This document shows positions 1 through 64,000 of a DNA stretch of 64,000 bases, piece by piece. The position numbers and the translations under genes are program-made. The DNA comes from Brockia lithotrophica (GTDB lineage: Bacteria > Bacillota > Bacilli > Thermicanales > DSM-22653), in the NCBI GenBank assembly GCA_003050565.1, contig PEBW01000001.1, positions 186,001-250,000 on the forward strand, written 5' to 3'. The notes below the pieces were generated by a model. The model was not told where the DNA came from. It was given only the letters and a program-made list of their open reading frames with translations, and ran no database searches. Position 1 is the first letter of the stretch, and each line of letters opens with the position of its first letter.

Positions 1-2
1 GG

Positions 3-827
3 ATATCTTCTTTTTTGGGGAATCCGAACAGGCTAGCTGTATTGAACTCGGTGGGGATTGTTCTTACGCTTTATTTAACTAGAATTAACTACATAAAAAA
101 GTTCACCGGCGTTTTTCTTGTCCTCGTTCAATCCATTTCTTTGCTCCTTACCTATTCGAGAGACGGAGTCTTATTTGCCGCTCTCATGCTACTCGCCTAC
201 TCCATATGGTTCGCGAAAAGGGGGACCCTTCGCATCGCGGGACTCCTCCTCGGAGGCGTGCTCCTTGCTCTTTCCCTCTTGGGAATCTACCTCGTGTACC
301 AGAGCACCAACCCCGTCCCCGCCCAAGGCGACGGCCAGTCCTTCCTCGAAAAACGGCTTTCTCTCGGACTGAACGGCAGGGATCGAATTTGGAAGCCTGT
401 CCTCGAGCAAATTGCCGAGACGCCCCTCTTCGGCATAGGATTCGGCACCGCGACGGAAGCGATCTTGCGGCCGCGGGGGATCGAACACACCGTCCACAGC
501 TCGCACCTTCAGATCCTCGCGGAACTCGGAATTGCGGGGTACGCCCTGTTCCTCGTAACGTTCTTCACCTTTGGAGCGTTTGCGCTTCGCGCGATCCGAA
601 AGGCGCCAGGTCCCGCCGTCCAACACGTCGGCGCCGTCACGTTTGCCCTGGTCTTCGGCTTCTTCGTCCACGATTTCCTGGAAAGCGTGATCGTCCTCTG
701 GGGACCGTTTACCCTCCTTACGGGGTACGCGATGTTCACCCTCCTCCATCCGCAGGTGATCGGAGAAGGAGTCCGAGAAGGCAAAACGCGCGGAATTCCC
801 GTATCGGGGGATTCCGTGTATACTTGA
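3..827 (+). CDS. O-antigen ligase / Wzy-type membrane protein (5' truncated by the window edge)
   Basis: The reading frame is open to the left edge, so this is the C-terminal part of a longer protein; the TTG at 15 is unlikely to be the true start. It shows several membrane segments, including VLFAALMLLAYSIWFA and IAGLLLGGVLLALSLLGIYLV. A large loop carries NGRDRIW, then PLFGIGFGT, then HSSHLQILAELG, the usual arrangement of the Wzy_C family (Arg-rich loop start, then H-x-x-H/N-x-L near an E-x-G). Two further hydrophobic segments close the protein. Family members polymerise or ligate undecaprenyl-linked surface polysaccharide on the outer face of the membrane. Substrate cannot be told. The first ~180 bases are AT-rich compared with the rest of the gene. 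Good family call, low confidence for exact role. Confidence 0.75.
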   Translation: MSSFLGNPNRLAVLNSVGIVLTLYLTRINYIKKFTGVFLVLVQSISLLLTYSRDGVLFAALMLLAYSIWFAKRGTLRIAGLLLGGVLLALSLLGIYLVYQSTNPVPAQGDGQSFLEKRLSLGLNGRDRIWKPVLEQIAETPLFGIGFGTATEAILRPRGIEHTVHSSHLQILAELGIAGYALFLVTFFTFGAFALRAIRKAPGPAVQHVGAVTFALVFGFFVHDFLESVIVLWGPFTLLTGYAMFTLLHPQVIGEGVREGKTRGIPVSGDSVYT

Positions 828-885
828 GGCACATCGCCTTCTCGCTTTCACGCCAAAACAAACCCAGCACCGGGAGGTGGGCAGA

Positions 886-3150
886 TTGCCCCTGGTCACG
901 GCAAACCTAGGATATCCGCGCCTAGGCTACCGGCGCGAGCTCAAGCGCGCCTTGGAGGGGTATTGGGAGGGCAAGATCACCCGCGAAACGCTTCTCGCCG
1001 AGCTGGAAGCGCTCGAACGCGCCCACCTCACCCTGCAGAAGGACAAAGGCCTCACCTACGTGCCCGTGGGCGACTTTTCCGCCTACGACCACGTGCTGGA
1101 CCATGCCGCGCTCTTCGGCCTTCTGCCCAAGCGTTTCGGCTATCGGGGCGGGCCGGTAGACCTCGACCTCTACTTCGCCGTCGCCCGCGGTACGAAAGAA
1201 GCCCCGGCGGCGGCCATGGTGAAGTGGTTCAACACGAACTACCACTACATCGTCCCCGAGTGGGAAGAAGGTGTCACGCCCGAACTCACCGGCGAGGGCC
1301 CGGTCGAGCGCGTGCGCCGCGCCCGCGCGTGGGGAATCGAAAACGTCCGGCCCGTCCTCCTCGGACCCTACACCTTCGTCCGCCTGGCGAAAGGCCCCGG
1401 CGTAGAAGACGTCCGCCGGGCCGTGATGGCCCTCGTTCCCCTCTACGGGGAGATCCTGCGCCGCCTGGAAGCGGAAGGCGTTTCTTGGGTGCAGATCGAC
1501 GAGCCTGCCCTCGTGCAGGACGTCCCGGAGGAGCACCTTCCGCTTCTCGAAGAGGCGTACGCCGCCCTCGTGGGCGCCCTTTCTTCCCTTCGCATCCTCC
1601 TTCAGACGTACTTCGAGGCCGTCGACCACTACGAACGCATCGTCCGGCTCCCCGTACACGGCATCGGCTTGGACTTCGTCCACGGAAGGGCGCGAAACGA
1701 AGCGGCGCTCGCCACTCACGGGTTCCCCGCAGACAAGGTACTCGGCGTCGGCCTCGTGAACGGGCGGAACGTCTGGCGTACTCCGCTCGGCGAACGTGCC
1801 GAGTGGCTCAAGGGGCTTACGCGCTACGTGTCTCCCGAGCGCCTGATCCTCCAGCCGTCGACCAGCCTCCTCTTCGTCCCGCACACCGTAAAACTCGAAA
1901 AGAAGCTCTCGCCCGAACTCATCCAAGTCCTGGCCTTCGCCGAGGAAAAGCTCGACGAACTCGCCCTTCTCGCCTACGCCCTCGATCCCACGCCGGAAGT
2001 ACGCGAGGCGTACCGCGAGGCGGACGAAGCCCTCCGCCGCTTTGCCGCCGCCCACCCCTTCCCCGCCACCCAAGGCGAGGAACACGTCGGCCCGAGGAAA
2101 ACACCCTTCCCCGAACGGTGGCGCATCCAGCAAGAACGCTTCCGTCTCCCCCTCTTCCCCACGACCATGATCGGCAGCCTCCCCCAGACGGAAGAAGTTC
2201 GGGCGGCCCGGGCGCGCTGGAAGCGCGGCGAATGGAGCACGGAGACGTACGAAACCTTCATCCGCGAGGAAATCGCCCGCTGGATTCGCATCCAGGAGGA
2301 CCTCGGGATCGACGTGCTCGTGCACGGGGAATTCGAACGGTCGGACATGGTGGAGTTTTTCGCGGAAAAGATGGGCGGCTTTGCCTTTCTCGAGCGTGGA
2401 TGGGTACAGTCCTACGGCTCGCGGGCCGTTCGGCCGCCGATCATCTACGGACCCGCCGCCTACCTCGAGCCGATCACCGTCTCGTGGACCGCGTACGCCC
2501 AAAGCCTCACGGATCGCCCCGTGAAGGGGATTCTCACGGGACCCGTTACGATCCTCCAGTGGTCGTACGCCCGGGAGGACGTGCCGCGGGAGACGGTGGC
2601 CCGATCGATCGCCTGGGCGATGCGCGAAGAAGTCTTGGCCCTCGAACGCGCGGGCATCGGGATCATCCAGATTGACGAACCCGCTTTCCGCGAGGCCCTC
2701 CCCCTGAAACACGCGGACTGGGCGGACTACCTCCGGTGGGCGGTGGAGACCTTCCACATCCTCTCCAACGGCGTGCAGGACCAAACGCAGATCCAGTCCC
2801 ACATGTGCTACAGCAGATTCGACGACATCTTGGACGCCATCAAAGACCTCGACGCCGACGTCATCCTCATCGAGACGGCGCGAAGCCACGGCGAGCTCAT
2901 CGCCGCCTTCGAAGAAGGTGGGTACCCCAACGCCATCGGCCTCGGAGTGTGGGACATCCACAGCCCGAGGATCCCTCCCGTGGAGGAAATGGTCGCCCTC
3001 GTCGAACGGGCGCTCCGCGTCCTGCCGAAGGAGCTCTTTTGGGTCAATCCCGACTGCGGCCTCAAGACGCGCAAGGAAGAGGAGGTCCTCGCTTCCCTCC
3101 GGAACATGCTCGAAGCGGCCCGGATCCTCCGCCAGCGGTACGGGGGATGA
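886..3150 (+). CDS. metE: Cobalamin-independent methionine synthase
   Basis: MetE transfers the methyl group of 5-methyltetrahydropteroyl-glutamate to homocysteine in the cytoplasm, the last step of methionine synthesis, without B12. The 754-residue length is normal for the two-barrel enzyme. The C-terminal barrel has the zinc ligands: His and Cys in SHMCYS (about residue 638), Glu in IETARSHGE and Cys in NPDCGLK (about residue 721). DEPA motifs occur in both halves. I chose the TTG at 886 rather than the in-frame GTG at 877: GGGAGGT at 872-878 is a good Shine-Dalgarno (SD) for 886, and the resulting N-terminus MPLVTANLGYPRLG fits the family. The gene starts 58 bases after the preceding gene; no SAM-box or T-box fits in that gap. 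It ends in an intrinsic terminator. Confidence 0.96.
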   Translation: MPLVTANLGYPRLGYRRELKRALEGYWEGKITRETLLAELEALERAHLTLQKDKGLTYVPVGDFSAYDHVLDHAALFGLLPKRFGYRGGPVDLDLYFAVARGTKEAPAAAMVKWFNTNYHYIVPEWEEGVTPELTGEGPVERVRRARAWGIENVRPVLLGPYTFVRLAKGPGVEDVRRAVMALVPLYGEILRRLEAEGVSWVQIDEPALVQDVPEEHLPLLEEAYAALVGALSSLRILLQTYFEAVDHYERIVRLPVHGIGLDFVHGRARNEAALATHGFPADKVLGVGLVNGRNVWRTPLGERAEWLKGLTRYVSPERLILQPSTSLLFVPHTVKLEKKLSPELIQVLAFAEEKLDELALLAYALDPTPEVREAYREADEALRRFAAAHPFPATQGEEHVGPRKTPFPERWRIQQERFRLPLFPTTMIGSLPQTEEVRAARARWKRGEWSTETYETFIREEIARWIRIQEDLGIDVLVHGEFERSDMVEFFAEKMGGFAFLERGWVQSYGSRAVRPPIIYGPAAYLEPITVSWTAYAQSLTDRPVKGILTGPVTILQWSYAREDVPRETVARSIAWAMREEVLALERAGIGIIQIDEPAFREALPLKHADWADYLRWAVETFHILSNGVQDQTQIQSHMCYSRFDDILDAIKDLDADVILIETARSHGELIAAFEEGGYPNAIGLGVWDIHSPRIPPVEEMVALVERALRVLPKELFWVNPDCGLKTRKEEEVLASLRNMLEAARILRQRYGG

Positions 3151-3178
3151 CGGCACGAATCCCGCGGAAAACGCGCGA

Positions 3179-3209
3179 GACGCCCCTGCAGGTCGGCAGG
3201 GGCGTCTTT
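3179..3209 (+). terminator. Intrinsic terminator of metE
   Basis: Perfect 11-bp stem GACGCCCCTGC / GCAGGGGCGTC with a 6-base loop, followed by TTTG, 29 bases after the metE stop. It also lies just beyond the end of the convergent camS gene, but there is no T-run on that strand. Confidence 0.8.
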
Positions 3210-3232
3210 GCGTCTCGTGCGGCACGGGACGG

Positions 3233-4363
3233 CTACGGAACACGCCCCGGTTCGTAGAGGAAGGAACCGGCGGCGGGGTCGCGGATGTACACGGCGTACG
3301 TGCGTCCGAAACTCTGGAAGTCGAGGACGAGAGAAACTCCGGAGGGGACGAGGGAGTTCACCTTTTCCACGGCAAAGTTCACGAGGGCCTGTCGCGATAC
3401 GGCGTCCGCCAGGGAGGTGGTGAAAACCAGGCGCACGCCAACCAGGGCGTCCCGGACGTAGTGGGCGGTTCCCGTGGCGTACACCCCTTGGGGAAACGAA
3501 TCCCGGAGCTCGCGCACAAACCCTTGAAACTTCTGGGACAGCAGATCCTCCCCGCGGGAAAGGAGGACGTAGCGCTCGCGAAACGTCTCCCACTCCACGA
3601 AAGAGCCGCCCTTGTCCTTGGAAAGGCCAAAGGCAACGAACGTGCCGGGAACCGCTTCCTTTGTGAGGGGAAGGCGGTAGACGGCGATCCAAACATCGCC
3701 GGTGAAGCCCTCGCTCCGCAGGTTGTGGACGATCTTTTCCCCCGCTTTGCGCCCGAAGTTCTCCGCTTCCTCGGGGGCGGGAGCGAAGACGCCGAGACCG
3801 AGCGCGAGCGCCTCCGGCGGCGTGTTGCGTTCGGGAGGTGAGGTGTACAGGTTGTACGCGAGGACGGCGACCGCCCGCGGTTCTCGTCGTGCGGCTTCGG
3901 CTGCTTCCGCCCCGGGAGTTCCGGACGCAACGGGATCGGGAGGATTGACACCGAGCGGATTCTTTTCCGCGTCGTACGGCTTCAGCCAATCCCCGAGTTC
4001 GGCGGCCGGCGGGTAGAGACCCGCGCGCACCCCGTAGCGGTCGGGGGGAAAGACGCGGGCGAGGTGTTCGAACACCCCCGCCTCAAATTCCTCGTAAGAC
4101 AGGCGGACGTCCAGAGCGCTCACGAGGCTCCCGCGGGAGACGCGACCCACTCCTTCGGCGGCGTCGGGCGCCGGGTAGACGGCGTACGGCGCACGGCCTA
4201 CCTCAGGCGGAGAGAGGGACGGGCCGGCCTGCTCCCCGTGTTGCGCCGGCGGGGCGGCGAGGGGAGCTTCGGGAAAGGAGCAGCCGGAAAGGGATAGCCC
4301 CACTCCTCCCACGGAGAGCACGCCCGCGAGGAGGAGGCGGAGCGCTCTGCCCAGCGCACGCAT
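3233..4363 (-). CDS. CamS / YerH family sex-pheromone-type lipoprotein
   Basis: Predicted secreted lipoprotein anchored at the membrane by Cys28 in the lipobox LSGC. It is preceded by a basic start and a hydrophobic core rich in Leu, Val and Gly. The mature protein of about 350 residues matches the CamS family (YerH in Bacillus; precursor of the cAM373 peptide in Enterococcus), whose role in most bacteria is unknown. The ATG at 4363 is the only start that gives a proper signal peptide; the longer open frame to 4438 overlaps ligA. It lies 4 bases after the ligA stop, the same pcrA-ligA-yerH order as Bacillus, so it is probably co-transcribed. Family assignment rests mainly on context and lipoprotein architecture. 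Confidence 0.75.
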   Translation of the reverse strand: MRALGRALRLLLAGVLSVGGVGLSLSGCSFPEAPLAAPPAQHGEQAGPSLSPPEVGRAPYAVYPAPDAAEGVGRVSRGSLVSALDVRLSYEEFEAGVFEHLARVFPPDRYGVRAGLYPPAAELGDWLKPYDAEKNPLGVNPPDPVASGTPGAEAAEAARREPRAVAVLAYNLYTSPPERNTPPEALALGLGVFAPAPEEAENFGRKAGEKIVHNLRSEGFTGDVWIAVYRLPLTKEAVPGTFVAFGLSKDKGGSFVEWETFRERYVLLSRGEDLLSQKFQGFVRELRDSFPQGVYATGTAHYVRDALVGVRLVFTTSLADAVSRQALVNFAVEKVNSLVPSGVSLVLDFQSFGRTYAVYIRDPAAGSFLYEPGRVP

Positions 4364-4367
4364 CGGG

Positions 4368-8880
<4,513 letters not shown>

Positions 8881-9013
8881 GTCCGCCTCCCCTTCGCTCA
8901 TCGCGCATCGAGCATTCAAGGAAAACGTCTCTCAGGTCATAAAAAGCAAAAGGCCGCATTCGGAGTCGCCGCCGGGGCATTCGCCTACTTCCACCCGCCA
9001 TTCTAACGCAACC

Positions 9014-9041
9014 GGGGGCACACGCCAAAGGGTGTGCCCCC
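9014..9041 (-). terminator. Hairpin after yerC, possible terminator
   Basis: A 10-bp stem GGGGGCACAC / GTGTGCCCCC with an 8-base loop lies 24 bases past the yerC stop on the minus strand. It is followed by GGTTGCGTTAG rather than a clear T-run, so termination is plausible but not certain. The 184-base yerC-pcrA gap holds nothing else I recognise. Confidence 0.45.
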
Positions 9042-9064
9042 GAGGAGAACTTCCGTTGCCCCGC

Positions 9065-9454
9065 TCACCGCTTGCGGTGCGGAACGCCTCGCGACCCAGC
9101 TTCGCCTTGAAGCGGCGGAGCCGCCTTTGAGGAAGGCGGAGGAGAACTTCCGCGGCGATCCTTGAGCTTGCGCATGACAAGGGCGTAGCCGTCGCTTCCG
9201 TAGTAGAGGCTGCGCTTCACGCGCGAGATGGTCGCCGTGCTCGCACCGGTCTTTTCTTCGATGGCGGCGTACGTCTCGCCGTCCATGAGCATGCGCGCGA
9301 CTTCGAAGCGCTGGGCCATCGCCTTGAGCTCGTTCACCGTGCAGAGGTCGTCGAAGAAGGCGTAGCATTCCTCGAGCGTCTCCAGGGTGAGGATGGCCTC
9401 GAAGAGGGAATCCAACCCGGAATCGCGGAGCTTCTCCAACCGCTGGGAATTCAT
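9065..9454 (-). CDS. yerC: YerC/YecD family TrpR-like DNA-binding protein
   Basis: Small putative transcription factor. Residues about 10-95 form the TrpR-superfamily helix-turn-helix: LEECYAFFDDLCTVNELKAM, then RFEVARMLMDGETYAAI, then the recognition helix TGASTATISRVKRSLYYG. The conserved SLYYGSDGY motif marks the YerC family. A Pro/Ser/Arg-rich tail of about 30 residues follows the domain and is longer than in relatives such as Bacillus YerC. The ATG at 9454 has a GAGGGGG upstream. It follows yerB by 145 bases, as in Bacillus. The regulated genes are unknown. Confidence 0.85.
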   Translation of the reverse strand: MNSQRLEKLRDSGLDSLFEAILTLETLEECYAFFDDLCTVNELKAMAQRFEVARMLMDGETYAAIEEKTGASTATISRVKRSLYYGSDGYALVMRKLKDRRGSSPPPSSKAAPPLQGEAGSRGVPHRKR

Positions 9455-9599
9455 CCGCGCATCCCCCTCAACCGCTCCCGGTCGGTGTACTTCGCGTATA
9501 CTTTACCACATCATCGAAGTGAAGTACAGGAGGAGCGGGCGGGGATCCGTCGGCGGGGGAATCCTCGGCAGGCGTTCGCTCCGCCGGGAAGCGATCCCG

Positions 9600-10643
9600 C
9601 TAGGGAGCAAAGCTCACATCGTAGCCTTGGAGCGGGAGCACCACGACCCACGTCGCACCGGGAACGAGGGGGATTTCCCGCGAATCTCGGAACAGCCGGT
9701 ACGGGCCGCTTCCCTCCCAGCGGGCTTCCACGGGGAGGGCCTCCCCTTTGGCAAGCCACCACGCTTCCCGCACGTCGGCAAGGTCGATTTTGAGGTGCCC
9801 GGCACTGTCGGCCACCGTGTGGGGGACGCGCACGATCACGACGTTGGCCAGCTGAACGGGCGCTTGCGTCCTCCGGTCGGTGTCGGGTGTCCCCCCCGTA
9901 GCCCGGACGTACCCCCCTCTGCCTTCTTCGTACGTGTAGGTCACGGGAGAAGAGCCCCGATAGGTGATGCGCACGCGCCCGGCCGGGCGAACGTCGGAAG
10001 ACAGGGCCGCCGGTCCTTCCGGAGAAAAGGAAAACGAAGGAGGCTGCCCCGTCGGCGGAATGCCGCGGGCGGCCATGTACGCTTCGAGCTTTTCGGCGCT
10101 CGTGTACAGGTTGTGCGGAGGTTTCCGGTCGGGAGAGCGCCAAAAGTACTTCCCCTCGGCGGCGAGGCCGTCGAGGTGCGGCGGGTCCCCGCCCGCGAGG
10201 ATCGCGTCCGCTTCGTCGCTCCCCCCGGCGTGTACGAGAACGGCCCCGAACGCGCGGGCCACCTCGATGAAGTACGGCCGGGCGCTACGGACGGGACCGA
10301 TCTCGTCGGGCATGCCGCTGTGGAACACGGCGAGAAAGCGCGGGATTCCCCCCTCCGCGAGGAACTCGTAGATAAAATCCGCGGCGAAGAGGCCCGACTG
10401 CGGGCGAGCGTCCGGCGCATTTTCGATCACCACCGCCAACGGACGCCGGGCGATCGGCTTTCCGATCTCGCGGCCGGTAAGGGGGGCGTACGCTGTGGTA
10501 GGTTGCGGGGCCGCCGGTGCGGACGACGAGGGGGGAGGAGAAGGGGCGGATGGCTCTTGTTCCGGGCGGGAAAAGCAACCCGCGAGAAAGACGAGGACCA
10601 CAAGCGCGACCGCCCACCTCCCGTGCACCCAGAGCCTTCTCAT
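9600..10643 (-). CDS. yerB: YerB family lipoprotein (DUF3048)
   Basis: Predicted membrane-anchored lipoprotein of unknown function. The signal peptide ends at lipobox FLAGC with Cys23, followed by a Ser/Pro/Ala-rich linker of about 30 residues. The DUF3048 domain begins near PLTGREIGKPIARRPLAVVIENAPDARPQSGL (start of that stretch is about residue 55) and includes GPVRSARPYFI and LVHAGGSDEA. ATG at 10643 has GAGGAGG upstream. Its position between purD and yerC is the Bacillus order. Confidence 0.9.
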   Translation of the reverse strand: MRRLWVHGRWAVALVVLVFLAGCFSRPEQEPSAPSPPPSSSAPAAPQPTTAYAPLTGREIGKPIARRPLAVVIENAPDARPQSGLFAADFIYEFLAEGGIPRFLAVFHSGMPDEIGPVRSARPYFIEVARAFGAVLVHAGGSDEADAILAGGDPPHLDGLAAEGKYFWRSPDRKPPHNLYTSAEKLEAYMAARGIPPTGQPPSFSFSPEGPAALSSDVRPAGRVRITYRGSSPVTYTYEEGRGGYVRATGGTPDTDRRTQAPVQLANVVIVRVPHTVADSAGHLKIDLADVREAWWLAKGEALPVEARWEGSGPYRLFRDSREIPLVPGATWVVVLPLQGYDVSFAP

Positions 10644-10726
10644 CTCCCGGACCTCCTCTTTCTGCCTACAACGTTGGTTCCGGTCTTGGGGGTCGGAAAC
10701 GCGCGAGCAAAGGGCCGCTCACGGGA

Positions 10727-12091
10727 TCATACGGCCGAAAAACGCTCGGCATACCGCCGAAGGTGTTCTTCGTCGGCGATGTCCTCGCGCAGGGAAAAGC
10801 CCGCCTCCCGAAACGGGGACGCCCACGCGTACGCGCGGCGGCGCGCTTCTTCCCAATCCTCGCCCAACCCCACCACCGTGAGGAGGCGACCGCCCTGGGA
10901 AACGAGGCGGGCATCGTGCGCACGGAGGACCCCGCGCCGGGCGCGCGCGAAGTCCTCCCCCTCTGCCGCGCGCACGTTGGCGTAGTATACACGAAGGAGG
11001 GGGGTATCCCCCCGGGCCACGGGGAGCGTCGGATCGGCGGGATAGGGAAGGGGAAGTCCCCGAACCGGAGCTTCCGGATAGCCGGGCGCGGCGACGACGA
11101 CGCCCACCGCCCGTTCCTCGCAAAAGCGGAGGGCGTCGGGACGAAGGCGGCCCTCGGCGAGCCCGGCGAAGACCGCGCCGAGATCTCCGGTAGCGCGGCT
11201 CAGGAGGATTTGCGCCTCTGGATCGCCCAAGCGCACGTTGAACTCGAGGACGTGCGGCCCTTCCGCCGTCCACATGAGTCCGAGGTAGAGAATCCCCCGG
11301 TACGAAATCCCCCGGCGTTCGAGAGACGCGAGGAGGGGATCGAGGATTTCCGCGCGAACGCGCGCCTCCGCCTCCGGGCCGTATCCCGGCAGCGGGGAAA
11401 ACCCCCCCATTCCGCCGGTGTTCGGCCCGACGTCCCCCGTCCCCAGGCGCTTGTAGTCGCGCGCGGGCGGCAGAAGAACCGCTTCCCCGTCGGCGACGAG
11501 GGCGTGTACGGTAAGCTCCACGCCCTCGAGAAAGCGTTCGACGACGACCCGGCTTCCGGCCTCGCCGAAGCGGCGGGCCTCGAGCATCTCCCCGAGGGCG
11601 GTCCGGGCCTCTCCCTCGTCGCCGGCGACGACGACGCCCTTCCCCTGCGCAAGTCCGTCGGCCTTGATCACGAGTGGATAGGGGCCGACGGCGAGGAGTT
11701 CGTCGGCGTCGGCCAGGCGCTCCACCACGCGAAACTCGGCCGTGGGAATCCCCGCCTCGCGCATGAGCTCTTTGGCGAACACCTTGCTCGCCTCGAGGCG
11801 GGCCCCTTCCCGTCCGGGACCCACCACGGGAATCCCGCGCGTGCGGAGAGCGTCGGCGAACCCGTGAGCCAACGGCTCTTCCGGACCGACGACGACGAGG
11901 TCGACGCGTTCCGCGCGAACGCGTTCGGCAATTTCCTCTGGATCGCTCCAAGGGATCCTCCACACGTCCCCGAGGACGCCCATGACATCCGTCCCCGGCG
12001 TAAAGCTCACGCGCCGGACGCTCGGCGAGCGAAGAAGGGCGACTCCCAGGGCGTACTCTCGACCACCGGACCCCACGACGAGCACGTGCAC
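10727..12091 (-). CDS. purD: Phosphoribosylamine-glycine ligase
   Basis: Second step of de novo purine synthesis: joins glycine to phosphoribosylamine with ATP. ATP-grasp enzyme. N-terminus reads VLVVGSGGREYALG (the family usually has GGREHAL, so His is Tyr here). Later motifs are GLAQGKGVVVA, VVERFLEGVELTVHAL, TGGMGGFSP and EFNVRLGDPEAQ. I place the start at the GTG at 12091, with GGGAGGTG six bases upstream; an in-frame GTG at 12100 lies inside that SD. 454 residues is slightly longer than usual (~420). Last pur gene of the cluster, 70 bases after purH. Confidence 0.94.
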   Translation of the reverse strand: MHVLVVGSGGREYALGVALLRSPSVRRVSFTPGTDVMGVLGDVWRIPWSDPEEIAERVRAERVDLVVVGPEEPLAHGFADALRTRGIPVVGPGREGARLEASKVFAKELMREAGIPTAEFRVVERLADADELLAVGPYPLVIKADGLAQGKGVVVAGDEGEARTALGEMLEARRFGEAGSRVVVERFLEGVELTVHALVADGEAVLLPPARDYKRLGTGDVGPNTGGMGGFSPLPGYGPEAEARVRAEILDPLLASLERRGISYRGILYLGLMWTAEGPHVLEFNVRLGDPEAQILLSRATGDLGAVFAGLAEGRLRPDALRFCEERAVGVVVAAPGYPEAPVRGLPLPYPADPTLPVARGDTPLLRVYYANVRAAEGEDFARARRGVLRAHDARLVSQGGRLLTVVGLGEDWEEARRRAYAWASPFREAGFSLREDIADEEHLRRYAERFSAV

Positions 12092-12161
12092 ACGGGCCAC
12101 CTCCCTGGCACCTCGCGATGAGGGTGCGCACGTTTCCCTATCGGGTTACCCCAATCCCGCA

Positions 12162-13871
12162 TCAGTGACGAAAGACGCGGACGTCCGTGAAGACCATGGC
12201 GATACCCGCCGCGTCGGCCGCCCGAATGACCTCCGAGTCGCGCACGGAACCGCCGGGCTGAACGATCGCCCGCACACCCGCGGCACCGGCGAGCTCTACG
12301 GTATCGGGAAAGGGCAGAAACCCGTCCGACGCGAGGACGGCCCCGCGGGCGCGCTCGCCTGCCTGGCGCAGGGCGATCTCCGCCGAACCCACGCGGTTGG
12401 GCTGCCCCGCCCCCACCCCTACCGTGACCCCGTCCCGGGCGAGGACGATGGCGTTCGACGTCACATGGGCGGACACCGTCCAGGCGAGGCGCACGCTCGG
12501 CCAGAGCTCTTCCGGAACCGGGTGGGCGCCCACGATCCGGAAGGACGGCGCGCGCCGTTCGCGCACGGAGACGAGGAGCCCCCCGCGGACGCTCCGAAGG
12601 TCGAGATCTTCCGCGGGGCGGAGGAACTCCCGAGGGTACACAAAGACGCGCAGGTTTTTCTTGCGCGTGAGGGGTTCGAGGAGCTCAGGGTCCGTCCCTT
12701 CCGGGAGGAGGACGACGTCGAGGAAGATTTCCGCCAGCGCGCGCACGAGCGCCTCGTCGGCGGGCCGGTTTACGGCCACGACTCCGCCGAAGATGGATAC
12801 GGGGTCGGCGTCGTGTGCCCGGCGGTAAGCCTGGAAGACGTCTGCGCCGATCGCCGCCGCCGCAGGCGACGCGTGTTTGAGGACCACCGCGGTCGGGGCG
12901 GAAAAGTCCGCTTCGAGGTCGGCGAGAAGGCGAAGGGCCCGTTCGATGTCGAGGTAGTTCGTGTAGGAGAGGGGCTTCCCGCTCAGGAGGCGAAGATCGG
13001 CCAACGAAGGTCCCGCGGCTCCGGCGAGGCGGAAAAACGCACCGCGCTGATGGGGGTTTTCGCCGTAGCGGAGCTCTTTCCCTTCCACGCCCCAAAAGGC
13101 GACCGCCCGAGGCAGGGCCGAAGAAGCCTCCGACGCTCCCCCACCCGGGGAAACCGTCGCCCCTCCGACGGCGAGAGCTTCTTCCCAAGGGGAAGGGGCG
13201 ATTCCCGCCCGTGCCTCCGCATCTTCCGAAAGGCCCCGGGCGTCCGACGCATCGGGGCCGTCCACGGGCGAAGCTTTTCCCGGTTCTTCGAAACGGCCCT
13301 CCCGAAAGGCGAAAGCGATCGCCAGATCGTAGAAGGCCGTGCGGCGGAACGCGCGTTCGGCGAGCGCGCGCCGCACGGCGAGGGCACGCTCCGGGGAAGC
13401 GTCCAACCCCTCGAGGGCGAGGGGGACGTCTGCAGGGGAAGAGACGACGAAGACGCGCGCGTGGGCTTTCGCCGCGGCGCGGAGGAGGGCGACGCCGCCG
13501 ACGTCGACGAGCTCGACGAGCTCTTCGCCGCGCAGGCCCCTGTCCCGCGCGTCTTCGAACGGGTAGAGGTCGACGACGACGAGGTCGAACGGTACCCCTC
13601 CCGCCGCCTCCACGGAAGAGAGGTCCCCGGGCGTAGGTCGCGCGAGGATCCCCGCAAACACGCGGGGGTGCAGCGTCTTTACGCGCCCTCCCAAGAGCTC
13701 GGAAAATCCGGTCAACGTGTCGAGGGAGACCACGGGAAGCCCGGCCTCCCGCAGGTAGGCCGCCGTACCCCCGGAAGCGTAGAGTTCCACCCCGCGGGCT
13801 GCCAGCTCGCGGGCAAAGGGCAGGTAGGGCGGCTTCGTGTAGAGGCTCATGAGCGCGCGGCGTACGGACAT
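12162..13871 (-). CDS. purH: Bifunctional AICAR transformylase / IMP cyclohydrolase
   Basis: Catalyses the last two steps to IMP. The N-terminal MGS-like domain (residues 1 to about 200) is the cyclohydrolase, with SGGTAAYLREAGLPV, TGFSELLGGRVKTLHP and DLYPFE. The C-terminal transformylase has RYGENPHQRGAFF and the catalytic Lys-His in KHASPAAAAIG. Most bacterial enzymes have KH-x-NPCG here; the form seen is closer to the animal-type KHVSPAGAA. The cyclohydrolase start is also divergent (LMSLYTKPPYLPFA where LLSVSDKTGIVEFA is common). 569 residues is longer than the usual ~512, with an acidic/Ser-rich insertion around residues 205-265. ATG at 13871 with AAGGAGG. Confidence 0.93.
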   Translation of the reverse strand: MSVRRALMSLYTKPPYLPFARELAARGVELYASGGTAAYLREAGLPVVSLDTLTGFSELLGGRVKTLHPRVFAGILARPTPGDLSSVEAAGGVPFDLVVVDLYPFEDARDRGLRGEELVELVDVGGVALLRAAAKAHARVFVVSSPADVPLALEGLDASPERALAVRRALAERAFRRTAFYDLAIAFAFREGRFEEPGKASPVDGPDASDARGLSEDAEARAGIAPSPWEEALAVGGATVSPGGGASEASSALPRAVAFWGVEGKELRYGENPHQRGAFFRLAGAAGPSLADLRLLSGKPLSYTNYLDIERALRLLADLEADFSAPTAVVLKHASPAAAAIGADVFQAYRRAHDADPVSIFGGVVAVNRPADEALVRALAEIFLDVVLLPEGTDPELLEPLTRKKNLRVFVYPREFLRPAEDLDLRSVRGGLLVSVRERRAPSFRIVGAHPVPEELWPSVRLAWTVSAHVTSNAIVLARDGVTVGVGAGQPNRVGSAEIALRQAGERARGAVLASDGFLPFPDTVELAGAAGVRAIVQPGGSVRDSEVIRAADAAGIAMVFTDVRVFRH

Positions 13872-13957
13872 GTCCGAACCTCCTTCTCCGAACCTCCCGC
13901 CAACGCCTTTCTCACGAAAGAACGGAATCGAGGACCGCGAAACGATCCAAACAACGG

Positions 13958-14632
13958 TTAAACCCCAGGTTCTCCTTCCTGCAAGAAGCGCACCCGCCTA
14001 CCCTCGAGGACGAGTCCTTCGCGGAGAATCCGGGAGAGCACAGCCGGGTACAGACGGTGCTCGACGCGCTTGATCCGTGCCGCCAGCGTCTTCGGAGTGT
14101 CCGTAGGTCGCACGTCCACGGAACGTTGGGCGACGATCGGACCTGTGTCCACGCCTTGGTCCACGAGGTGGACGGTCGTGCCGGTCACCTTGACACCGTA
14201 GGCGAGGGCTTGCCCGACGGCGTCCTTGCCTGGGAAGGCGGGAAGGAGCGCCGGATGAAGGTTGAGGATCCGCCAAGGGTAGGCGCCGAGGAGCGTAGGG
14301 CCCACGAGGCGCATGTACCCCGCGAGGACAAGCCACCGCGGGGCAAAAGGCTTCAAAAAGGCGAGGATTGCCTCCTCAAAGGCCGCCTTGTCGGGAAAGT
14401 CCCGAACCGACCGGGCGAAGACCTCGCGCCCCAGGCGGCGAAACTTCCGCACGACGGGTGCCTCGGGTCGGTCGCTCACGAGTGCGACGACGCGGTAGAC
14501 GCCTTCCCGGCGGACGAGTTGTACGGCGTTGGACCCCTCGCCCGAGGCGAACACGGCGACGGGTACCGGCTCCGCCCCAGGACGCCATTCCGGGGGGATC
14601 TCGAGGCGGTCGGCGTGTTCTTCTGCGGACAC
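13958..14632 (-). CDS. purN: Phosphoribosylglycinamide formyltransferase (10-formyl-THF dependent)
   Basis: Third step of purine synthesis: formylates GAR. The fold start is VPVAVFASGEGSNAVQLV. The active site has Asn and His in LNLHPALLPAFPGKDAV and the catalytic Asp in VDQGVDTGPIVAQ. The GTG at 14632 is preceded by GGGAGGGAGGAG. The product has about 22 extra N-terminal residues before the first strand, giving 224 residues against a usual ~195. Lies 86 bases before purH and 151 bases after purM; the purM-purN gap contains a tandem repeat. Confidence 0.94.
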   Translation of the reverse strand: MSAEEHADRLEIPPEWRPGAEPVPVAVFASGEGSNAVQLVRREGVYRVVALVSDRPEAPVVRKFRRLGREVFARSVRDFPDKAAFEEAILAFLKPFAPRWLVLAGYMRLVGPTLLGAYPWRILNLHPALLPAFPGKDAVGQALAYGVKVTGTTVHLVDQGVDTGPIVAQRSVDVRPTDTPKTLAARIKRVEHRLYPAVLSRILREGLVLEGRRVRFLQEGEPGV

Positions 14633-14670
14633 GGGCTCCTCCCTCCCTGGATTTCTCCTTCTCTACACCC

Positions 14671-14722
14671 CGCGTTGCCCGCAAACGGCGCGCGGCCGCG
14701 TTGCCCGCAACCGGCGCGCGGC
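14671..14722. repeat. Two-copy 26-bp tandem repeat between purM and purN
   Basis: Two adjacent 26-base units, 14671-14696 and 14697-14722, both beginning CGCGTTGCCCGCAA and ending GGCGCGCGGC. They differ at one position (A versus C). Each is very GC-rich and can fold on itself. It lies in the 151-base purM-purN gap. Confidence 0.85.
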
Positions 14723-14783
14723 GAGAAGACCGCCTCACGCAAACCTCGCTTCGATGTGAAAATGGCGCGGGCCGCGGAAATGT

Positions 14784-15845
14784 TCACGCGGGGAGGTGTC
14801 CGCCGTACCGGAAACGTACGGCGCCCCCTTCCCCGCCCTGGCCCTGTTCTACGAGGCGACCGAGGACGACCGGCTTTTCTCCGAGATCCTCAAGCGCCCG
14901 CCGCACGTCGCCGAGGCGTTCGGGGGCGACGACGAAGACGAAACCGATCCCCTGATTCCACACGGCATACGCCTCGCGGTCGTCGAGGTTTGCGGCCGCC
15001 TGCGCGCGCCGAAAGATTTCGGGAACTTCCCACGCCTCGACCGCGACTTCCGCCGCGAGCGTGGAGGGAAACACGCGTGCAAGGTTTTCGGGAAACCCCC
15101 CGCCGGTGATGTGCGCGGCGGCCTTGGCGCCCGCGGCAAAGGCCGCCGCGGCCTGGTGAACGTAGAGCCGCGTCGGGGTGAGGAGCTCTTCGGGGGTGAA
15201 GAGGTCCGGGTCGCGGGCGAGGAGGGCGCGAAGAAGGCTGTAGCCGTTTGCGTGAAACCCGGAACTCGCAAGGCCAAGAAGGAGGTCGCCGGCGGCCGGC
15301 GCCGGACGCGCGAGGGAGGCTCGGGGGGCGACGCCCACCGCAAACCCCGCAAGCTCGAGGGAGCCTTCCGGAAGCATTCCCGGAAGTTCGGCGGTTTCGC
15401 CCCCCAGGAGAACTGCCCCGACCTCACGAAGGGCGTCGACCATGCCCGCGATGAGGCGTTCGATCGCGTCGGGATCGAGGCGACCCATGGCTACGTAGTC
15501 GAGGAAGAAGAGCGGCTGTGCTCCTTCCGCCGCCAGGTCGTTCACGTTCATCGCCACGAGGTCCCAACCGGCAACTTCGAGGCGACCGTGGGCCTGGGCG
15601 AGAAGGAGCTTCGTCCCTACGCCGTCGGCCGAGGCGAAGAGCACGGGGTCGTCGAGCCCGTCCGGCAGGCGAATCGCGCCGGCAAAGGCACCGATTCCGC
15701 GCAAAACTTCCGGGCCGTGCGTGCCTCGGACGAGTTCGGCTACGCGTCGGACGACTTCCGCACCCCGATCGAGATCGACGCCGGCGCGGCGGTAGGCTTC
15801 GGCGTAACCCGACGCACCGGAACCCGGCTCGCGTGGCCGCTCCAT
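14784..15845 (-). CDS. purM: Phosphoribosylformylglycinamidine cyclo-ligase (AIR synthetase)
   Basis: Fifth step of purine synthesis: ATP-dependent closure of FGAM to AIR. Motifs: YAEAYRRAGVDLDRGAEVV, ADGVGTKLLLAQ, DLVAMNVNDLAAEGAQPLFF, LLGGETAELPGM, GLASSGFHANGYSLLR and HITGGGFPENLARVFP, in the order of the PurM/PurL superfamily. The ATG at 15845 follows GGAGG at good spacing; the much longer open frame upstream is a shadow of purF and purL. 353 residues, normal. 35 bases after purF. Confidence 0.95.
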   Translation of the reverse strand: MERPREPGSGASGYAEAYRRAGVDLDRGAEVVRRVAELVRGTHGPEVLRGIGAFAGAIRLPDGLDDPVLFASADGVGTKLLLAQAHGRLEVAGWDLVAMNVNDLAAEGAQPLFFLDYVAMGRLDPDAIERLIAGMVDALREVGAVLLGGETAELPGMLPEGSLELAGFAVGVAPRASLARPAPAAGDLLLGLASSGFHANGYSLLRALLARDPDLFTPEELLTPTRLYVHQAAAAFAAGAKAAAHITGGGFPENLARVFPSTLAAEVAVEAWEVPEIFRRAQAAANLDDREAYAVWNQGIGFVFVVAPERLGDVRRALEDLGEKPVVLGRLVEQGQGGEGGAVRFRYGGHLPA

Positions 15846-15880
15846 TGGTCGTACCTCCTTGGAATCCGGATCGCGCGCCT

Positions 15881-17221
15881 CTACCCGTCTCGGGGCACGA
15901 GGCAGGCCGTGCACACGCTCCCCCGGGGAAAGAGGGCGGCAAAGGTTTCGAAGTCGAGGTAGGCGAGGGAATCCGCACCGATGTGCGCGGCGAGTTCCCC
16001 GCGGGACATCACGCCCATGGGCGGCGTTTCGGGGCCGAAGAACCCGTAGACGCAAGGGGCGGTCACCGGAGGGGAGGCGATGCGGACGTGGACCGCGCGC
16101 GCCCCCGCGTCGCGCAGAAGCTTGAGGAGGCGCGCCGCCGTGGAGCCGTACACGAGCGAATCGTCCACGAGGACGAGGCGCTTCCCGTGCACGAGCTCGC
16201 GGACGAGGGCGAACTTGGCCTCGAGGACGGCATCCCGTTCCCCCTGGGCGAGGAGAAAGCTGCGGGGCGCGGCGGGGGACTTCACGAGCACCCCTTCGAG
16301 GGGAAGACCGAGGGTCTGAGCGTACCCGAGCGCCTGGGGAAAGGCCGTATCCGGGGCGTACACCACCATGTCCGCCTCTGCGGGCGCCCGGCGAGCCAAC
16401 TCCTCCCCCAGGCGCTTTCGCGCGGCGTACAGGCTCACGCCGAAGAGGCGGCTGTCGGGTCGGGAAACGTACAAGAGTTCGAAGGCGCACACGCCGCGGG
16501 CGAAGGAGTTCGCATCGCGCCGAGGCGCGGGCTCTTCCCCGCCCTCCGGCGTCCCGGGGAGGGGACGCGGAATGTAGCGCATTTCGCTTCCGTTCCACCG
16601 CCAGCGGCTCACCTGACCCGCCCGAACTTCGGAGACGGAAAATCCCAAGGCTTCCAAGGGAGACGTCTCGCTCGCCAGCGCCACGAGATCCCCCTTGCGC
16701 CCCACGAAGAGGGGGTAGACGCCGGTGGCGTCGCGAACCGCGGAAAGCCCGTCCCGCTCCACCATCACGGCCGCGTAGGGGGAAGGCAAGGCGGCAGGCC
16801 AGGGGCGGCCTGCAAGGACGGCGCGGACCCCCTCGGCCTCCTCGGGAGCCAGCGGCCCGAGGTAGGCGACGGCTCCTTCGCCGGACGCGACGTCCGAAGG
16901 CGAGACGTCGATCCACCCGCCCCCTTCGGCGAGCGCGAGCGCCAGAGCCCCCAGCGCGCCGCTCCCGAGGCGAACGGGGGAGGACTCCCCGATGCCTACG
17001 GCCACGCGGGGCCCTCCGTCTCGTCCGCGCTCCTCCGTTTCGCCTTCGGGTACGGAAACGCGGCGCTCGGGAGGGGTGAGCCCGAGGACGCGCCCGCCGC
17101 GGTGGAGGAGAGCGTGAACGGCCCGCGAGGCGAGGGATTGCACTTCTTCTTCGACCTTCGGTCCCCCCTTTCCTCCCCCGAGCGGGGGTAGGTAGAGGGC
17201 AAAGAGCCCCCCGCCTTTCAC
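15881..17221 (-). CDS. purF: PurF-like amidophosphoribosyltransferase with a dead glutaminase domain
   Basis: Homologous over its whole length to PurF, which makes phosphoribosylamine from PRPP and an ammonia source. The start is fixed by the GTGA overlap with purL. Where PurF has the mature N-terminal ECGVFGIW, this protein has GGGLFALY, so nucleophile Cys becomes Gly4; there is no Cys just upstream in frame. HRG is kept at residues 40-42, but the Arg of GHVRYAT, the HNGN oxyanion motif and the glutamine-binding Asp are not recognisable. In contrast all four Fe-S ligands are kept: Cys245 (GVCAFELLYVSRPDS), Cys390 (SPPVTAPC), Cys437 and Cys440 (CTAC). The PRPP motif is VDDSLVYGST (352-361; usual VDDSIVRGTT), and the flexible loop is changed to VKSPAAPRSF from IKNRYVGRTF. 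446 residues. It is either an ammonia-only enzyme or a decayed PurF. Confidence 0.85.
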   Translation of the reverse strand: MKGGGLFALYLPPLGGGKGGPKVEEEVQSLASRAVHALLHRGGRVLGLTPPERRVSVPEGETEERGRDGGPRVAVGIGESSPVRLGSGALGALALALAEGGGWIDVSPSDVASGEGAVAYLGPLAPEEAEGVRAVLAGRPWPAALPSPYAAVMVERDGLSAVRDATGVYPLFVGRKGDLVALASETSPLEALGFSVSEVRAGQVSRWRWNGSEMRYIPRPLPGTPEGGEEPAPRRDANSFARGVCAFELLYVSRPDSRLFGVSLYAARKRLGEELARRAPAEADMVVYAPDTAFPQALGYAQTLGLPLEGVLVKSPAAPRSFLLAQGERDAVLEAKFALVRELVHGKRLVLVDDSLVYGSTAARLLKLLRDAGARAVHVRIASPPVTAPCVYGFFGPETPPMGVMSRGELAAHIGADSLAYLDFETFAALFPRGSVCTACLVPRDG

Positions 17222-19659
17222 GGCGCTTCCCCCTCCCGATAAGAATCTGCGCCGTGCGCCGAAGAAGCGGCTCCTCCCTCCGAAGGCTCTCCCCGGAAAG
17301 GCGGGCGGGAAACGAGGCCGACAAGGGCGAGCTCGCGGGGGAGCCAAGACCCGATTTCCGAAGGCCCTACGCGGACGGGCATTCCCTCGACTTCTACGCC
17401 TTCTCGCCGCACCTCCCCCAAGGAGAAGACCCGGAGTCCTTCGCCGCACGCCCACGCGAGAAAGTCTTTTGCGATCGCCCGCTTTACGACGAACACGCCG
17501 TAGGCCCCTTCGCCGAAAAGGAGGGCAAGACTCTCCGCAGGCGCACGGTCGAGTTCGCCGAGGGCGACACCGCTCGCCGAAGAGGCGGCCATCTGGAGAA
17601 GGGTGCCGAGAGCTCCGCCTTCGCGGACGGCGCGCGCCGCAAGAATTCCGCGGCGGAGGGAGGTGTCGGCGTAGAGGCGCACGAGCGCGTTGCGCAGTCG
17701 TCCCTCTCCCTCGCGCTGCGGCGCCAGGGGAATCCGGGCCAGGCGCGCCAGAGCTTCTCCCGCCCGGGCGAAGAGTTCCTCTGCCCCGTAAGCCGCAGCG
17801 AAGAAAGGGAGAAGGCGCAGGGGCCCGCTCCCTACGAGAAAGACGGGGGCCGCTTCGTCCACGGCCTCTTCGTCCCACGTTCCGGGAACTGCGGAGTGCG
17901 GCGTAGAACCGAAGGCCACGAGAAGCGGGGTGGGGAGAATCCCCCGTTCCGCCGTCTCGTTGTACAGGCTCGCGTTGCCGCTCACGAAAGGCACCGAGGC
18001 GGCGCGCGCGGCGGCGGAAAACCCGAGGACCACCTCGACGAGCGAGCGGTACACGTCGTCCCGCTCCGGCGAACCGAAGTTCAGGTTGTCCGAAAGCCCG
18101 AGGGGAGTAAGGCCGCGCACCGCGAGGGAGCGGAGGACGGCAAAGACGGCCATCTGCGCCGCCCCGTAGGCGTCCAACGCGAAGGCGTTCCCCTCTCCGG
18201 CTCCGCTCATTCCCCACACGGCGGGGCCTTCAGTCCCTACGCCCACGAGGACCACGTCGTCAAAGACCCACGGCGAAGGGTCTCCTCCCTCCTGCGAGGG
18301 GTCCCCCACCTTCTCCGCGCCGTTCGGCCGCACGTTCCCTCCTTTCCGGACGAGGCGCCGTGGAAAGCGCGGCGAGGTGAGGTAGCGTCGGAGGAGATCC
18401 CGAACCGTCGAAGCGTCGAGGCGTACGAGGCCCAGCCGTTCGAGGAGCTCGCGCTCTTCGGGGAAGACGAGTTCGGTCTCCGCCCGTTCGCGCCGCGCGG
18501 CGGGGGAGCCTTGCGGCACGCCCTCCCGCGTCTCTTCTGCCGCCCGGACGGAGGCGACCACGTCTTCGCGCACGACCGGTACGACGTCCGTAAGCTCCGC
18601 CAAGGGTACCTCCGCAAGGAGGTCCTCGCCTCGACGGACGGAAAACGTACCGGACGACACGAGGTGCCCCACGACGGCCGCCGGCACCTGAAACGCGCGG
18701 AAGTGGGTGAGGAGGTCTTCGGCGTGTGCCGGATCGGCTACGACGAGAACCCTTTCTTGGGTTTCCGCGAGGAGGAGCACCTCCGGAGGGAATTCCCGCA
18801 GACGGGGGAAGCGCTCGAGGTCGAGGACCACGCCGCCCGGTCCGCGACTCGCGAGCTCGGCGGCCGAACCCGCTACACCTCCCGCCCCCATGTCCTGTAC
18901 GGCGACGACCCACCCGCGTCGGGCGGCGGCGAGCAAGGCGTCCATCACGCGCCGACCCATCCGAGGATCTGCCGGGGGGACGAGAGGAGGAGCGTCGGAA
19001 CTCCCTTCCGCTACGGGGGGGAGTACTTCCTCGGAGTCGAAGGCGCGCGAAGCAAAGGCCGCCGCTTCGTACCCCGCCCCGTCCACGGGACGGCCTGCGT
19101 AGACGAGCACGTCCCCGTCCCGGCCACCGCGTGCGGAAAGACGGGGGCCTACGATTTCGCCCAGGGCAAAGACGTTTACGACGGGGTTTCCCGCGTAGGA
19201 AGCGTCCACGGCGTACTCTACGTACGCCCCATCACCTGCGCCGAATTCGGCGACGTAATCCGCAAAGCCCCGGACGAGCGTGCGCGTGAACTCCACGTCC
19301 TCCGCCACGTGCACAGGCCCTACGCGGAGGAGCGCCGCAGCGAGTCGCGGCTCTGCCCCCATCGTAAAGACGTCCCGGTACAGGCCGCCGATCCCCGTGG
19401 CCGACCCGGCATAGGGGTCGACCTTGGACGGGTGGTTGTGGCTCTCGATCTTAAACGCCGCCGCTCCGCCGTCTGCGGCTACCACCCCTGCGCCCTCGCC
19501 CGGCCCGGCGAGAACCTGAGGGCCCTCGCGGGGGAGAAGGGCGAGAAGGCGTTTCGTGTGGCGGTAGCTCATGTGCTCGGAAGTGAGGATCTCCTTGAGG
19601 GCGGAGGCGATCCTCGCGGCGGTCGCTCCCTCCCGCGGAGTGCGCTGCGTCCCTGCCAT
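17218..19659 (-). CDS. purL: FGAM synthase large subunit (small-type PurL)
   Basis: Converts FGAR to FGAM with ATP and ammonia; in Bacillus-type systems ammonia is channelled from PurQ with the help of PurS. Motifs: LTSEHMSYRHTKRLL (usual SEHCSYK, Cys is Met here), PGEGAGVV, FKIESHNHPS, GGLYRDVFTMGA, VQDMGAGGVAGSAAEL, SDNLNFGSPE and VSGNASLYNET. 813 residues against about 740 in Bacillus. ATG at 19659 with GGGAGG upstream. It follows purC by 65 bases, exactly where purS and purQ lie in Bacillus; neither is present. It overlaps purF by 4 bases. Confidence 0.95.
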   Translation of the reverse strand: MAGTQRTPREGATAARIASALKEILTSEHMSYRHTKRLLALLPREGPQVLAGPGEGAGVVAADGGAAAFKIESHNHPSKVDPYAGSATGIGGLYRDVFTMGAEPRLAAALLRVGPVHVAEDVEFTRTLVRGFADYVAEFGAGDGAYVEYAVDASYAGNPVVNVFALGEIVGPRLSARGGRDGDVLVYAGRPVDGAGYEAAAFASRAFDSEEVLPPVAEGSSDAPPLVPPADPRMGRRVMDALLAAARRGWVVAVQDMGAGGVAGSAAELASRGPGGVVLDLERFPRLREFPPEVLLLAETQERVLVVADPAHAEDLLTHFRAFQVPAAVVGHLVSSGTFSVRRGEDLLAEVPLAELTDVVPVVREDVVASVRAAEETREGVPQGSPAARRERAETELVFPEERELLERLGLVRLDASTVRDLLRRYLTSPRFPRRLVRKGGNVRPNGAEKVGDPSQEGGDPSPWVFDDVVLVGVGTEGPAVWGMSGAGEGNAFALDAYGAAQMAVFAVLRSLAVRGLTPLGLSDNLNFGSPERDDVYRSLVEVVLGFSAAARAASVPFVSGNASLYNETAERGILPTPLLVAFGSTPHSAVPGTWDEEAVDEAAPVFLVGSGPLRLLPFFAAAYGAEELFARAGEALARLARIPLAPQREGEGRLRNALVRLYADTSLRRGILAARAVREGGALGTLLQMAASSASGVALGELDRAPAESLALLFGEGAYGVFVVKRAIAKDFLAWACGEGLRVFSLGEVRREGVEVEGMPVRVGPSEIGSWLPRELALVGLVSRPPFRGEPSEGGAASSAHGADSYREGEAP

Positions 19660-19724
19660 CCTCGTCGTCCCTCCCGTGGGTTTCGTTCCCGGAGCTCGTC
19701 TACCTCGAGCACCGCCCCGCCTCC

Positions 19725-20504
19725 CTAAGGTGAGGCGAATTCGGGAAACCGTTCGGCCAGGCGCCGGTAGACAAAGGCGTACCCTTCGAGGAGGTCGCCC
19801 ATGTCCCGGCGGAAGCGGTCTTTGTCCAGCCGCTCCCCGTCCTTCGTCCAAATGCGTATGGAATCGGGGGAGAGTTCGTCGGCGAGGACGATCTCTCCTT
19901 CGGAAGTTTCCCCGTACTCGAACTTCACGTCCACGAGGATGAGCTCGACGGCGGCAAAGATTTCTCGGAGCGCCTCCGCGGCGCGCCTCCCTTCGTCCTT
20001 GAGGTACGCGACGACTTCCGGCGACGCGAGACCGAGGAGGGCGACGTGATCATCCGTAAGCAGGGGATCGCCGAGCGCATCCGACTTGTAGTACAGCTCC
20101 ACGAGCGGGAAAGGCAGGGCCCGCCCCTCCGGTATTCCCAAGCGGCGGCTCAGAGACCCCGTGGCGAGGAAGCGTACGACGACCTCCAGAGGGATGATGC
20201 GGACGCGGCGCACGAGGTGCTCCGCCGGCGCGAGTTCGCGCAGGAAGTGCGTCCGGATCCCCTTGGAAGCCAGGGCGCGGAAGAGAAGCGCGCTCGTCCG
20301 GGCGGCGAGCTCTCCCTTCCCCGGAAATTCCCGGCGCTTCGCGCCGTCCCCCGCCGTCACGGCGTCGGTGAAGACGACGCGCACGCGTTCGGGATCGTCC
20401 GTGGCGTAGACCTTCTTGCTCTTTCCTGCGTAGAGGAGGGTTCCGGAAAGGGCGGACCCGCTAGGCTCTGAGTTTCCGGTGTGAAGGGGGGGCTGGGTGT
20501 CCAT
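19725..20504 (-). CDS. purC: SAICAR synthetase
   Basis: Condenses CAIR with aspartate using ATP. Motifs: LYAGKSKKVYATDD, TDAVTAGDGAKR, RTHFLRE, IPLEVVVRFLATGSLSRR, ELYYKSDALGDPL and LVDVKFEYG, DELSPDSIRIW. The ATG at 20504 follows GGGAGGG; 259 residues with a ~15-residue N-terminal extension. The upstream open frame is a shadow of purB. Lies 44 bases after purB. Confidence 0.95.
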   Translation of the reverse strand: MDTQPPLHTGNSEPSGSALSGTLLYAGKSKKVYATDDPERVRVVFTDAVTAGDGAKRREFPGKGELAARTSALLFRALASKGIRTHFLRELAPAEHLVRRVRIIPLEVVVRFLATGSLSRRLGIPEGRALPFPLVELYYKSDALGDPLLTDDHVALLGLASPEVVAYLKDEGRRAAEALREIFAAVELILVDVKFEYGETSEGEIVLADELSPDSIRIWTKDGERLDKDRFRRDMGDLLEGYAFVYRRLAERFPEFASP

Positions 20505-20548
20505 TGCATTCCCTCCCAGAGTGCGACTTTCGGTCGGACGGGGGACCC

Positions 20549-21904
20549 CTACGCATCCCCATCCGCAAACTTTGGACCCAAAACGCGGCGGTACCGCTCC
20601 GCTTCGTGGCGGAGGAAGTGCCCCACGAGGGCGTCGAAAAAGCGCTCTTCCGCATCCGCCTCGCTTCCCGAGGCGACCGTGGGAAAGGCGCGCTCCACCG
20701 CCGAGCGAAGCTCGGGGTCCTCGAGGATGCGCCGCAGAAAAGAGGGCGGACCCTCGAGGGCGCGAAAGGCGAGTTCCTGAAGTCGCGCGTACGCATCCTC
20801 GCGCCGAAACCCTTGGGCGACGAGGAGGTCGAGGAGGAGGGATGAGGCGAAGAGCCCGCCCGTCCGCCGCAGGTTGTCCCGCATGCGCGCGGGGTCGACC
20901 CTGAGGTGCGCGAGAAGCTCGCGCGTGCGCCAGAGCATGTAGTGGAGAACCGTCGTCGCGTCGGGGAAGATCACGCGTTCCACGGAGGAGTGGGAGATGT
21001 CCCGTTCGTGCCAAAGGGGGACGTTTTCGAACGCGGCGAGCATGTAACCCCGGAGGAGACGCGCTAGGCCCGAGACGTTTTCAAAGCCCACGGGGTTCCG
21101 CTTGTGCGGCATCGCCGAGGAACCTTTCTGGCCGGGGGCAAACCCTTCCTCGACCTCTTCCACTTCGCTTCGCGCGAGGTGGCGCATCTCCACGGCGAGG
21201 TGTTCGAGGGTGGTGCCCAGAAGCGCGAGGGCGGCGAGGTACTCGGCAAAGGTATCGCGCGGGAGAACCTGTGTCGCCGCGGGTGCCGGCTCAAGGCCGA
21301 GGCGGTGCAAGGCCGCCTCTTCGATTTCCGGGGGAAGGTGGGAGAACGTGCCCACGGGCCCGGCGATCTTACCCCGCGCCGCACGCCGTGCCGCTGCCCG
21401 CAGGCGCTCTTCGCCGCGGCGGAGTTCGTCGTAAAAGCCGAGGAGCTTGAGACCAAAGGTCGTCGGCTCCGCCGCCTTCCCGTGGGTACGGCCGAGGACG
21501 GGAACGCCGCGGTAGGCGAGGGACATGTCCCGCAGGAGGTGCAAAAGACGGGAGAGCTCGGCGAGGAGGAGGTCGGAAGCCTCCCGGAGGAGAAGCGCCC
21601 ACGCCGTGTCCACGACGTCGGCACTCGTAAGCCCGTAGTGTACCCACCGCCCGGCGGGACCGACTTGCTCGGCGACGTGTTCGACAAAGGCGATCGTGTC
21701 GTGGCGCGTGCGCGCCTCGATCTCCGCTATGCGCGCAGGGTCGATGCGCACTCCCTGCTTGAGGGCGGCGAGGTCTTCGGCCGGGACGACGCCCGCCTCG
21801 GCGAGCGCTTCGAGCACGGCAAGCTCCACCTGCCACCACGCGTGAAATCGGTTTTCTTCGGACCAGAGGCGCGCCATCTCCGGCCGCGTGTAGCGCGCGA
21901 TCAC
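20549..21904 (-). CDS. purB: Adenylosuccinate lyase
   Basis: Removes fumarate from SAICAR and from adenylosuccinate. N-terminus IARYTRPEMARLWSEENRF and the fumarase/ASL signature GSSAMPHKRNP are typical, as are TSADVVDTA and RTHGKAAEPTTFG. 451 residues against a usual ~430. The GTG at 21904 follows GGGAGG with short spacing but gives the expected N-terminus. Lies 45 bases after purE, leaving no room for purK. Confidence 0.96.
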   Translation of the reverse strand: MIARYTRPEMARLWSEENRFHAWWQVELAVLEALAEAGVVPAEDLAALKQGVRIDPARIAEIEARTRHDTIAFVEHVAEQVGPAGRWVHYGLTSADVVDTAWALLLREASDLLLAELSRLLHLLRDMSLAYRGVPVLGRTHGKAAEPTTFGLKLLGFYDELRRGEERLRAAARRAARGKIAGPVGTFSHLPPEIEEAALHRLGLEPAPAATQVLPRDTFAEYLAALALLGTTLEHLAVEMRHLARSEVEEVEEGFAPGQKGSSAMPHKRNPVGFENVSGLARLLRGYMLAAFENVPLWHERDISHSSVERVIFPDATTVLHYMLWRTRELLAHLRVDPARMRDNLRRTGGLFASSLLLDLLVAQGFRREDAYARLQELAFRALEGPPSFLRRILEDPELRSAVERAFPTVASGSEADAEERFFDALVGHFLRHEAERYRRVLGPKFADGDA

Positions 21905-21949
21905 CTTCCTCCCGCCTTTCCCAAGGAATTTCGGACACCGGACGCCCGC

Positions 21950-22462
21950 CTAGCCTTCGCCCGGCGGTTCCGCCTCCACCTCGCGCCGCAGGTTGCGGTC
22001 GAGGGCGCGGATTTCGTCGCGCCGCGCCGCACGGTGCGAGCGAAGCCGTGCGGCGAGTTCGGGGTCTTCTAGGGCGAGGATGTGCAGGGCGAGGTAGGCG
22101 GCATTTTCTCCGGCGTTTACCCCCACGGTGGCCACGGGAACGCCCGGGGGCATCTGGGCGATGGACAAGAGCGCGTCTACGCCGTGGAGAGGACCCACGG
22201 CGAGGGGGAGACCGATCACGGGAAGGACGGTTTGGCCCGCAACCACCCCCGGGAGGTGCGCCGCAAGTCCCGCGGCGGCGATGACTACACGCACCCCGCT
22301 CTGCTCGGCCTCGCGGACGATCGCGAGGACGTCTTCGAGATTTCGGTGAGCGGAGGCGATCCGGATGTCGCTCGGTTCGCCGAAGCGGGCCAGGACGTCG
22401 AGAAGCGGCCGAACGCGCTCGCGGTCCGAAGCGCTGCCCAAGATTACCAGAACACGCGCCAA
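21950..22462 (-). CDS. purE: AIR carboxylase / N5-CAIR mutase catalytic subunit
   Basis: Makes CAIR. Motifs: LVILGSASDRERV, IASAHRNLEDVL, AAAGLAAHLPGVVAG, TVLPVIGLPL, GVDALLSIAQMPPGVPVATVG and GENAAYLALHIL. Class I enzymes use N5-CAIR made by PurK; class II enzymes use AIR and CO2 directly. SAHR resembles class I (class II has SAHK), but no purK lies here and the following TP is NL. TTG start at 22462, with GGAGGG and GGAGG just upstream. First gene of the pur cluster. Confidence 0.93.
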   Translation of the reverse strand: MARVLVILGSASDRERVRPLLDVLARFGEPSDIRIASAHRNLEDVLAIVREAEQSGVRVVIAAAGLAAHLPGVVAGQTVLPVIGLPLAVGPLHGVDALLSIAQMPPGVPVATVGVNAGENAAYLALHILALEDPELAARLRSHRAARRDEIRALDRNLRREVEAEPPGEG

Positions 22463-22561
22463 CCTCCATCCCTCCGCGGAGAAACATCAACCTTTCTCGT
22501 CCGGAAAGGCAAAGCGCAAGGAGCGCGGGGAAAGCCCGCGCTACCGGGCTCGGCAATAACT

Positions 22562-22641
22562 CCGAACAATTCGAGGGTATTGTACCATACTTTCGCCGCA
22601 AAATGCGAACTCGAACAGGAGCAAAAGAAAAAACGTTCGAG
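22562..22641 (-). promoter_or_regulatory. Candidate purE control region with PurBox-like repeat
   Basis: On the minus strand a -10-like TACAAT (22579-22584) lies about 117 bases before purE. Upstream is an inverted pair CTCGAAC (22610-22616) and GTTCGAG (22635-22641) separated by 18 bases. A further CCGAACAAT (plus-strand 22562-22570) matches the core CCGAACAWT of the Bacillus PurR PurBox. No good -35 is seen. The rest of the 277-base purE to PsiE-like gap holds only a GC-rich hairpin (22517-22544) in the purE leader and the ribosome binding site (RBS) of the divergent gene. Confidence 0.4.
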
Positions 22642-22739
22642 GTTACTTCCGGGGCCGTACGCGTTCGGAAGAAGGGGATCGCAAAGCTCTCGGGTTTTTG
22701 GTAGTCTACAGGTGCCTACCCTGCACGGGAGGGATTTCC

Positions 22740-23213
22740 ATGCGACGCTCGATCGTCCGCCTGATCGGGGTGCTCGAGGAGATCCTCGCGGTGATCATCA
22801 TCCTCGCCGTAACCTTCGAGGGCATCGCGATGATCGGAGACCTCTACCGCTACGTGTCCAACTGGGAACTCTCCACGCACTACCCGCAATTCCTCGCCGA
22901 CGTCCTCTTCTACATCGTAGGCCTCGAAATCGCCCACCTCCTCATCAGCCGGAGTCCCGTCCTCATGCTCAACGTCCTCATCTTCGCCATCGGCCGGAAG
23001 GTGATCATCCAGAGCGAAACGGTCGGGGAAATGCTCGTCGGTTCCCTGGCGATCGCCCTCCTCTACGTCCTCTACCGCATGTTCACCCACGGGGAGGCCT
23101 CGCTTCCCAAGACGCACCTCTCCTTTTCCTGGGCGCGCGGACCCGCTCCGCCCAAAGGGGAAAGGTCCACGGAATCGGAAAAAGGGGCGGCCGAACAAAC
23201 GCCTACAGGATGA
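22740..23213 (+). CDS. PsiE-like small integral membrane protein
   Basis: 157 residues with four hydrophobic segments: LEEILAVIIILAVTFEGIAM, VLFYIVGLEIAHLL, VLMLNVLIFAIG and EMLVGSLAIALLYVLYRMF, then a polar tail of about 40 residues. The pattern of a membrane Glu-x-x-His (GLEIAHLL) followed by AIGRKVII resembles the PsiE (phosphate-starvation-inducible E) family, whose function is unknown. ATG at 22740 follows GGGAGGG. Transcribed away from purE and ends in a strong shared terminator. It occupies the place of the yeb genes between pbuG and purE in Bacillus. Confidence 0.6.
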   Translation: MRRSIVRLIGVLEEILAVIIILAVTFEGIAMIGDLYRYVSNWELSTHYPQFLADVLFYIVGLEIAHLLISRSPVLMLNVLIFAIGRKVIIQSETVGEMLVGSLAIALLYVLYRMFTHGEASLPKTHLSFSWARGPAPPKGERSTESEKGAAEQTPTG

Positions 23214-23228
23214 TCGAGATGGTAGAGA

Positions 23229-23262
23229 AAACGGGCGGTGTCCCGCGGGACACCGCCCGTTT
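23229..23262. terminator. Bidirectional terminator between convergent genes
   Basis: Perfect inverted repeat with 14-bp arms ACGGGCGGTGTCCC / GGGACACCGCCCGT around a 2-base loop (23231-23260), flanked by A residues on the left and T residues on the right. It serves the PsiE-like gene (+) and the purine permease gene (-, ending at 23266). Confidence 0.85.
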
Positions 23263-23265
23263 CGT

Positions 23266-24588
23266 TTACGGTACGAGAAAGGCAAAGTACAGGAGAAACG
23301 CTACCCCGAGGGCCCAGAGGAGGGGATGCACATCCCGAGCCTTGCCCCGGACGAGCTTGAGGACGGGATAGAGGATCACGCCGGCGGCTATGCCGTTCAT
23401 GATGCTCGTCGTCAGTGGCATGAGGATCAGCGTGAAGAACGCCGGCACCGCCTCGTCCCACTCGTCCCACCGGATCTTGCGCACGCCCCTGGTCATGAGC
23501 ACACCGACGACGATGAGCGCCGGCGCGGTCACGGAAGGGGTGATCACGCCGAGGAGGGGGGCAAAAAAGAGGCTCAGAAGGAAGAGGACGGCGACGACGA
23601 CGGCCGTGAGTCCCGTGCGTCCCCCGGCGGCGACGCCGGCAGCCGACTCGATGTAGGAAGTCGTCGAGGACGTCCCCAAAAGCGCCCCGGCGAGGATCGC
23701 CGAAGCGTCGGCGATGAGAGCGCGGCCGCCCCCCTTGAGCTTCCCGTGTTCCAAAAGGCCGGCTTCCTCCCCGACGGCGACGAGCGTTCCCGTTGCGTCG
23801 AAGAAGTCCACGAAGAAGATCGTGAGGACGACGGCGAGGAAGGAAGCCGTGTGCGTCCAAAGCCCGGAAAAGTCGAGCTTGAGGAAAGTCGGGGCGAGGG
23901 AGGGTACGGCACCGACCACGTCGCCGATCCCCCGCGGGGCCGGGATCACCCCCGTGAGAATCCCCACCGCCGCCGTGAGGACCATGCCCCAAAAGACGGC
24001 CCCCCGCACCTCTCGGGCGTAAAGGAGGAGTGTCGCCGCAAGACCGAAGAGCGTGAGGAGCGCCTCCGGGCGGTGGAGTTCGCCGAGGACGGGAACGTTG
24101 GCTCCCGAGGCTACGGTAACCAAGCCTCCATTCCGAAGGCCGATGAAGGCGATGAAGAGGCCGATCCCCGCCGTCGTCGCGAACTTCATCCCTTCCGGGA
24201 TGGCGGCGATGATCGCCTCCCGAAGTCCGGTGAGCGTGAGGAGGAGGAAAAGTGACCCGGAGACAAACACCGCCCCTAGGGCGACGGGCCAGGGGATGTG
24301 CATCGTCCCTACGACCGTGTAGGCGAAAAAGGCGAGAAGGCCCATCCCCGGCGCCTGAGCCACGGGAAAATTCGCGTACAGACCCATGATGAGCGTACCG
24401 ACGGCGGCGGCGAGGGCCGTGGCGACGAAGACGCTTTCCCGCGGCATTCCCGCCTCGCCGAGCACCTGGGGGACGACGAAGAGGACATAGGCCATGGAGA
24501 GAAAGGTCGTGAGTCCGGCGAGCACTTCGCGGGAAACCGTCGTCCCGCGCTCGCGCAAGGAAAAGAAGCGCTCCAGGACAGAAGACAA
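23266..24588 (-). CDS. pbuG: NCS2-family purine permease (PbuG/AzgA type)
   Basis: Membrane importer of hypoxanthine, guanine or adenine. Signature features: REVLAGLTTFLSMAYVLFV near the N-terminus, QAPGMGLLAFFAYT (the substrate-site GMG segment), IPEGMKFATTAGIGLFIAF, FVDFFDATGTLVAVGEEAG and GTSSTTSYIESAAGVAAGGRTGL. About 12-13 membrane segments over 440 residues. TTG start at 24588, with GAGGGG six bases upstream. It follows guaA as in Bacillus, so purine salvage is next to GMP synthesis. No purine riboswitch core was found in the 103-base guaA-pbuG gap. Confidence 0.93.
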   Translation of the reverse strand: MSSVLERFFSLRERGTTVSREVLAGLTTFLSMAYVLFVVPQVLGEAGMPRESVFVATALAAAVGTLIMGLYANFPVAQAPGMGLLAFFAYTVVGTMHIPWPVALGAVFVSGSLFLLLTLTGLREAIIAAIPEGMKFATTAGIGLFIAFIGLRNGGLVTVASGANVPVLGELHRPEALLTLFGLAATLLLYAREVRGAVFWGMVLTAAVGILTGVIPAPRGIGDVVGAVPSLAPTFLKLDFSGLWTHTASFLAVVLTIFFVDFFDATGTLVAVGEEAGLLEHGKLKGGGRALIADASAILAGALLGTSSTTSYIESAAGVAAGGRTGLTAVVVAVLFLLSLFFAPLLGVITPSVTAPALIVVGVLMTRGVRKIRWDEWDEAVPAFFTLILMPLTTSIMNGIAAGVILYPVLKLVRGKARDVHPLLWALGVAFLLYFAFLVP

Positions 24589-24601
24589 TAGGCACCCCTC
24601 C

Positions 24602-24635
24602 TAAAAGACGACGATCGGCCGAGGATCCTCGTCGT
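24602..24635 (-). terminator. Hairpin with T-run between guaA and pbuG
   Basis: On the minus strand a 7-bp stem ACGACGA / TCGTCGT with a palindromic interior is followed by CTTTT. It lies just past the middle of the guaA-pbuG gap and 13 bases before the pbuG start, so it could be a partial terminator or attenuator. Confidence 0.5.
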
Positions 24636-24691
24636 GCCTTCCCGGCGGCGACCGGAAAACCATGCCGCGCGCCTGTAAACCGCGGGGGCGT

Positions 24692-26002
24692 TCACTCCCA
24701 CTCGATCGTCCCCGGAGGTTTGTCCGTGACGTCGTAAACGACGCGGGCGACGGCGGGGAGTTCGGCCGTGAGCCGGTGAGCGAGTCTGCGCAGGAGCTCG
24801 TAGGGAAGTTCGGCCGCGCGGGCGGACATCGCCTCCTCGGAAACGACGGCACGGATGGCGACGACCTCCCCTTCCCGCCGCCGTCCGTCCTTCGCCCCCA
24901 CGGTGCGGACGCCAGGAAGCACGGCGAAGTACTGCCAAAGGGTGGGGGCCACGCCCGATGCGCCGATCTCCTCGCGCACGATGCGATCTGCCTCCCGGAG
25001 GAGCTCCAGCCGCTCCGCGGTGACTTCGCCGACGACGCGCACGGCGAGGCCGGGGCCGGGAAAGGGCTGGCGCTCCACGAGGGAAGCGGGAAAACCCAGG
25101 TGGCGGGCGATCTCCCGAACCTCGTCCTTGAGAAGCAGGCGCAGAGGTTCGACGAGCGTAAACGACACGCGTTCGGGTAGCCCTCCCACGTTGTGGTGCG
25201 CCTTGACCCCGCCGCGCCCTACGCTCTCGATGAGGTCGGAATAGACCGTACCCTGCACGAGGTACGCGACGTCCGCGATGCCGGCGACTTCTTGCTCGAA
25301 GACGCGGATGAACGTCTCCCCTACGGCGCGGCGTTTGGCCTCGGGATCGGCGAGGCCGCGGAGCGCCGCGAGGAAGGTATCCCGCGCGTCCACGCGGCGC
25401 ACGGGAAGGCCGAGGATTTTCGCCAACGATGCGGGAACTTCCTCCGCTTCGCCCGCGCGCAAGAGGCCGTGGTCGACAAACAAGGGTACGAGGAGATCCC
25501 CAAGGGCCCGGGCAACGAGGACAGCGGCCACCGCCGAATCGAGTCCCCCGGAAAGGGCGACGACGGCCCGACCTTTCTCGAGGCGTGCGGTGAGCTCCCC
25601 GACGCAGCGTTCTGCAAACCCGAATGGCGTGTAGGCCGAGTCGCCGCCGACGAGTTCGCGCAGGGCGGCGTGAAGGCGGGCGAACCCTTCGTCGTCGGAA
25701 AACGAGACAAAGGCGTTCTCCCGCGGGCCAGGGGAAAGCGCCTCCCCGTCCGGAGAAACCGCCCCTTCTTCCCACAACGTGGGGACCCCCGCGGCGCGGT
25801 AGCGGGAGAAAAGCTCGCGTTCTTCCGGTGACCAAAAGCCTTCCGCGGTGCGAGGAAGTACGAGCGCGGCGGGTAGGTCGTCGCGCTCCCCCGGAAGCGG
25901 AAGCTCCGCGTAGATCCCCGACCGGCGCAGACGGCGAAGTAGGCGTTCGTCGGCGGAAAAGACGGCTACCCACGGGCGGAAGCGGCAGGCGATGAGGGAC
26001 AT
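24692..26002 (-). CDS. guaA: GMP synthase with truncated, catalytically dead amidotransferase domain
   Basis: Converts XMP to GMP. The C-terminal two-thirds is intact: ATP-pyrophosphatase loop ALSGGLDSAVAA (SGGLDS at 151-156), FVDHGLLRAGEAEEV, LVQGTVYSDLIES, KAHHNVGGLPE, RQPFPGPGLAVRV, and C-terminal KPPGTIEWE. The N-terminal class I amidotransferase domain, normally ~190 residues, is reduced to about 95. It still aligns with the first strands and with the IPVL strand before the nucleophile (VPTL at 73-76), but GICYGMQ is replaced by WEEGAVSP, and the His-Glu part (FHPE) is missing. 436 residues against ~513. ATG at 26002 follows AAGGAG, so this is not a start error. It should be able to use ammonia only. 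Follows the transglutaminase gene by 30 bases. Confidence 0.92.
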   Translation of the reverse strand: MSLIACRFRPWVAVFSADERLLRRLRRSGIYAELPLPGERDDLPAALVLPRTAEGFWSPEERELFSRYRAAGVPTLWEEGAVSPDGEALSPGPRENAFVSFSDDEGFARLHAALRELVGGDSAYTPFGFAERCVGELTARLEKGRAVVALSGGLDSAVAAVLVARALGDLLVPLFVDHGLLRAGEAEEVPASLAKILGLPVRRVDARDTFLAALRGLADPEAKRRAVGETFIRVFEQEVAGIADVAYLVQGTVYSDLIESVGRGGVKAHHNVGGLPERVSFTLVEPLRLLLKDEVREIARHLGFPASLVERQPFPGPGLAVRVVGEVTAERLELLREADRIVREEIGASGVAPTLWQYFAVLPGVRTVGAKDGRRREGEVVAIRAVVSEEAMSARAAELPYELLRRLAHRLTAELPAVARVVYDVTDKPPGTIEWE

Positions 26003-26032
26003 GGTCGCACTCCTTCCCCTGCGGTGGTTTTC

Positions 26033-28279
26033 TTACGGCCCCTCGGAAGACAAAGACCGAGGGCGAGAAGGGACGGCGCGGCGGATGCCTTGCCACAGGC
26101 AGCGCAGGAGGTGGCGGCGCACGCTCGCCGCGAACTCCCGCTCCCGCGCGAGAAAGTCCGAATCTCCTGGGGACGGCGGTCCGTAGTAAGCGGCAAGGTA
26201 CGCCTGCGTCAGGCGCCGGAACGACTCTTCTACGGCCCCTTGAGGCAAGCGAGCGGCGTATGCTCCCACGGTCTCCCCGCGCTCCCGTCGCCCGCCGCAC
26301 ATGCCCGCGATCCAGAGAGCCCTAATGTACCTCCGCCGAAGCGCTTCCCGATCGAGAGGGGACAGGCGCATTTTCCTTCGGCGGCGACCGAAGACGACTC
26401 CCGCCGTGAGGCCGAGGAGGAGGGCGAGCAACCCGGGTACCGCAAAGGCGGCCGGCTGCGCGGGCGCGGGGGAGGAAAGGTTCCCTCCCTCGGATGCTCC
26501 GGAACCCTGCAGATCCTTCCCGTTTTCCGGAGGCGGAGCGGGCGCGGAAGTCGAGGGATGCGGCAGAAACTCTTCCGTGGACGCCGGCAACGCTTCGGGC
26601 CGCTGCATCCCGGGGGTCACCTCGAGGGGGACAAACCCCAGCCCTTCGAGGTACACTTCCGCCCACGCGTGGGCGTCGCGGTCGCGCAGGACGACGCGCA
26701 CCCCCTGGGTGTCGGCGGTCACCTCTCCAGGACCGTACCCCACGGCAAAGCGGGCAGGAACTCCGGCCGCCCGAAGGAGGACGACGGCAGAGGAGGCGAA
26801 GTGCTCGCAGTACCCGCGGCGCGTCGTGAAGAGGAACTCCGCCACGTAGTCTTCACCCGGACGGAGAAAGGGGACGTCCCACGTCTCGTAGGTAAAGTTT
26901 CCCTCGTCCCGAAGGTAGGTCTGCACGCGCCGAGCGACGCGCCACGCTTCCTGGGCGTTCTTCGGCGGCCGATCCGCTCCAAGGGCTTCGCGCCTCAGGC
27001 GGGCGGCCAGCTCGCGAACGGAGGAAGGAAGGTCTTGGGGGAGTTCGAGAGAAGTCGACGGCGGGATGGTCGAGGAACGCGGGGACGCCCTTGTAAGGGG
27101 AGCCTCCTCGAATTCCGGCGTGTAGAGGAAGGCGCGGATGGCGTACGGCACGCCTACGGGGACCCCCTGCCACGACCCGCGCCCGAGGAGGTAGAGGAGA
27201 TGCTCGGCGCCCTCAAACGAGGCGTACGGACGCTCGAGCACGCCGGGTACGGGAACGTCCCTCAGGCGGGCGACGATCTCCACATCGACGCCGGGGCCTG
27301 CCGGCGCGGCGAGAAGGGGGGCGGCAGGTGGGTCGGGCGCGACTTCCCAGTCCCTCCCCGTGTAGACGTCGTAGGCGGCGGTGCGCCAGCGCGTCGGAAC
27401 CGGGGCACCGGCAGGGAGCGAGGCCGTTGCATGCACCTCGCCGTAGGCCACGAAGGGACCGCCCAAGGGGTGAACCGCGGCGAGCGTTCCCGGCGCAGAG
27501 GCTCGCCCCGCACGGGCAAAGCGCTGCGTGAGCGCGGGCCACGGGTCGTCCCACGCGGGCGGAGGTTTGGGGAGCGCTGCGGCGGTGCCCAACACGCTCG
27601 CCCCGAGAAGGAGAAACGTGAAAAACGCGAGAAAGGCCCGACGGGGAACGAGGAGCCGCAACCCCTCGGCCGAAGAAAGCAAGTAGAGCACGGCCGCGCC
27701 GACGAGAGAAAGGGCAAACCGCGGTTCGGAAAGCCCGAAGGCTTCTCCGGAAAACCCGAGGTACGCCTCGCCAACGCCCACGAGAACGAACGCGAGGAAC
27801 ACCCAGAACACGCCCAAACGGCGGAGAGGGCGGAGGGCCAGGAGATACATCCCTACGATCGCGACGTCGAACGCGAACGTACGGAGCGCCGGGAATGCGT
27901 CCGCCCGCCAGAGCGCGAGGGCGACCTCCGGACCTCGGAGGAGCGCGGAATACCCCGTCTCCGCCTCGCGAAGGAGGGCGGAAAACCCCCGTTCTCCCGG
28001 GGACGTCCCCAAGAAGTAGGCAATCGCCGCCGCACCGGCCAAAGCTCGAACCGCAAGCGAAGAGGGGGTCCGGAAAGGCCAGAGCCCGCCGGCGGCAAGG
28101 GCGACAAAGAGAAGCGCGTAGTGGTCCAAGTACTCCTCGTGCACGTGTCCGAAGGCGGTGAGCGCGGCGACGGCCGCAAACCCCAAAACCGCGAGGGAGG
28201 CCCCTTCCACGCAGGAAAACGCCCAAGCTTCCGGGGCGCAAAGGAGAGAAGAGCGCCGAAAGGGAGTCGGAGAAGTCAT
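26033..28279 (-). CDS. Transglutaminase-like membrane protein (TgpA/YebA family)
   Basis: About five or six N-terminal membrane helices, an extracytoplasmic region, and a transglutaminase-core domain. The triad Cys lies in RRGYCEHFASSAVVLLRAAG and the His in DRDAHAWAEVYLEGLGF. A Pro-rich linker, one further membrane helix (FAVPGLLALLLGLTAGVVFG) and a cytosolic DUF4129-like tail with LTQAYLAAYYG complete the protein. Likely acts on cell-surface proteins; substrate unknown. The ATG at 28279 overlaps the preceding stop (ATGA). Member of the moxR-DUF58-tgpA-guaA-pbuG operon, as in Bacillus (yeaC-yeaD-yebA). 748 residues. Confidence 0.88.
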   Translation of the reverse strand: MTSPTPFRRSSLLCAPEAWAFSCVEGASLAVLGFAAVAALTAFGHVHEEYLDHYALLFVALAAGGLWPFRTPSSLAVRALAGAAAIAYFLGTSPGERGFSALLREAETGYSALLRGPEVALALWRADAFPALRTFAFDVAIVGMYLLALRPLRRLGVFWVFLAFVLVGVGEAYLGFSGEAFGLSEPRFALSLVGAAVLYLLSSAEGLRLLVPRRAFLAFFTFLLLGASVLGTAAALPKPPPAWDDPWPALTQRFARAGRASAPGTLAAVHPLGGPFVAYGEVHATASLPAGAPVPTRWRTAAYDVYTGRDWEVAPDPPAAPLLAAPAGPGVDVEIVARLRDVPVPGVLERPYASFEGAEHLLYLLGRGSWQGVPVGVPYAIRAFLYTPEFEEAPLTRASPRSSTIPPSTSLELPQDLPSSVRELAARLRREALGADRPPKNAQEAWRVARRVQTYLRDEGNFTYETWDVPFLRPGEDYVAEFLFTTRRGYCEHFASSAVVLLRAAGVPARFAVGYGPGEVTADTQGVRVVLRDRDAHAWAEVYLEGLGFVPLEVTPGMQRPEALPASTEEFLPHPSTSAPAPPPENGKDLQGSGASEGGNLSSPAPAQPAAFAVPGLLALLLGLTAGVVFGRRRRKMRLSPLDREALRRRYIRALWIAGMCGGRRERGETVGAYAARLPQGAVEESFRRLTQAYLAAYYGPPSPGDSDFLAREREFAASVRRHLLRCLWQGIRRAVPSRPRSLSSEGP

Positions 28280-29496
28280 GCCCCTCCCTCCCTCTCCCCA
28301 CTTCCCCGAGAAGACACCTGCGGCGCCGGCCGAGGCGGACGGAGCACGCGGATTTCCGCCTCCCAAAGCGATGCCTCGCGGACCCGGGGCGGGGGCGACA
28401 CCTCGCGGAAGAAGGCCAAACGCCGCACCGACCTTTGGACGGCCGTCTGCGGCGAAAATTCCGGAGTGAGTACGGCGAGGAGGAGCCAGTCGCGATCGGG
28501 AACGAGGCGACGGCGCGAGGCAGACGTGGAGAGAACCCCGGAAGAAAACCCGAGGCGGGGAAGACCCACGAGGAGCCTCCCCGCCTTCTCGGCATCCTCG
28601 AGCAGGGCGAGGGCTTGCGCCTCCTCGGGGCGGAGCGTAGGGCAAGCCGCTACCCGGGCGGGACGACCGTCGCGTACGGCGGCGAAGAGGACGTGGACGG
28701 CCTCTTCCAGCATCCGTTCGAACGGGACGACGACAGGCGCATTCGCATCCCCGCGGGGCGATGCCTTCTCCGACGAAGGGGGGACGTGCCGATCGAGAAG
28801 GAGGAACAGAGGACGGCGCCGAACCTCGCCGCCGCGAACCCAAAGGCCGCGGCCGCGGGCAAAGGTCTTCCACACCACGTGGCTCAGCGGGTCCCCAACT
28901 CGATAGGCGCGGAATTCCGCGGGATCGACGATCGCTTCCGCGGTGGGGATGCGGGAGGCGCCCTTCGTGCGCACCCGCGGCGAGGGGAGGACGGCGACGT
29001 AGGCGACGTGCTCGGGGGAATGCAGGGAAAAACGGTTCCCGTAGAGGAGGGCGGCAGAAGACAGACGAAGGCGCAGCCGGTACGCACCGCGGGGAAGATC
29101 CGCGAGCAGAACGTGCACGGAAGCGCGCCGACGAAAGGCCGCAAACTGCGCCGCCTGGATGTCGCCGCGTTTCCCGCCGGAAACGAGGGGGAAAAGGGTG
29201 AGGTCCAGGATGAGGATCGTGGGAGGAGGCGGGAGGAAAAAGCGCACTTCCCCGCGCAAAGAGAAGCCCTCGCCTTGAAAGACGGGACGAGAGCTCGGCA
29301 AGAGAACGACCCGGGAAGTGAGGAAGGCGGCGGCGCGCCACGCCTCGTACGCGGCGAGGAGCGAAAACGAGTAAAACACCGTGTTCGCGAGTTCCCCGCC
29401 GACGAACTGGCGGTAGGCGTAGAGAACGGCGACCCCGGCGACGAGGGAAAGGAAAAATGCAAAGGCGCGCAAGGCTTCACGCCAGGTGCGGTGCAC
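28276..29496 (-). CDS. DUF58 family membrane protein (YeaD-like)
   Basis: Two N-terminal hydrophobic segments (AFAFFLSLVAGVAVLYAY and ANTVFYSFSLLAAYEAW) precede a large domain. The DUF58 signature is seen in EFRAYRVGDPLSHVVWKTFA followed by LWVRGGEV; the usual R-x-IdW becomes SHVVW. These proteins partner MoxR ATPases and often carry a von Willebrand-like fold. The function is not defined. GTG at 29496 with GGAGGAGGGG upstream. 18 bases after moxR. Confidence 0.85.
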   Translation of the reverse strand: MHRTWREALRAFAFFLSLVAGVAVLYAYRQFVGGELANTVFYSFSLLAAYEAWRAAAFLTSRVVLLPSSRPVFQGEGFSLRGEVRFFLPPPPTILILDLTLFPLVSGGKRGDIQAAQFAAFRRRASVHVLLADLPRGAYRLRLRLSSAALLYGNRFSLHSPEHVAYVAVLPSPRVRTKGASRIPTAEAIVDPAEFRAYRVGDPLSHVVWKTFARGRGLWVRGGEVRRRPLFLLLDRHVPPSSEKASPRGDANAPVVVPFERMLEEAVHVLFAAVRDGRPARVAACPTLRPEEAQALALLEDAEKAGRLLVGLPRLGFSSGVLSTSASRRRLVPDRDWLLLAVLTPEFSPQTAVQRSVRRLAFFREVSPPPRVREASLWEAEIRVLRPPRPAPQVSSRGSGEREGGA

Positions 29497-29514
29497 CGTG
29501 CACCCCTCCTCCGA

Positions 29515-30471
29515 TCAGCGCCGCCGTTCTTCCGGTAAGGGAGTCGAACGGACGACCTCCGCGAGAAGGTCTCGAACGGCTTCCTGCGGATTCGTTTCGT
29601 CCGCGAGGAGAATCCGATGCCCCCAGGCGTGCGGGAGAAGCCCCTGTACGTCCTCCGGAAGAACGTACTCGCGCCCCCGGAGGTAGGCCCACGCCCGCGC
29701 GAGGCGCGCAAGACTCAAACTCCCCCGCGGGCTCACCCCCAGAAGGACCCGAGGGTGCGCCCTCGTCCTCCGGGCGAGTGCGACGATGTAGTCGGCCACG
29801 GCCTCGGAAAGGTACACGGCGCGGGCGCGGGCGATGTGCGCCGACAACGCTTCGGCGTTCAACATTTCGGGAAGGTCTTCCGGAGACGGGGGCTCGCGGG
29901 TAAGGAGGGTCCGCTCCGCGGCGGGCGGAGGGTAGCCGAGACGAAGGCGAAGGAGAAAGCGGTCGAGCTCCGCCTCCGGGAGCGGGTATGTCCCCTCGAG
30001 CTCTACGGGATTTTGCGTGGCGAGGACGAAGAACGGACGCGGGAGAGGGTGCGTCCTTCCTTCTACCGTAACCCGCCGCTCCTCCATCGCCTCGAGGAGA
30101 GCCGCCTGCGTCCGCGGCGAAGCGCGGTTCAGCTCGTCGGCGAGGAGGACATGGGCGAAGATCGGACCTCGACGAAACTCCGTCTCCCCTCGAGGAGAGA
30201 GGTATACGTACCCCGTGAGGTCTGCGGGAAGGAGGTCGGGAGTGAAGGACACGCGCGCAAACGAAAGGCCCAGGACCCGGGCAAAAGCGCGAAGGAGCGT
30301 CGTCTTCCCCACCCCGGGTACGTCCTCCACAAGGACGTGACCTTCGGCGAGAAGAGCGGCAAAGAGGAGTTCGAGCACCTCGCGGTGCCCGTAATAGACT
30401 CGTTCCACCTGGGCGAAAAGGGCGGAAAACGCCGTTTCCACCCCCTCCGTCGCACGCTCCGGCTTGTCCAT
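29515..30471 (-). CDS. MoxR family AAA+ ATPase
   Basis: Chaperone-like ATPase thought to help assemble or activate partner proteins, here probably the DUF58 and transglutaminase proteins encoded next. Walker A is EDVPGVGKTTL, Walker B LLADELNRASPRTQAALLEAM, sensor 1 FFVLATQNPVELEGTYPLPEAELDRF and the C-terminal VLLGVSPRGSLSLARLARAW is typical (motif starts given; the long stretches belong to the conserved family core). I chose the ATG at 30471 (MDKPERAT); the longer frame to 30564 crosses the repeat region. 318 residues, normal. Confidence 0.92.
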   Translation of the reverse strand: MDKPERATEGVETAFSALFAQVERVYYGHREVLELLFAALLAEGHVLVEDVPGVGKTTLLRAFARVLGLSFARVSFTPDLLPADLTGYVYLSPRGETEFRRGPIFAHVLLADELNRASPRTQAALLEAMEERRVTVEGRTHPLPRPFFVLATQNPVELEGTYPLPEAELDRFLLRLRLGYPPPAAERTLLTREPPSPEDLPEMLNAEALSAHIARARAVYLSEAVADYIVALARRTRAHPRVLLGVSPRGSLSLARLARAWAYLRGREYVLPEDVQGLLPHAWGHRILLADETNPQEAVRDLLAEVVRSTPLPEERRR

Positions 30472-30518
30472 GCGCGGACCGTCCTTTCTCTGAGACCTTG
30501 GGAGGGGCGGTTCGCCTG

Positions 30519-30544
30519 TAACTTTACCCCGGAACGGGGGGATC
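30519..30544. repeat. Intergenic direct repeat, copy 1
   Basis: TAACTTTACCCCGGAACGGG followed by GGGATC. Contains a small hairpin (CCCC GGAAC GGGG). It lies in the 234-base gap between divergent moxR and ytaF; a second copy starts 65 bases downstream. Confidence 0.8.
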
Positions 30545-30583
30545 AGGGCCATCATGCCGCCCATGGCCTCTGCGCGTCCGCTT

Positions 30584-30607
30584 TAACTTTACCCCGGAAC
30601 GGGGATC
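30584..30607. repeat. Intergenic direct repeat, copy 2
   Basis: Same orientation as copy 1 and identical through TAACTTTACCCCGGAACGGG, then GATC with two fewer G residues. Apart from the two copies the moxR-ytaF gap shows no clear promoter. Confidence 0.8.
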
Positions 30608-30705
30608 GAGGCAAAGGGGAACCCGGAGATCCCGAACGCTTTCTGAGAACTCCCGGTTCCACCTGCGCATACCCTGGGGCGAAAGCGGAAGTGGGAGGGA
30701 CGGGC

Positions 30706-31350
30706 GTGGAGCTCTTCCTCATGCTCCTCGGGTTTACCTTTGCTTCGAGCATCGACAACTACGCCGTAGCGATCACCTACGGCCTCCGCCGCGTGAAGAT
30801 CCCCCTGGCCTCGAACTTCCTCATCGCCGGGGTCGCCTTCCTCTTTACCGCCGCGGGAATGTCCTTCGGCCTCTTCCTCAAGGAGGTGCTCCCCGACCTC
30901 CTCCCCACCGTGCTGGGAGCGGCCATCCTCGGGATTCTCGGCCTCCGCGTCGTCCTCCTCGCCTGGCCCCGAAACCGGCGGACGGGTAAGAAAAACAGGG
31001 GGAAAGGTGGCCCGGGAATTTGGCCTTCCCTTGAAGGCGTCTTCCTCGCCCCGGAAAGCGTGGACCGCGACGGCAAACAGGTCATCGGGTGGGGAGAAGC
31101 GGTTCTCCTCGGGATAGCCCTCTCGGCGAACGCCCTGACGAACGGCGTGAGCGCGGGCCTTTTCGGACTTCCGGTGTTCCTCCTCTCCACGCTCACGGCA
31201 TTGGGCAGTTTCGTGAGCGTTTGGCTCGGCGTGCTCTCCGGCAAGACCGTCGCCCGCGTGCGCGTAGGTCCTTTCACCGTGGGGCAATTCGGTACAATTC
31301 TCTCGGGCGCCCTCCTCCTCCTCATCGCCTTCTTTGCCCTCGTGGACTGA
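30706..31350 (+). CDS. YtaF-like sporulation-associated membrane protein (MntP superfamily)
   Basis: 214-residue membrane protein with six predicted helices in two halves separated by a basic loop. The first half has LLGFTFASSIDNYAVAITYG, with the membrane Asp typical of the MntP/YtaF fold. The second half has the matching ALSANALTNGVSAGLFG. YtaF is known in Bacillus as a sporulation membrane protein of unknown mechanism; MntP exports manganese. GTG at 30706 follows GGGAGGGA. The hydrophilic loop (about residues 85-130) is longer than in MntP. The sporulation link here is by homology only. Confidence 0.75.
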   Translation: MELFLMLLGFTFASSIDNYAVAITYGLRRVKIPLASNFLIAGVAFLFTAAGMSFGLFLKEVLPDLLPTVLGAAILGILGLRVVLLAWPRNRRTGKKNRGKGGPGIWPSLEGVFLAPESVDRDGKQVIGWGEAVLLGIALSANALTNGVSAGLFGLPVFLLSTLTALGSFVSVWLGVLSGKTVARVRVGPFTVGQFGTILSGALLLLIAFFALVD

Positions 31351-31411
31351 GCCGCGAATCGCGTGGGGGCGAAGAGAGGTTCCTCGCCGGTTGGGCTTCC
31401 TCGCCCCCACG

Positions 31412-31443
31412 AAAAAACACCCCCGGGTCGCCCGGGGGTGTTT
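31412..31443 (-). terminator. groEL terminator (also faces ytaF)
   Basis: Near-perfect stem AACACCCCCGGG / CCCGGGGGTGTT with a 3-base loop (31416-31442). On the minus strand it is followed by TTTTTT, ideal for ending groEL. On the plus strand it is followed only by T and CCC. A second inverted repeat, GTGGGGGCGA (31363-31372) with TCGCCCCCAC (31401-31410), lies between ytaF and this hairpin. Confidence 0.85.
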
Positions 31444-31456
31444 CCCTTCTGCGGGA

Positions 31457-33148
<1,692 letters not shown>

Positions 33149-33180
33149 TTAGCTCCTAGGTCCTTTCGGCCGAAAAGGGC

Positions 33181-33465
33181 CTAGTCTTCTACAATTGCCA
33201 AGATGTCGGCTTCCCGGAGGATCAGGTACTCCTTGTCCTTCACCTTGACCTCCGTTCCCGCGTACTTTGAGAAGATCACGCGGTCGCCGACCTTCACTTC
33301 CATAGGAACGAGCTTCCCGTCTTCGTAGCGCCCGGGTCCCACGGCGACGACGCGCCCTTCCTGGGGCTTTTCCTTCGCCGTGTCCGGAAGAACGATCCCT
33401 CCCGCCGTCCGCTCCTCGCGCTCGAGCGGTTCTACGACGACGCGGTCGCTGAGAGGCTTGAGCAT
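33181..33465 (-). CDS. groES: Co-chaperonin GroES (Hsp10)
   Basis: Seven-subunit lid of Gro[22 protein letters not shown], the mobile loop [16 protein letters not shown] and the core [15 protein letters not shown] are typical; 94 residues. ATG at 33465 with GAGGAGGGG upstream. The longer frame would run into the CIRCE operator. Confidence 0.97.
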
Positions 33466-33515
33466 CGCCACCCCTCCTCGTTGGAGTTTCTCCCGCCGTT
33501 CCGACGGGAAGAGGA

Positions 33516-33542
33516 TTAGCACTCAACCAAGGTGAGTGCTAA
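33516..33542 (-). promoter_or_regulatory. CIRCE operator (HrcA binding site)
   Basis: Perfect consensus: TTAGCACTC (33516-33524), 9-base spacer, GAGTGCTAA (33534-33542). It lies just downstream of the groES promoter and 51 bases before the groES start, the standard position for HrcA repression released by heat stress. hrcA itself is not in the window. Confidence 0.97.
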
Positions 33543-33553
33543 CACCACGATTT

Positions 33554-33582
33554 ACTATACCCGCTTCTTCCGCCCAATGCAA
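33554..33582 (-). promoter_or_regulatory. groESL sigma-A-type promoter
   Basis: Minus strand: -35 TTGCAT (33577-33582), 17-base spacer, -10 TATAGT (33554-33559). The predicted start point falls at the edge of the CIRCE element. Confidence 0.8.
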
Positions 33583-33708
33583 GGGGGGAAAGGATACACT
33601 CCCCTCGTTCTCTGGTATTCCCCACTTTTCCCCGACACTTACGCGGCACGCGGAGCTCCCGAACGCACCTACCCGAAAATTTCGCGGGCACCGCTTCGCG
33701 GATTGCGG

Positions 33709-33755
33709 AAAACAAAACGCCCGGATAGCGCTTTCGCAATTGGCGCCACCCGGGC
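33709..33755 (-). terminator. tatA terminator and remainder of the tatA-groES gap
   Basis: Minus-strand hairpin with outer stem GCCCGG / CCGGGC and an inner GCGC-pairing part, followed by GTTTTGTTTTCC, just past the tatA stop. The 309-base tatA-groES gap otherwise contains the groES promoter and CIRCE; 33583-33708 shows no gene or site I recognise. In Bacillus tatC and two membrane genes occupy this place. Confidence 0.65.
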
Positions 33756-33774
33756 ATCGTTCCCTAAGAGTTGG

Positions 33775-34041
33775 TCAGCTCTTCGCGCTTTCGTCTTTCT
33801 TCTCCTCAGCCTTACCCTCGATGGGGGGAGCCGTGGCGGTGCGGTCCTCAATGCGGCTTTGCGGAGACGGCGGCCTGGAATCCAAGGACACGGTGTCCTG
33901 AAGCTCCGTAGCCGCCTTCTTAAACTCCTTGAGCGTCGTCCCGAAGGCGCGACCGATCTCCGGCAAACGGTTCGGGCCGAAGATGATGAGCGCGAGGAGG
34001 AGGATCACGAGAAAGCCCCCGACACCGATGTTGGAGAGCAT
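33775..34041 (-). CDS. tatA: Twin-arginine translocase subunit TatA
   Basis: Pore-forming component of the Tat export system for folded proteins. A single N-terminal helix, [17 protein letters not shown], is followed by the hinge [14 protein letters not shown], an amphipathic helix ([14 protein letters not shown]) and a charged disordered tail. 88 residues. ATG at 34041 with AGGGGGT upstream. The partner tatC is not adjacent but about 26 kb away in this window. The neighbour mog belongs to molybdenum-cofactor synthesis, whose enzymes are common Tat cargo. Confidence 0.92.
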
Positions 34042-34046
34042 GGCCT

Positions 34047-34529
34047 TTACCCCCTTCTTCCCTGGATGAGCTCCAGGGCCGGCTCGATGAAGTCCAAAAC
34101 GGCACGCAGGCAGATCTCCGCCGAACGGGGAGCGCCGGGTAGGTTCACGAGGAGCGTCGTCTTCCGCGTACCGATGACCGCCCGGGTGAACAGCTCGTTC
34201 GGGGAAATCTGCGAGGCACGGCGGCGCATTTCCTCGGCAAACCCGGGAATGACCCGATCGACGACCATGAGCGTCGCCTCCGGCGTGACGTCCCGCGGGC
34301 CGAGACCCGTGCCCCCCGTGGTAATGAGGAGGTCGACGCGATCGCGTTCGATCATATCGATGAGGGCTTCCTTGATCGCCTCGATCTCGTCGGGAGCCAC
34401 ACCGTAAGCGACGAAGTCAACCGGAAGGCGTTCGGCCAAGATTGAGGCGATGAGGTCCTTGCTTTCGTCTTTGCGTTCCCCGCGAAAGCCGCGATCGCTG
34501 ATCCAGAGAATTCCTAAACGCCACGTCAC
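34047..34529 (-). CDS. Molybdopterin adenylyltransferase-like protein (MogA/MoaB family)
   Basis: Activates molybdopterin by adenylylation during Mo-cofactor synthesis. The family core is [21 protein letters not shown] (start of motif at DLLITTGG), with [10 protein letters not shown] near the N-terminus and [19 protein letters not shown] near the end. GTG at 34529 follows GGGAGG eight bases upstream; 160 residues. MogA versus MoaB cannot be told from sequence alone. 5 bases before tatA. Confidence 0.9.
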
Positions 34530-34581
34530 CGCCTGAGCCTCCCGCACCCATTGTACTTCAGGATACAACCCCCCGCAACTC

Positions 34582-35166
34582 TCAGCAGAAATTGGCGCCG
34601 CGACGGAAGGACAACGCTTCTCTTTCCGTCACGATTTCCCCGAGCTGCACGTCCCACGGATCGCGGGGAACGTCGGCAAAGAGGAGTGCGGAAAAGCTCA
34701 CGCCTACCGCCCGTCCGGAAAAGGTGGAGAGCGTGCGGTCGTAGTACCCTCCCCCGTATCCGAGGCGGTACCCCGTCCGAGAAAAAAGAAGGCCCGGGAC
34801 GAGGAGGAGCTCCGGCAACGCCGCCGGTGGTCCGGGCGGGGGTTCCCATACCCCGTACGCCCCGGGGACGAGTTCCGACCGGCGGGCCGGGCGGTATACG
34901 AGAGGAGCTCCCCGGCGCTCGACGCGCGGCCAAAGCAGGGTCTTCCCTTCTTCTTCCCAAATCCCGTAGAGAAGCGCGAGGTCCACCTCCCCGGGGAGGG
35001 GGGCGTAGACGCCGACTTCCCGCACCCCCGCGGCTTCGACGAGGTCGCGTAAGTTTCGGACGATCCCGGCTTCGGCTTCTCGCCGGTACGCCTCCGGCAA
35101 GGAGGCACGGAGGGCGCGGGCGGCCCTCCGCCACAGACGTTTTACCTGCCCCGTCGGGTTTCGCAC
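34582..35166 (-). CDS. 5-formyltetrahydrofolate cyclo-ligase
   Basis: Converts 5-formyl-THF to 5,10-methenyl-THF with ATP, feeding the folate pool used by purN, purH and metE. Motif RLGYGGGYYDRTL is diagnostic, with LLLVPGLLFSRTGYRLG before it and a basic N-terminus (GQVKRLWRRAARALRASLP). GTG at 35166 follows GAGGAGGTG. 194 residues, normal. 15 bases after tsaD. Confidence 0.93.
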   Translation of the reverse strand: MRNPTGQVKRLWRRAARALRASLPEAYRREAEAGIVRNLRDLVEAAGVREVGVYAPLPGEVDLALLYGIWEEEGKTLLWPRVERRGAPLVYRPARRSELVPGAYGVWEPPPGPPAALPELLLVPGLLFSRTGYRLGYGGGYYDRTLSTFSGRAVGVSFSALLFADVPRDPWDVQLGEIVTEREALSFRRGANFC

Positions 35167-35181
35167 CGCAGGCCCACCTCC

Positions 35182-36210
35182 TCAGCCGCGCGCGCGGGCG
35201 GCGAGGTAGGGATCGGAGAGCGGCCACCCGTCCAAGGGGAGGGAAGCGCGGGCGGGAAGGTCGAGGTCGGCGGTGATCCCCGCGCGCAGAAGTTCTACCC
35301 CGAGGGCGGCGACCATGGCGGCGTTGTCCGTGCAGTAGGCCGGCGGCGGAATCCGCAGGCGCACACCGCGCACTTCCGCTTCGCGGGAAAACCGCCGTCG
35401 GAGGGCGCTGTTGGCCGCTACGCCGCCGGCGACGACGAGCTCCTTCACGCCCGTCTCGTCTACGGCGCGGAAGGTCTTTTCCGCGAGGACGTCTACGACC
35501 GCCGCTTGAAAGCTCGCCGCGACGTCTTCGGAACGCGGGAGATCGCCCGATGCCTTGGCCCGCTCGAGGAAATGTCGCACGTGCGTCTTGAGCCCGCTGA
35601 AGCTGAAGGCGTAACCCCCGAGGACGACGCGGGGAAAGGGGAAACGCGCCTCTCCCGATTGGGCGAGACGGTCGATCGCCGGGCCGCCCGGGTAGGGAAG
35701 TCCGAGGAGGCGGGCGACCTTGTCGTAAGCCTCCCCCACGGCGTCGTCGCGCGTACCCCCCAGAAGGCGAAACGTGAGCGGACCCTCGACGAAGACGAGT
35801 TCCGTGTGTCCGCCCGAGACGAGGAGGGCGAGGAAGGGATAGCGAAACGGGCCCTCGAGGCGTGCGGCGTAGATGTGCGCCGCAAGGTGGTGGACCGGAA
35901 GAAGGGGCACGTCCCACGACCAGGCGAGGGCCTTGGCCGCGGCGATGCCGATGTGAAGGGCACCAACGAGGCCGGGACCGTAGGTCACGGCCACGGCCTG
36001 AATGCGCCTCCGCAAAGAAGTTGCACCGCCGGCCACCTGCTCCAAGAGGGGAAGGATGGCGGTGAGGTGCTCGCGGGCGGCGAGCTCCGGCACCACCCCG
36101 CCGTAGGCGGCGTGCCGCTCCACCTGACTTGTGAGGAAAGCCGCCCGAACGGAAAAGGCATCATCTACGAGGGCGACGGCCGTCTCGTCGCAGCTCGTCT
36201 CAATCCCCAA
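35182..36210 (-). CDS. tsaD: tRNA t6A synthase subunit TsaD
   Basis: Transfers threonylcarbamoyl to A37 of ANN-decoding tRNAs with TsaB and TsaE. Motifs: GIETSCDETAVALVDD, metal-binding HHLAAHIYAARL, LVSGGHTELVF, GGVAANSALRRRF and YCTDNAAMVAA. The first ordinary start is the TTG at 36210, which has no well-placed SD. An AAGGAGG lies nine bases before an in-frame ATT at 36222, which would give MSSVLGIETSCDET, so a rare AUU start is possible. Overlaps the rimI end. Cluster order tsaE-tsaB-rimI-tsaD is as in Bacillus. Confidence 0.95.
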   Translation of the reverse strand: MGIETSCDETAVALVDDAFSVRAAFLTSQVERHAAYGGVVPELAAREHLTAILPLLEQVAGGATSLRRRIQAVAVTYGPGLVGALHIGIAAAKALAWSWDVPLLPVHHLAAHIYAARLEGPFRYPFLALLVSGGHTELVFVEGPLTFRLLGGTRDDAVGEAYDKVARLLGLPYPGGPAIDRLAQSGEARFPFPRVVLGGYAFSFSGLKTHVRHFLERAKASGDLPRSEDVAASFQAAVVDVLAEKTFRAVDETGVKELVVAGGVAANSALRRRFSREAEVRGVRLRIPPPAYCTDNAAMVAALGVELLRAGITADLDLPARASLPLDGWPLSDPYLAARARG

Positions 36211-36721
36211 GACGGAGGAAATCCTCTTCCCCTCCTTCCACGAAACGCATCCACGCGGGAATACGGGCTTCCATGAGAAAGGCGTCCTCCCCGTCGTCTC
36301 CGTAGTAGTGCGGCCGGACCCCTACCACGCGAAACCCGAGCTTGCGGTAGAGCTTCTGCGCGACGAGGTTGGAGCGCCGCACCTCGAGGGAGACGAGGCG
36401 CGCGCCCTCGAGCCGGGCGCGCTCGAGGAGGCGGCGCACGATCCCCTCGCCGATGCCGCGTCGGCGGTACGCGGGATGAACGGCGACGTTCGTCACGTGC
36501 GCCTCGCCGAGGTGAGAAAGCACCCAGATCCCCCCGTAGCCCACGACCTGCGCGCCCACGACCGCCACCACGTACCGCGCGAGGGGATTTTCCCGCAGTT
36601 CCCTCAAGAAGCTCGCTTCGCTCCAAGGGGTGGAAAAGGCGAGGCGCTCGAGCGCCGCGACCCGAGGGACGTCTTCTTCGCGCATCGACCGATACTCCGC
36701 CGCACCGTCCTCGCGCTCCAC
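36200..36721 (-). CDS. rimI: Ribosomal-protein-alanine N-acetyltransferase (RimI-like GNAT)
   Basis: GNAT acetyltransferase of the type that acetylates the N-terminus of ribosomal protein S18. Motifs: STPWSEASFLRELRENPLA (substrate region), AHVTNVAVHPAYRRRGIGEG (acetyl-CoA loop RRRGIG), SLEVRRSNLVAQKLYRKLGF and RPHYYGDDGEDAFLMEARI. The closing YY..ED.FLM is typical of RimI. GTG at 36721 after GAGGGG. Overlaps tsaD. 173 residues. Confidence 0.92.
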   Translation of the reverse strand: MEREDGAAEYRSMREEDVPRVAALERLAFSTPWSEASFLRELRENPLARYVVAVVGAQVVGYGGIWVLSHLGEAHVTNVAVHPAYRRRGIGEGIVRRLLERARLEGARLVSLEVRRSNLVAQKLYRKLGFRVVGVRPHYYGDDGEDAFLMEARIPAWMRFVEGGEEDFLRLGD

Positions 36722-36745
36722 GACGATCGACCCCTCTTGTGCCGC

Positions 36746-37438
36746 CTACTCCATGCTTCGGAAGTATGCTGGCTGAACGGTAAAGGGATCCGTCCGCCCC
36801 TCTTCGACCTTGCGGGCCGCCAGGGCCGCGAGAACCGCCGCCCGCGGAAAGCCGACGGGAGGTTCGAAAAGCGCGGCAGCACTCCCCATGGCGGCGCGGA
36901 TGCGCGCGGCAAACGGCGCGAGGTCCGTTCCCGCGAAGACGATGGGGGGATTCCCGTGCTCCTCCCACGCACCGCGTACGTCGGCGAGGAATTCGGAAAA
37001 AGGGGCCTTGCGGTCCGCGAGAACGGGGAGGGGCAGACCGTCGCGGGTTTCCACGCGGTACAGAGCGGCGTACACGTTGTCGTTGCGGGCGTCGAGCACG
37101 GGCGCCGCCCAGGACGATGCCCCGGCAACCGACGCCGCCCAGAGCTCCAACGTGGAGACGGCGACGAGGGGTTTCCCCAGGGCCCAGGCGAGGACCTTCG
37201 CGGCGGTGAGTCCGAGGCGCACACCCGTAAAAGACCCGGGACCCCGGGCCACCGCGATGAGGTCGACGTCTTCCGGCGTCCACCCCGCCTCGGCCACCGC
37301 GCGCCGAAGGAGCGGGAAGAGGAGCTCCGCGTGGCGCCGCTCGGGGTAGAGATACGCAAACTCCACGAGGACTCGCTTGCCCTCGCTCGCGGCGACGGCG
37401 AGCGGCTCGGTGGACGTTTCCAAGGCGAGGATGCGCAC
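36746..37438 (-). CDS. tsaB: tRNA t6A synthase subunit TsaB
   Basis: Partner of TsaD with the same ASKHA fold but no catalytic metal site. VRILALETSTEPLAVAA, RRHAELLFPLL, VARGPGSFTGVRLGLTAAK and LDARNDNVYAALY are diagnostic. The GTG at 37438 follows GAGGGG overlapping the tsaE stop region; the longer open frame is a shadow. 230 residues. Confidence 0.94.
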   Translation of the reverse strand: MRILALETSTEPLAVAASEGKRVLVEFAYLYPERRHAELLFPLLRRAVAEAGWTPEDVDLIAVARGPGSFTGVRLGLTAAKVLAWALGKPLVAVSTLELWAASVAGASSWAAPVLDARNDNVYAALYRVETRDGLPLPVLADRKAPFSEFLADVRGAWEEHGNPPIVFAGTDLAPFAARIRAAMGSAAALFEPPVGFPRAAVLAALAARKVEEGRTDPFTVQPAYFRSME

Positions 37439-37442
37439 GGGG

Positions 37443-37973
37443 TCACCCCTCCCCTCCGTCGACACGACGATCTCTTTCCCTTCCCCCAAGTCCCTCGAGC
37501 GCACGGAGCGCCTCTTCGGCAAGCGCGACCGCAAAAGCGGCGTCCGGCGTGAGCGGCCGCAGGACGACGCGGCGGGGTTCGTCGCCCGCCCCCGCGATCT
37601 CCACCGCAAGCGTCGGGAGGCGCCACGACCACCCCGCACGTTCGGGCCACTCCACGGCCACGATCGCGCCGCGCCGGACGTCTTCTTCGATCTCTTCCAT
37701 CAGGGGCTCCGCCTCCTCCGACCGCATACGGTAGGCGTCCACGTGGTAGAAAGGACGCGTACCTTCGTAGCGGCGAAGGAGGAGAAACGTGGGGCTCGTG
37801 ACTTCCTCCCGCACGCCGAGGCCGAGCGCGAGACCCTGGGCGAAGGTCGTCTTACCCGCACCGAGGTCGCCGTACAGGAGAAAAACAACGCCGCCGCGCA
37901 GGCGGCGGACAAGTTCGGCGGCAAACGTCCGGAGCGTCTCCGGAGAAGGAAAGGTAGCGGCGAAGCTGGACGT
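37443..37973 (-). CDS. tsaE: tRNA t6A synthase ATPase TsaE (start codon unclear)
   Basis: P-loop ATPase that drives the TsaBD cycle. The frame reads PSPETLRTFAAELVRRL, then Walker A YGDLGAGKTTFAQGLALG, then EEVTSPTFLLL and FYHVDAYRM, which is complete TsaE. No ATG, GTG or TTG exists in this frame between the alr stop (37980-37982) and the P-loop. The best candidate is ACG at 37973, six bases after GGGGGTGA, which itself contains the alr stop. The GTG at 37814 would delete the P-loop. A GTG overlapping the alr stop is in another frame. Alternatives are a CTG at 37901, translational frameshift or readthrough of the in-frame alr TGA. Function call is firm; start is not. Confidence 0.85.
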   Translation of the reverse strand, partial: TSSFAATFPSPETLRTFAAELVRRLRGGVVFLLYGDLGAGKTTFAQGLALGLGVREEVTSPTFLLLRRYEGTRPFYHVDAYRMRSEEAEPLMEEIEEDVRRGAIVAVEWPERAGWSWRLPTLAVEIAGAGDEPRRVVLRPLTPDAAFAVALAEEALRALEGLGGRERDRRVDGGEG

Positions 37974-37979
37974 CGCCGT

Positions 37980-39116
37980 TCACCCCCGTAGGACGCGGGC
38001 GAGTCGCGGCCCGAGTTGTGTGAGGACCTCGTAGGCGATCGTCCCCAGTCGGTCGGCGACTTCCCACGGCGAAATGGATTCGGTCCCCTGCGTTCCGAGA
38101 AAGACGACGCTGTCGCCCACGGAAGCCTCCGGTACGTCGGTCACGTCGACGAACAGGGCGTCCATGCTCACGCGACCCACGATGGGTACGCGTCGGCCCC
38201 GCACGAGTGCCTCTCCGCGCCCGCCTCCGAGCGCCCGGAAGATCCCATCTCCGTACCCCAAAGGCACGACGGCGAGACGCGTAGGTCGGCGTGCCTCGAA
38301 GCCGCCGCCGTATCCCGCCGTTTCCCCGGGGGCGAGTAGGTGGAGTTGGGCGATCGGTGCCGCAAGCCGAAGAACGGGGCGCAAAAAGGCAAAGGAAGAC
38401 GCGATGCGCGGTGAGGGGGGAACGCCGTACAGGGAAATCCCCAAACGGACGAGTTCGTAGCTCCGGTCGGGGAAGCGGACGAACCCCGCGCTGTTGTTTA
38501 CGTGGCGCAAGGGGGGCGTGAGCCCTTCCGCATCCAAACGCGCGAGCAGGCGGGCAAACCGTTCGTGCTGCCGCTCGGCATCGTCTACATCCGGTTCGTC
38601 GGCCCGGGCCAGGTGCGTGTAGATCCCCTCCACCTCGACCTTGGGTACCTCGCGCAGGACGCGGAGCACGTCGACGACCTCTTCCTCCTGGGCAATCCCC
38701 CAGCGGTGCATCCCCGTGTCCACCTTCACGTGGACCTTGAGGCGGGGAAGGCTCGACTTTAGGGACGTGCGCAGCCGCGGGACGAAGGCCGGATCGAACA
38801 CGGTGACCGCAATCCCCTGGGCTTGGGCGTCGGGAAGGCAATCGGCGTCCACGGGTCCGAGGACGAGGATGGGCGTGTCCACCCCGAGGGTCCGGATCTC
38901 GAGCGCTTCGCTCAGGGTGGCCACGGCAAAGTAGGACACGCCGATTTCCGCAAGCAAAGGGGCGACCTGGCGAACGCCGTGGCCGTAAGCGTTTGCCTTG
39001 ACGACCGCCATGATTCCCGACGACCGCGGAAGTAGGCCCGTGAGAGCGAGGACATTGTGGCGCAGGGCATCCGCATCGAGTTCTATGCGCGAGGCACGAC
39101 AGGTCCGAGGATCCAC
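37980..39116 (-). CDS. alr: Alanine racemase
   Basis: PLP enzyme making D-alanine for peptidoglycan. N-terminus ASRIELDADALRHNVLAL, PLP lysine in VVKANAYGHG, VKVDTGMHRWG, and the second catalytic Tyr in AGYGGGFEARRP; C-terminal VGRVSMDALFVDVTDVP is typical. 378 residues. GTG at 39116 with GAGGAGGGG. Its TGA stop is in frame with tsaE just downstream. Separated from ydcC by a terminator, so it likely has its own promoter. Confidence 0.95.
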   Translation of the reverse strand: MDPRTCRASRIELDADALRHNVLALTGLLPRSSGIMAVVKANAYGHGVRQVAPLLAEIGVSYFAVATLSEALEIRTLGVDTPILVLGPVDADCLPDAQAQGIAVTVFDPAFVPRLRTSLKSSLPRLKVHVKVDTGMHRWGIAQEEEVVDVLRVLREVPKVEVEGIYTHLARADEPDVDDAERQHERFARLLARLDAEGLTPPLRHVNNSAGFVRFPDRSYELVRLGISLYGVPPSPRIASSFAFLRPVLRLAAPIAQLHLLAPGETAGYGGGFEARRPTRLAVVPLGYGDGIFRALGGGRGEALVRGRRVPIVGRVSMDALFVDVTDVPEASVGDSVVFLGTQGTESISPWEVADRLGTIAYEVLTQLGPRLARVLRG

Positions 39117-39155
39117 ACCGCTCCCCTCCTCGTCCCCATCATCTTACCCGACGCG

Positions 39156-39185
39156 AAAAGGGGAGGCAAGAAGACCTGCCTCCCC
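39156..39185 (-). terminator. Terminator after ydcC
   Basis: Minus strand: perfect 9-bp stem GGGGAGGCA / TGCCTCCCC with an 8-base loop, followed by TTTTC, 40 bases past the ydcC stop and before alr. Confidence 0.85.
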
Positions 39186-39224
39186 GACAAATTCCCTGCA
39201 CACCTGCGTCCCCGGTACGTTTGC

Positions 39225-40244
39225 CTACTTGCGCGGAAGGAAGATAGACTGGGCGACGGCAACGAGTTCTTCTTCTGGCGCGTCCGTGCTCATGAGGCGG
39301 ACGTCAAGACCGCGGTAGGTGAAGCGGAGGATCCGCAAGTCGTCGCTCCGCGTGAGTCCTCCCCACGTGAAGAAGAGGTCGACGGGCACCCCGTCTTGGG
39401 CGGTCACCGTGAGCTCCCGCGCCGGCGAAACGGTGAGGGTAAAGCTCCGGCTTCCCCCGTAGCTCACGGTGAGGGTGGGAACGCCGTCGTCGTAGGTAAG
39501 CTGCGATCCCTTTCGCACGACTCCCTCCGGGAGGTACGTAGGTTCGACGCCCATGAGGTCCTGGGCGCTCTGCGCCGCCGTGCCCGCCTGCGAAGTCGGG
39601 CCCTGCCCGAACTGCTTCTCCACGGCCTCCCTCCGGAAGTCCTCGGGCGAAAGCGTCGGATCCCAGGAAAACCCCTCGACGACGAAACTTGCAAGCGTCT
39701 GGCCTTCGGAATCCAAGACGTCTACCTGCTTGGGAGCCAGGGTCTCGCGGTCGAAGCGGACGACTTGCTGGGAGAGGAGGCGGTTGGGGGCGCGAGCCTT
39801 GACGCGAAAGACGTACGTCCCGTTCTCTACCTCCATCGCCCTGCCTTCGTCGGCGCGGACGCTCTCGACGAGGGATTCGAGGAGGTAGATCTGCCCCCCT
39901 TCTCCCGGCCAACGGCTCTGAAAGCGGAAGGTCTTTTTGAGTTCGGGCGCGAAGATAAACACGCCCTCCTCGTTTTTCAAGACGACCTGCCGGGTCTCGT
40001 CCTTCTGTCCGAGGATCTCCACCCGGTAATACGAAGGCTTAAGGTGGGCGACGCGCACGCGGTACGCGACGGGCTCCCCGCCCGTCTTGAGCGTGAGCGT
40101 CCCCGTGGTTTCGTACGCCTTAGCCTCCTCCGCGCGCTTGGCAATCCTCCCGACGACGTCTTCCGGACGATCGGATGCGCGACAACCCGCAACGACGAGC
40201 AGGAGAAGCGTGGCCAAGACCCCGAGGATGTACCCTCGCCGCAC
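39225..40244 (-). CDS. YdcC-like lipoprotein (LolA-type sorting-protein fold, sporulation-associated)
   Basis: Lipoprotein with lipobox VVAGC, Cys21. The mature part resembles the LolA/LppX beta-fold: KAYETTGTLTLKTGGEPVAY, YYRVEILGQKDETRQVVLKN and GVFIFAPELKKTFRFQS are the usual opening strands, and a later SYGGSRSFTLTVSPA strand pair follows. The acpS-ydcC-alr order is the Bacillus order, supporting the YdcC name. The role is uncertain; relatives have been linked to sporulation and germination. 339 residues. Confidence 0.82.
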   Translation of the reverse strand: MRRGYILGVLATLLLLVVAGCRASDRPEDVVGRIAKRAEEAKAYETTGTLTLKTGGEPVAYRVRVAHLKPSYYRVEILGQKDETRQVVLKNEEGVFIFAPELKKTFRFQSRWPGEGGQIYLLESLVESVRADEGRAMEVENGTYVFRVKARAPNRLLSQQVVRFDRETLAPKQVDVLDSEGQTLASFVVEGFSWDPTLSPEDFRREAVEKQFGQGPTSQAGTAAQSAQDLMGVEPTYLPEGVVRKGSQLTYDDGVPTLTVSYGGSRSFTLTVSPARELTVTAQDGVPVDLFFTWGGLTRSDDLRILRFTYRGLDVRLMSTDAPEEELVAVAQSIFLPRK

Positions 40245-40302
40245 GCCTTTCGCCCCCTCCGGACGTGTGTCTCACCCCATGTCTATGGGGCCTCGGAAAA
40301 GC

Positions 40303-40713
40303 CTATGCCTCGTCGCGGTTGTCGAAGCCGTCGCTCCGGAGGGCGAGGACGAAGGCGACGCTGTAGTTCCGTTCATGAGAAAGGGTGGCGTACAATAGGA
40401 CGGGAAAACGATGCCTCGCTTCCGGCGAAAGTTCGACGAGCGGAGCCCCCGAGGGATCGCGGAAGACGCGCACGTCGTGAAAGCGCAGGCGCCCCCCGAT
40501 TCCCGTCCCCAAGGCCTTCGCCGTAGCCTCCTTCAGGGCAAAACGGCCGGCCAGAAATTCCCCGTGCCGGCGGGGGTCGCTCGGGAGTTGCCCGCGCTCG
40601 CAGGGGGCGAGAAGGCGTGCGACGAGCCTGGGCTTGCGCGCCAGAAGCTCGGCAATACGGCGGTTGTCCACGATGTCCACGCCGATTCCCACGATGGCGG
40701 GCGGTAGGTGCAT
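40303..40713 (-). CDS. acpS: Holo-[acyl-carrier-protein] synthase
   Basis: Adds the phosphopantetheine arm of CoA to ACP. VGIGVDIVDNRRI has the Mg-binding Asp, and FALKEATAKALGTGIGG has the catalytic Glu-x-x-x-Lys segment; LLYATLSHERNYSVAFVLA ends the domain. ATG at 40713 with GGGAGG upstream; the longer open frame is a shadow of the divergent gene. 136 residues. 58 bases before ydcC. Confidence 0.94.
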   Translation of the reverse strand: MHLPPAIVGIGVDIVDNRRIAELLARKPRLVARLLAPCERGQLPSDPRRHGEFLAGRFALKEATAKALGTGIGGRLRFHDVRVFRDPSGAPLVELSPEARHRFPVLLYATLSHERNYSVAFVLALRSDGFDNRDEA

Positions 40714-40806
40714 CCTCCCCCTCCCCGGTCGCGCAAGTGAAACCCGCCTCGGACAAAGGCGGGAAAGAGGAGATACGTCCCAACTCGGTGCGAAAGGAGA
40801 TCCTCC

Positions 40807-41124
40807 GTGGAAAACGTACCCTTTACCCTCGTTCACGACGAAGAGCTCGACCTCGTCCTTCCCGTCGCCCAAATCCCGCCGGAACGCATGCCTCCTGCGG
40901 CGCGCAACGCCTACTATGCCGCCGTCGAGCGGGCGAGTGCCGCCATCCGCGACCGGCTGCGCCAGAAGGAAGCGCGTTTTTCCGAGCTGTTCGCGAGGAT
41001 TTCCGGCGGAGAAGCCGATCTCGAACTTTGGGAAGCGGCGGGAAACCTCACGCGCGAAATCGAACGGCTCAACGTCCTCTACTACCAGCTTCAGGGGGAG
41101 CACCTCACGCCCCCCCGTTGCTAG
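40807..41124 (+). CDS. Small acidic helical protein of unknown function
   Basis: 105 residues, no family recognised. Starts MENVPFTLVHDEELDLVLPV. The middle is strongly helical with coiled-coil character (NAYYAAVERASAAIRDRLRQ and LWEAAGNLTREIERLNVLYY). No signal peptide or membrane segment. The GTG at 40807 follows GAAAGGAG at good spacing, and a strong terminator follows the stop, so it is probably a real single-gene unit. It is divergent from acpS and convergent with korB. Confidence 0.7.
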   Translation: MENVPFTLVHDEELDLVLPVAQIPPERMPPAARNAYYAAVERASAAIRDRLRQKEARFSELFARISGGEADLELWEAAGNLTREIERLNVLYYQLQGEHLTPPRC

Positions 41125-41153
41125 GCCGCTGTTTCCATACCAAACCAAGAAGT

Positions 41154-41181
41154 GGGCGGCGCCTGCGGGGCGCCGCCCTTT
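41154..41181. terminator. Terminator between convergent genes
   Basis: Perfect 10-bp stem GGGCGGCGCC / GGCGCCGCCC with a 5-base loop then TTTC on the plus strand. Ends the 105-residue gene and abuts the korB stop at 41185. Confidence 0.8.
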
Positions 41182-41184
41182 CAC

Positions 41185-42051
41185 TCAACGAAACTCCTCT
41201 TCGAGCTCACGCAAGAGCGCTTCATCCATCGGCCCCTCGTCGATCTCCCGCGTTCGAAGTTCGTACCCGAGGGCCGTCTGGTAATCGGGCGTTTCCGGAT
41301 CCACGAAGAGGATCCCGTGGACGAGTCCCCTGTGCTCTTTGACGAAACGAATGGCCTCTTCGCGCGTCGGGAAGGGTTCTTCGACGGTCACGAGGTGTTC
41401 CTTGTAGTAGTCGTACGTGAGCACCTTGTTGTACGTGACGCAGGGGCTCAGGACGTTCACGAGGGCAAATCCCCTGTGCTGGATCGCCCGCTCCAGGATC
41501 TCCGTGAGCCGCTTCACGTCGCTGGAAAACCCCTGGGCGACGAACGTTCCGCCCGCGGCGATGGCGACGGACAGCGCGTCCAAGGGACGTTCCTTGTTGC
41601 CGTACACGGTCGTGCGCGTCACGAACCCCAGGGGACTTGTGGGCGACGTCTGCCCCTTCGTGAGGGAGTAGAGGCCGTTGTCCATGACGATGTACGTGAC
41701 GTCCATGTTGCGCCGCACGGCGTGCAGGAAGTGGTTTCCTCCGATGCCGTACCCGTCGCCGTCGCCGCCCGTCACGATCACGTGCAGGTCTTTCGCTCCC
41801 ATTTTGGCCCCCTGGGCGACGGGCAGAGCGCGACCGTGGAGGGAGTGAAACCCGTAACTCCGCATGTACTCCGGCACCTTAGACGAGCAACCGATTCCCG
41901 AAACGGTGATCACCTCGTGCGGGGAAATCTTCAGATTCACGAGTGCCCGCTGGAGGGCGGCGAGGACTCCGAAGTGGCCGCAGCCCGGGCACCAGGTGTT
42001 CACGTCGCCGCGGTAGTCCTTAAGCGTGGGCGCGCTCGGCGCGATGCTCAT
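41185..42051 (-). CDS. korB: 2-oxoacid:ferredoxin oxidoreductase, beta subunit
   Basis: Thiamine-pyrophosphate subunit that, with KorA, interconverts 2-oxoglutarate (or another 2-oxoacid) and acyl-CoA plus CO2 with ferredoxin. Fe-S/TPP motifs: NTWCPGCGHFGVLAAL, TVSGIGCSSKVP, FHSLHGRALPVAQGAK and TPP motif GDGDGYGIGGNHFLHA, then VMDNGLYSLTKGQTSPTS. The ATG at 42051 lies inside the korA end (32-base overlap) with AAGGAG ten bases upstream. 288 residues. The TPP-to-substrate pocket suggests KorB, but substrate is inferred. Confidence 0.92.
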   Translation of the reverse strand: MSIAPSAPTLKDYRGDVNTWCPGCGHFGVLAALQRALVNLKISPHEVITVSGIGCSSKVPEYMRSYGFHSLHGRALPVAQGAKMGAKDLHVIVTGGDGDGYGIGGNHFLHAVRRNMDVTYIVMDNGLYSLTKGQTSPTSPLGFVTRTTVYGNKERPLDALSVAIAAGGTFVAQGFSSDVKRLTEILERAIQHRGFALVNVLSPCVTYNKVLTYDYYKEHLVTVEEPFPTREEAIRFVKEHRGLVHGILFVDPETPDYQTALGYELRTREIDEGPMDEALLRELEEEFR

Positions 42052-43777
42052 CGGCAATCCGCTCCTTTGCCTCCCGGACGATCCGCTCCGCAAAGAACGG
42101 CCGCCCATCGTATTGGGTGATCGTAGTCGAGTGTTCGTGGATGGGGAGGTGGCGACGGAGCCAACCGAGGAGTTGGCCGGTGTAGTTGTGCTCGACGGTG
42201 ATCACGTGCCGTCCCACAAGGAGGGTGCGAAGCTCCTCCACGGGAAGGGGAGCGAGTTGCTGCAGGAAGAGCGTACCCACGTCGTATCCCTCTTCCCGCA
42301 GGGCCGCCGCCGCCTCTTCCACGGGCCCGCGTGCCGAACCGACGGCGACGAGGAGCGTGGCGGCGTCGGGGTGATCCACGTAGAACGGGTTCCGAATCCG
42401 CAGGCCGCGAAGCTTGCGCATCCGCTTTTCCATCTGGGCGTTGCGCGCTTCGATCGTCTCGTCGATGTGTCCGTCCTCGCGGTGTTCGTTGGAGCTCGTG
42501 AGCGCAACGGCGTACGGGTTTCCCGGAAGCGGCCGCGGGGAAATCCCGTCCTCGGTGATCCGGTAGCGCTTGAAGAAAAACTCTCCGAGGGCCCTGGCCT
42601 CCTCTTCGCTCACGATCTTTCCCCGCCGGATTTCCACACGGCGCGGGTCGAAGCGTGGGGTCGTCTGCTTGTTCATCCCCAGCCCGAGGTCGGAGACGAG
42701 GAAGACGACGGTTTGGTAGATCTCGGCGAGGTTCAAGGCTTCGGCGGCGAGGTAGAAGGCATCTTCCACGCTCGACGGGTAGAGGACGATGCGCGGGAAA
42801 TCGCCGTGGGCGGCGTGCAGAAGGTGGTTGAGATCTCCCTGCTCGTGGCGCGTGGGCATCCCCGTGGAAGGACCCGCCCGCTGCACGTCCACGACGACAA
42901 CGGGGGTCTCGCTCTCCCCGGCGAGAGCGATGGCCTCCGTCTTCAGGGCGATTCCCGGCCCCGAGGAGGTCGTCATCGCCCGCGCGCCGGCAAACGATGC
43001 CCCGATGGCAAAGGTGATCCCTGCGATTTCGTCTTCCACCTGCATTACGGCCCCGCCCCGCTTCGGAAGCTTGGCGGCGAGCCACTCCATGATCTCGCTC
43101 GCCGGCGTGATCGGGTACGCGGAGAGAAAGGTGAGCCCGGCCATGTACGCACCAAAGGCGATCGCCTCGTTCCCCGAAAGGTAGAGGCGATTGGGATCGA
43201 TGTCCCGCGGAGGAAGGGTCTTCACCTTGTGCGCCAGGTGTTCTTGGGCGAGTTCGTATCCACGATCTACGGCGCGCTTGTTCGAGGCGATGACGTCTGC
43301 GCCCTTTCGTTTAAACTGCTCTTCGATGAAGTGATAGAACGCCTCCCGCGGGAGAGAGATGAGCCCGCCGGTGATCCCCAGGGCGATCATGTTCTTGGCG
43401 AGCGGGTTCCCCAGTTCCGTGGCGATCGCCTTGAGGGGAAAGACGGCGAGGGTGTAGCCGTCTTCTTCGGTCACCTTGATCCCGTCTCCTTCGAGGATCA
43501 CCACGGCGCCGGGCTTGAGCTCCGGGCGATGCACGGGAAGCGTCTCGTCGTCGAAGCCGACGAGGATGTCCACCTTGTCTCCGTGAAAGTGCGTCGGCGC
43601 GGGCGTCGCGCGCACCTTGAAATCCGTGTGCCCACCCTTGATGCGGCTTTCGAACTGGCGGTACGTGGTCACGTAGTACCCGTAGCGGAAGAGCGTGCGG
43701 GCGAGAACCTCTCCCGTCGAGTCGATCCCTTCACCCTGTTGCCCACCCACCTTCCATTCCAGGGCCGCGAGTTCCAT
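42020..43777 (-). CDS. korA: 2-oxoacid:ferredoxin oxidoreductase, fused gamma-alpha subunit
   Basis: The N-terminal ~190 residues form the gamma domain (WKVGGQQGEGIDSTGEVLA, YGYYVTTYRQFESRIKGGH). The alpha domain starts near LSGNEAIAFGAYMAGLTFLS with YPITPASEIMEWLA, QVEDEIAGITFAIGASFAGA and TTSSGPGIALKTEAIALAG; the C-terminal ATLLVAVGSARGPVEEA domain follows. The ATG at 43777 follows GGGGTGA. 585 residues. Forms the enzyme with KorB. An excellent promoter lies upstream. Oxygen-sensitive enzyme of anaerobic or microaerobic carbon metabolism. Confidence 0.92.
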   Translation of the reverse strand: MELAALEWKVGGQQGEGIDSTGEVLARTLFRYGYYVTTYRQFESRIKGGHTDFKVRATPAPTHFHGDKVDILVGFDDETLPVHRPELKPGAVVILEGDGIKVTEEDGYTLAVFPLKAIATELGNPLAKNMIALGITGGLISLPREAFYHFIEEQFKRKGADVIASNKRAVDRGYELAQEHLAHKVKTLPPRDIDPNRLYLSGNEAIAFGAYMAGLTFLSAYPITPASEIMEWLAAKLPKRGGAVMQVEDEIAGITFAIGASFAGARAMTTSSGPGIALKTEAIALAGESETPVVVVDVQRAGPSTGMPTRHEQGDLNHLLHAAHGDFPRIVLYPSSVEDAFYLAAEALNLAEIYQTVVFLVSDLGLGMNKQTTPRFDPRRVEIRRGKIVSEEEARALGEFFFKRYRITEDGISPRPLPGNPYAVALTSSNEHREDGHIDETIEARNAQMEKRMRKLRGLRIRNPFYVDHPDAATLLVAVGSARGPVEEAAAALREEGYDVGTLFLQQLAPLPVEELRTLLVGRHVITVEHNYTGQLLGWLRRHLPIHEHSTTITQYDGRPFFAERIVREAKERIADEHRAERAHA

Positions 43778-43847
43778 CGACTTCACCCCGCCTCGAGTGT
43801 TTTTCCGCCCCCCCCGCGCGGGGACGGGCGGTTTGTGTATATGGGAA

Positions 43848-43876
43848 AGTATAGGGAAACGGCTTCTGTACTGCAA
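43848..43876 (-). promoter_or_regulatory. korAB promoter
   Basis: Minus strand: -35 TTGCAG (43871-43876), 17-base spacer, -10 TATACT (43848-43853), 71 bases before the korA start. The ppc-korA gap (43778-43944) also has an A/T run at 43888-43903 upstream of the -35, which could act as an UP element. Confidence 0.75.
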
Positions 43877-43944
43877 CATCTCTTTGGGAAAATTTTTTCT
43901 TTCTGCGGGCTGCGGCACGTCACCAAAACCTGCCGCCGGTGAAA

Positions 43945-46713
43945 CTACCCCGTGTTCCGCAGGCCCACGGCGATGCCCCCGATGGTGAAGAGAACTTCCT
44001 GCGTGAGGGCACGGAGTTCCGAGGGATCGGCTCCCTCTTCGCGCCGGCGACGGAGGAGCTCGAGGAGCATGACCTGGAACACGTTCAGAGGATCGACGTG
44101 CGGGTTCCGAAAGGCGATGGAGGCGCGGATGGTCGGCGAACGCTCGAGGAAGTCCTCCTGCTCGGTGATGGCGAGAATTGCCGACCGCGCGAGCCGGTAG
44201 TCGCGGGAGATCTCGGCGAAGATCCGCTCTGCCTCCGCGGGATTCCGCGCAAGGCGAAGGTAGCGGCGCGCCGCGCCGAGGTCGGCCTTGATGAGGGCCA
44301 TCTGCAAGTTGTCGATGAGGGTCTCGAAAAACGGCCAGCGGCGGTACATCTCTCGGAGCCGCTCGAGGCCTCCCTCACGGGCGAGAAAGGAGGCGAGCGC
44401 TTCTCCGGAGGCATACCAAGCGGGGACGAGCTGACGGCTCTGCGTCCAGGCGAAGACCCAGGGTATCGCCCGCAGGTCTTCAAACCCCCGGCTCTCGCGA
44501 CGGCGGATGGGGCGCGACCCAATTTCAAAGTACTGAAGCTCCTCGAAAGGCGTCGTCTCTTCGAAGTAGCGGAGGAAGTACGGGTCCCCGAAGACCGTCT
44601 CGCGGTAGCGGCGAAGGGACGTGGCGGCGATCTCCTCCATCGCCTCGCGCCATTCGGGATGGTTTTGCTCGTCGGCTTCGCCCAGGCGATCGGCAAAGTA
44701 GTGGGCGAGCATCGCCGCCACCGCCTGCTCCAAGCTGCGAAGGGCAATTTCCGGGAGAAGGTAGCGGTCGGAAAGCACCTCTCCCTGCTCGGTGAGCTTC
44801 ATTCCCGAGCCGCGGAGGACGAGGGGCCGCGAAAGGATGCTCCGGTACAGCGGAGCCCCTCCCCGCCCCAGCGCACCCCCGCGTCCGTGGAAAAACTTGA
44901 AGCGCACGTGGAAGCGCTCACCCAAGGCGGCGAGCTCGACCTGCGCCTTGTAGATGTACCAGTTTGCCGCGAGCGTACCGCCGTCCTTGCTCGAGTCGGA
45001 GTACCCGACCATGACCTCCTGCAGATCGCCCCGCGACCTTAGGATATCCCGATACGCGGAAAGAAGGAAGAGCTCGCGCATGACCTGGGGGGCGCGGCGG
45101 AGGTCGTCGATCGTTTCGAAGATGGGAACCACGTCGATGTCGCTCTCGGGGGTGCCGTCGGCGGCGAGGCGCACGAGTCCCGCTTCCTTGGCGAGAAGGA
45201 GGACCTCCAAAAGGTCGCTCGGCTCGGTGGCCATGCTCACGATGTACGTGTGCACCGCCTCGCGGCCGTACTCCTCTTGAAGTTCGCGCACGGCCGCAAA
45301 GACGCGGAACACCTCCTCGGCCTCCGGATCGTAGGCGTAAAACGCTGAACGGAGAGGACGAGGATCTCGAAGCAGGCGGGAGAGAAGCTCGACCTTCACC
45401 TCTTCGGGAAGCCGGGTATAGTCGTCGGCGACGCCGGCGGCCTTGAGGTAGGCGGCCACGGCGCGTTCGTGCCGGGAACTGTGTTCCCGGATGTCAAGCG
45501 AAGCGACGTGGAAACCAAAGAGCTCCACCTGACGGATGAGCTTGCGCAGGGCTTCGGGGACGCGTCGCTTGGGGTGATGTGCCTCCATACTCCGGGCGAT
45601 CTGCTGGAGGTCTTGCAAGAACTCTTCGGCTCCGCGGTAGCGCCCCTCTTCCCCGCGCTCCGTGCGGCGGAGGCGCTCGGCGACGATTCGGAGCTTCCGG
45701 CGGTAGATTTCCCGTTTCCCCTTCCACGGGTATCCGTCCCTCAAGTAGTGGTCTTCCTCTCTATCCACCTGGGCGATGAGCGCCGGGCTCACGGGAACGA
45801 GGTCGGCCGACGGGCTCAGGCGCATGACGAGGTCTTCTACCTGGGCGAGGTACTTTCGCACGGCGAGCTCCCGGTGGCGCCTGAGCGTCTCCAGCGTCAC
45901 GTCCACTGTGACGTGCGGATTCCCGTCGCGGTCGCCTCCGATCCACGACCCAAAGCGGATCACCGGAGGTACCTCAAAGCGAAATTCCGGATAGGCACGG
46001 CGGAGCTCGTGGGCCAGCATTTCGTGCACCTCGGGAAGAGCGTCCCACAAGGTCACGTCGAAGTAGAAGAGGCCGTGCATGACCTCGTCCAATACCTTGG
46101 GGCGTTCCTCCTTGAGTTCCATCGTCTGCCAGAGGATCACGATCTCGTCGAAGAGGTCCTCTTCGAGGCGCTCGCGCTCGTCCTCCGTGAGATCTTCGCG
46201 GTCGAGGCGGGCAAGAAGCGCAGCGATGCGCCGGTGGCTTTCCAGGGTCGTGCGGCGCGCGGCTTCCGTCGGGTGGGCGGTGACCACAAGTTCGAGGGAG
46301 AGCGTGTACAGGGCCGTCTGCACGCGTTCCGGCGGTACGCCCCGCTCGCGCAACCGGAGGAGGATGTCCCGAATGGAATTCGGCTGTGCCCCCTCCTTGA
46401 GGAGGTACTCGCGCCGGCGGCGGATCCGGTGGTTTTGCTCCGCAATGTTCACGAGGTGGAAGAACACGGCAAAGGCGCGGATCACGTCCCGGCGGAGCGC
46501 GGGAGAGAGCTGCGCGACGTAGGACCACAGGCGTTCTTCGGCTTCCGGGCTCGGAGCGTTCCGGAGTTCCGTAGTGAGGGCGCGGATTTCCCGAAAGGCG
46601 CGCACGAGCTCCTCGCCGCCATGAAAGGCGAGGACTTCCTCGAGGCGCGCGCGCAGGCGTGCGACGTCCTCCAGAAGAAGCTGCTGGCGGACATCGAGCG
46701 CTTCCGTATTCAC
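43945..46713 (-). CDS. ppc: Phosphoenolpyruvate carboxylase
   Basis: Fixes bicarbonate onto PEP to give oxaloacetate. Catalytic His in ELVVTAHPTEAARRTT, then GSWIGGDRDGNPHVT, Lys/Arg region in VMVGYSDSSKDGG, the Gly-rich loop FFHGRGGALGRGGAP, and C-terminal AVGLRNTG. 922 residues, a full-length bacterial-type enzyme. GTG at 46713 with a strong AAGGAGGTGA; it overlaps the HD gene stop by 4 bases (GTGA). With korAB it could supply the reductive or anaplerotic side of the TCA cycle. Confidence 0.97.
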   Translation of the reverse strand: MNTEALDVRQQLLLEDVARLRARLEEVLAFHGGEELVRAFREIRALTTELRNAPSPEAEERLWSYVAQLSPALRRDVIRAFAVFFHLVNIAEQNHRIRRRREYLLKEGAQPNSIRDILLRLRERGVPPERVQTALYTLSLELVVTAHPTEAARRTTLESHRRIAALLARLDREDLTEDERERLEEDLFDEIVILWQTMELKEERPKVLDEVMHGLFYFDVTLWDALPEVHEMLAHELRRAYPEFRFEVPPVIRFGSWIGGDRDGNPHVTVDVTLETLRRHRELAVRKYLAQVEDLVMRLSPSADLVPVSPALIAQVDREEDHYLRDGYPWKGKREIYRRKLRIVAERLRRTERGEEGRYRGAEEFLQDLQQIARSMEAHHPKRRVPEALRKLIRQVELFGFHVASLDIREHSSRHERAVAAYLKAAGVADDYTRLPEEVKVELLSRLLRDPRPLRSAFYAYDPEAEEVFRVFAAVRELQEEYGREAVHTYIVSMATEPSDLLEVLLLAKEAGLVRLAADGTPESDIDVVPIFETIDDLRRAPQVMRELFLLSAYRDILRSRGDLQEVMVGYSDSSKDGGTLAANWYIYKAQVELAALGERFHVRFKFFHGRGGALGRGGAPLYRSILSRPLVLRGSGMKLTEQGEVLSDRYLLPEIALRSLEQAVAAMLAHYFADRLGEADEQNHPEWREAMEEIAATSLRRYRETVFGDPYFLRYFEETTPFEELQYFEIGSRPIRRRESRGFEDLRAIPWVFAWTQSRQLVPAWYASGEALASFLAREGGLERLREMYRRWPFFETLIDNLQMALIKADLGAARRYLRLARNPAEAERIFAEISRDYRLARSAILAITEQEDFLERSPTIRASIAFRNPHVDPLNVFQVMLLELLRRRREEGADPSELRALTQEVLFTIGGIAVGLRNTG

Positions 46714-48233
46714 GAGTTCACCTCCTTGGAACCGCGAGAGGTCGGACCCTTCCGCCGTATCTTTTCCCAGATCTCCGCGGCAAGTTCGGAAAACTCCCGA
46801 AGGACGTAAATGCGCCGCTGGGTGAGCGGGCGGTTCGTGAGCACTTGAAGGAGAAGGGACACTTCCGAAAGCGGTTTCGCCTCCCCCCTCCGATCGTACA
46901 CGTAGACGTGGAGGTCTTCGGCACCTGCCGCCTTCCCGTTCTTTCCCGGGGAAAAGAAGGTATCCTTGTACGGAACCGTATCCGTGGAATCGTAGGCTAC
47001 GGCGTACTCCCGGACCTCCTCCTCACTCCATCCGGAAAGGGAAGGGGGGTTGCGGCGGCGGAGTTCCTCGAGAAAGGCGTCGCGGAAGAGGATGTAAACG
47101 CGGGGAAACTCACCCCCTTCGGACGCCTTCGAAGGGGAAACCTCAGGCGCGGTGGGGTCGTCGTCCTCTTCGACGTCCAGCCCGCGCATGGGCCGCCTGG
47201 CCCAAAGATCTTCCGCGAGCTTCCGGAGAACCGGATCGCGGCACGTACGGCGTACGTCGCTTACAAACGCCCATACGCTCTCGTCCGTGAGGGAGAGATA
47301 CGTTGCGACGTCTTCGGGACGTTCCGGACGCAAATCCCCACGGAGGAAGGCGACGAGCGGCCCATCCCCCTTATACATCCCCCGCAGGGCGAGGTCCCGC
47401 GCTCGGCGAAAGAGCGAACGCGCGAGGATTTCCGCGCCGCGGGTTGTCTTGTGGAGGTAAACGTGCTTATACATATAGTATCGAGCCATGAAGAAGTCTT
47501 CCGCGATGCTCACGCCCTTTTCGCGGTCGAGGCCAACCTCGATGGCGCCGTGCACGCGTCCCAATCGGAGCGAGTGGATGAGCCAAGGCAGGTCAAAGCG
47601 CCCGTAGTGCGCCCCCGTCATGTAGGCGTCGCGGACGAGGTAGTCCATGCGGTCTACGTCGAGCTGGCTCGCCAAAAGCTTCCGCAGGGCGACCTCTCCG
47701 GGTTCCTCCGCGGGAGCGGCAGGACCGTGCGGGCGTTCGAGGATGCGCGCGACGGCCTCGGGGAGGTCGATTCCCCCCTTGTGCGGAGAAGAACCCGCGC
47801 GCTCGAGGACATCGCGCACGGCCGCATCGTGGCGGACCACCGCCGCACTCCACACTTCGTGCGGCGTGTGTACGGCGTCCTCCAAGGCGTGCGAAAACGG
47901 GCCGTGTCCGACGTCGTGAAGGAGCGCAGCGGCGAGGGCTACCTTTCGTCGCTCGAGCAGAGCCTCGATGGCCTCGCGGTCCTCGGGAGAGCGCGATCGG
48001 AGTTCCGCCCGGTCCTCGCGAAAGCGGTCGAGAACGCGGCGCATGAGGTGCGCCACGCCGAGGGAATGAAGAAAACGCGTGTGCTGGGCTCCGGGATAGA
48101 CGAAGAACGACAGCCCAAGCTGGCGGATGTGATGCAACCGCTGAAAGGCGGGCGTATCCACGAGGTCGAAGAGGAAGGCGTCTTCGTCGGCAAAGACGAT
48201 GAGGTCGTGCAGCGGATCGCGAATCGCCCGCAC
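46710..48233 (-). CDS. HD-domain phosphohydrolase (YwfO / dNTPase-like)
   Basis: N-terminus VRAIRDPLHDLIVFADEDAF and TPAFQRLHHIRQLGLSFFVY are characteristic of the YwfO/SAMHD1-like branch. Metal ligands are in TRFLHSLGVAHLM (first His), LLHDVGHGPFSHALED (HD pair) and LDVDRMDYLVRDA (distal Asp). Likely hydrolyses (d)NTPs or other phosphate esters. I chose the GTG at 48233, preceded by GAGGAGGG; the longer frame is not supported. 507 residues, longer than the Bacillus protein, with an acidic insertion near residues 345-365. Translationally coupled to ppc. Confidence 0.88.
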   Translation of the reverse strand: MRAIRDPLHDLIVFADEDAFLFDLVDTPAFQRLHHIRQLGLSFFVYPGAQHTRFLHSLGVAHLMRRVLDRFREDRAELRSRSPEDREAIEALLERRKVALAAALLHDVGHGPFSHALEDAVHTPHEVWSAAVVRHDAAVRDVLERAGSSPHKGGIDLPEAVARILERPHGPAAPAEEPGEVALRKLLASQLDVDRMDYLVRDAYMTGAHYGRFDLPWLIHSLRLGRVHGAIEVGLDREKGVSIAEDFFMARYYMYKHVYLHKTTRGAEILARSLFRRARDLALRGMYKGDGPLVAFLRGDLRPERPEDVATYLSLTDESVWAFVSDVRRTCRDPVLRKLAEDLWARRPMRGLDVEEDDDPTAPEVSPSKASEGGEFPRVYILFRDAFLEELRRRNPPSLSGWSEEEVREYAVAYDSTDTVPYKDTFFSPGKNGKAAGAEDLHVYVYDRRGEAKPLSEVSLLLQVLTNRPLTQRRIYVLREFSELAAEIWEKIRRKGPTSRGSKEVNS

Positions 48234-48328
48234 GGTAAACCCTCCTCGCTGCCGCCGGGTTCCGCAGGACGCCGGCGGCCGGTAGGCAATCCTCCAACGC
48301 CGCATGTTCGGGGAAGGGGGCTTCCCGG

Positions 48329-49417
48329 TTGAACGACCAACCTCCCAAGCGCATCGTCCTCACCGGCGGCGGGACGGCCGGGCACGTGATGGTCAACGTA
48401 GCGTTGATCCCGCACCTCCGTGCCCGCGGCTGGGAGGTGCACTACGTGGGGTCGCCTGCAGGGATCGAACGCGACCTCATCGCCCGCATCGACCCTCCCG
48501 TACCCTACACCGCCGTAAAAAGCGGGAAACTTCGAAGATACCTGGACTACAGGAATTTTATCGATCCCTTCCGCGTCCTGCAAGGAAGCGTCCAGGCTGC
48601 GCGCGTCCTCGGGCAACTTCGCCCGCGCGCGGTCTTTTCCAAGGGAGGATTTGTTGCCGTCCCCGTGGTTTGGGCGGCGGCTCTACGGGGGATTCCCGTT
48701 CTCCTTCACGAGTCCGACCTCACTCCCGGCCTCGCAAACCGACTGTCCCTACCCTTCGCCGCGGAGGTCTTCGTCACCTTTCCCGAGAGCGCGGCGTTTT
48801 TCCCCCGGAAAAAGAAGGTGGTTCCCGTGGGCCCCATCGTGCGCGAAGAGCTCACACGAGGCGATCCCGCCCGCGGGAGGTCGATCTGCGGTTTCTCGTC
48901 CCGACGACCGACCCTCCTGGTCATGGGGGGGAGCCTGGGAGCGGAGCCGATCAACCGCGCGCTCCGCGCCGCGCTCCCCCTCCTCGGCACCTTTCAAATC
49001 CTCCACCTCACGGGCCGCGGACGAATCGATCCTACGACGCAGGTCGCGGGGTACTGCCAGCAGGAGTTCCTCTACGAAGAGCTTCCGGACGCCTTGGCCA
49101 TGGCCGACCTCGTCGTCTCGCGGGCGGGGAGCACGGCGATCTTCGAACTCTTCGCCCTGCGAAAGCCGATGCTCCTCGTTCCGCTTCCGCGCGGAAAGGG
49201 ACGCGGCGATCAGGTGGAAAACGCCCGCTACTTCGAAGACCGCGGGTGGGCGCGCGTGCTTCCCGAAGAAGACCTCACGCCGGAACGCCTCGCCGAAGAA
49301 ATCCGTCGTCTCTACCGCGAACGCGAAGCGTACGTGCGCCGCATGGAAGCCGCGGCCGAGAGCCTGGGCAACGGCCTCGAGACGATCGTCGCGCACCTTG
49401 AAGCGCTTGCGCGCTGA
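48329..49417 (+). CDS. murG: UDP-GlcNAc:lipid I GlcNAc transferase (MurG family)
   Basis: Makes lipid II for peptidoglycan on the inner membrane face. IVLTGGGTAGHVMVNVALIP is the GT-B donor loop (GGTAGH; most MurG have a Thr-Pro next), YVGSPAGIERDLI, VFSKGGFVAVPVVWAA, VLLHESDLTPGLANR and LVVSRAGSTAIFELFALRKP are typical. TTG at 48329 follows AAGGGGG. 362 residues. It is alone, outside any division/cell-wall cluster, like the second MurG type of some Firmicutes. Confidence 0.92.
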   Translation: MNDQPPKRIVLTGGGTAGHVMVNVALIPHLRARGWEVHYVGSPAGIERDLIARIDPPVPYTAVKSGKLRRYLDYRNFIDPFRVLQGSVQAARVLGQLRPRAVFSKGGFVAVPVVWAAALRGIPVLLHESDLTPGLANRLSLPFAAEVFVTFPESAAFFPRKKKVVPVGPIVREELTRGDPARGRSICGFSSRRPTLLVMGGSLGAEPINRALRAALPLLGTFQILHLTGRGRIDPTTQVAGYCQQEFLYEELPDALAMADLVVSRAGSTAIFELFALRKPMLLVPLPRGKGRGDQVENARYFEDRGWARVLPEEDLTPERLAEEIRRLYREREAYVRRMEAAAESLGNGLETIVAHLEALAR

Positions 49418-49496
49418 GGGAAAACGGGCGTCCCGTGCACAGGCTCCCGTCCCTCCGCATAGGGTGAAAGGGAAATCGCCTACAGGAGGGACGGGG

Positions 49497-50204
49497 ATGG
49501 AGGAATTCGTGCGTATCGGCGACCGCTTCCCCGAGATGGAAGTTCTCACGACACAGGGAACCTTTCGGCTCCCCGAACACTTCCGCGGCCGGTGGTTCGT
49601 GCTCTTCAGCCACCCAGGGGACTTCACCCCCGTGTGCACGAGCGAATTCCTCTCCTTCGAGCGCCACATCAACGAATTTCGCCGCATGAATACGGAGCTC
49701 ATCGGCCTCTCCGTCGACGAAGTGTACGCCCACCTGAAGTGGCTCGAGTGGATCCAACAGAAGTTCGGGATCCCGATCACCTTTCCCGTAATCGCGGATC
49801 CCCTGGGACGCGTGGCGAGCCGCCTGGGCATGTTGCCGCGCGAGGGCACCGCCACCGTCCGCTCCGTCTTCGTCGTGGACGAAGCGGGGACCGTCCGCCT
49901 CATCCTGAACTATCCCGCAGAGGTAGGACGCAACATCCCGGAGATCGTCCGCGCGGTACGCGCTCTGCGCCTAGCCACCAGCCTACACGTCTCCACCCCG
50001 GCAAACTGGCCGCAAAACGAAATCATCGGCGCCCAAATCTTCCTCCCACCGCCGCGGACGGGCGAGGAAATCCGCGAGCGCTACGAGCAGATGAAAAAAG
50101 GCGAGATTCAGTGCTTTGACTGGTGGATGTGCGTGGCACAGGCCCAGGACGAAAAAAAGGCGCCCCCGACCAAGCGGACGGACGCAGCCTCGACCTCTCC
50201 GTAG
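49497..50204 (+). CDS. Prx6-type peroxiredoxin
   Basis: Thiol peroxidase reducing H2O2 and organic peroxides. Peroxidatic Cys lies in SHPGDFTPVCTSEF. The C-terminal CFDWWMC (two Cys five apart) matches the pattern of the archaeal-type Prx6 enzymes, in which these Cys take part in resolution. RSVFVVDEAGTVRLIL and YPAEVGRNIPEI are family features. ATG at 49497 with AGGAGGG. 235 residues. Ends in a bidirectional terminator. Confidence 0.93.
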   Translation: MEEFVRIGDRFPEMEVLTTQGTFRLPEHFRGRWFVLFSHPGDFTPVCTSEFLSFERHINEFRRMNTELIGLSVDEVYAHLKWLEWIQQKFGIPITFPVIADPLGRVASRLGMLPREGTATVRSVFVVDEAGTVRLILNYPAEVGRNIPEIVRAVRALRLATSLHVSTPANWPQNEIIGAQIFLPPPRTGEEIRERYEQMKKGEIQCFDWWMCVAQAQDEKKAPPTKRTDAASTSP

Positions 50205-50248
50205 GCGCAGCGTCCCAGAAGAAGAACGCCGAGACGCGGCGGAAAAGA

Positions 50249-50279
50249 AAAGGCCCCGGCCTCACGGCACGGGGCCTTT
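50249..50279. terminator. Bidirectional terminator (peroxiredoxin / carboxypeptidase)
   Basis: Stem AAAGGCCCCG / CGGGGCCTTT with an 11-base loop; A-run on the left and T-run on the right make it suitable for both converging genes. Confidence 0.8.
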
Positions 50280-50312
50280 GCCTCAAGGATTTTTCCCCGG
50301 AAAACCGGCGGA

Positions 50313-51248
50313 CTAGGGCGCCTGCCCGGAGACCGGAGCGCGTCGGGCGAGGTACTCCTCCAACACCTCCCCCGTTCGCGCCATTTCCAAGGCCGCCTCG
50401 CGCCCCACGTACCGAAAGTGCCAAGGCTCGAACACCACGCGCGTCACGTGTTCCTTGCCCCGAGGGTAGCGGAGGACAAACCCGTACTCCGGCGCGTGCG
50501 CTGCGAGCCACTGCCCAAAGGGAGTGTTGGCAAACGTGGCATCCATGCCGCGACCTTCTTCCAGAATGTCCGCCGCAAGCCCCGTCTGGTGTTCGCTCGC
50601 CCCCGGAGGCGCCACGCTGTAGATGCGGGGCTCCCCTGCCGGGTTCCCGTACAGCGTGGCTTGAAGCTCGTAGGAGCGGAAGCCGGAGACGAGGAGGGGG
50701 TGAAAGCCGGCCGCCTGGGCGTCGCGAAAGAGCGCTTCGACGGCCTGGGCCGCCTCCCTTCTCAGGAGCGCCCGCTCGTCCCCCCAGGCGCTCCGCACGC
50801 TCACGCGCACGAGGTCCGGCGGGCGATACCCTTGGGGAAGGCGGCGCTCGGCGTTTACGAGGACGAGGATGCTCTCCCGTTCCGCCGGTGGGACGATCGT
50901 GGGCGAAGCGGGAGAACTTTGCGGCGGCGGAGTTGAAGGCTTCGGAGGCGGTTCCGGGGGCGGAGTTTGCCCGGGGGGAGGCGCAGGTGGCTCGGAAGGC
51001 GACGGGTCCCGTGGGTTTTCCCGATCGTCGGGAACCGAGGTTTGCGGAGGGGGAGGCGGCGGAAGATCTCGGCGCGGATCGCCCGAAGAGGTATCGGAAG
51101 GGGGAGACGACAGCGCGGAAGGAGTCGAATCCTTCTCGGTACAACCTGCAAGCAAAAGGAGGAAAAGGAGGATCGCCCATATCCCCGGCGCCACGCGGAA
51201 ACTCCTCCCGCTTGCTTCGGACTCCCGCCTTCCTCTGCTACGCGGCAT
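50313..51248 (-). CDS. VanY-type D-alanyl-D-alanine carboxypeptidase lipoprotein
   Basis: Zinc peptidase trimming peptidoglycan stem peptides. Basic N-terminus, hydrophobic IWAILLFLLLLAGC with lipobox Cys36, then a Pro-rich linker (about residues 45-115). The catalytic domain has SGFRSYELQATLYG, Zn motif SEHQTGLAADI and EPWHFRYVG. ATG at 51248 follows GGGGAGG. 311 residues. Next gene upstream is another peptidoglycan hydrolase. Confidence 0.9.
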   Translation of the reverse strand: MPRSRGRRESEASGRSFRVAPGIWAILLFLLLLAGCTEKDSTPSALSSPPSDTSSGDPRRDLPPPPPPQTSVPDDRENPRDPSPSEPPAPPPGQTPPPEPPPKPSTPPPQSSPASPTIVPPAERESILVLVNAERRLPQGYRPPDLVRVSVRSAWGDERALLRREAAQAVEALFRDAQAAGFHPLLVSGFRSYELQATLYGNPAGEPRIYSVAPPGASEHQTGLAADILEEGRGMDATFANTPFGQWLAAHAPEYGFVLRYPRGKEHVTRVVFEPWHFRYVGREAALEMARTGEVLEEYLARRAPVSGQAP

Positions 51249-51376
51249 CGAAATCCTCCCCTACGAAACGTCCTTCTCTCGAGGAGTATACTCCGAAATC
51301 CCCTACTAGGAAACCGGCGCAACGCATCCGCAGGGAAAGAGAAAGCTTCATGCGAACGACGTGCTTCGGCGAAAGA

Positions 51377-52306
51377 TCAGGGCCGGCTCACGAGCGTGAG
51401 GGGATCCACGGACCGTCCGCTCACCCACGTGCCGAAGTGAAGGTGGGGACCCGTACTCCTCCCCGTGTTCCCCGAAAGGCCGAGGGTTTGACCCAGGGAA
51501 ACGCGCTGGCCGACCTGCACGTCCACCCGGCTCAGGTGCCCGTAAAAGGAGGTTACGCCGTCGCCGTGGTCGATGCGGACGTAAAGTCCGTAACCCCCGT
51601 TCCACCCGGCATACGCCACCGTGCCGGCGCGAAACGCGTAGACGGGCGTTCCCGAAGGGGCTGCGATGTCGATCCCGTCGTGAAACTTCTCTTGACCGTC
51701 AATAGGATCGATCCGCGTTCCCCACGTACTCGTGATCGTCCGATACGATACGGGAAGGGGCCACACGGACGCCGGGCGCGTGTACTCCGCAGCGATGTAC
51801 GCCACTTTGCCCCTATACACCGTCCGGTACCAGTTGTACGGTGAACCCCGGACGAGGTGAACCACTTCGACGCGTTCTCCCCGCCGCAGCTGGCCCAAAA
51901 TGGCGTACCCGGTTCCCGGACCGCTTCGAACGTTGAGGACGTCCGCCGTCACCTCGACGACGGGCCACCCGCGAATCACGCGCGTGTAGGCGCCGGAAAT
52001 CCACCCCCGGCCCGCGACGTGGTACCACGTGCTTACGCCGTCGATCGTTTGCCCCTCGGGCGTGAGGTCGTCCACCGTGACCTTTTGCCCGCGGTACAAG
52101 ACGCCGACGATGCGCGCGTTCGTCGTCGGCGCTTCGCGGATGTTGAGGGCGTCCGCCGTGACCTCGACTTCTGCCGTAGGCTCGGACGGCGGCCCGTCCG
52201 CTCGGACCGTGGCGGGGAAGAGAAAGCTCGTCCAAAGCAGGAAAAAAACCAGCGCGCTTCCTGCCAGGCGTGCCGCTCTGCGCCTGCGTTTTCCAGAAAA
52301 CACCAC
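51377..52306 (-). CDS. Secreted M23 peptidase with two SH3 domains
   Basis: Likely cell-wall endopeptidase. Signal peptide GSALVFFLLWTSFLFPATVRA, two bacterial SH3 domains (VTADALNIREAPTTNARIVG and VTADVLNVRSGPGTGYAILG), then a LytM/M23 domain with Zn ligands in FHDGIDIAAPSGTPV and HLHFGTW. I chose the GTG at 52306, with AAAGGAGG seven bases upstream, over ATGs at 52327 and 52360, because the ATG at 52327 overlaps the SD. 309 residues. Intact active-site residues suggest it is active. Confidence 0.92.
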   Translation of the reverse strand: MVFSGKRRRRAARLAGSALVFFLLWTSFLFPATVRADGPPSEPTAEVEVTADALNIREAPTTNARIVGVLYRGQKVTVDDLTPEGQTIDGVSTWYHVAGRGWISGAYTRVIRGWPVVEVTADVLNVRSGPGTGYAILGQLRRGERVEVVHLVRGSPYNWYRTVYRGKVAYIAAEYTRPASVWPLPVSYRTITSTWGTRIDPIDGQEKFHDGIDIAAPSGTPVYAFRAGTVAYAGWNGGYGLYVRIDHGDGVTSFYGHLSRVDVQVGQRVSLGQTLGLSGNTGRSTGPHLHFGTWVSGRSVDPLTLVSRP

Positions 52307-52410
52307 TCTCCGGCCTCCTTTCCTCATCGAGTGGGAATCTGAGATATTCCCCGAATTCATTCTACTAGGGGTTCCCCTCCTTTTGTGTAAATTTTTGGTT
52401 AAGGAAGGAC

Positions 52411-52444
52411 AAAAAAAAGCTCCCGAGAAGTCTCTCCTCGGGAG
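52411..52444 (-). terminator. Terminator after the small ORF downstream of nagB
   Basis: Minus strand: 8-bp stem CTCCCGAG / CTCGGGAG with a 9-base loop followed by eight T residues (plus-strand A-run 52411-52418). It lies about 175 bases past nagB but only 10 past the 45-codon ORF at 52454-52591. Confidence 0.85.
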
Positions 52445-52453
52445 AAGGCGTCG

Positions 52454-52591
52454 TTATTTCGCGAGGCCGCAAACGCAAAACGCGAGAAAGAACGGCGAGA
52501 TCGCCCGGTCTCGGTTCCCGCTCCGCGCAGCGAGGAAGAAGAACCCAGAGAACGCAAGGGCGAGACCCAAGAACGCCTTTCGGGGGCGCAC
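52454..52591 (-). CDS. Possible 45-residue membrane microprotein
   Basis: Reading frame from GTG (52591) to TAA (52454), or from TTG at 52570. It has two short hydrophobic stretches, AFLGLALAFSGFFFLAA and ISPFFLAFCVCGLA, joined by a polar RSGNRDRA loop. A strong terminator follows at once, which explains why the transcript runs so far past nagB. AAAGG precedes the TTG; the SD for the GTG is distant. No homology recognised. The alternative is an untranslated 3' region or small RNA. Confidence 0.4.
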   Translation of the reverse strand: MRPRKAFLGLALAFSGFFFLAARSGNRDRAISPFFLAFCVCGLAK

Positions 52592-52618
52592 GGGAGAAGA
52601 GTTCCACCCTCAGCAACT

Positions 52619-53353
52619 CTATACGCGTACGCGCGAGAGCGCTGCTTCGTCCGCGATTACCCACACCTCGGGATGGCGGTGGAGGGAAGAAGCGGGAAGC
52701 TCGGGGTCGAAATCGTTCAGCGAAAAGAGCCTGGCCATCGCCTCGGCTTTGCTCTCGCCGCTCGCCAGGAGGATGATCTCGCGGGCGCGGAGGATCGTCC
52801 CAAGGCCCATGGTGATGGCGTGTGTGGGAACCTCCTCCGGACGGTCGAAGAAGCGGGCGTTTGCCCGGCGGGTGCTTTCCGTAAGTTCGACCACGTGCGT
52901 ACGGCTGTCCAAGGAGGTTCCCGGCTCGTTGAACCCGATGTGCCCGTTCGGGCCGATGCCGAGAACCTGCAGGTCTATCCCTCCGGCGGCTTCGATGGCC
53001 GCCTCGTAGCGCGCGCACTCCTCAGCGAGGTCCGGCGCGATTCCGCTCGGAATATCCCACCGCCCCGCGGGCAAGTCGACGTGGTCGAAGAGGTGCTCCC
53101 GCATGAAGTACGCGTAGCTCTGAGGGTGGTCCGGAGCGAGGCCGACGTATTCGTCGAGGTTGAAGCTGCGGGCCTCGCGAAAGCTCAGCTTTCCCGTCCG
53201 ATAGGCAGAAACAAGCCGCTCGTACAGACCCACGGGAGTCGACCCCGTCGCCAGCCCCAAAGTGAGTCTCGGGTTGGTCGACATGCGCTCGTACACGATC
53301 GCAAAGGCTTCGTCGGACATCGCGGCGTAGTCCTTGACGCGGATGAGGCGCAT
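52619..53353 (-). CDS. nagB: Glucosamine-6-phosphate deaminase
   Basis: Interconverts glucosamine-6-phosphate and fructose-6-phosphate plus ammonia. LGLATGSTPVGLYERLV, the catalytic Asp in FNLDEYVGL, GPNGHIGFNEPGTSL (His and Glu of the active site) and THAITMGLGTIL are diagnostic. 244 residues. No nagA or sugar transporter lies nearby, so a catabolic operon is not indicated. In excess ammonia the enzyme can run towards GlcN6P. ATG at 53353 with AGGGGG eight bases upstream. Confidence 0.94.
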   Translation of the reverse strand: MRLIRVKDYAAMSDEAFAIVYERMSTNPRLTLGLATGSTPVGLYERLVSAYRTGKLSFREARSFNLDEYVGLAPDHPQSYAYFMREHLFDHVDLPAGRWDIPSGIAPDLAEECARYEAAIEAAGGIDLQVLGIGPNGHIGFNEPGTSLDSRTHVVELTESTRRANARFFDRPEEVPTHAITMGLGTILRAREIILLASGESKAEAMARLFSLNDFDPELPASSLHRHPEVWVIADEAALSRVRV

Positions 53354-53483
53354 CTCCTTCGCCCCCTACCCTTCGAATCGGTCCCCGGGGGACCACGACG
53401 AATACTTTACGCCTCCCGAAGTCCGTTGAAAAGGGGGAAATTTACGGAAGAAAATTCTGCGTTTCGGGGGCAAGGGGCGACAT

Positions 53484-54623
53484 CTACACGAGTGGGCCGA
53501 AGGGGCGACCGGCAAAAAAGGGGCGCTCTACGTTGACGATCGTCGCCCCGCCCACGACCATCTCGCCCTCGTAGAGGACGAGGGCCTGCCCCGGCGTGAC
53601 CGCCCACTGCGGTTTCGCAAAGCGAAGGGTTACGCGGTTTTCGTCGGCGGCGAGGATTACGACCTCTGCCTCCCGCTGGCGGTAGCGCGTACGCGCGGCG
53701 AGGCGCACCCCGGGAGCGGGGATCTCTCCGGCGGTCCACACAACCTCTTCCGCTTCCACACCGGAGGCGAAGAGGGAGGGATGCTCTCGTCCCTGGGCGA
53801 CGTAGAGAATTTGCCGCTCCACGTCTTTGGCGGCGACGTACCAAGGTCCTCGCTTCTCCCGACCGCGCCCGCCAAGGCGAAGTCCCTTCCGCTGGCCGTG
53901 GGTGTAGAAATGCACGCCCTCGTGCACGCCGAGGACTTCCCCGTCGTCTACGTCCCGGATTTCACCCGGAGCTTCCGGGAGAAAGGCGCGCAAGAAAGGG
54001 AGCATGTCTACTTCCCGACCGACGAAGCAAAGCCCTACGGAGTCCGGTTTTTCCGCCGTCGGAAGCCCTACGGAACGGGCAAGGGCGCGAACCTCGCGCT
54101 TCCGCCACGTGCCCAAGGGGAAGCGGAGAAAGGAAAGCACATCGGGCGAAAGCGCGTAGAGAAAGTACGACTGGTCCTTTGTCTCATCGACACCCTTGTA
54201 GAGGGCGAGGGCCCCGGCTCTTCGCGGGTGAGGGAGAAGGCGCGCGTAGTGCCCCGTCGCGAGAAATTCGGCTCCCCGCGCAAGGACGTACTCGAGAAGG
54301 AGGCCGAACTTGATCTCGCGGTTGCAGAGGACGTCGGGATTCGGAGTAAAGCCCTTCCGATAGGCGTCGAGGACCGGCGCGAGGACGCGTTCGCGGAAGG
54401 CTTCCACAAAGCGCACTTCTTCGACGGGTACGCCGAGAAACTCCCCTACGCGGCGGACGTCGGCAAAGGCGTTCCCGCCGCACGTGCCGGCGCACGGAGC
54501 ATCCCAGTTGCGCATGTGCACGCCTCGAACGTCGTACCCTTCCCTGCGCAGAAGGTACGCGACGACGGAGGAATCCACCCCTCCGGAAAGGGCGACGGCG
54601 ACCCAGCCACTTCCGCTCTTCAA
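53484..54623 (-). CDS. mnmA: tRNA-specific 2-thiouridylase MnmA
   Basis: Thiolates U34 of Lys, Glu and Gln tRNAs. PP-loop ALSGGVDSSVVAYLL, nucleophile Cys in NPDVLCNREIKFG, ATGHYARL, DQSYFLYAL, second Cys in DSVGLCFVG (usual DSQGICFIG), HGQRKGL and the C-terminal barrel. The start region MRNWDAPCAGTCGG differs from the usual WD(D)..C pattern. TTG at 54623 overlaps the degV stop (TTGA) with AGGTGA six bases upstream. 379 residues. Confidence 0.93.
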   Translation of the reverse strand: MKSGSGWVAVALSGGVDSSVVAYLLRREGYDVRGVHMRNWDAPCAGTCGGNAFADVRRVGEFLGVPVEEVRFVEAFRERVLAPVLDAYRKGFTPNPDVLCNREIKFGLLLEYVLARGAEFLATGHYARLLPHPRRAGALALYKGVDETKDQSYFLYALSPDVLSFLRFPLGTWRKREVRALARSVGLPTAEKPDSVGLCFVGREVDMLPFLRAFLPEAPGEIRDVDDGEVLGVHEGVHFYTHGQRKGLRLGGRGREKRGPWYVAAKDVERQILYVAQGREHPSLFASGVEAEEVVWTAGEIPAPGVRLAARTRYRQREAEVVILAADENRVTLRFAKPQWAVTPGQALVLYEGEMVVGGATIVNVERPFFAGRPFGPLV

Positions 54624-55498
54624 CCGATCTCACCTGCCCGTTCGGCGGCGCTCAAGGTATACCACCCGAATCCCACGGTCCCCGGGCCTACGTGCGCGGC
54701 GATGACCGGCGGAAACGTGCGGAGGACGAGTTCGATCTTGTCCCCGTAACGCCCGCGCAGTTCCTCTTCCCAGCGACGCGCCTCTTCGGCCATGTCGCAG
54801 TGGATCACGCTCACGCGTGCGAAATCGGCCCCCGCCAGGGCGCGGTCGAGTTCCGCAAACACCCGTGCCTTCGCGCGGGCGAGCGTTCGCTCCTTGTCGA
54901 ACGGGACGATCCTTCCGTCCTCGAAGGTGAGGATCGGTTTGATCCGGAGGAGAGACCCGACGATGTACTCCGCACGCGTGAGGCGGCCGCCGCGGTGCAG
55001 ATGGGAGATGTCGTCTACGACGAAGAGGGCGCGCAGGCGCGACGCCACTTCGTTCATCCAGCGGACGACGACTTCCACGGGTTTTCCGGCGCGGTGAAGG
55101 CGCATCCCCTCTTCGAGGATCCAGACCATGGGATGGACGGTCATCTTGGAGTCCACGGCGTAGAGAGGAAAACCGACCATCTCCGCTGCCTTTACCGAGG
55201 TCGCCCAGGTGCCGCTGAGCCCCGAGGAAATGTGGACGGCGATTCCCAAGTCGTAGGAGGCTTTGAGGCGCGTGTAGAGGTCCACGAACTCCCCGATCGT
55301 CGGCTGGGTCGTCGTCGGCAGGGCTCGCTCCTCGCGGAGGCGGCGAAGGAATTCGCCTTCGCCGATGTCGAGGTTTTCCCGATAGGCCCTTTCCCCGAAG
55401 ACGACGGACAAGTAGACGATGCGTACGTCGTTCGCGCGGGCAAATTCGGGGTCGATGTTCGACGTGGAGTCGATGATCCACGCGATGCGCTCGCCCAT
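54620..55498 (-). CDS. DegV family fatty-acid-binding protein
   Basis: DegV proteins bind fatty acids; related FakB proteins present them to a kinase for phosphorylation. IAWIIDSTSNIDPEFA, LPTTTQPTIGEFVDLY, AVHISSGLSGTWATS and VVDDISHLHRGGRLTRAEYI are typical. The ATG at 55498 follows GGTGA and AAGGA; the longer frame to 55537 is not needed. 292 residues. Next to degS-degU, as in Bacillus, but separated from them by a GGDEF gene. Confidence 0.9.
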   Translation of the reverse strand: MGERIAWIIDSTSNIDPEFARANDVRIVYLSVVFGERAYRENLDIGEGEFLRRLREERALPTTTQPTIGEFVDLYTRLKASYDLGIAVHISSGLSGTWATSVKAAEMVGFPLYAVDSKMTVHPMVWILEEGMRLHRAGKPVEVVVRWMNEVASRLRALFVVDDISHLHRGGRLTRAEYIVGSLLRIKPILTFEDGRIVPFDKERTLARAKARVFAELDRALAGADFARVSVIHCDMAEEARRWEEELRGRYGDKIELVLRTFPPVIAAHVGPGTVGFGWYTLSAAERAGEIG

Positions 55499-55549
55499 GG
55501 AGTCACCGTCCTTCGGTACGCGCTTTGGTTTCGGCACGTAGATGCGAAT

Positions 55550-56635
55550 TCAGGGGGGAGCCTGGTTTGCACTGGCAATGCGATTGCGCCCCCGGCGCTT
55601 CGCCCCGAGGTACATGGCGCGGTCGGCGCGGTGGATGAGCCCGGCGACGTCGTCCGCGTGCTCGGGAAACGTGGCGACGCCGATGGACACTGTCACCCGT
55701 GGATGCTCGCGATCGGGATCGGGGGAGGGAAGCTCGAGGCGGGCCACCCCGCCGCGCAGGCGTTCGGCGACGCGCAACGCCGCAGCGTGGTCCGTTCGCG
55801 GCAAGAGCACGAGGAACTCCTCTCCCCCGTAGCGGGCGAGGACGTCTTCCTTGCGCGTCATTCCTTTGAGGAGCGCCGCAAGCCGGCGGAGGAGCTCGTT
55901 CCCCATCTCGTGCCCGTACGTGTCGTTAAAGCGTTTAAAGTAGTCGATGTCGAGGAGGAGGAGGCTCACCGGCTCTCCGCGCTCGCGCGCTGCCCGGAGA
56001 ACGCGCTCCCCCACCTCCCGGAAGGGTCCGAAGAGGAGAAAGCCCGTGAGGGCGTCGCGCTGCGTTTCGGCTTCTTCATCGAGCAGGCGGCGCACGCGGA
56101 CGAGGACGTCCTCCACCAGCCGGATCGCAAAGCGCAGCCGCCGTTCTTCGCGGGCCGTGAAGGGGCGGAAGGAGGGGCGTAAAAAGACGACCGTACCCCC
56201 GTCTTCCCACCGGGCGGCGAGGATGGCGTAGGGGCCTACGACCGTCTGGAGGATGAAACGGCGAACCTGGCCGCGGGCCAAGCTCCCGGTTTCGAGTACC
56301 CGAGCTTGCATCTCGCGACACAAAATCCCTTCGCGTTCCCTTCCCCAACCAAGGGCGTCGGCGTGCTTCCCGACGTAGCACTCGCCGCTTTCGGCGAGGT
56401 ATAGCGAGAAATCGAAAGGGGCGAGTTTTTCGAGTTCCGCAAAAACCCGCGCCACAAACCGCTCCTCATCCGTCGAGGCCTGAAGTCCTGCGAGAAGGCG
56501 ATGCAGGTGCGCGTACACCTCCGCCTCTTCCCGCCAGAGGTCCCACGTGAGGACACCTCCCGCGGCAAGCGCAAGGGCGCCCCCGCCCAAACACGCAGCG
56601 GAAAACACGGTGGGGTCCATGGCCCGATGCCTCAC
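55550..56635 (-). CDS. Diguanylate cyclase with GAF-like sensor region
   Basis: Makes cyclic di-GMP from GTP. The GGDEF domain starts near AETQRDALTGFLLFG and has LLLLDIDYFKRFNDTYGH, the active-site RYGGEEFLVLLP, and VTVSIGVATFP, so it looks active. N-terminal: one hydrophobic segment (AACLGGGALALAAGGVL), then a GAF-like region (about residues 40-185) of unknown ligand. GTG at 56635 overlaps the degU-like stop; an ATG at 56620 is an alternative. Lies between degU and degV. Confidence 0.9.
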   Translation of the reverse strand: MRHRAMDPTVFSAACLGGGALALAAGGVLTWDLWREEAEVYAHLHRLLAGLQASTDEERFVARVFAELEKLAPFDFSLYLAESGECYVGKHADALGWGREREGILCREMQARVLETGSLARGQVRRFILQTVVGPYAILAARWEDGGTVVFLRPSFRPFTAREERRLRFAIRLVEDVLVRVRRLLDEEAETQRDALTGFLLFGPFREVGERVLRAARERGEPVSLLLLDIDYFKRFNDTYGHEMGNELLRRLAALLKGMTRKEDVLARYGGEEFLVLLPRTDHAAALRVAERLRGGVARLELPSPDPDREHPRVTVSIGVATFPEHADDVAGLIHRADRAMYLGAKRRGRNRIASANQAPP

Positions 56636-57354
56636 ACTTCTCCCGCGGCGTCGGTCCCCCCGACGCGGCGTACGTAGTGGAGAGCTTCGATCGCGAGCTT
56701 GGTCCGTTCGCTGATGTTCAACTTGATCCGAATGCTCGCGAGGTGATTCTTTACCGTCTTTTCGCTGATCCCGAGGCGCTTTCCGATCTCCCCGTTGGAC
56801 AACCCCTCGGCAATGAGGAGGAGGATGTCGCGCTCCCGCGCGGTGAGGCGTTGCCAGCGTTCTCCGAGGACGGAGCTCCGCTCGGGAGGGGATCCGCTCG
56901 CGCGAGGCGGGCGCTCCTGAACCGAGAGGCGCCGAAGCTCGGCGATCACGTATCCGGCAAGCCGCGGGTGGAGGTACGCACCCCCGGCGTGCACGGCGCG
57001 GACGGCGGAGACGAGCGTCTGGGCGTCGATCTCCTTGAGGAGGTAGCCGTCCGCCCCGGCGAGCAAAGCGCGCCGCACGTACTCCTCGTCGTCGTGGATG
57101 GAAAGCACGATCACGCGCGTGGGGAGCCCTAGGGCTCGGATTTTGCGCGTAGCTTCGATCCCGTTCATTTCCGGCATGTTGATGTCCATGAGGACGACGT
57201 CGGGGGTGAGAAGCGCCGCCTTGTCTACGGCCTCGTGGCCGCTGCGGGCTTCCCCCACGATCGTAAACCCCTCTTCCTGCCCCAAGATGTGGCGCAGGCC
57301 CTCGCGGAAGAGGGCGTGGTCGTCTGCCAAGAGGATCGTGATGCGCTCGCTCAC
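56632..57354 (-). CDS. degU: DegU-like response regulator (NarL/FixJ family)
   Basis: Receiver domain ITILLADDHALFREGLRHIL with acidic pocket, phospho-acceptor Asp in DVVLMDINMPEMNG, LSIHDDEEYV and LLKEIDAQ with the conserved Lys. The C-terminal LuxR helix-turn-helix is LTARERDILLLIAEGLSNGE and KTVKNHLASIRIKL. 240 residues. A Pro/Ser-rich linker (about 145-165) joins the domains. GTG at 57354 follows GGGAGGGG. Paired with DegS. Likely controls exoenzymes, motility or competence by analogy with Bacillus. Confidence 0.93.
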   Translation of the reverse strand: MSERITILLADDHALFREGLRHILGQEEGFTIVGEARSGHEAVDKAALLTPDVVLMDINMPEMNGIEATRKIRALGLPTRVIVLSIHDDEEYVRRALLAGADGYLLKEIDAQTLVSAVRAVHAGGAYLHPRLAGYVIAELRRLSVQERPPRASGSPPERSSVLGERWQRLTARERDILLLIAEGLSNGEIGKRLGISEKTVKNHLASIRIKLNISERTKLAIEALHYVRRVGGTDAAGEV

Positions 57355-57366
57355 GGAGACCCCTCC

Positions 57367-58533
57367 CTATTCTCCGGCTTCTGCCTCGACGTCCCGCGGG
57401 ACCTCTACCGTCACGATCGTCCCGCGACCGGGTTCGCTCAAGACGCTGGCCTTCCCGCCCACGAGCTTCGCGCGTTCGACGATGCCCATGAGGCCGTACG
57501 TCTTGCGCCCTTCTCGCACCTTTTCGGGAACGAACCCCTTTCCGTCGTCGGCGACCGTCGCCCGGACGACGTGGGGAAGAAAGGCGATCTCCACGGAGAC
57601 GAGTCGCGCTTCTGCGTGTTTGACCGCATTGGCCACCGCCTCTTGGACGATGCGAAACAGAGCGATCTCCACGGGTCCGGTCAGGCGCTGCTCTTCCCCG
57701 ACGACGTGAAGTTCTACGGAAGGGAGCCCCTCGCGGCGGTACAACTCCAAATGCCGTGCGAGGGCGGAAACGAGGCCGAGGTCGTCGAGGTGCATGGGCC
57801 GAAGGTCGTAAATCACCTTCCGCACGTCGGCGAGGGTGGCGCGCAGGATGTCCCGCAGGGAGCGAAGTTCTTCTGCGGCGAGGGTGGCATCGCCTTCGCG
57901 GATTCGCTTCTCCACGAGCTCGACCTTGAGCAGGGCGAGGGCCAAACTTTGGGCTGGGCCGTCGTGAATGTCGCGGGCGATGCGGCGCCGTTCCTCTTCC
58001 TGTGCTTCGATCACCTTGAAGCCGAAGAGCTGCCGCGAGAGAGCCGACTGCACCGCCTCGGACATGCGCGCGAGGTCGCCCTTGAGATAGTCGAGGACCA
58101 CGCTCATCTGGAGGAGGATCGACTCCGCCTTATCGATCGTGCGCAGGAGGTTCTTGTATCGCTGTTCGAGTTCGTCTCGACGCTTCCGGAGGAGCTTCTC
58201 GCGTTCCTGTCCGAACTGCAACGTCGCGAGCATTTCGCTCGCCGCTTCATACGCCTCGCGGATGTCGCGTTCCGTGTAGCGGGAGAAGTTCCTGCTTACC
58301 TCAACGAGACGCTGGCGGAGCTTGCGGTATTCCCGCTCGCGCCGGTCGTTCTCGGCGATGAGGAACTCGATCTCTCGCTTGAGCTTTGCGAGTTCCTCTT
58401 CAACGGTCCGGCTTTCCTCCCGCGCCTGCTCCGCGATGTCGAAGACCTGGGCCTTGGCCGCTTCCATCGTGCGCACGGTGTGGTCGAGGATGCGCTCCAG
58501 CGTCTCCAGGGCAGGAAACGTCCCTTCCTCCAT
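57367..58533 (-). CDS. degS: DegS-like cytoplasmic sensor histidine kinase
   Basis: No membrane segments. Long N-terminal coiled coil (about residues 25-170, including AKLKREIEFLIAENDRRERE), HisKA_3 dimer/phosphoacceptor His in RRRIARDIHDGPAQSLAL, and HATPase: VQEAVANAVKHAEA, DDGKGF and GLMGIVERAKLVGG. 388 residues, same layout as DegS. ATG at 58533; the SD is weak (GGGGG). An extended -10 promoter lies just upstream. 12 bases before degU. Confidence 0.94.
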   Translation of the reverse strand: MEEGTFPALETLERILDHTVRTMEAAKAQVFDIAEQAREESRTVEEELAKLKREIEFLIAENDRREREYRKLRQRLVEVSRNFSRYTERDIREAYEAASEMLATLQFGQEREKLLRKRRDELEQRYKNLLRTIDKAESILLQMSVVLDYLKGDLARMSEAVQSALSRQLFGFKVIEAQEEERRRIARDIHDGPAQSLALALLKVELVEKRIREGDATLAAEELRSLRDILRATLADVRKVIYDLRPMHLDDLGLVSALARHLELYRREGLPSVELHVVGEEQRLTGPVEIALFRIVQEAVANAVKHAEARLVSVEIAFLPHVVRATVADDGKGFVPEKVREGRKTYGLMGIVERAKLVGGKASVLSEPGRGTIVTVEVPRDVEAEAGE

Positions 58534-58565
58534 CCCGTTGCCCCCGCAGCATACCTTTGTGCACG

Positions 58566-58574
58566 ATTCTACCA
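58566..58574 (-). promoter_or_regulatory. Candidate extended -10 promoter of degS
   Basis: Minus strand TGGTAGAAT: TGn followed by -10 hexamer TAGAAT (58566-58571), about 33 bases before the degS ATG and after the metK terminator. No good -35. Confidence 0.5.
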
Positions 58575-58610
58575 CAAGTGCCCGCCCGAGCGGCAAAGGG
58601 GCCAAAACAG

Positions 58611-58636
58611 AAAAGCCCGGCACGTCCCGTGCCGGG
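58611..58636 (-). terminator. metK terminator
   Basis: Minus strand: 9-bp stem CCCGGCACG / CGTGCCGGG with a 3-base loop, followed by CTTTTCTGTTTT, 54 bases past the metK stop. Confidence 0.85.
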
Positions 58637-58690
58637 TGGCAAACAAGGCGCAGGGGTTCCTCGGGTAACCCCGCATCTTCAACCGAACCA

Positions 58691-59911
58691 TCAGCGACCT
58701 CCCCGCGCCGAAAGCCACGCTTCGGCCGCGCGGCGGAGCGCCGCGGCACGGTCCGTCCGTTCCCAGGGGACGTCCAAGTCCTCCCGGCCAAAGTGCCCGT
58801 AGGCCGCCAGGTTCCGGTAGATCGGCCTCCGGAGGTCGAGGTCGCGGATGATCGCGCCGGGGCGGAGGTCAAAGTGTTCGCGCACGAGCTCGACGAGCTT
58901 GGCGTCCGGAAGACGCCCGGTCCCGTACGTATCCACGCGGATGGAGATGGGATGCGCCACACCGATCGCGTAAGAAATCTGCACTTCCGCACGGTCGGCG
59001 AGGCCTGCGGCGACGATGTTCTTGGCGACGTAGCGGGCGGCATAGGCCGCGGACCGGTCGACCTTCGTCGGATCCTTTCCGGAAAACGCGCCGCCGCCGT
59101 GGCGTGCGTAGCCGCCGTAGGTATCCACGATCACCTTGCGCCCCGTCAGTCCCGCGTCACCCTGCGGCCCGCCGATGACAAAGCGCCCTGTAGGGTTGAT
59201 GAAAAACCGCGTGCGCTCGTCGAGGAATTCCCGGGGAATCACCGGCCCCACGACGTGCTCGAGAAGGTCCGCCCTGAGCACCTCGTACGGGACGTCGGGG
59301 TCGTGCTGGGCCGAGATGACCACCGTATCGACGCGCACGGGCCGCTGGCCTTCGTACTCCACGGTCACCTGCGTCTTTCCGTCGGGACGGAGGTACGCGA
59401 GAAGGCCGCTCTTTCGCACCTCCGTCAGGCGACGGGCGAGGCGGTGGGCCAGATCGATGGGAAGCGGCATGAGCGTCGGCGTTTCGTTTACGGCAAAGCC
59501 GAAGACCATTCCCTGGTCGCCCGCACCGATGCGGTCGGCTTCGTCCTCCGTCCCTCGGTCGCGCGCTTCCCACGCGCGATCCACCCCCATGGCGATGTCC
59601 GGCGACTGCTCCTTGAGCGACACGAGGACGGCGCACGACGTCGCATCGCAGCCGTAGGCGGGATCCGTATAGCCGATTTCGCGGATCACCTGCCGCGCCA
59701 CGTCGGCTACGTCTACACGCGCCGTCGAACTGATCTCCCCAAAGATGAAGACGAGTCCGCCCGTGGCCACCGTCTCGCAGGCGACGCGGGCGGAAGGATC
59801 TTCGCGCAGGTACGCGTCGAGCACCGCATCGGAGATCTGGTCGCAGAGTTTGTCGGGGTGGCCCTCGGTGACAGACTCCGAGGTGAAGTAGTGCCGTTCA
59901 CCCGTTTCCAC
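58691..59911 (-). CDS. metK: S-adenosylmethionine synthetase
   Basis: Makes SAM from methionine and [40 protein letters not shown] and the loop [20 protein letters not shown] (signature [10 protein letters not shown]) are diagnostic. 406 residues. GTG at 59911 with GGAGGAGGG. The leader is about 95 bases long, with no SAM riboswitch core visible. It uses the methionine that metE makes elsewhere in the window. Confidence 0.97.
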
Positions 59912-60013
59912 GAAAATCCCTCCTCCCGAAACCTCTTCTGTCCTCTCGCCCTCCTCGCGGGTACGCGCGCTGGAATTGCGGACGCGGTCTTTCCCGGGAA
60001 AGAAGTCGCGTCA

Positions 60014-60042
60014 AGTATAGTCAAGCCCCCCGGGGGTGTCAA
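60014..60042 (-). promoter_or_regulatory. metK promoter
   Basis: Minus strand: consensus -35 TTGACA (60037-60042), 17-base spacer, -10 TATACT (60014-60019). The -35 overlaps the TGA stop of tatC. Confidence 0.88.
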
Positions 60043-60845
60043 GAAAGGGGTGGGGAATTCTCCCCTGTGGTCGGAGAAGCGGGACGTTCGATGAAGCGCG
60101 TCGAAAAGATGCCCGCTTCGTAGAGGAGGATCAGGGGTACGGCACCCGAAAGGTGGGCGAGGACGTCCGGCGGTGTGATCATGGACGCTATCACGTACAG
60201 GACAAAGTAGGCGTACTTCCGGTAGCGGCGGTACACGGCGGGCTTCACCCATCCAAGGCGCGCCAACGTATACATGAGAAGCGGCGTCTCGAAGAAGAAG
60301 GCCATGGGAAGGGACAGGCCCACCATGAAAGAGTAGTAACGCTGTACGCTGTAGTACGGCTCAATGTGAAACGCTCGGCTCAAGGTCAAGGTAAATCGAA
60401 ACAAAAACGGGAAGAAGACAAAGAGCCCGAAGTAGAGCCCGAGAACGAAGAGGAGAAAGGCGATGAGCACGTAGCGGAATCCCCGAAACGGACGCCCCGT
60501 GACCGCGGTGTAGACGAAGAGGGCTTCGCGGACGGCGAAGGGGATGAGACAGGCGACGGCGATCACGTTGCTGAGGAGGAAGTACACCTGAAAGCCGTCC
60601 GTGGGGGCGAGCACGTAGAGCGTAATCTCGGGCCGAAAGAGTCGGTACAGGTACGGTGCCCCTAAGAAGCCGAATACGAGGAAGACCGCATACCCTGCGA
60701 GGAGACGGACGAGCGACTTCCTCAACGCCGGGCCATAGTGTAGGAGCCACTCCGCCAGGGACTCCCGCCCTTCGGCCACGATGTCGCGGCGAAAGCGGCG
60801 CCGCAAATACCGCTGTCCGGCCTGTACGAGAAGTTGCCACGGCAC
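60039..60845 (-). CDS. tatC: Sec-independent translocase subunit TatC
   Basis: Signal-recognising core of the Tat system. Six predicted membrane helices. Conserved stretches: LAPTDGFQVYFLLSNVIAVA (usual PTEAF), LFVLGLYFGLFVFFPFLFRF, MVGLSLPMAFFFETPLLMYT, the RRY segment AVYRRYRKYAYFVLYVIASM and MITPPDVLAHLSGAVPLILLYE. 268 residues with a basic N-terminal extension. It is more diverged than usual and is not next to tatA. GTG at 60845. Confidence 0.88.
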   Translation of the reverse strand: MPWQLLVQAGQRYLRRRFRRDIVAEGRESLAEWLLHYGPALRKSLVRLLAGYAVFLVFGFLGAPYLYRLFRPEITLYVLAPTDGFQVYFLLSNVIAVACLIPFAVREALFVYTAVTGRPFRGFRYVLIAFLLFVLGLYFGLFVFFPFLFRFTLTLSRAFHIEPYYSVQRYYSFMVGLSLPMAFFFETPLLMYTLARLGWVKPAVYRRYRKYAYFVLYVIASMITPPDVLAHLSGAVPLILLYEAGIFSTRFIERPASPTTGENSPPLS

Positions 60846-60876
60846 GACCCTCCCCCCCTTCTCCGCCGCCCGCTGG

Positions 60877-61758
60877 CTAGGCGGAAAATTCTTCGCGCGC
60901 TAAGGCGAGAGCGCCAAGCACCCCCGACTGATCCCCCAAGGCCGGCGGCACGATATACGTCTCCGCGTGCAAAGGGGCGTCGAAAGAAGTATACCCTGCG
61001 AGAAGGGCGGAGAACTGTGCGCGCACCAGCCGAAACACGATCGGCCGGCTTCCCACCCCACCCCCCAGGACGATCCTCTCGGGAGCGCAGGCGTACGTCA
61101 CCGCGAGGAGGCCGTGGGCGACGTAGTGGGCGACCACCGGCCACACGGGATCGTCTTCGGCAAGTTCTTCGCCTCGCCTCCCCGTACGCCGTTCTACCGC
61201 AGGACCGGAAGCAAGGCCCTCCCAGCAGGATCCGTGGTACGGGCATACGCCCGGAAATTCGTCCTCCGGGGCGCGCGGAAGAAAGATGTGGCCGAGCTCC
61301 GGGTGCCCGCCTCCGCCGACGAACCGTCCCCGCTCTACGCAGGCTACGCCGACTCCCGTTCCCACCGTGACGTAGGCGAGGGAGCGTAGGCCGCGTCCGG
61401 AGCCGAGGTGGAGTTCTCCCCATGCGGCGGCGGCCACGTCGGTGACCACGCGCACGGGAGCGCCGAGGGCCTTTTCTAAGCGGGCGCGCAAGGGAAACCC
61501 CTGCCACCCGGGCTTCGGCGTAGCGCGGAGCACGCCGTAGTCCGCACGCTCCGGAACGACGCCGATGGGGCCAAAGCTTCCCAGCCCTACGCCCACCAGG
61601 GGATATGCGGCGAGCATTTCCGCGACGCGACGGACGGTCCGCTCGGGATCTTCCGTAGGGATGCGGCACGTGCAGTGGGGAGGACCGGAGCGCTCGCCGA
61701 CGGCGAAGAGCCACTTCGTTCCTCCGGCCTCGATGCCCGCCCAATACCTCCCCCGCAT
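60877..61758 (-). CDS. ROK family sugar kinase (probable fructokinase)
   Basis: WAGIEAGGTKWLFAVG is the ATP-binding start; VGLGSFGPIGVVPE, VVTDVAAAAWGELHLG (catalytic Asp), YVTVGTGVGVACVERG and the zinc motif HPELGH followed by CPYHGSCWEGLASGPAVE match the YdhR/ScrK-type ROK fructokinases. I prefer the ATG at 61758, with AAGGGGGTG upstream, over GTG at 61767. 293 residues. Substrate is inferred. Its neighbours galU (nucleotide sugars) and tatC give little help. Confidence 0.88.
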   Translation of the reverse strand: MRGRYWAGIEAGGTKWLFAVGERSGPPHCTCRIPTEDPERTVRRVAEMLAAYPLVGVGLGSFGPIGVVPERADYGVLRATPKPGWQGFPLRARLEKALGAPVRVVTDVAAAAWGELHLGSGRGLRSLAYVTVGTGVGVACVERGRFVGGGGHPELGHIFLPRAPEDEFPGVCPYHGSCWEGLASGPAVERRTGRRGEELAEDDPVWPVVAHYVAHGLLAVTYACAPERIVLGGGVGSRPIVFRLVRAQFSALLAGYTSFDAPLHAETYIVPPALGDQSGVLGALALAREEFSA

Positions 61759-61795
61759 TTCGCCCACCCCCTTTGAAACCCTTGCGACCGAGGGA

Positions 61796-62716
61796 TTACG
61801 CGTGCGGCGAATGCCCCTTCCCGCTCAGGCGTGGGGAAAGCGCTTCCCCCTCCCGACGAATGCGTTCCTCCAGGAAGCGAAGAAGGCGGGCGCGCAGGTC
61901 TTCGCGCCTCAGGGCAAACTCGATGGATGTGATGAGGTAGTCGAGCTTTTCTCCCACGTCGAAGCGCTCGCCTTCGATCACGTACGCGTAGACCGCCTCG
62001 TGCTCGTTGAGGCGAGCGATGGCGTCCGTGAGCTGGATTTCGCCTCCCCGCCCCGGAGGGAGTTCGTCGAGGATCGTAAATATTCGCGGCGTGAGGACGT
62101 ACCGGCCCACGATCCCCAAATTCGAGGGAGCTTCGTCCGGTGCGGGTTTTTCCACGAGCCCCTCCACGGCGTAAAGCCCGGGAGAAATTTCCTTCCCGGC
62201 GATCACCCCGTAGCGGTGGATTTCTTCGGGGGGGATCGGGCGAACGGCGAGGATCGAGGCGCGGTATCGCTCGTAGAGGTCAATGAGTTGGCGGAGTCCC
62301 GGCTTTTTGGCGACGATGAGGTCGTCGCCGAGGAGTACCGCAAAGGGCTCGTCGCCGACGAACTTCCGCGCCGACCATACGGCGTGCCCCAAGCCCCGGG
62401 GTTCCTTTTGCCGGATGTAGTGGATGTCCGCAAGTTCGGAAGACCGAAGGACCTCGCGAAGGAGATCCTCCTTACCCCGGGCCCGCAAGATCGCTTCGAG
62501 TTCCAGGTTCCGGTCGAAGTGGTCTTCGATGGCCCGCTTCCCCTTCCCGGTGACGACGATGATGTCCTCGATGCCCGATGCAGCCGCCTCTTCGACGATG
62601 TACTGAATCGTCGGCTTATCGACGATGGGGAGCATCTCCTTGGGCATGGCCTTCGTCGCCGGGAGAAAGCGCGTCCCCAGACCGGCTGCGGGAATAATCG
62701 CCTTGCGCACCTTCAT
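61796..62716 (-). CDS. galU: UTP-glucose-1-phosphate uridylyltransferase
   Basis: Makes UDP-glucose for surface polysaccharides and glycolipids. [20 protein letters not shown] with [19 protein letters not shown] is the nucleotide-binding signature; [35 protein letters not shown] and [19 protein letters not shown] follow. 306 residues. The ATG at 62716 overlaps the fabZ stop (TGATG). The longer open frame upstream is a shadow of fabZ. Confidence 0.96.
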
Positions 62717-63174
62717 CAAGTTTCCACCCCCCCGGAAGTTCGAACCTCTCGGGGGACGAGGCCGAAGGAAAGTTCGCCTTCTGCGGCCACCTCGCCCTCG
62801 ACGCTCGCTTTCCCGTAGCCCTTTCCGGCTCTGCCGCGTTGCCAGAGAAGTTCGACTTCCAGGTGCAGGACGTCGCCGGGAATCACGGGCCGACGAAAAC
62901 GAAAGCGATCTATCCCCCCGAACATCGCGAGCAAGTTCCGATCCCTTTGGCTTTCGAGGACGAGGAGCGCGCCTACCTGCGCGAGGGCTTCGACGACGAG
63001 CACACCCGGGTACACGGGGTAGCCGGGGAAGTGCCCGGAGAGAACCGGATCGCTCATGGAAACCGCTTTGATCCCCACGGCACGCCGCCCGGGGACCAAT
63101 TCGAGAATTCGATCCACGAGGAGAAACGGCGGGCGATGGGGCAAAATCTCCGTGATCCACGAGACATCCCGCAC
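62716..63174 (-). CDS. fabZ: 3-hydroxyacyl-ACP dehydratase FabZ
   Basis: Dehydrates 3-hydroxyacyl-ACP in fatty-acid elongation. [20 protein letters not shown], catalytic His in [20 protein letters not shown] (with Glu in VVEALAQ), and [18 protein letters not shown] chose the GTG at 63174 ([14 protein letters not shown]); an ATG at 63201 has no SD. 152 residues. flhP-epuA-fabZ is a common Bacilli order. Confidence 0.93.
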
Positions 63175-63247
63175 GCGGCATCGACTTCCTTTCCGGGCCA
63201 TATGAAATCCGAAAATCCGACGGGCGACTTTCTTCCCGGTGTACGCC

Positions 63248-63478
63248 TTAGAGCGACGTGAGGAAGCGAAAGAGGTGCCTCCAGGTATTGCCGGAGAAGA
63301 AATCGAGAACGGGGCCATTCCCGAAGACGACATATCCGAGGAACGCTCCGCCGAAGAAGGCGAGCCCCCAGACGAGGAGGACGATGAGTACCCCGACCCA
63401 CACCCCACGGATCTGCCTTCGGCGGGATTGCCCTGGCGAGGGCGTGCGCGGCGGAGGACCCGACGTCGTCTGTGGCAT
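63248..63478 (-). CDS. EpuA-like small membrane protein (annotated elsewhere as RNA polymerase beta-like)
   Basis: 76 residues: a Pro/Arg-rich cytosolic start, one membrane helix (GVLIVLLVWGLAFFGGAFLG), then GYVVFGNGPVLDFFSGNTW with the Gly-Tyr-x-x-x-Gly and Thr-Trp features of the EpuA family. Despite the database name there is no sign of RNA polymerase function. ATG at 63478 with GGAGGT seven bases upstream. Between flhP and fabZ. Confidence 0.8.
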   Translation of the reverse strand: MPQTTSGPPPRTPSPGQSRRRQIRGVWVGVLIVLLVWGLAFFGGAFLGYVVFGNGPVLDFFSGNTWRHLFRFLTSL

Positions 63479-63483
63479 CGCAT

Positions 63484-64000
63484 CTACCTCCGGATGAGTT
63501 CGGCGGCCATCCCCGCAAAGGTGTCCGCTGCGCTCAGCGCCCGAGCCGTCAGGGAAAGGTAGCGCGCCGCGGGGAGCGTTCGGGCGAGAACTTCCGCGTC
63601 GCCGGGAACTCGACGAACCCCCTGGCGGACGATTGTGGGTAGCGAAAACTCGGCAATCCCCGCAGGGGCGAAGTAAAGACCGTCCCCCATCGGGCGCAGG
63701 GCTTCGGGATTGGCAAGACGTCCCGCGGAAAGGCGCGCCAGAAAACGTTCCCCGGTCCCCTCACGCACGAAGACCCTGCCTTCGGCGTCCACGCGAAATG
63801 CCGCGCCGGAGGGAAGGACGAGCGGTCCACCGCCGTCCGCGAGCAAGGCGTACCGCCCCACCATCAGGCGATCGCCGTCCGGGCCGGGAACGCGCGTCAA
63901 GGAAAGGCTGCGGGCGTACACCACTTCCCCGCCGTCCAACGCCCGGAGGGCAAACCACCCGCCGTCTTCGGCAAAGAGGTCGGTGGCACTCCCGGTTTCC
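63484..64000 (-). CDS. Flagellar basal-body rod/hook protein (FlgG/FlhP type, N-terminus beyond the window)
   Basis: Open to the right edge. Residues read TGSATDLFAEDGGWFALRAL, matching the FlgG core (TG..DLAI.GDGFF.V), then RLSAGRLANPEALRPMGDGL (FlgG: FANPEGLRPLGDNLY) and the coiled-coil C-terminus SLTARALSAADTFAGM. Some conserved positions differ, and the protein ends AAELIRR, a little different from the usual TADEM ending. By context and motifs it is FlhP-like. It implies the organism has, or had, flagella. Confidence 0.8.
   Translation of the reverse strand, partial: ETGSATDLFAEDGGWFALRALDGGEVVYARSLSLTRVPGPDGDRLMVGRYALLADGGGPLVLPSGAAFRVDAEGRVFVREGTGERFLARLSAGRLANPEALRPMGDGLYFAPAGIAEFSLPTIVRQGVRRVPGDAEVLARTLPAARYLSLTARALSAADTFAGMAAELIRR

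Follow-up and report, generated by a model that had tools for sequence, protein, structure and literature searches.

In the genome of Brockia lithotrophica examined here (G000), PurF has very probably become an ammonia-dependent enzyme, as part of a family-wide loss of glutamine nitrogen that two lineages later reversed by regaining the missing genes as one block; this reading rests on sequence, and the enzyme activity is inferred. The gene lies in a 64,000-nucleotide stretch of DNA (the window; Table 1). The glutamine-splitting site of PurF is gone, apparently because G000 as a whole no longer uses glutamine to carry nitrogen and depends on free ammonia instead. A first-pass annotation of the window had described the altered PurF but missed this cause, which is the loss of the glutamine machinery elsewhere in the window and in the genome.

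Table 1. Features of the window (window coordinates)
Feature	Position	Strand	Observation
purF	15881..17221	(-)	446 aa, GTG start; Cys1 replaced by Gly4; Arg73, Asn101 and Asp127 gone; Fe-S cysteines 245/390/437/440 kept
purL (the only purL)	17218..19659	(-)	small type, divergent; PRK01213 377 bits, below the cut-off of 648
purC-purL spacer	19660..19724	(-)	short, from ORF boundaries; a Bacillus-type operon has purS and purQ here
purM, purN, purH, purD	10727..15835	(-)	ORFs; remainder of the operon for de novo purine synthesis, downstream
purB, purE	20549..22462	(-)	ORFs; upstream
guaA	24695..25999	(-)	class I glutaminase reduced to a short N-terminal remnant that has no Cys; intact synthetase half (guaA_Cterm 402 bits)
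nagB	52619..53353	(-)	TIGR00502 279.4 bits, cut-off 236.9
Island insertion point of G001, uninterrupted here	39075..39458		both G001 flanks align, with a 384-base overlap

Alignment with ordinary PurFs placed Gly4 of the window protein opposite Cys1, as the first-pass annotation had read it, and the ORF boundaries agreed that the start is set by a 4-base overlap with purL (GTGA at 17221-17218). The Arg, the HNGN loop and the glutamine Asp, previously called unrecognisable, were indeed missing: GALAL stands in place of GHVRY, YLG in place of the HNGN/TNG loop, and about 35 alignment columns, among them the SDTEV segment with Asp127, are deleted. The N-domain is shortened relative to the Bacillus subtilis type, and the NCBIfam purF profile (TIGR01134) gave 191.6 bits, did not reach its cut-off of 350 and aligned over profile positions 158-427 only. 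The PurF ortholog of G001, a genome of the same genus, is 85-86% identical and has the same residues at every changed site, and in that of G003, which represents another genus of the family, Cys1 is likewise replaced by Gly (TGGLFAAVF). Because G001 shares every change, sequencing error was ruled out, in line with the earlier argument that a single error could not explain the site. An upstream start that would add a Cys was rejected as well; the open frame upstream sits inside purL and has no PurF similarity.

The Cys motif was intact in each of 36 PurFs drawn from other genomes of the class, a sample that included two island copies (see below) and six PurFs from genomes where glnA was missing or at best weakly matched, and it was kept in 79 of 79 readable relatives from genome_contigs. 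Given this conservation, the Gly at Cys1 is not a chance substitution. Scanning genome_contigs with the window PurF alone gave no match, and scanning by alignment returned only distant, Cys-bearing PurFs.

Cys245, Cys390, Cys437 and Cys440 aligned with the four Fe-S ligands of the Bacillus type in both a small and a 35-sequence alignment, which bears out their earlier assignment. The first-pass annotation had further held that the transferase site was changed. It is altered, since the PRPP loop reads VDDSLVYGST rather than VDDSIVRGTT (R358 to Y) and the flexible loop KSPAAPRSF rather than KNRYVGRTF; by sequence it is not lost, since the invariant D353, D354, S355, G359 and T361 are kept. The PurF of G003 retains both VDDSIVRGTT and KNRYVGRTF. 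As this protein combines Gly for Cys1 with an ordinary PRPP loop, the putative order of events suggested is that the Cys nucleophile was lost first and the PRPP loop altered later. In the PurF tree the native copies sat on very long branches, and their position was left unused.

The AlphaFold model of the window PurF had a mean pLDDT of 76.6 and a pTM of 0.82, with an N-domain that was weak in parts. All of its top 17 PDB matches were PurF structures (TM, query, 0.66-0.73), so that the expectation of a retained PurF fold was met in the prediction. Pairwise dN/dS between G000 and G001, proposed earlier as a check together with the structural comparison, was 0.186 for the whole gene, 0.339 for the glutaminase-like part and 0.093 for the transferase part; the neighbouring purD, purH, purB and purN gave 0.05-0.12 (purM was left out). 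The data support the inference that the glutaminase half is dead and that purifying selection maintains the Fe-S/transferase half. We considered whether purF is instead decaying in an organism that takes up purines. The faster evolution of the glutaminase half (dN/dS 0.34), the changes at the conserved transferase residues R358, Y317 and N315, and the survival of the native purF-like ORF of G004 merely as a fragment of 203 aa, alongside an island copy that is intact, all speak for decay, which we nevertheless judge very unlikely: the gene is a single copy in a complete-looking pur operon, its transferase half evolves like its neighbours (dN/dS 0.09) and it is 86% identical in G001, and neither the PRPP-loop invariants nor the Fe-S residues have been lost. 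The related idea of a decaying duplicate, which according to the first-pass annotation would follow from a second intact purF together with relaxed selection, fails too, as purF is single and its overall dN/dS is 0.19. A whole-genome search found no second purF in G000. Two weak matches were discarded, one of 21.8 bits at C3:57173 that corresponds to an AsnB-like protein and one of 27 bits on C8 that spans residues 287-378 only.

The only purF of G000 belongs to a purine pathway that is otherwise close to complete, with the window order purE-purB-purC-purL-purF-purM-purN-purH-purD. Neither purS nor purQ was found in the operon or the genome; the PurQ search was empty and the island PurQ and PurS queries gave no match. 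The N-terminal ~200 aa of E. coli PurK had no homologue in the whole of G000, and PurE without PurK may perhaps take CO2 or bicarbonate itself, in analogy to the ammonia economy proposed here. Outside the operon, GuaA covers only positions 176-512 of the PRK00074 profile, has no GATase Pfam match and is 89% identical to its G001 ortholog. For NagB we propose that it makes glucosamine-6-P from fructose-6-P and ammonia, standing in for the absent glmS.

The same pattern recurred across G000, which was examined in full (1,687,502 bases; a draft, 97% complete). Searches of the genome found no glutamine synthetase (glnA) and no GlmS. tblastn with the relatives' PurQ, PurS, HisH, PdxT, CarA, GltB, GatD and GlnA gave no match, and with their NadE, GuaA, AsnB, CarB, PdxS, HisF and MurT it matched the ammonia-using half only. 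E. coli queries detected TrpE, TrpD without TrpG, glutamate dehydrogenase (GDH, 54% identity) and NagB (43%); with such queries GltB, AmtB, GlnK and AsnA were absent and GltD-like matches were weak only. Class I GATase matches were limited to two, a PuuD-like hydrolase and PyrG, which keeps the domain with the Cys of GICLGMQ changed to Gly and FHPE changed to FYPE (His to Tyr). One AsnB-like protein starts MSGLWG, with Ser for Cys, and a second starts MNVYAV; NadE lacks the nitrilase domain. As far as sequence can tell, glutaminase function has been lost from nearly every amidotransferase of G000, with the synthase parts conserved. Automatic annotation still labels some of these proteins "glutamine-hydrolysing", and because such labels persist, losses of this kind can escape notice.

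The amide might still come from glutamine or asparagine if a separate, unrecognised glutaminase or amide hydrolase fed ammonia to PurF and the other enzymes. G000 does encode GatA-like amidases, and distant glutaminases could evade profile searches. A six-frame motif scan of all G000 ORFs, however, found a single class I triad, that of the PuuD-like protein, and no Ntn glutaminase; there is no glutamine synthetase to provide the donor, and loss of the built-in glutaminase has affected many unrelated enzymes together. We accordingly give this alternative very little weight.

The tRNA-dependent GatCAB is complete in G000, with an intact Lys-Ser-Ser amidase triad in GatA, and is the only recognisable glutamine amidotransferase of the genome, which has two tRNA-Gln genes. 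Without free glutamine the amide donor for Gln-tRNA remains open, ammonia and asparagine being candidates. In GatA of both G000 and G001, two motifs that ordinary GatA conserves are altered despite the kept triad, GYYDAYY to ESFVDLY and MYxND to ELTQD, and a different amide donor might be used. G004 carries, outside its island contigs, a second, ordinary GatA (G004:C1:186615-188006; 676 bits); its divergent native GatA scored 537 bits.

The losses extend to other genomes of the family. Native PyrG has Gly for Cys in all five (G000, G001, G002, G003 and G004). G002 and G003 have no glnA, no PurQ and no GlmS match above the cut-off; no purF was seen in G002 and no recognisable guaA in G003, each of which may be an assembly gap or a real loss. 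G001 and G004 carry degenerate native copies together with an additional full set that includes glnA. Their native PyrGs are 56% identical to each other and their native GatAs 47%. G004 also contains a 203-aa ORF (G004:C34, L037:3965-4573) that adjoins transposase-like genes. It lacks a glutaminase part but has a PRPP loop of the PurF type and CLGCF at its end, and is probably what is left of the native purF, the island copy of this genome being intact.

Loss of glnA is rare in the class. The gene was present in 390 of 400 genomes, almost all at least 90% complete, and three of the ten without it belong to this family. The other seven are G174, G258, G267, G285 (family f3, genus g72), G345, G399 and G046. 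Two of these gave no full-length purF and were left out of the Cys1 judgement; the remaining five, which look like ordinary glutamine users or auxotrophs, and one genome with a weak glnA match had a full-length PurF with Cys1 kept in every case (6/6). Since these six control genomes keep Cys1, glnA loss or simple glutamine auxotrophy is insufficient to explain G000, where profile and motif searches found none of the intact, Cys-bearing amidotransferases expected of a glutamine auxotroph.

The additional set of G001 and G004 forms an island of about 60-65 kb on colinear contigs (G001 C3:222448-245073, C11, C9 and C7; G004 C17 and C18), the pieces being 78-94% identical between the two genomes and island PyrG 90%. 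As read from its translations, it encodes glnA, gltB, a nadE with nitrilase domain, glmS, asnB, carA-carB, urea transport and urease, a second purL, purQ, purS, guaA, purF, pyrG, purA, hisH-hisF, pabB-pabA, a fused trpEG, pdxS-pdxT, murT-gatD, dapF and an aminotransferase. We know of no other genome with practically all glutamine-dependent enzymes in one such cluster. In the PurF tree the island PurFs grouped with family f6 with full support. A known plasmid was rejected as the identity of the island, as only urtA and hisF fragments matched.

Assembly gaps or binning errors could in principle account for the absences, and contamination for the island: the G000 draft is 97% complete, contamination is estimated at 2-3% for G001 and G004, and island GC (0.54-0.63) differs from that of the host (0.66-0.69). 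We find this hardly credible. The catalytic-residue and domain losses lie inside present genes, so they are independent of gaps, and they recur in five genomes. In G001, contig C3 joins chromosome that is syntenic with G000 to the island, which starts about 2 kb after the alignment ends at C1:225458 of G000, and contig C5 resumes at C1:225075; because both flanks align there and G000 is uninterrupted, the insertion could be placed in the window. The island is demonstrably an inserted block in G001, and the IS elements on the island contigs resemble those of the host genome.

The scheme that we infer for G000 is as follows. Nitrogen would enter only as ammonia, through glutamate dehydrogenase and by direct use in PurF, PurL, GuaA, PyrG, CarB, HisF, PdxS, TrpE, NadE, AsnB, MurT and NagB. 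PurF would make phosphoribosylamine from PRPP and free ammonia rather than glutamine, although no enzyme data exist, and the only glutamine formed would be that made on tRNA by GatCAB, whose amide donor would be ammonia or asparagine. The loss of glutamine nitrogen would date to the family ancestor, and two lineages would have regained glutamine metabolism through horizontal transfer of one large gene block from an f6-like donor. The wider statement, that a family of free-living thermophilic Bacilli gave up the glutamine carrier, that purines, pyrimidines, amino sugars, NAD and amino acids came to take their nitrogen directly from ammonia, with glutamine made on tRNA only, and that two lineages regained a single block from another family, seems to us probable, though with appreciable doubt. 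A few of the absences in G000 could be gaps, an explanation that does not reach the domain losses within genes that are there; the intact GatA triad leaves some glutamine or asparagine hydrolysis possible; and R358 to Y with the altered flexible loop could have weakened the PurF transferase. As the E. coli AmtB query found no ammonium transporter, the organism would need ample ammonia.

Glutamine synthetase and the glutamine amidotransferases are usually considered near-universal outside host-dependent cells. If our reading is true, a lineage without them that kept the ammonia-using halves shows that free ammonia can sustain all biosynthesis, and naturally uncoupled PurF, GuaA, PyrG, AsnB, CarB and PurL become available for channelling studies. 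The findings also suggest that a lineage can shed its nitrogen-carrier metabolism and later take it up again as one module. Our literature searches found nothing relevant on an ammonia-only or glutaminase-less PurF or genome, and no description of a cell-wide switch to free ammonia in a free-living bacterium; the Brockia genome papers (including PMC5928048) do not mention glutamine in their main text.

Ammonia-dependent activity of the PurF transferase domain is known in vitro. The chemistry proposed here, PRPP plus NH3, is the same, except that in G000 no other activity would be left and evolution would have fixed this state. Short NadE is naturally ammonia-only, and TrpE, HisF and PdxS can act without their own glutaminase; these too are synthase halves working with free ammonia, but they are known one at a time, whereas the set in G000 is nearly complete in one genome. 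Bacillus subtilis PurF (PDB 1gph, 1ao0) shares with the window PurF the fold, the four Fe-S cysteines, the DDS-V-G-T PRPP loop and the place in the pur operon; the window protein differs in lacking Cys1, Arg73, Asn101 and Asp127, in its short N-domain, and in having R358 changed to Y and NRYVGRTF to SPAAPRSF. The obligate endosymbiont Blochmannia vafer is reported to have lost glutamine synthetase (PMC3017870) and is likewise a bacterium without glnA; it contrasts with G000, which is a relative of free-living chemolithoautotrophs and in which the glutaminase domains themselves are gone.

Follow-up and report, generated by a model that had tools for sequence, protein, structure and literature searches.

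A purine biosynthesis operon without purS and purQ in Brockia lithotrophica and its probable use of ammonia in place of glutamine

A close described counterpart of the system reported here is the PurSQL complex, a small-type FGAM synthetase known from B. subtilis and T. maritima (3d54). The PurL protein encoded in the 64,000-nucleotide stretch of Brockia lithotrophica DNA analysed in this work (the window) shares with that complex the synthase domain, the fold, most catalytic motifs and the position in the operon. However, the window system includes neither PurS nor PurQ, 42 of 140 conserved PurL columns are changed, and the cut-offs of curated PurL families are failed. In general, PurL, HisF, TrpE, CarB, PyrG and GuaA are able to use ammonia. 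PurF of E. coli is reported to keep its ammonia activity when the glutaminase Cys is absent (PMC3261824). The window features are as follows.

10727-12100, minus strand, purD (assigned by eye and from matches in relatives)
12162-13871, minus strand, purH (by eye and match to relatives)
13958-14632, minus strand, purN (by eye and match to relatives)
14784-15845, minus strand, purM (by eye and match to relatives)
15881-17221, minus strand, purF, 446 aa, degenerate glutaminase domain (no catalytic Cys, no GHVRY motif) next to a retained phosphoribosyltransferase half
17218-19659, minus strand, purL, 813 aa, a stand-alone FGAM synthetase from a diverged clade specific to the family (its only Pfam domains are AIRS and AIRS_C)
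19660-19724, no strand, purC-purL spacer, the purS-purQ position in Bacilli (from ORFs and gene order in 11/11 readable Bacilli loci)
19725-20504, minus strand, purC (by eye and match to relatives)
20549-21904, minus strand, purB (by eye and match to relatives)
21950-22462, minus strand, purE (AIRC domain)
23266-24588, minus strand, NCS2-type xanthine/uracil permease within the pur-guaA cluster (PF00860)
24692-26002, minus strand, guaA, 436 aa, GATase remnant with intact ATP-PPase and C-terminal domain (from domains and profile)
39075-39458, no strand, empty site of the glutamine package (the stretch flanks the insertion on both sides in genome G001)
52619-53353, minus strand, nagB, glucosamine-6-P deaminase (TIGR00502, 279.5 bits against a cut-off of 236.9)

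The operon is read from the minus strand in the order purE, purB, purC, spacer, purL, purF, purM, purN, purH, purD, with purF overlapping purL by 4 bp and all reading frames open. The end of purC at 19725 and the start of purL at 19659 are separated by 65 bp, in which no gene remnant was found. A preliminary description of this DNA had stated that purS and purQ are missing from here, their Bacillus-type position, with the flanking gene order kept, and the ORFs and the relatives bear this out. Both genes lie between purC and purL in all 11 Bacilli loci in which the four genes could be read (10 named Paenibacillus, Neobacillus and Metabacillus loci and that of genome G005; in two other Bacillota loci, L021 and L047, purL alone was seen), and PurS is present in 90 of 101 neighbourhood genomes. 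Eight more genomes lacking PurS were seen within the class, besides the family. The pur operon (10727-22462) includes purE, but a purK gene was not noticed in it.

The whole-genome search that the preliminary description had proposed placed neither gene elsewhere. As judged by profile searches of the window's own genome (G000; 1,687,502 bp in 12 contigs, 97.07% complete), PurS (PF02700) and PurQ (PF13507) have no match in this assembly, the control genomes being positive in 12/14 and 14/14 cases, respectively. The best tblastn hit for PurS in the window had an E value of 0.56. Together with the Pfam domains of PurL, to which no PurS or PurQ domain is fused, this rules out both fusion into PurL and survival as a remnant. 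An assembly break at the gap, raised in the same description as a way in which the claim could fail, is likewise ruled out by the independent assembly of G001 from the same genus, in which the purC-purL junction has a 44-bp spacer and the operon is collinear (82-95% identity).

A purL gene linked to purC and not preceded by purS-purQ was found in 5/5 family genomes compared (G000 to G004). In G004, the spacer is 91 bp and purB and purC are fused; G002 has the fused purBC ahead of purL; and in G003 the spacer, of about 200 bp, lies at a contig end. The fused purB-purC gene encodes about 720 aa in one frame, both in G002 (L098 7269-9443) and in G004 (L099 15910-18069), whereas G000, G001 and G003 have separate genes. 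With all five genomes sharing the arrangement, the loss of purS-purQ is no local accident. Nor does it stand alone, as the other amidotransferases described below show. The 'precise loss' of the preliminary description is correct as to the absence itself but incomplete, as the loss is common to the five family genomes and many glutaminase functions have been lost in parallel.

In G000, PurF retains neither the catalytic Cys (also absent in G001 and G003) nor the GHVRY motif but keeps the phosphoribosyltransferase loop. Its profile score is 191.6 bits against a cut-off of 350, with the match restricted to profile positions 158-427, and the AF2 model has very low confidence over most of residues 50-114 and is confident across most of the phosphoribosyltransferase half. 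The GATase domain of GuaA is reduced to a remnant, and both the nucleophile Cys and the His of PyrG are replaced by Tyr; the core PyrG of G002, G003 and G004 has Gly in place of the Cys. Only two class I GATase matches were found in G000, the dead PyrG and a Peptidase_C26 hydrolase, and the two class II matches are AsnB-like proteins, of which AsnB1 begins with MSG for MCG (Cys to Ser) and AsnB2 is without the N-terminus. CarA, HisH and TrpG/PabA had no match in G000, and CarB, HisF and TrpE stand in operons without these partners. NadE is of the short ammonia type (250 aa, NadE domain alone). GlmS, which is not known to use ammonia, also had no match in the G000 genome; NagB is a candidate replacement, presumably run in reverse with ammonia.

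No match to glutamine synthetase (PF00120) was found in G000, G002 and G003, an absence subject to MAG completeness, and the enzyme is present in 388 of 398 class genomes. Seven further class genomes that are at least 90% complete had no match (G046, G175, G258, G267, G285, G345 and G399), four of them belonging to one genus (g73). GdhA domains were identified in G000 (L158 5159-6535). This gdhA gene is near an AsnB-like gene without the glutaminase N-terminus (L158 1506-6535, contig G000:C6), and the two are a possible ammonia-assimilation pair.

We consider it probable that purine synthesis by this operon draws on free ammonia and belongs to a family-wide core metabolism that does without glutamine. 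Lacking PurS and PurQ, PurL would convert FGAR to FGAM using NH3 from solution, and PurF with its dead glutaminase domain would take ammonia for the first step. Across the five family genomes, the classical glutamine amidotransferases tested have lost their glutaminase subunit, domain or nucleophile; the remaining synthase parts would work with ammonia, and nitrogen would enter via glutamate dehydrogenase and ammonia. Life at high ammonia may have been the trigger: an ancestor amply supplied with ammonia could have lost glutamine synthetase and then the use of every glutaminase, leaving the synthases to take ammonia directly. The two habitat papers searched contain no statement on glutamine.

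Genomes G001 and G004, which represent different genera, carry the same glutamine-free core as G000 and, in addition, a second gene set of the glutamine type. By gene names mostly assigned by eye, this package includes glnA, glutamine-dependent nadE, purL-purQ-purS, full guaA, glmS, asnB, hisH-hisF, a DapL-like aminotransferase gene, gltB, dapF, pabAB, purF, carAB, pdxST, pyrG, trpEG and purA, and in G004 additionally murT-gatD. The purS and purQ genes of G001 and G004 thus sit beside a second, canonical purL in an acquired package, and are therefore not the lost originals. Both genomes have nine class I GATase matches, of which seven are on package contigs; outside the package are a dead PyrG in each, a Peptidase_C26-like protein in G001 and one more match in G004. 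The package also accounts for three of the six class II matches in G001 and for three of the four in G004.

Between G001 and G004, some 41 kb of package DNA can be aligned at 84-94%, whereas the core DNA compared aligns in short pieces only, at 71-91%. Similarly, 12 package proteins are 89-99% identical, compared with 44-60% for six core proteins. As the package is far more alike than the core between these genera, it moved horizontally. Its GC content is below that of the core in both genomes (54-62% against 64-70% in G001). In G001, the core sequence of contig C3 breaks off at window position 39458, and contig C5 takes it up again at window position 39075, such that 384 bp are duplicated either side of the insertion; the window is uninterrupted there and represents the empty site. 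As contigs C5 and C7 of G001 start with an identical 179 bp, the order of the package contigs is not settled. Around the package contigs, fragments of IS607/OrfB-like transposases lie at and close to the ends of contigs (G001 C7-C11; L159-L161 and L240-L242).

Vertical inheritance of the package within Bacilli is unsupported, as its PurL copies are placed with cyanobacterial PurL (SH-aLRT 96), away from those of G005 and Bacillaceae, in a phylogeny built from this one gene by a quick method. Location on a known plasmid was rejected, with 20 kb of package DNA giving no match in 72,556 plasmid records. A contaminant shared by G001 and G004 is judged unlikely, given that the package DNA is 84-94% and not fully identical, differs in GC and is joined to the core on G001 contig C3.

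G000 looks like a MAG, matching the published MAG of B. lithotrophica AL31, and G001 and G004 are probably isolates; hence, the package may be unbinned in G000. AL31 would then carry glutamine synthetase, a second purSQL and the rest of the package, kept out of the MAG by its deviating base composition. The presence of the package in the isolate-like G001 and G004, its absence from G000, G002 and G003, and the low GC recorded for it in G001 fit this explanation, but the window runs without interruption through the site occupied in G001. Furthermore, the glutaminase losses affect native operons and the very enzymes, in G001 and G004 too, and are therefore no effect of binning. We regard such an artefact as somewhat unlikely, and an unbinned package would alter the claim on the organism but not that on the operon or the core enzymes.

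Between G000 and G001, dN/dS was 0.03-0.21 in all 16 core genes compared (0.19 for PurL). The values for the GATase part and the synthase part were 0.28 and 0.10 in PurF, 0.20 and 0.11 in GuaA, 0.055 and 0.013 in PyrG, and 0.20 and 0.11 in AsnB1. The values show purifying selection on the trimmed enzymes, and the faster change of the GATase parts fits synthases that would be in use with glutaminase parts that would be unneeded. It is improbable, then, that the core pur genes and the other ammonia-type enzymes are decaying relics in a cell that lives on purine uptake or on package enzymes. That explanation would account for the very long PurL branches and for the NCS2 permease at 23266-24588, but it is opposed by the low dN/dS, by the open frames of the operon and by the description of the species as chemolithoautotrophic (PMC5928048).

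Two proteins are exceptions to the losses in G000. The amidase signature of GatA, a part of GatCAB, is intact, and so is the Cys of a Peptidase_C26 protein encoded behind a lysA-like gene (L156 9373-10056, contig G000:C4). Matching Peptidase_C26 proteins adjoin the same lysA-like gene in G001 and G002. Either exception, having kept its catalytic residues, could in principle act in trans as the glutaminase that provides PurL and the remaining synthases with ammonia. However, G000 has no glutamine synthetase match as a source of glutamine, the Peptidase_C26 protein scores best as a hydrolase family and is encoded near lysA and scpAB-like genes, and we know of no precedent for one glutaminase serving ten unrelated synthases. 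We therefore give this explanation very little weight. Both proteins do count against synthesis with ammonia, the Peptidase_C26 protein by its intact Cys and GatA because an intact amidase needs an amide donor; asparagine or ammonia could fill this role.

The window PurL scored 377.1 bits against a cut-off of 648 and 353.3 against 525.75 in two curated PurL families. It retains the SEH and KIESHNHPS motifs, and the best matches of its AF2 model (mean pLDDT 73.7) are the solved PurL structures 3viu and 2hs3. Among the 140 columns with at least 95% conservation across 75 canonical PurLs, 98 are kept in G000, 100 in G001, 106 in G002 and 107 in G004 (the partial sequence of G003 was left out), and 17 are altered in all four. 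In comparison, 131 are kept in each of the two second-copy PurLs (G001 and G004), and all 140 in the PurL of G005. In a tree of 83 rows, the five core PurLs were split with full support from the 78 others, which rules out an ordinary Bacillus-type PurL; the core branches are very long, so that their inner placing is unsure, and the G003 sequence is partial. The small-type PurL of the preliminary description is thus replaced by a diverged, family-specific clade below the curated cut-offs. Given the 42 lost columns and the failed cut-offs, activity of PurL is not certain. That PurL has changed function and the operon yields a specialised purine-like product would suit such divergence and the failed equivalog cut-offs, but is scarcely credible, as G000 has no other purL and this one is collinear with guaA and the genes of the entire IMP pathway.

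Purine synthesis with free ammonia remains the preferred reading. A broader scenario, for which we see an even chance, is that a family of free-living thermophiles abandoned glutamine as a nitrogen currency, with neither glutamine synthetase nor a working glutaminase among the classical amidotransferases of the core and with NagB reversed to replace GlmS, and that a mobile package of at least about 40 kb, bearing glutamine synthetase together with an almost complete amidotransferase set, moved between genera and reinstated glutamine metabolism in some members, where both systems are now side by side. Glutamine is treated as a near universal nitrogen carrier in free-living bacteria. In the open-access literature searched, neither a core metabolism free of glutaminases nor a glutamine package of this kind was found described. 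If the scenario is true, purine, pyrimidine, histidine, tryptophan, NAD, asparagine and amino-sugar synthesis would run on ammonia, and the whole glutaminase layer would be dispensable. The family would also provide a natural set of ammonia-only enzymes and be predicted to be insensitive to glutamine analogues, and the package would be a natural experiment in which a metabolism with a single nitrogen currency regains another in one step. As cultured strains are described for both genera, the claim is directly testable.

Single elements of this metabolism have counterparts elsewhere. The short ammonia-dependent NadE is a known family and, as in Brockia (250 aa), consists of the NadE domain alone; it is known as a single enzyme, whereas in Brockia it is part of a set. 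Like Brockia, the ant endosymbiont Blochmannia vafer is reported to have no glutamine synthetase, but it is a host-dependent symbiont and Brockia a chemolithoautotroph (PMC3017870, the main text of which does not use the word amidotransferase; PMC5928048). The high-ammonia syntrophs Syntrophaceticus schinkii, reported to be without an ammonium transporter, and Tepidanaerobacter acetatoxydans are also said to have glutamate dehydrogenase and no glutamine synthetase, in a source that, as far as consulted, does not mention their amidotransferases (PMC5113046). Archaeal PurF' proteins, which are PurF-like, are without the glutaminase Cys and are proposed to use ammonia, resemble the PurF of Brockia (PMC3261824). 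In that report the loss is described for PurF-like proteins, whereas in Brockia it spans the tested core amidotransferases of one genome.
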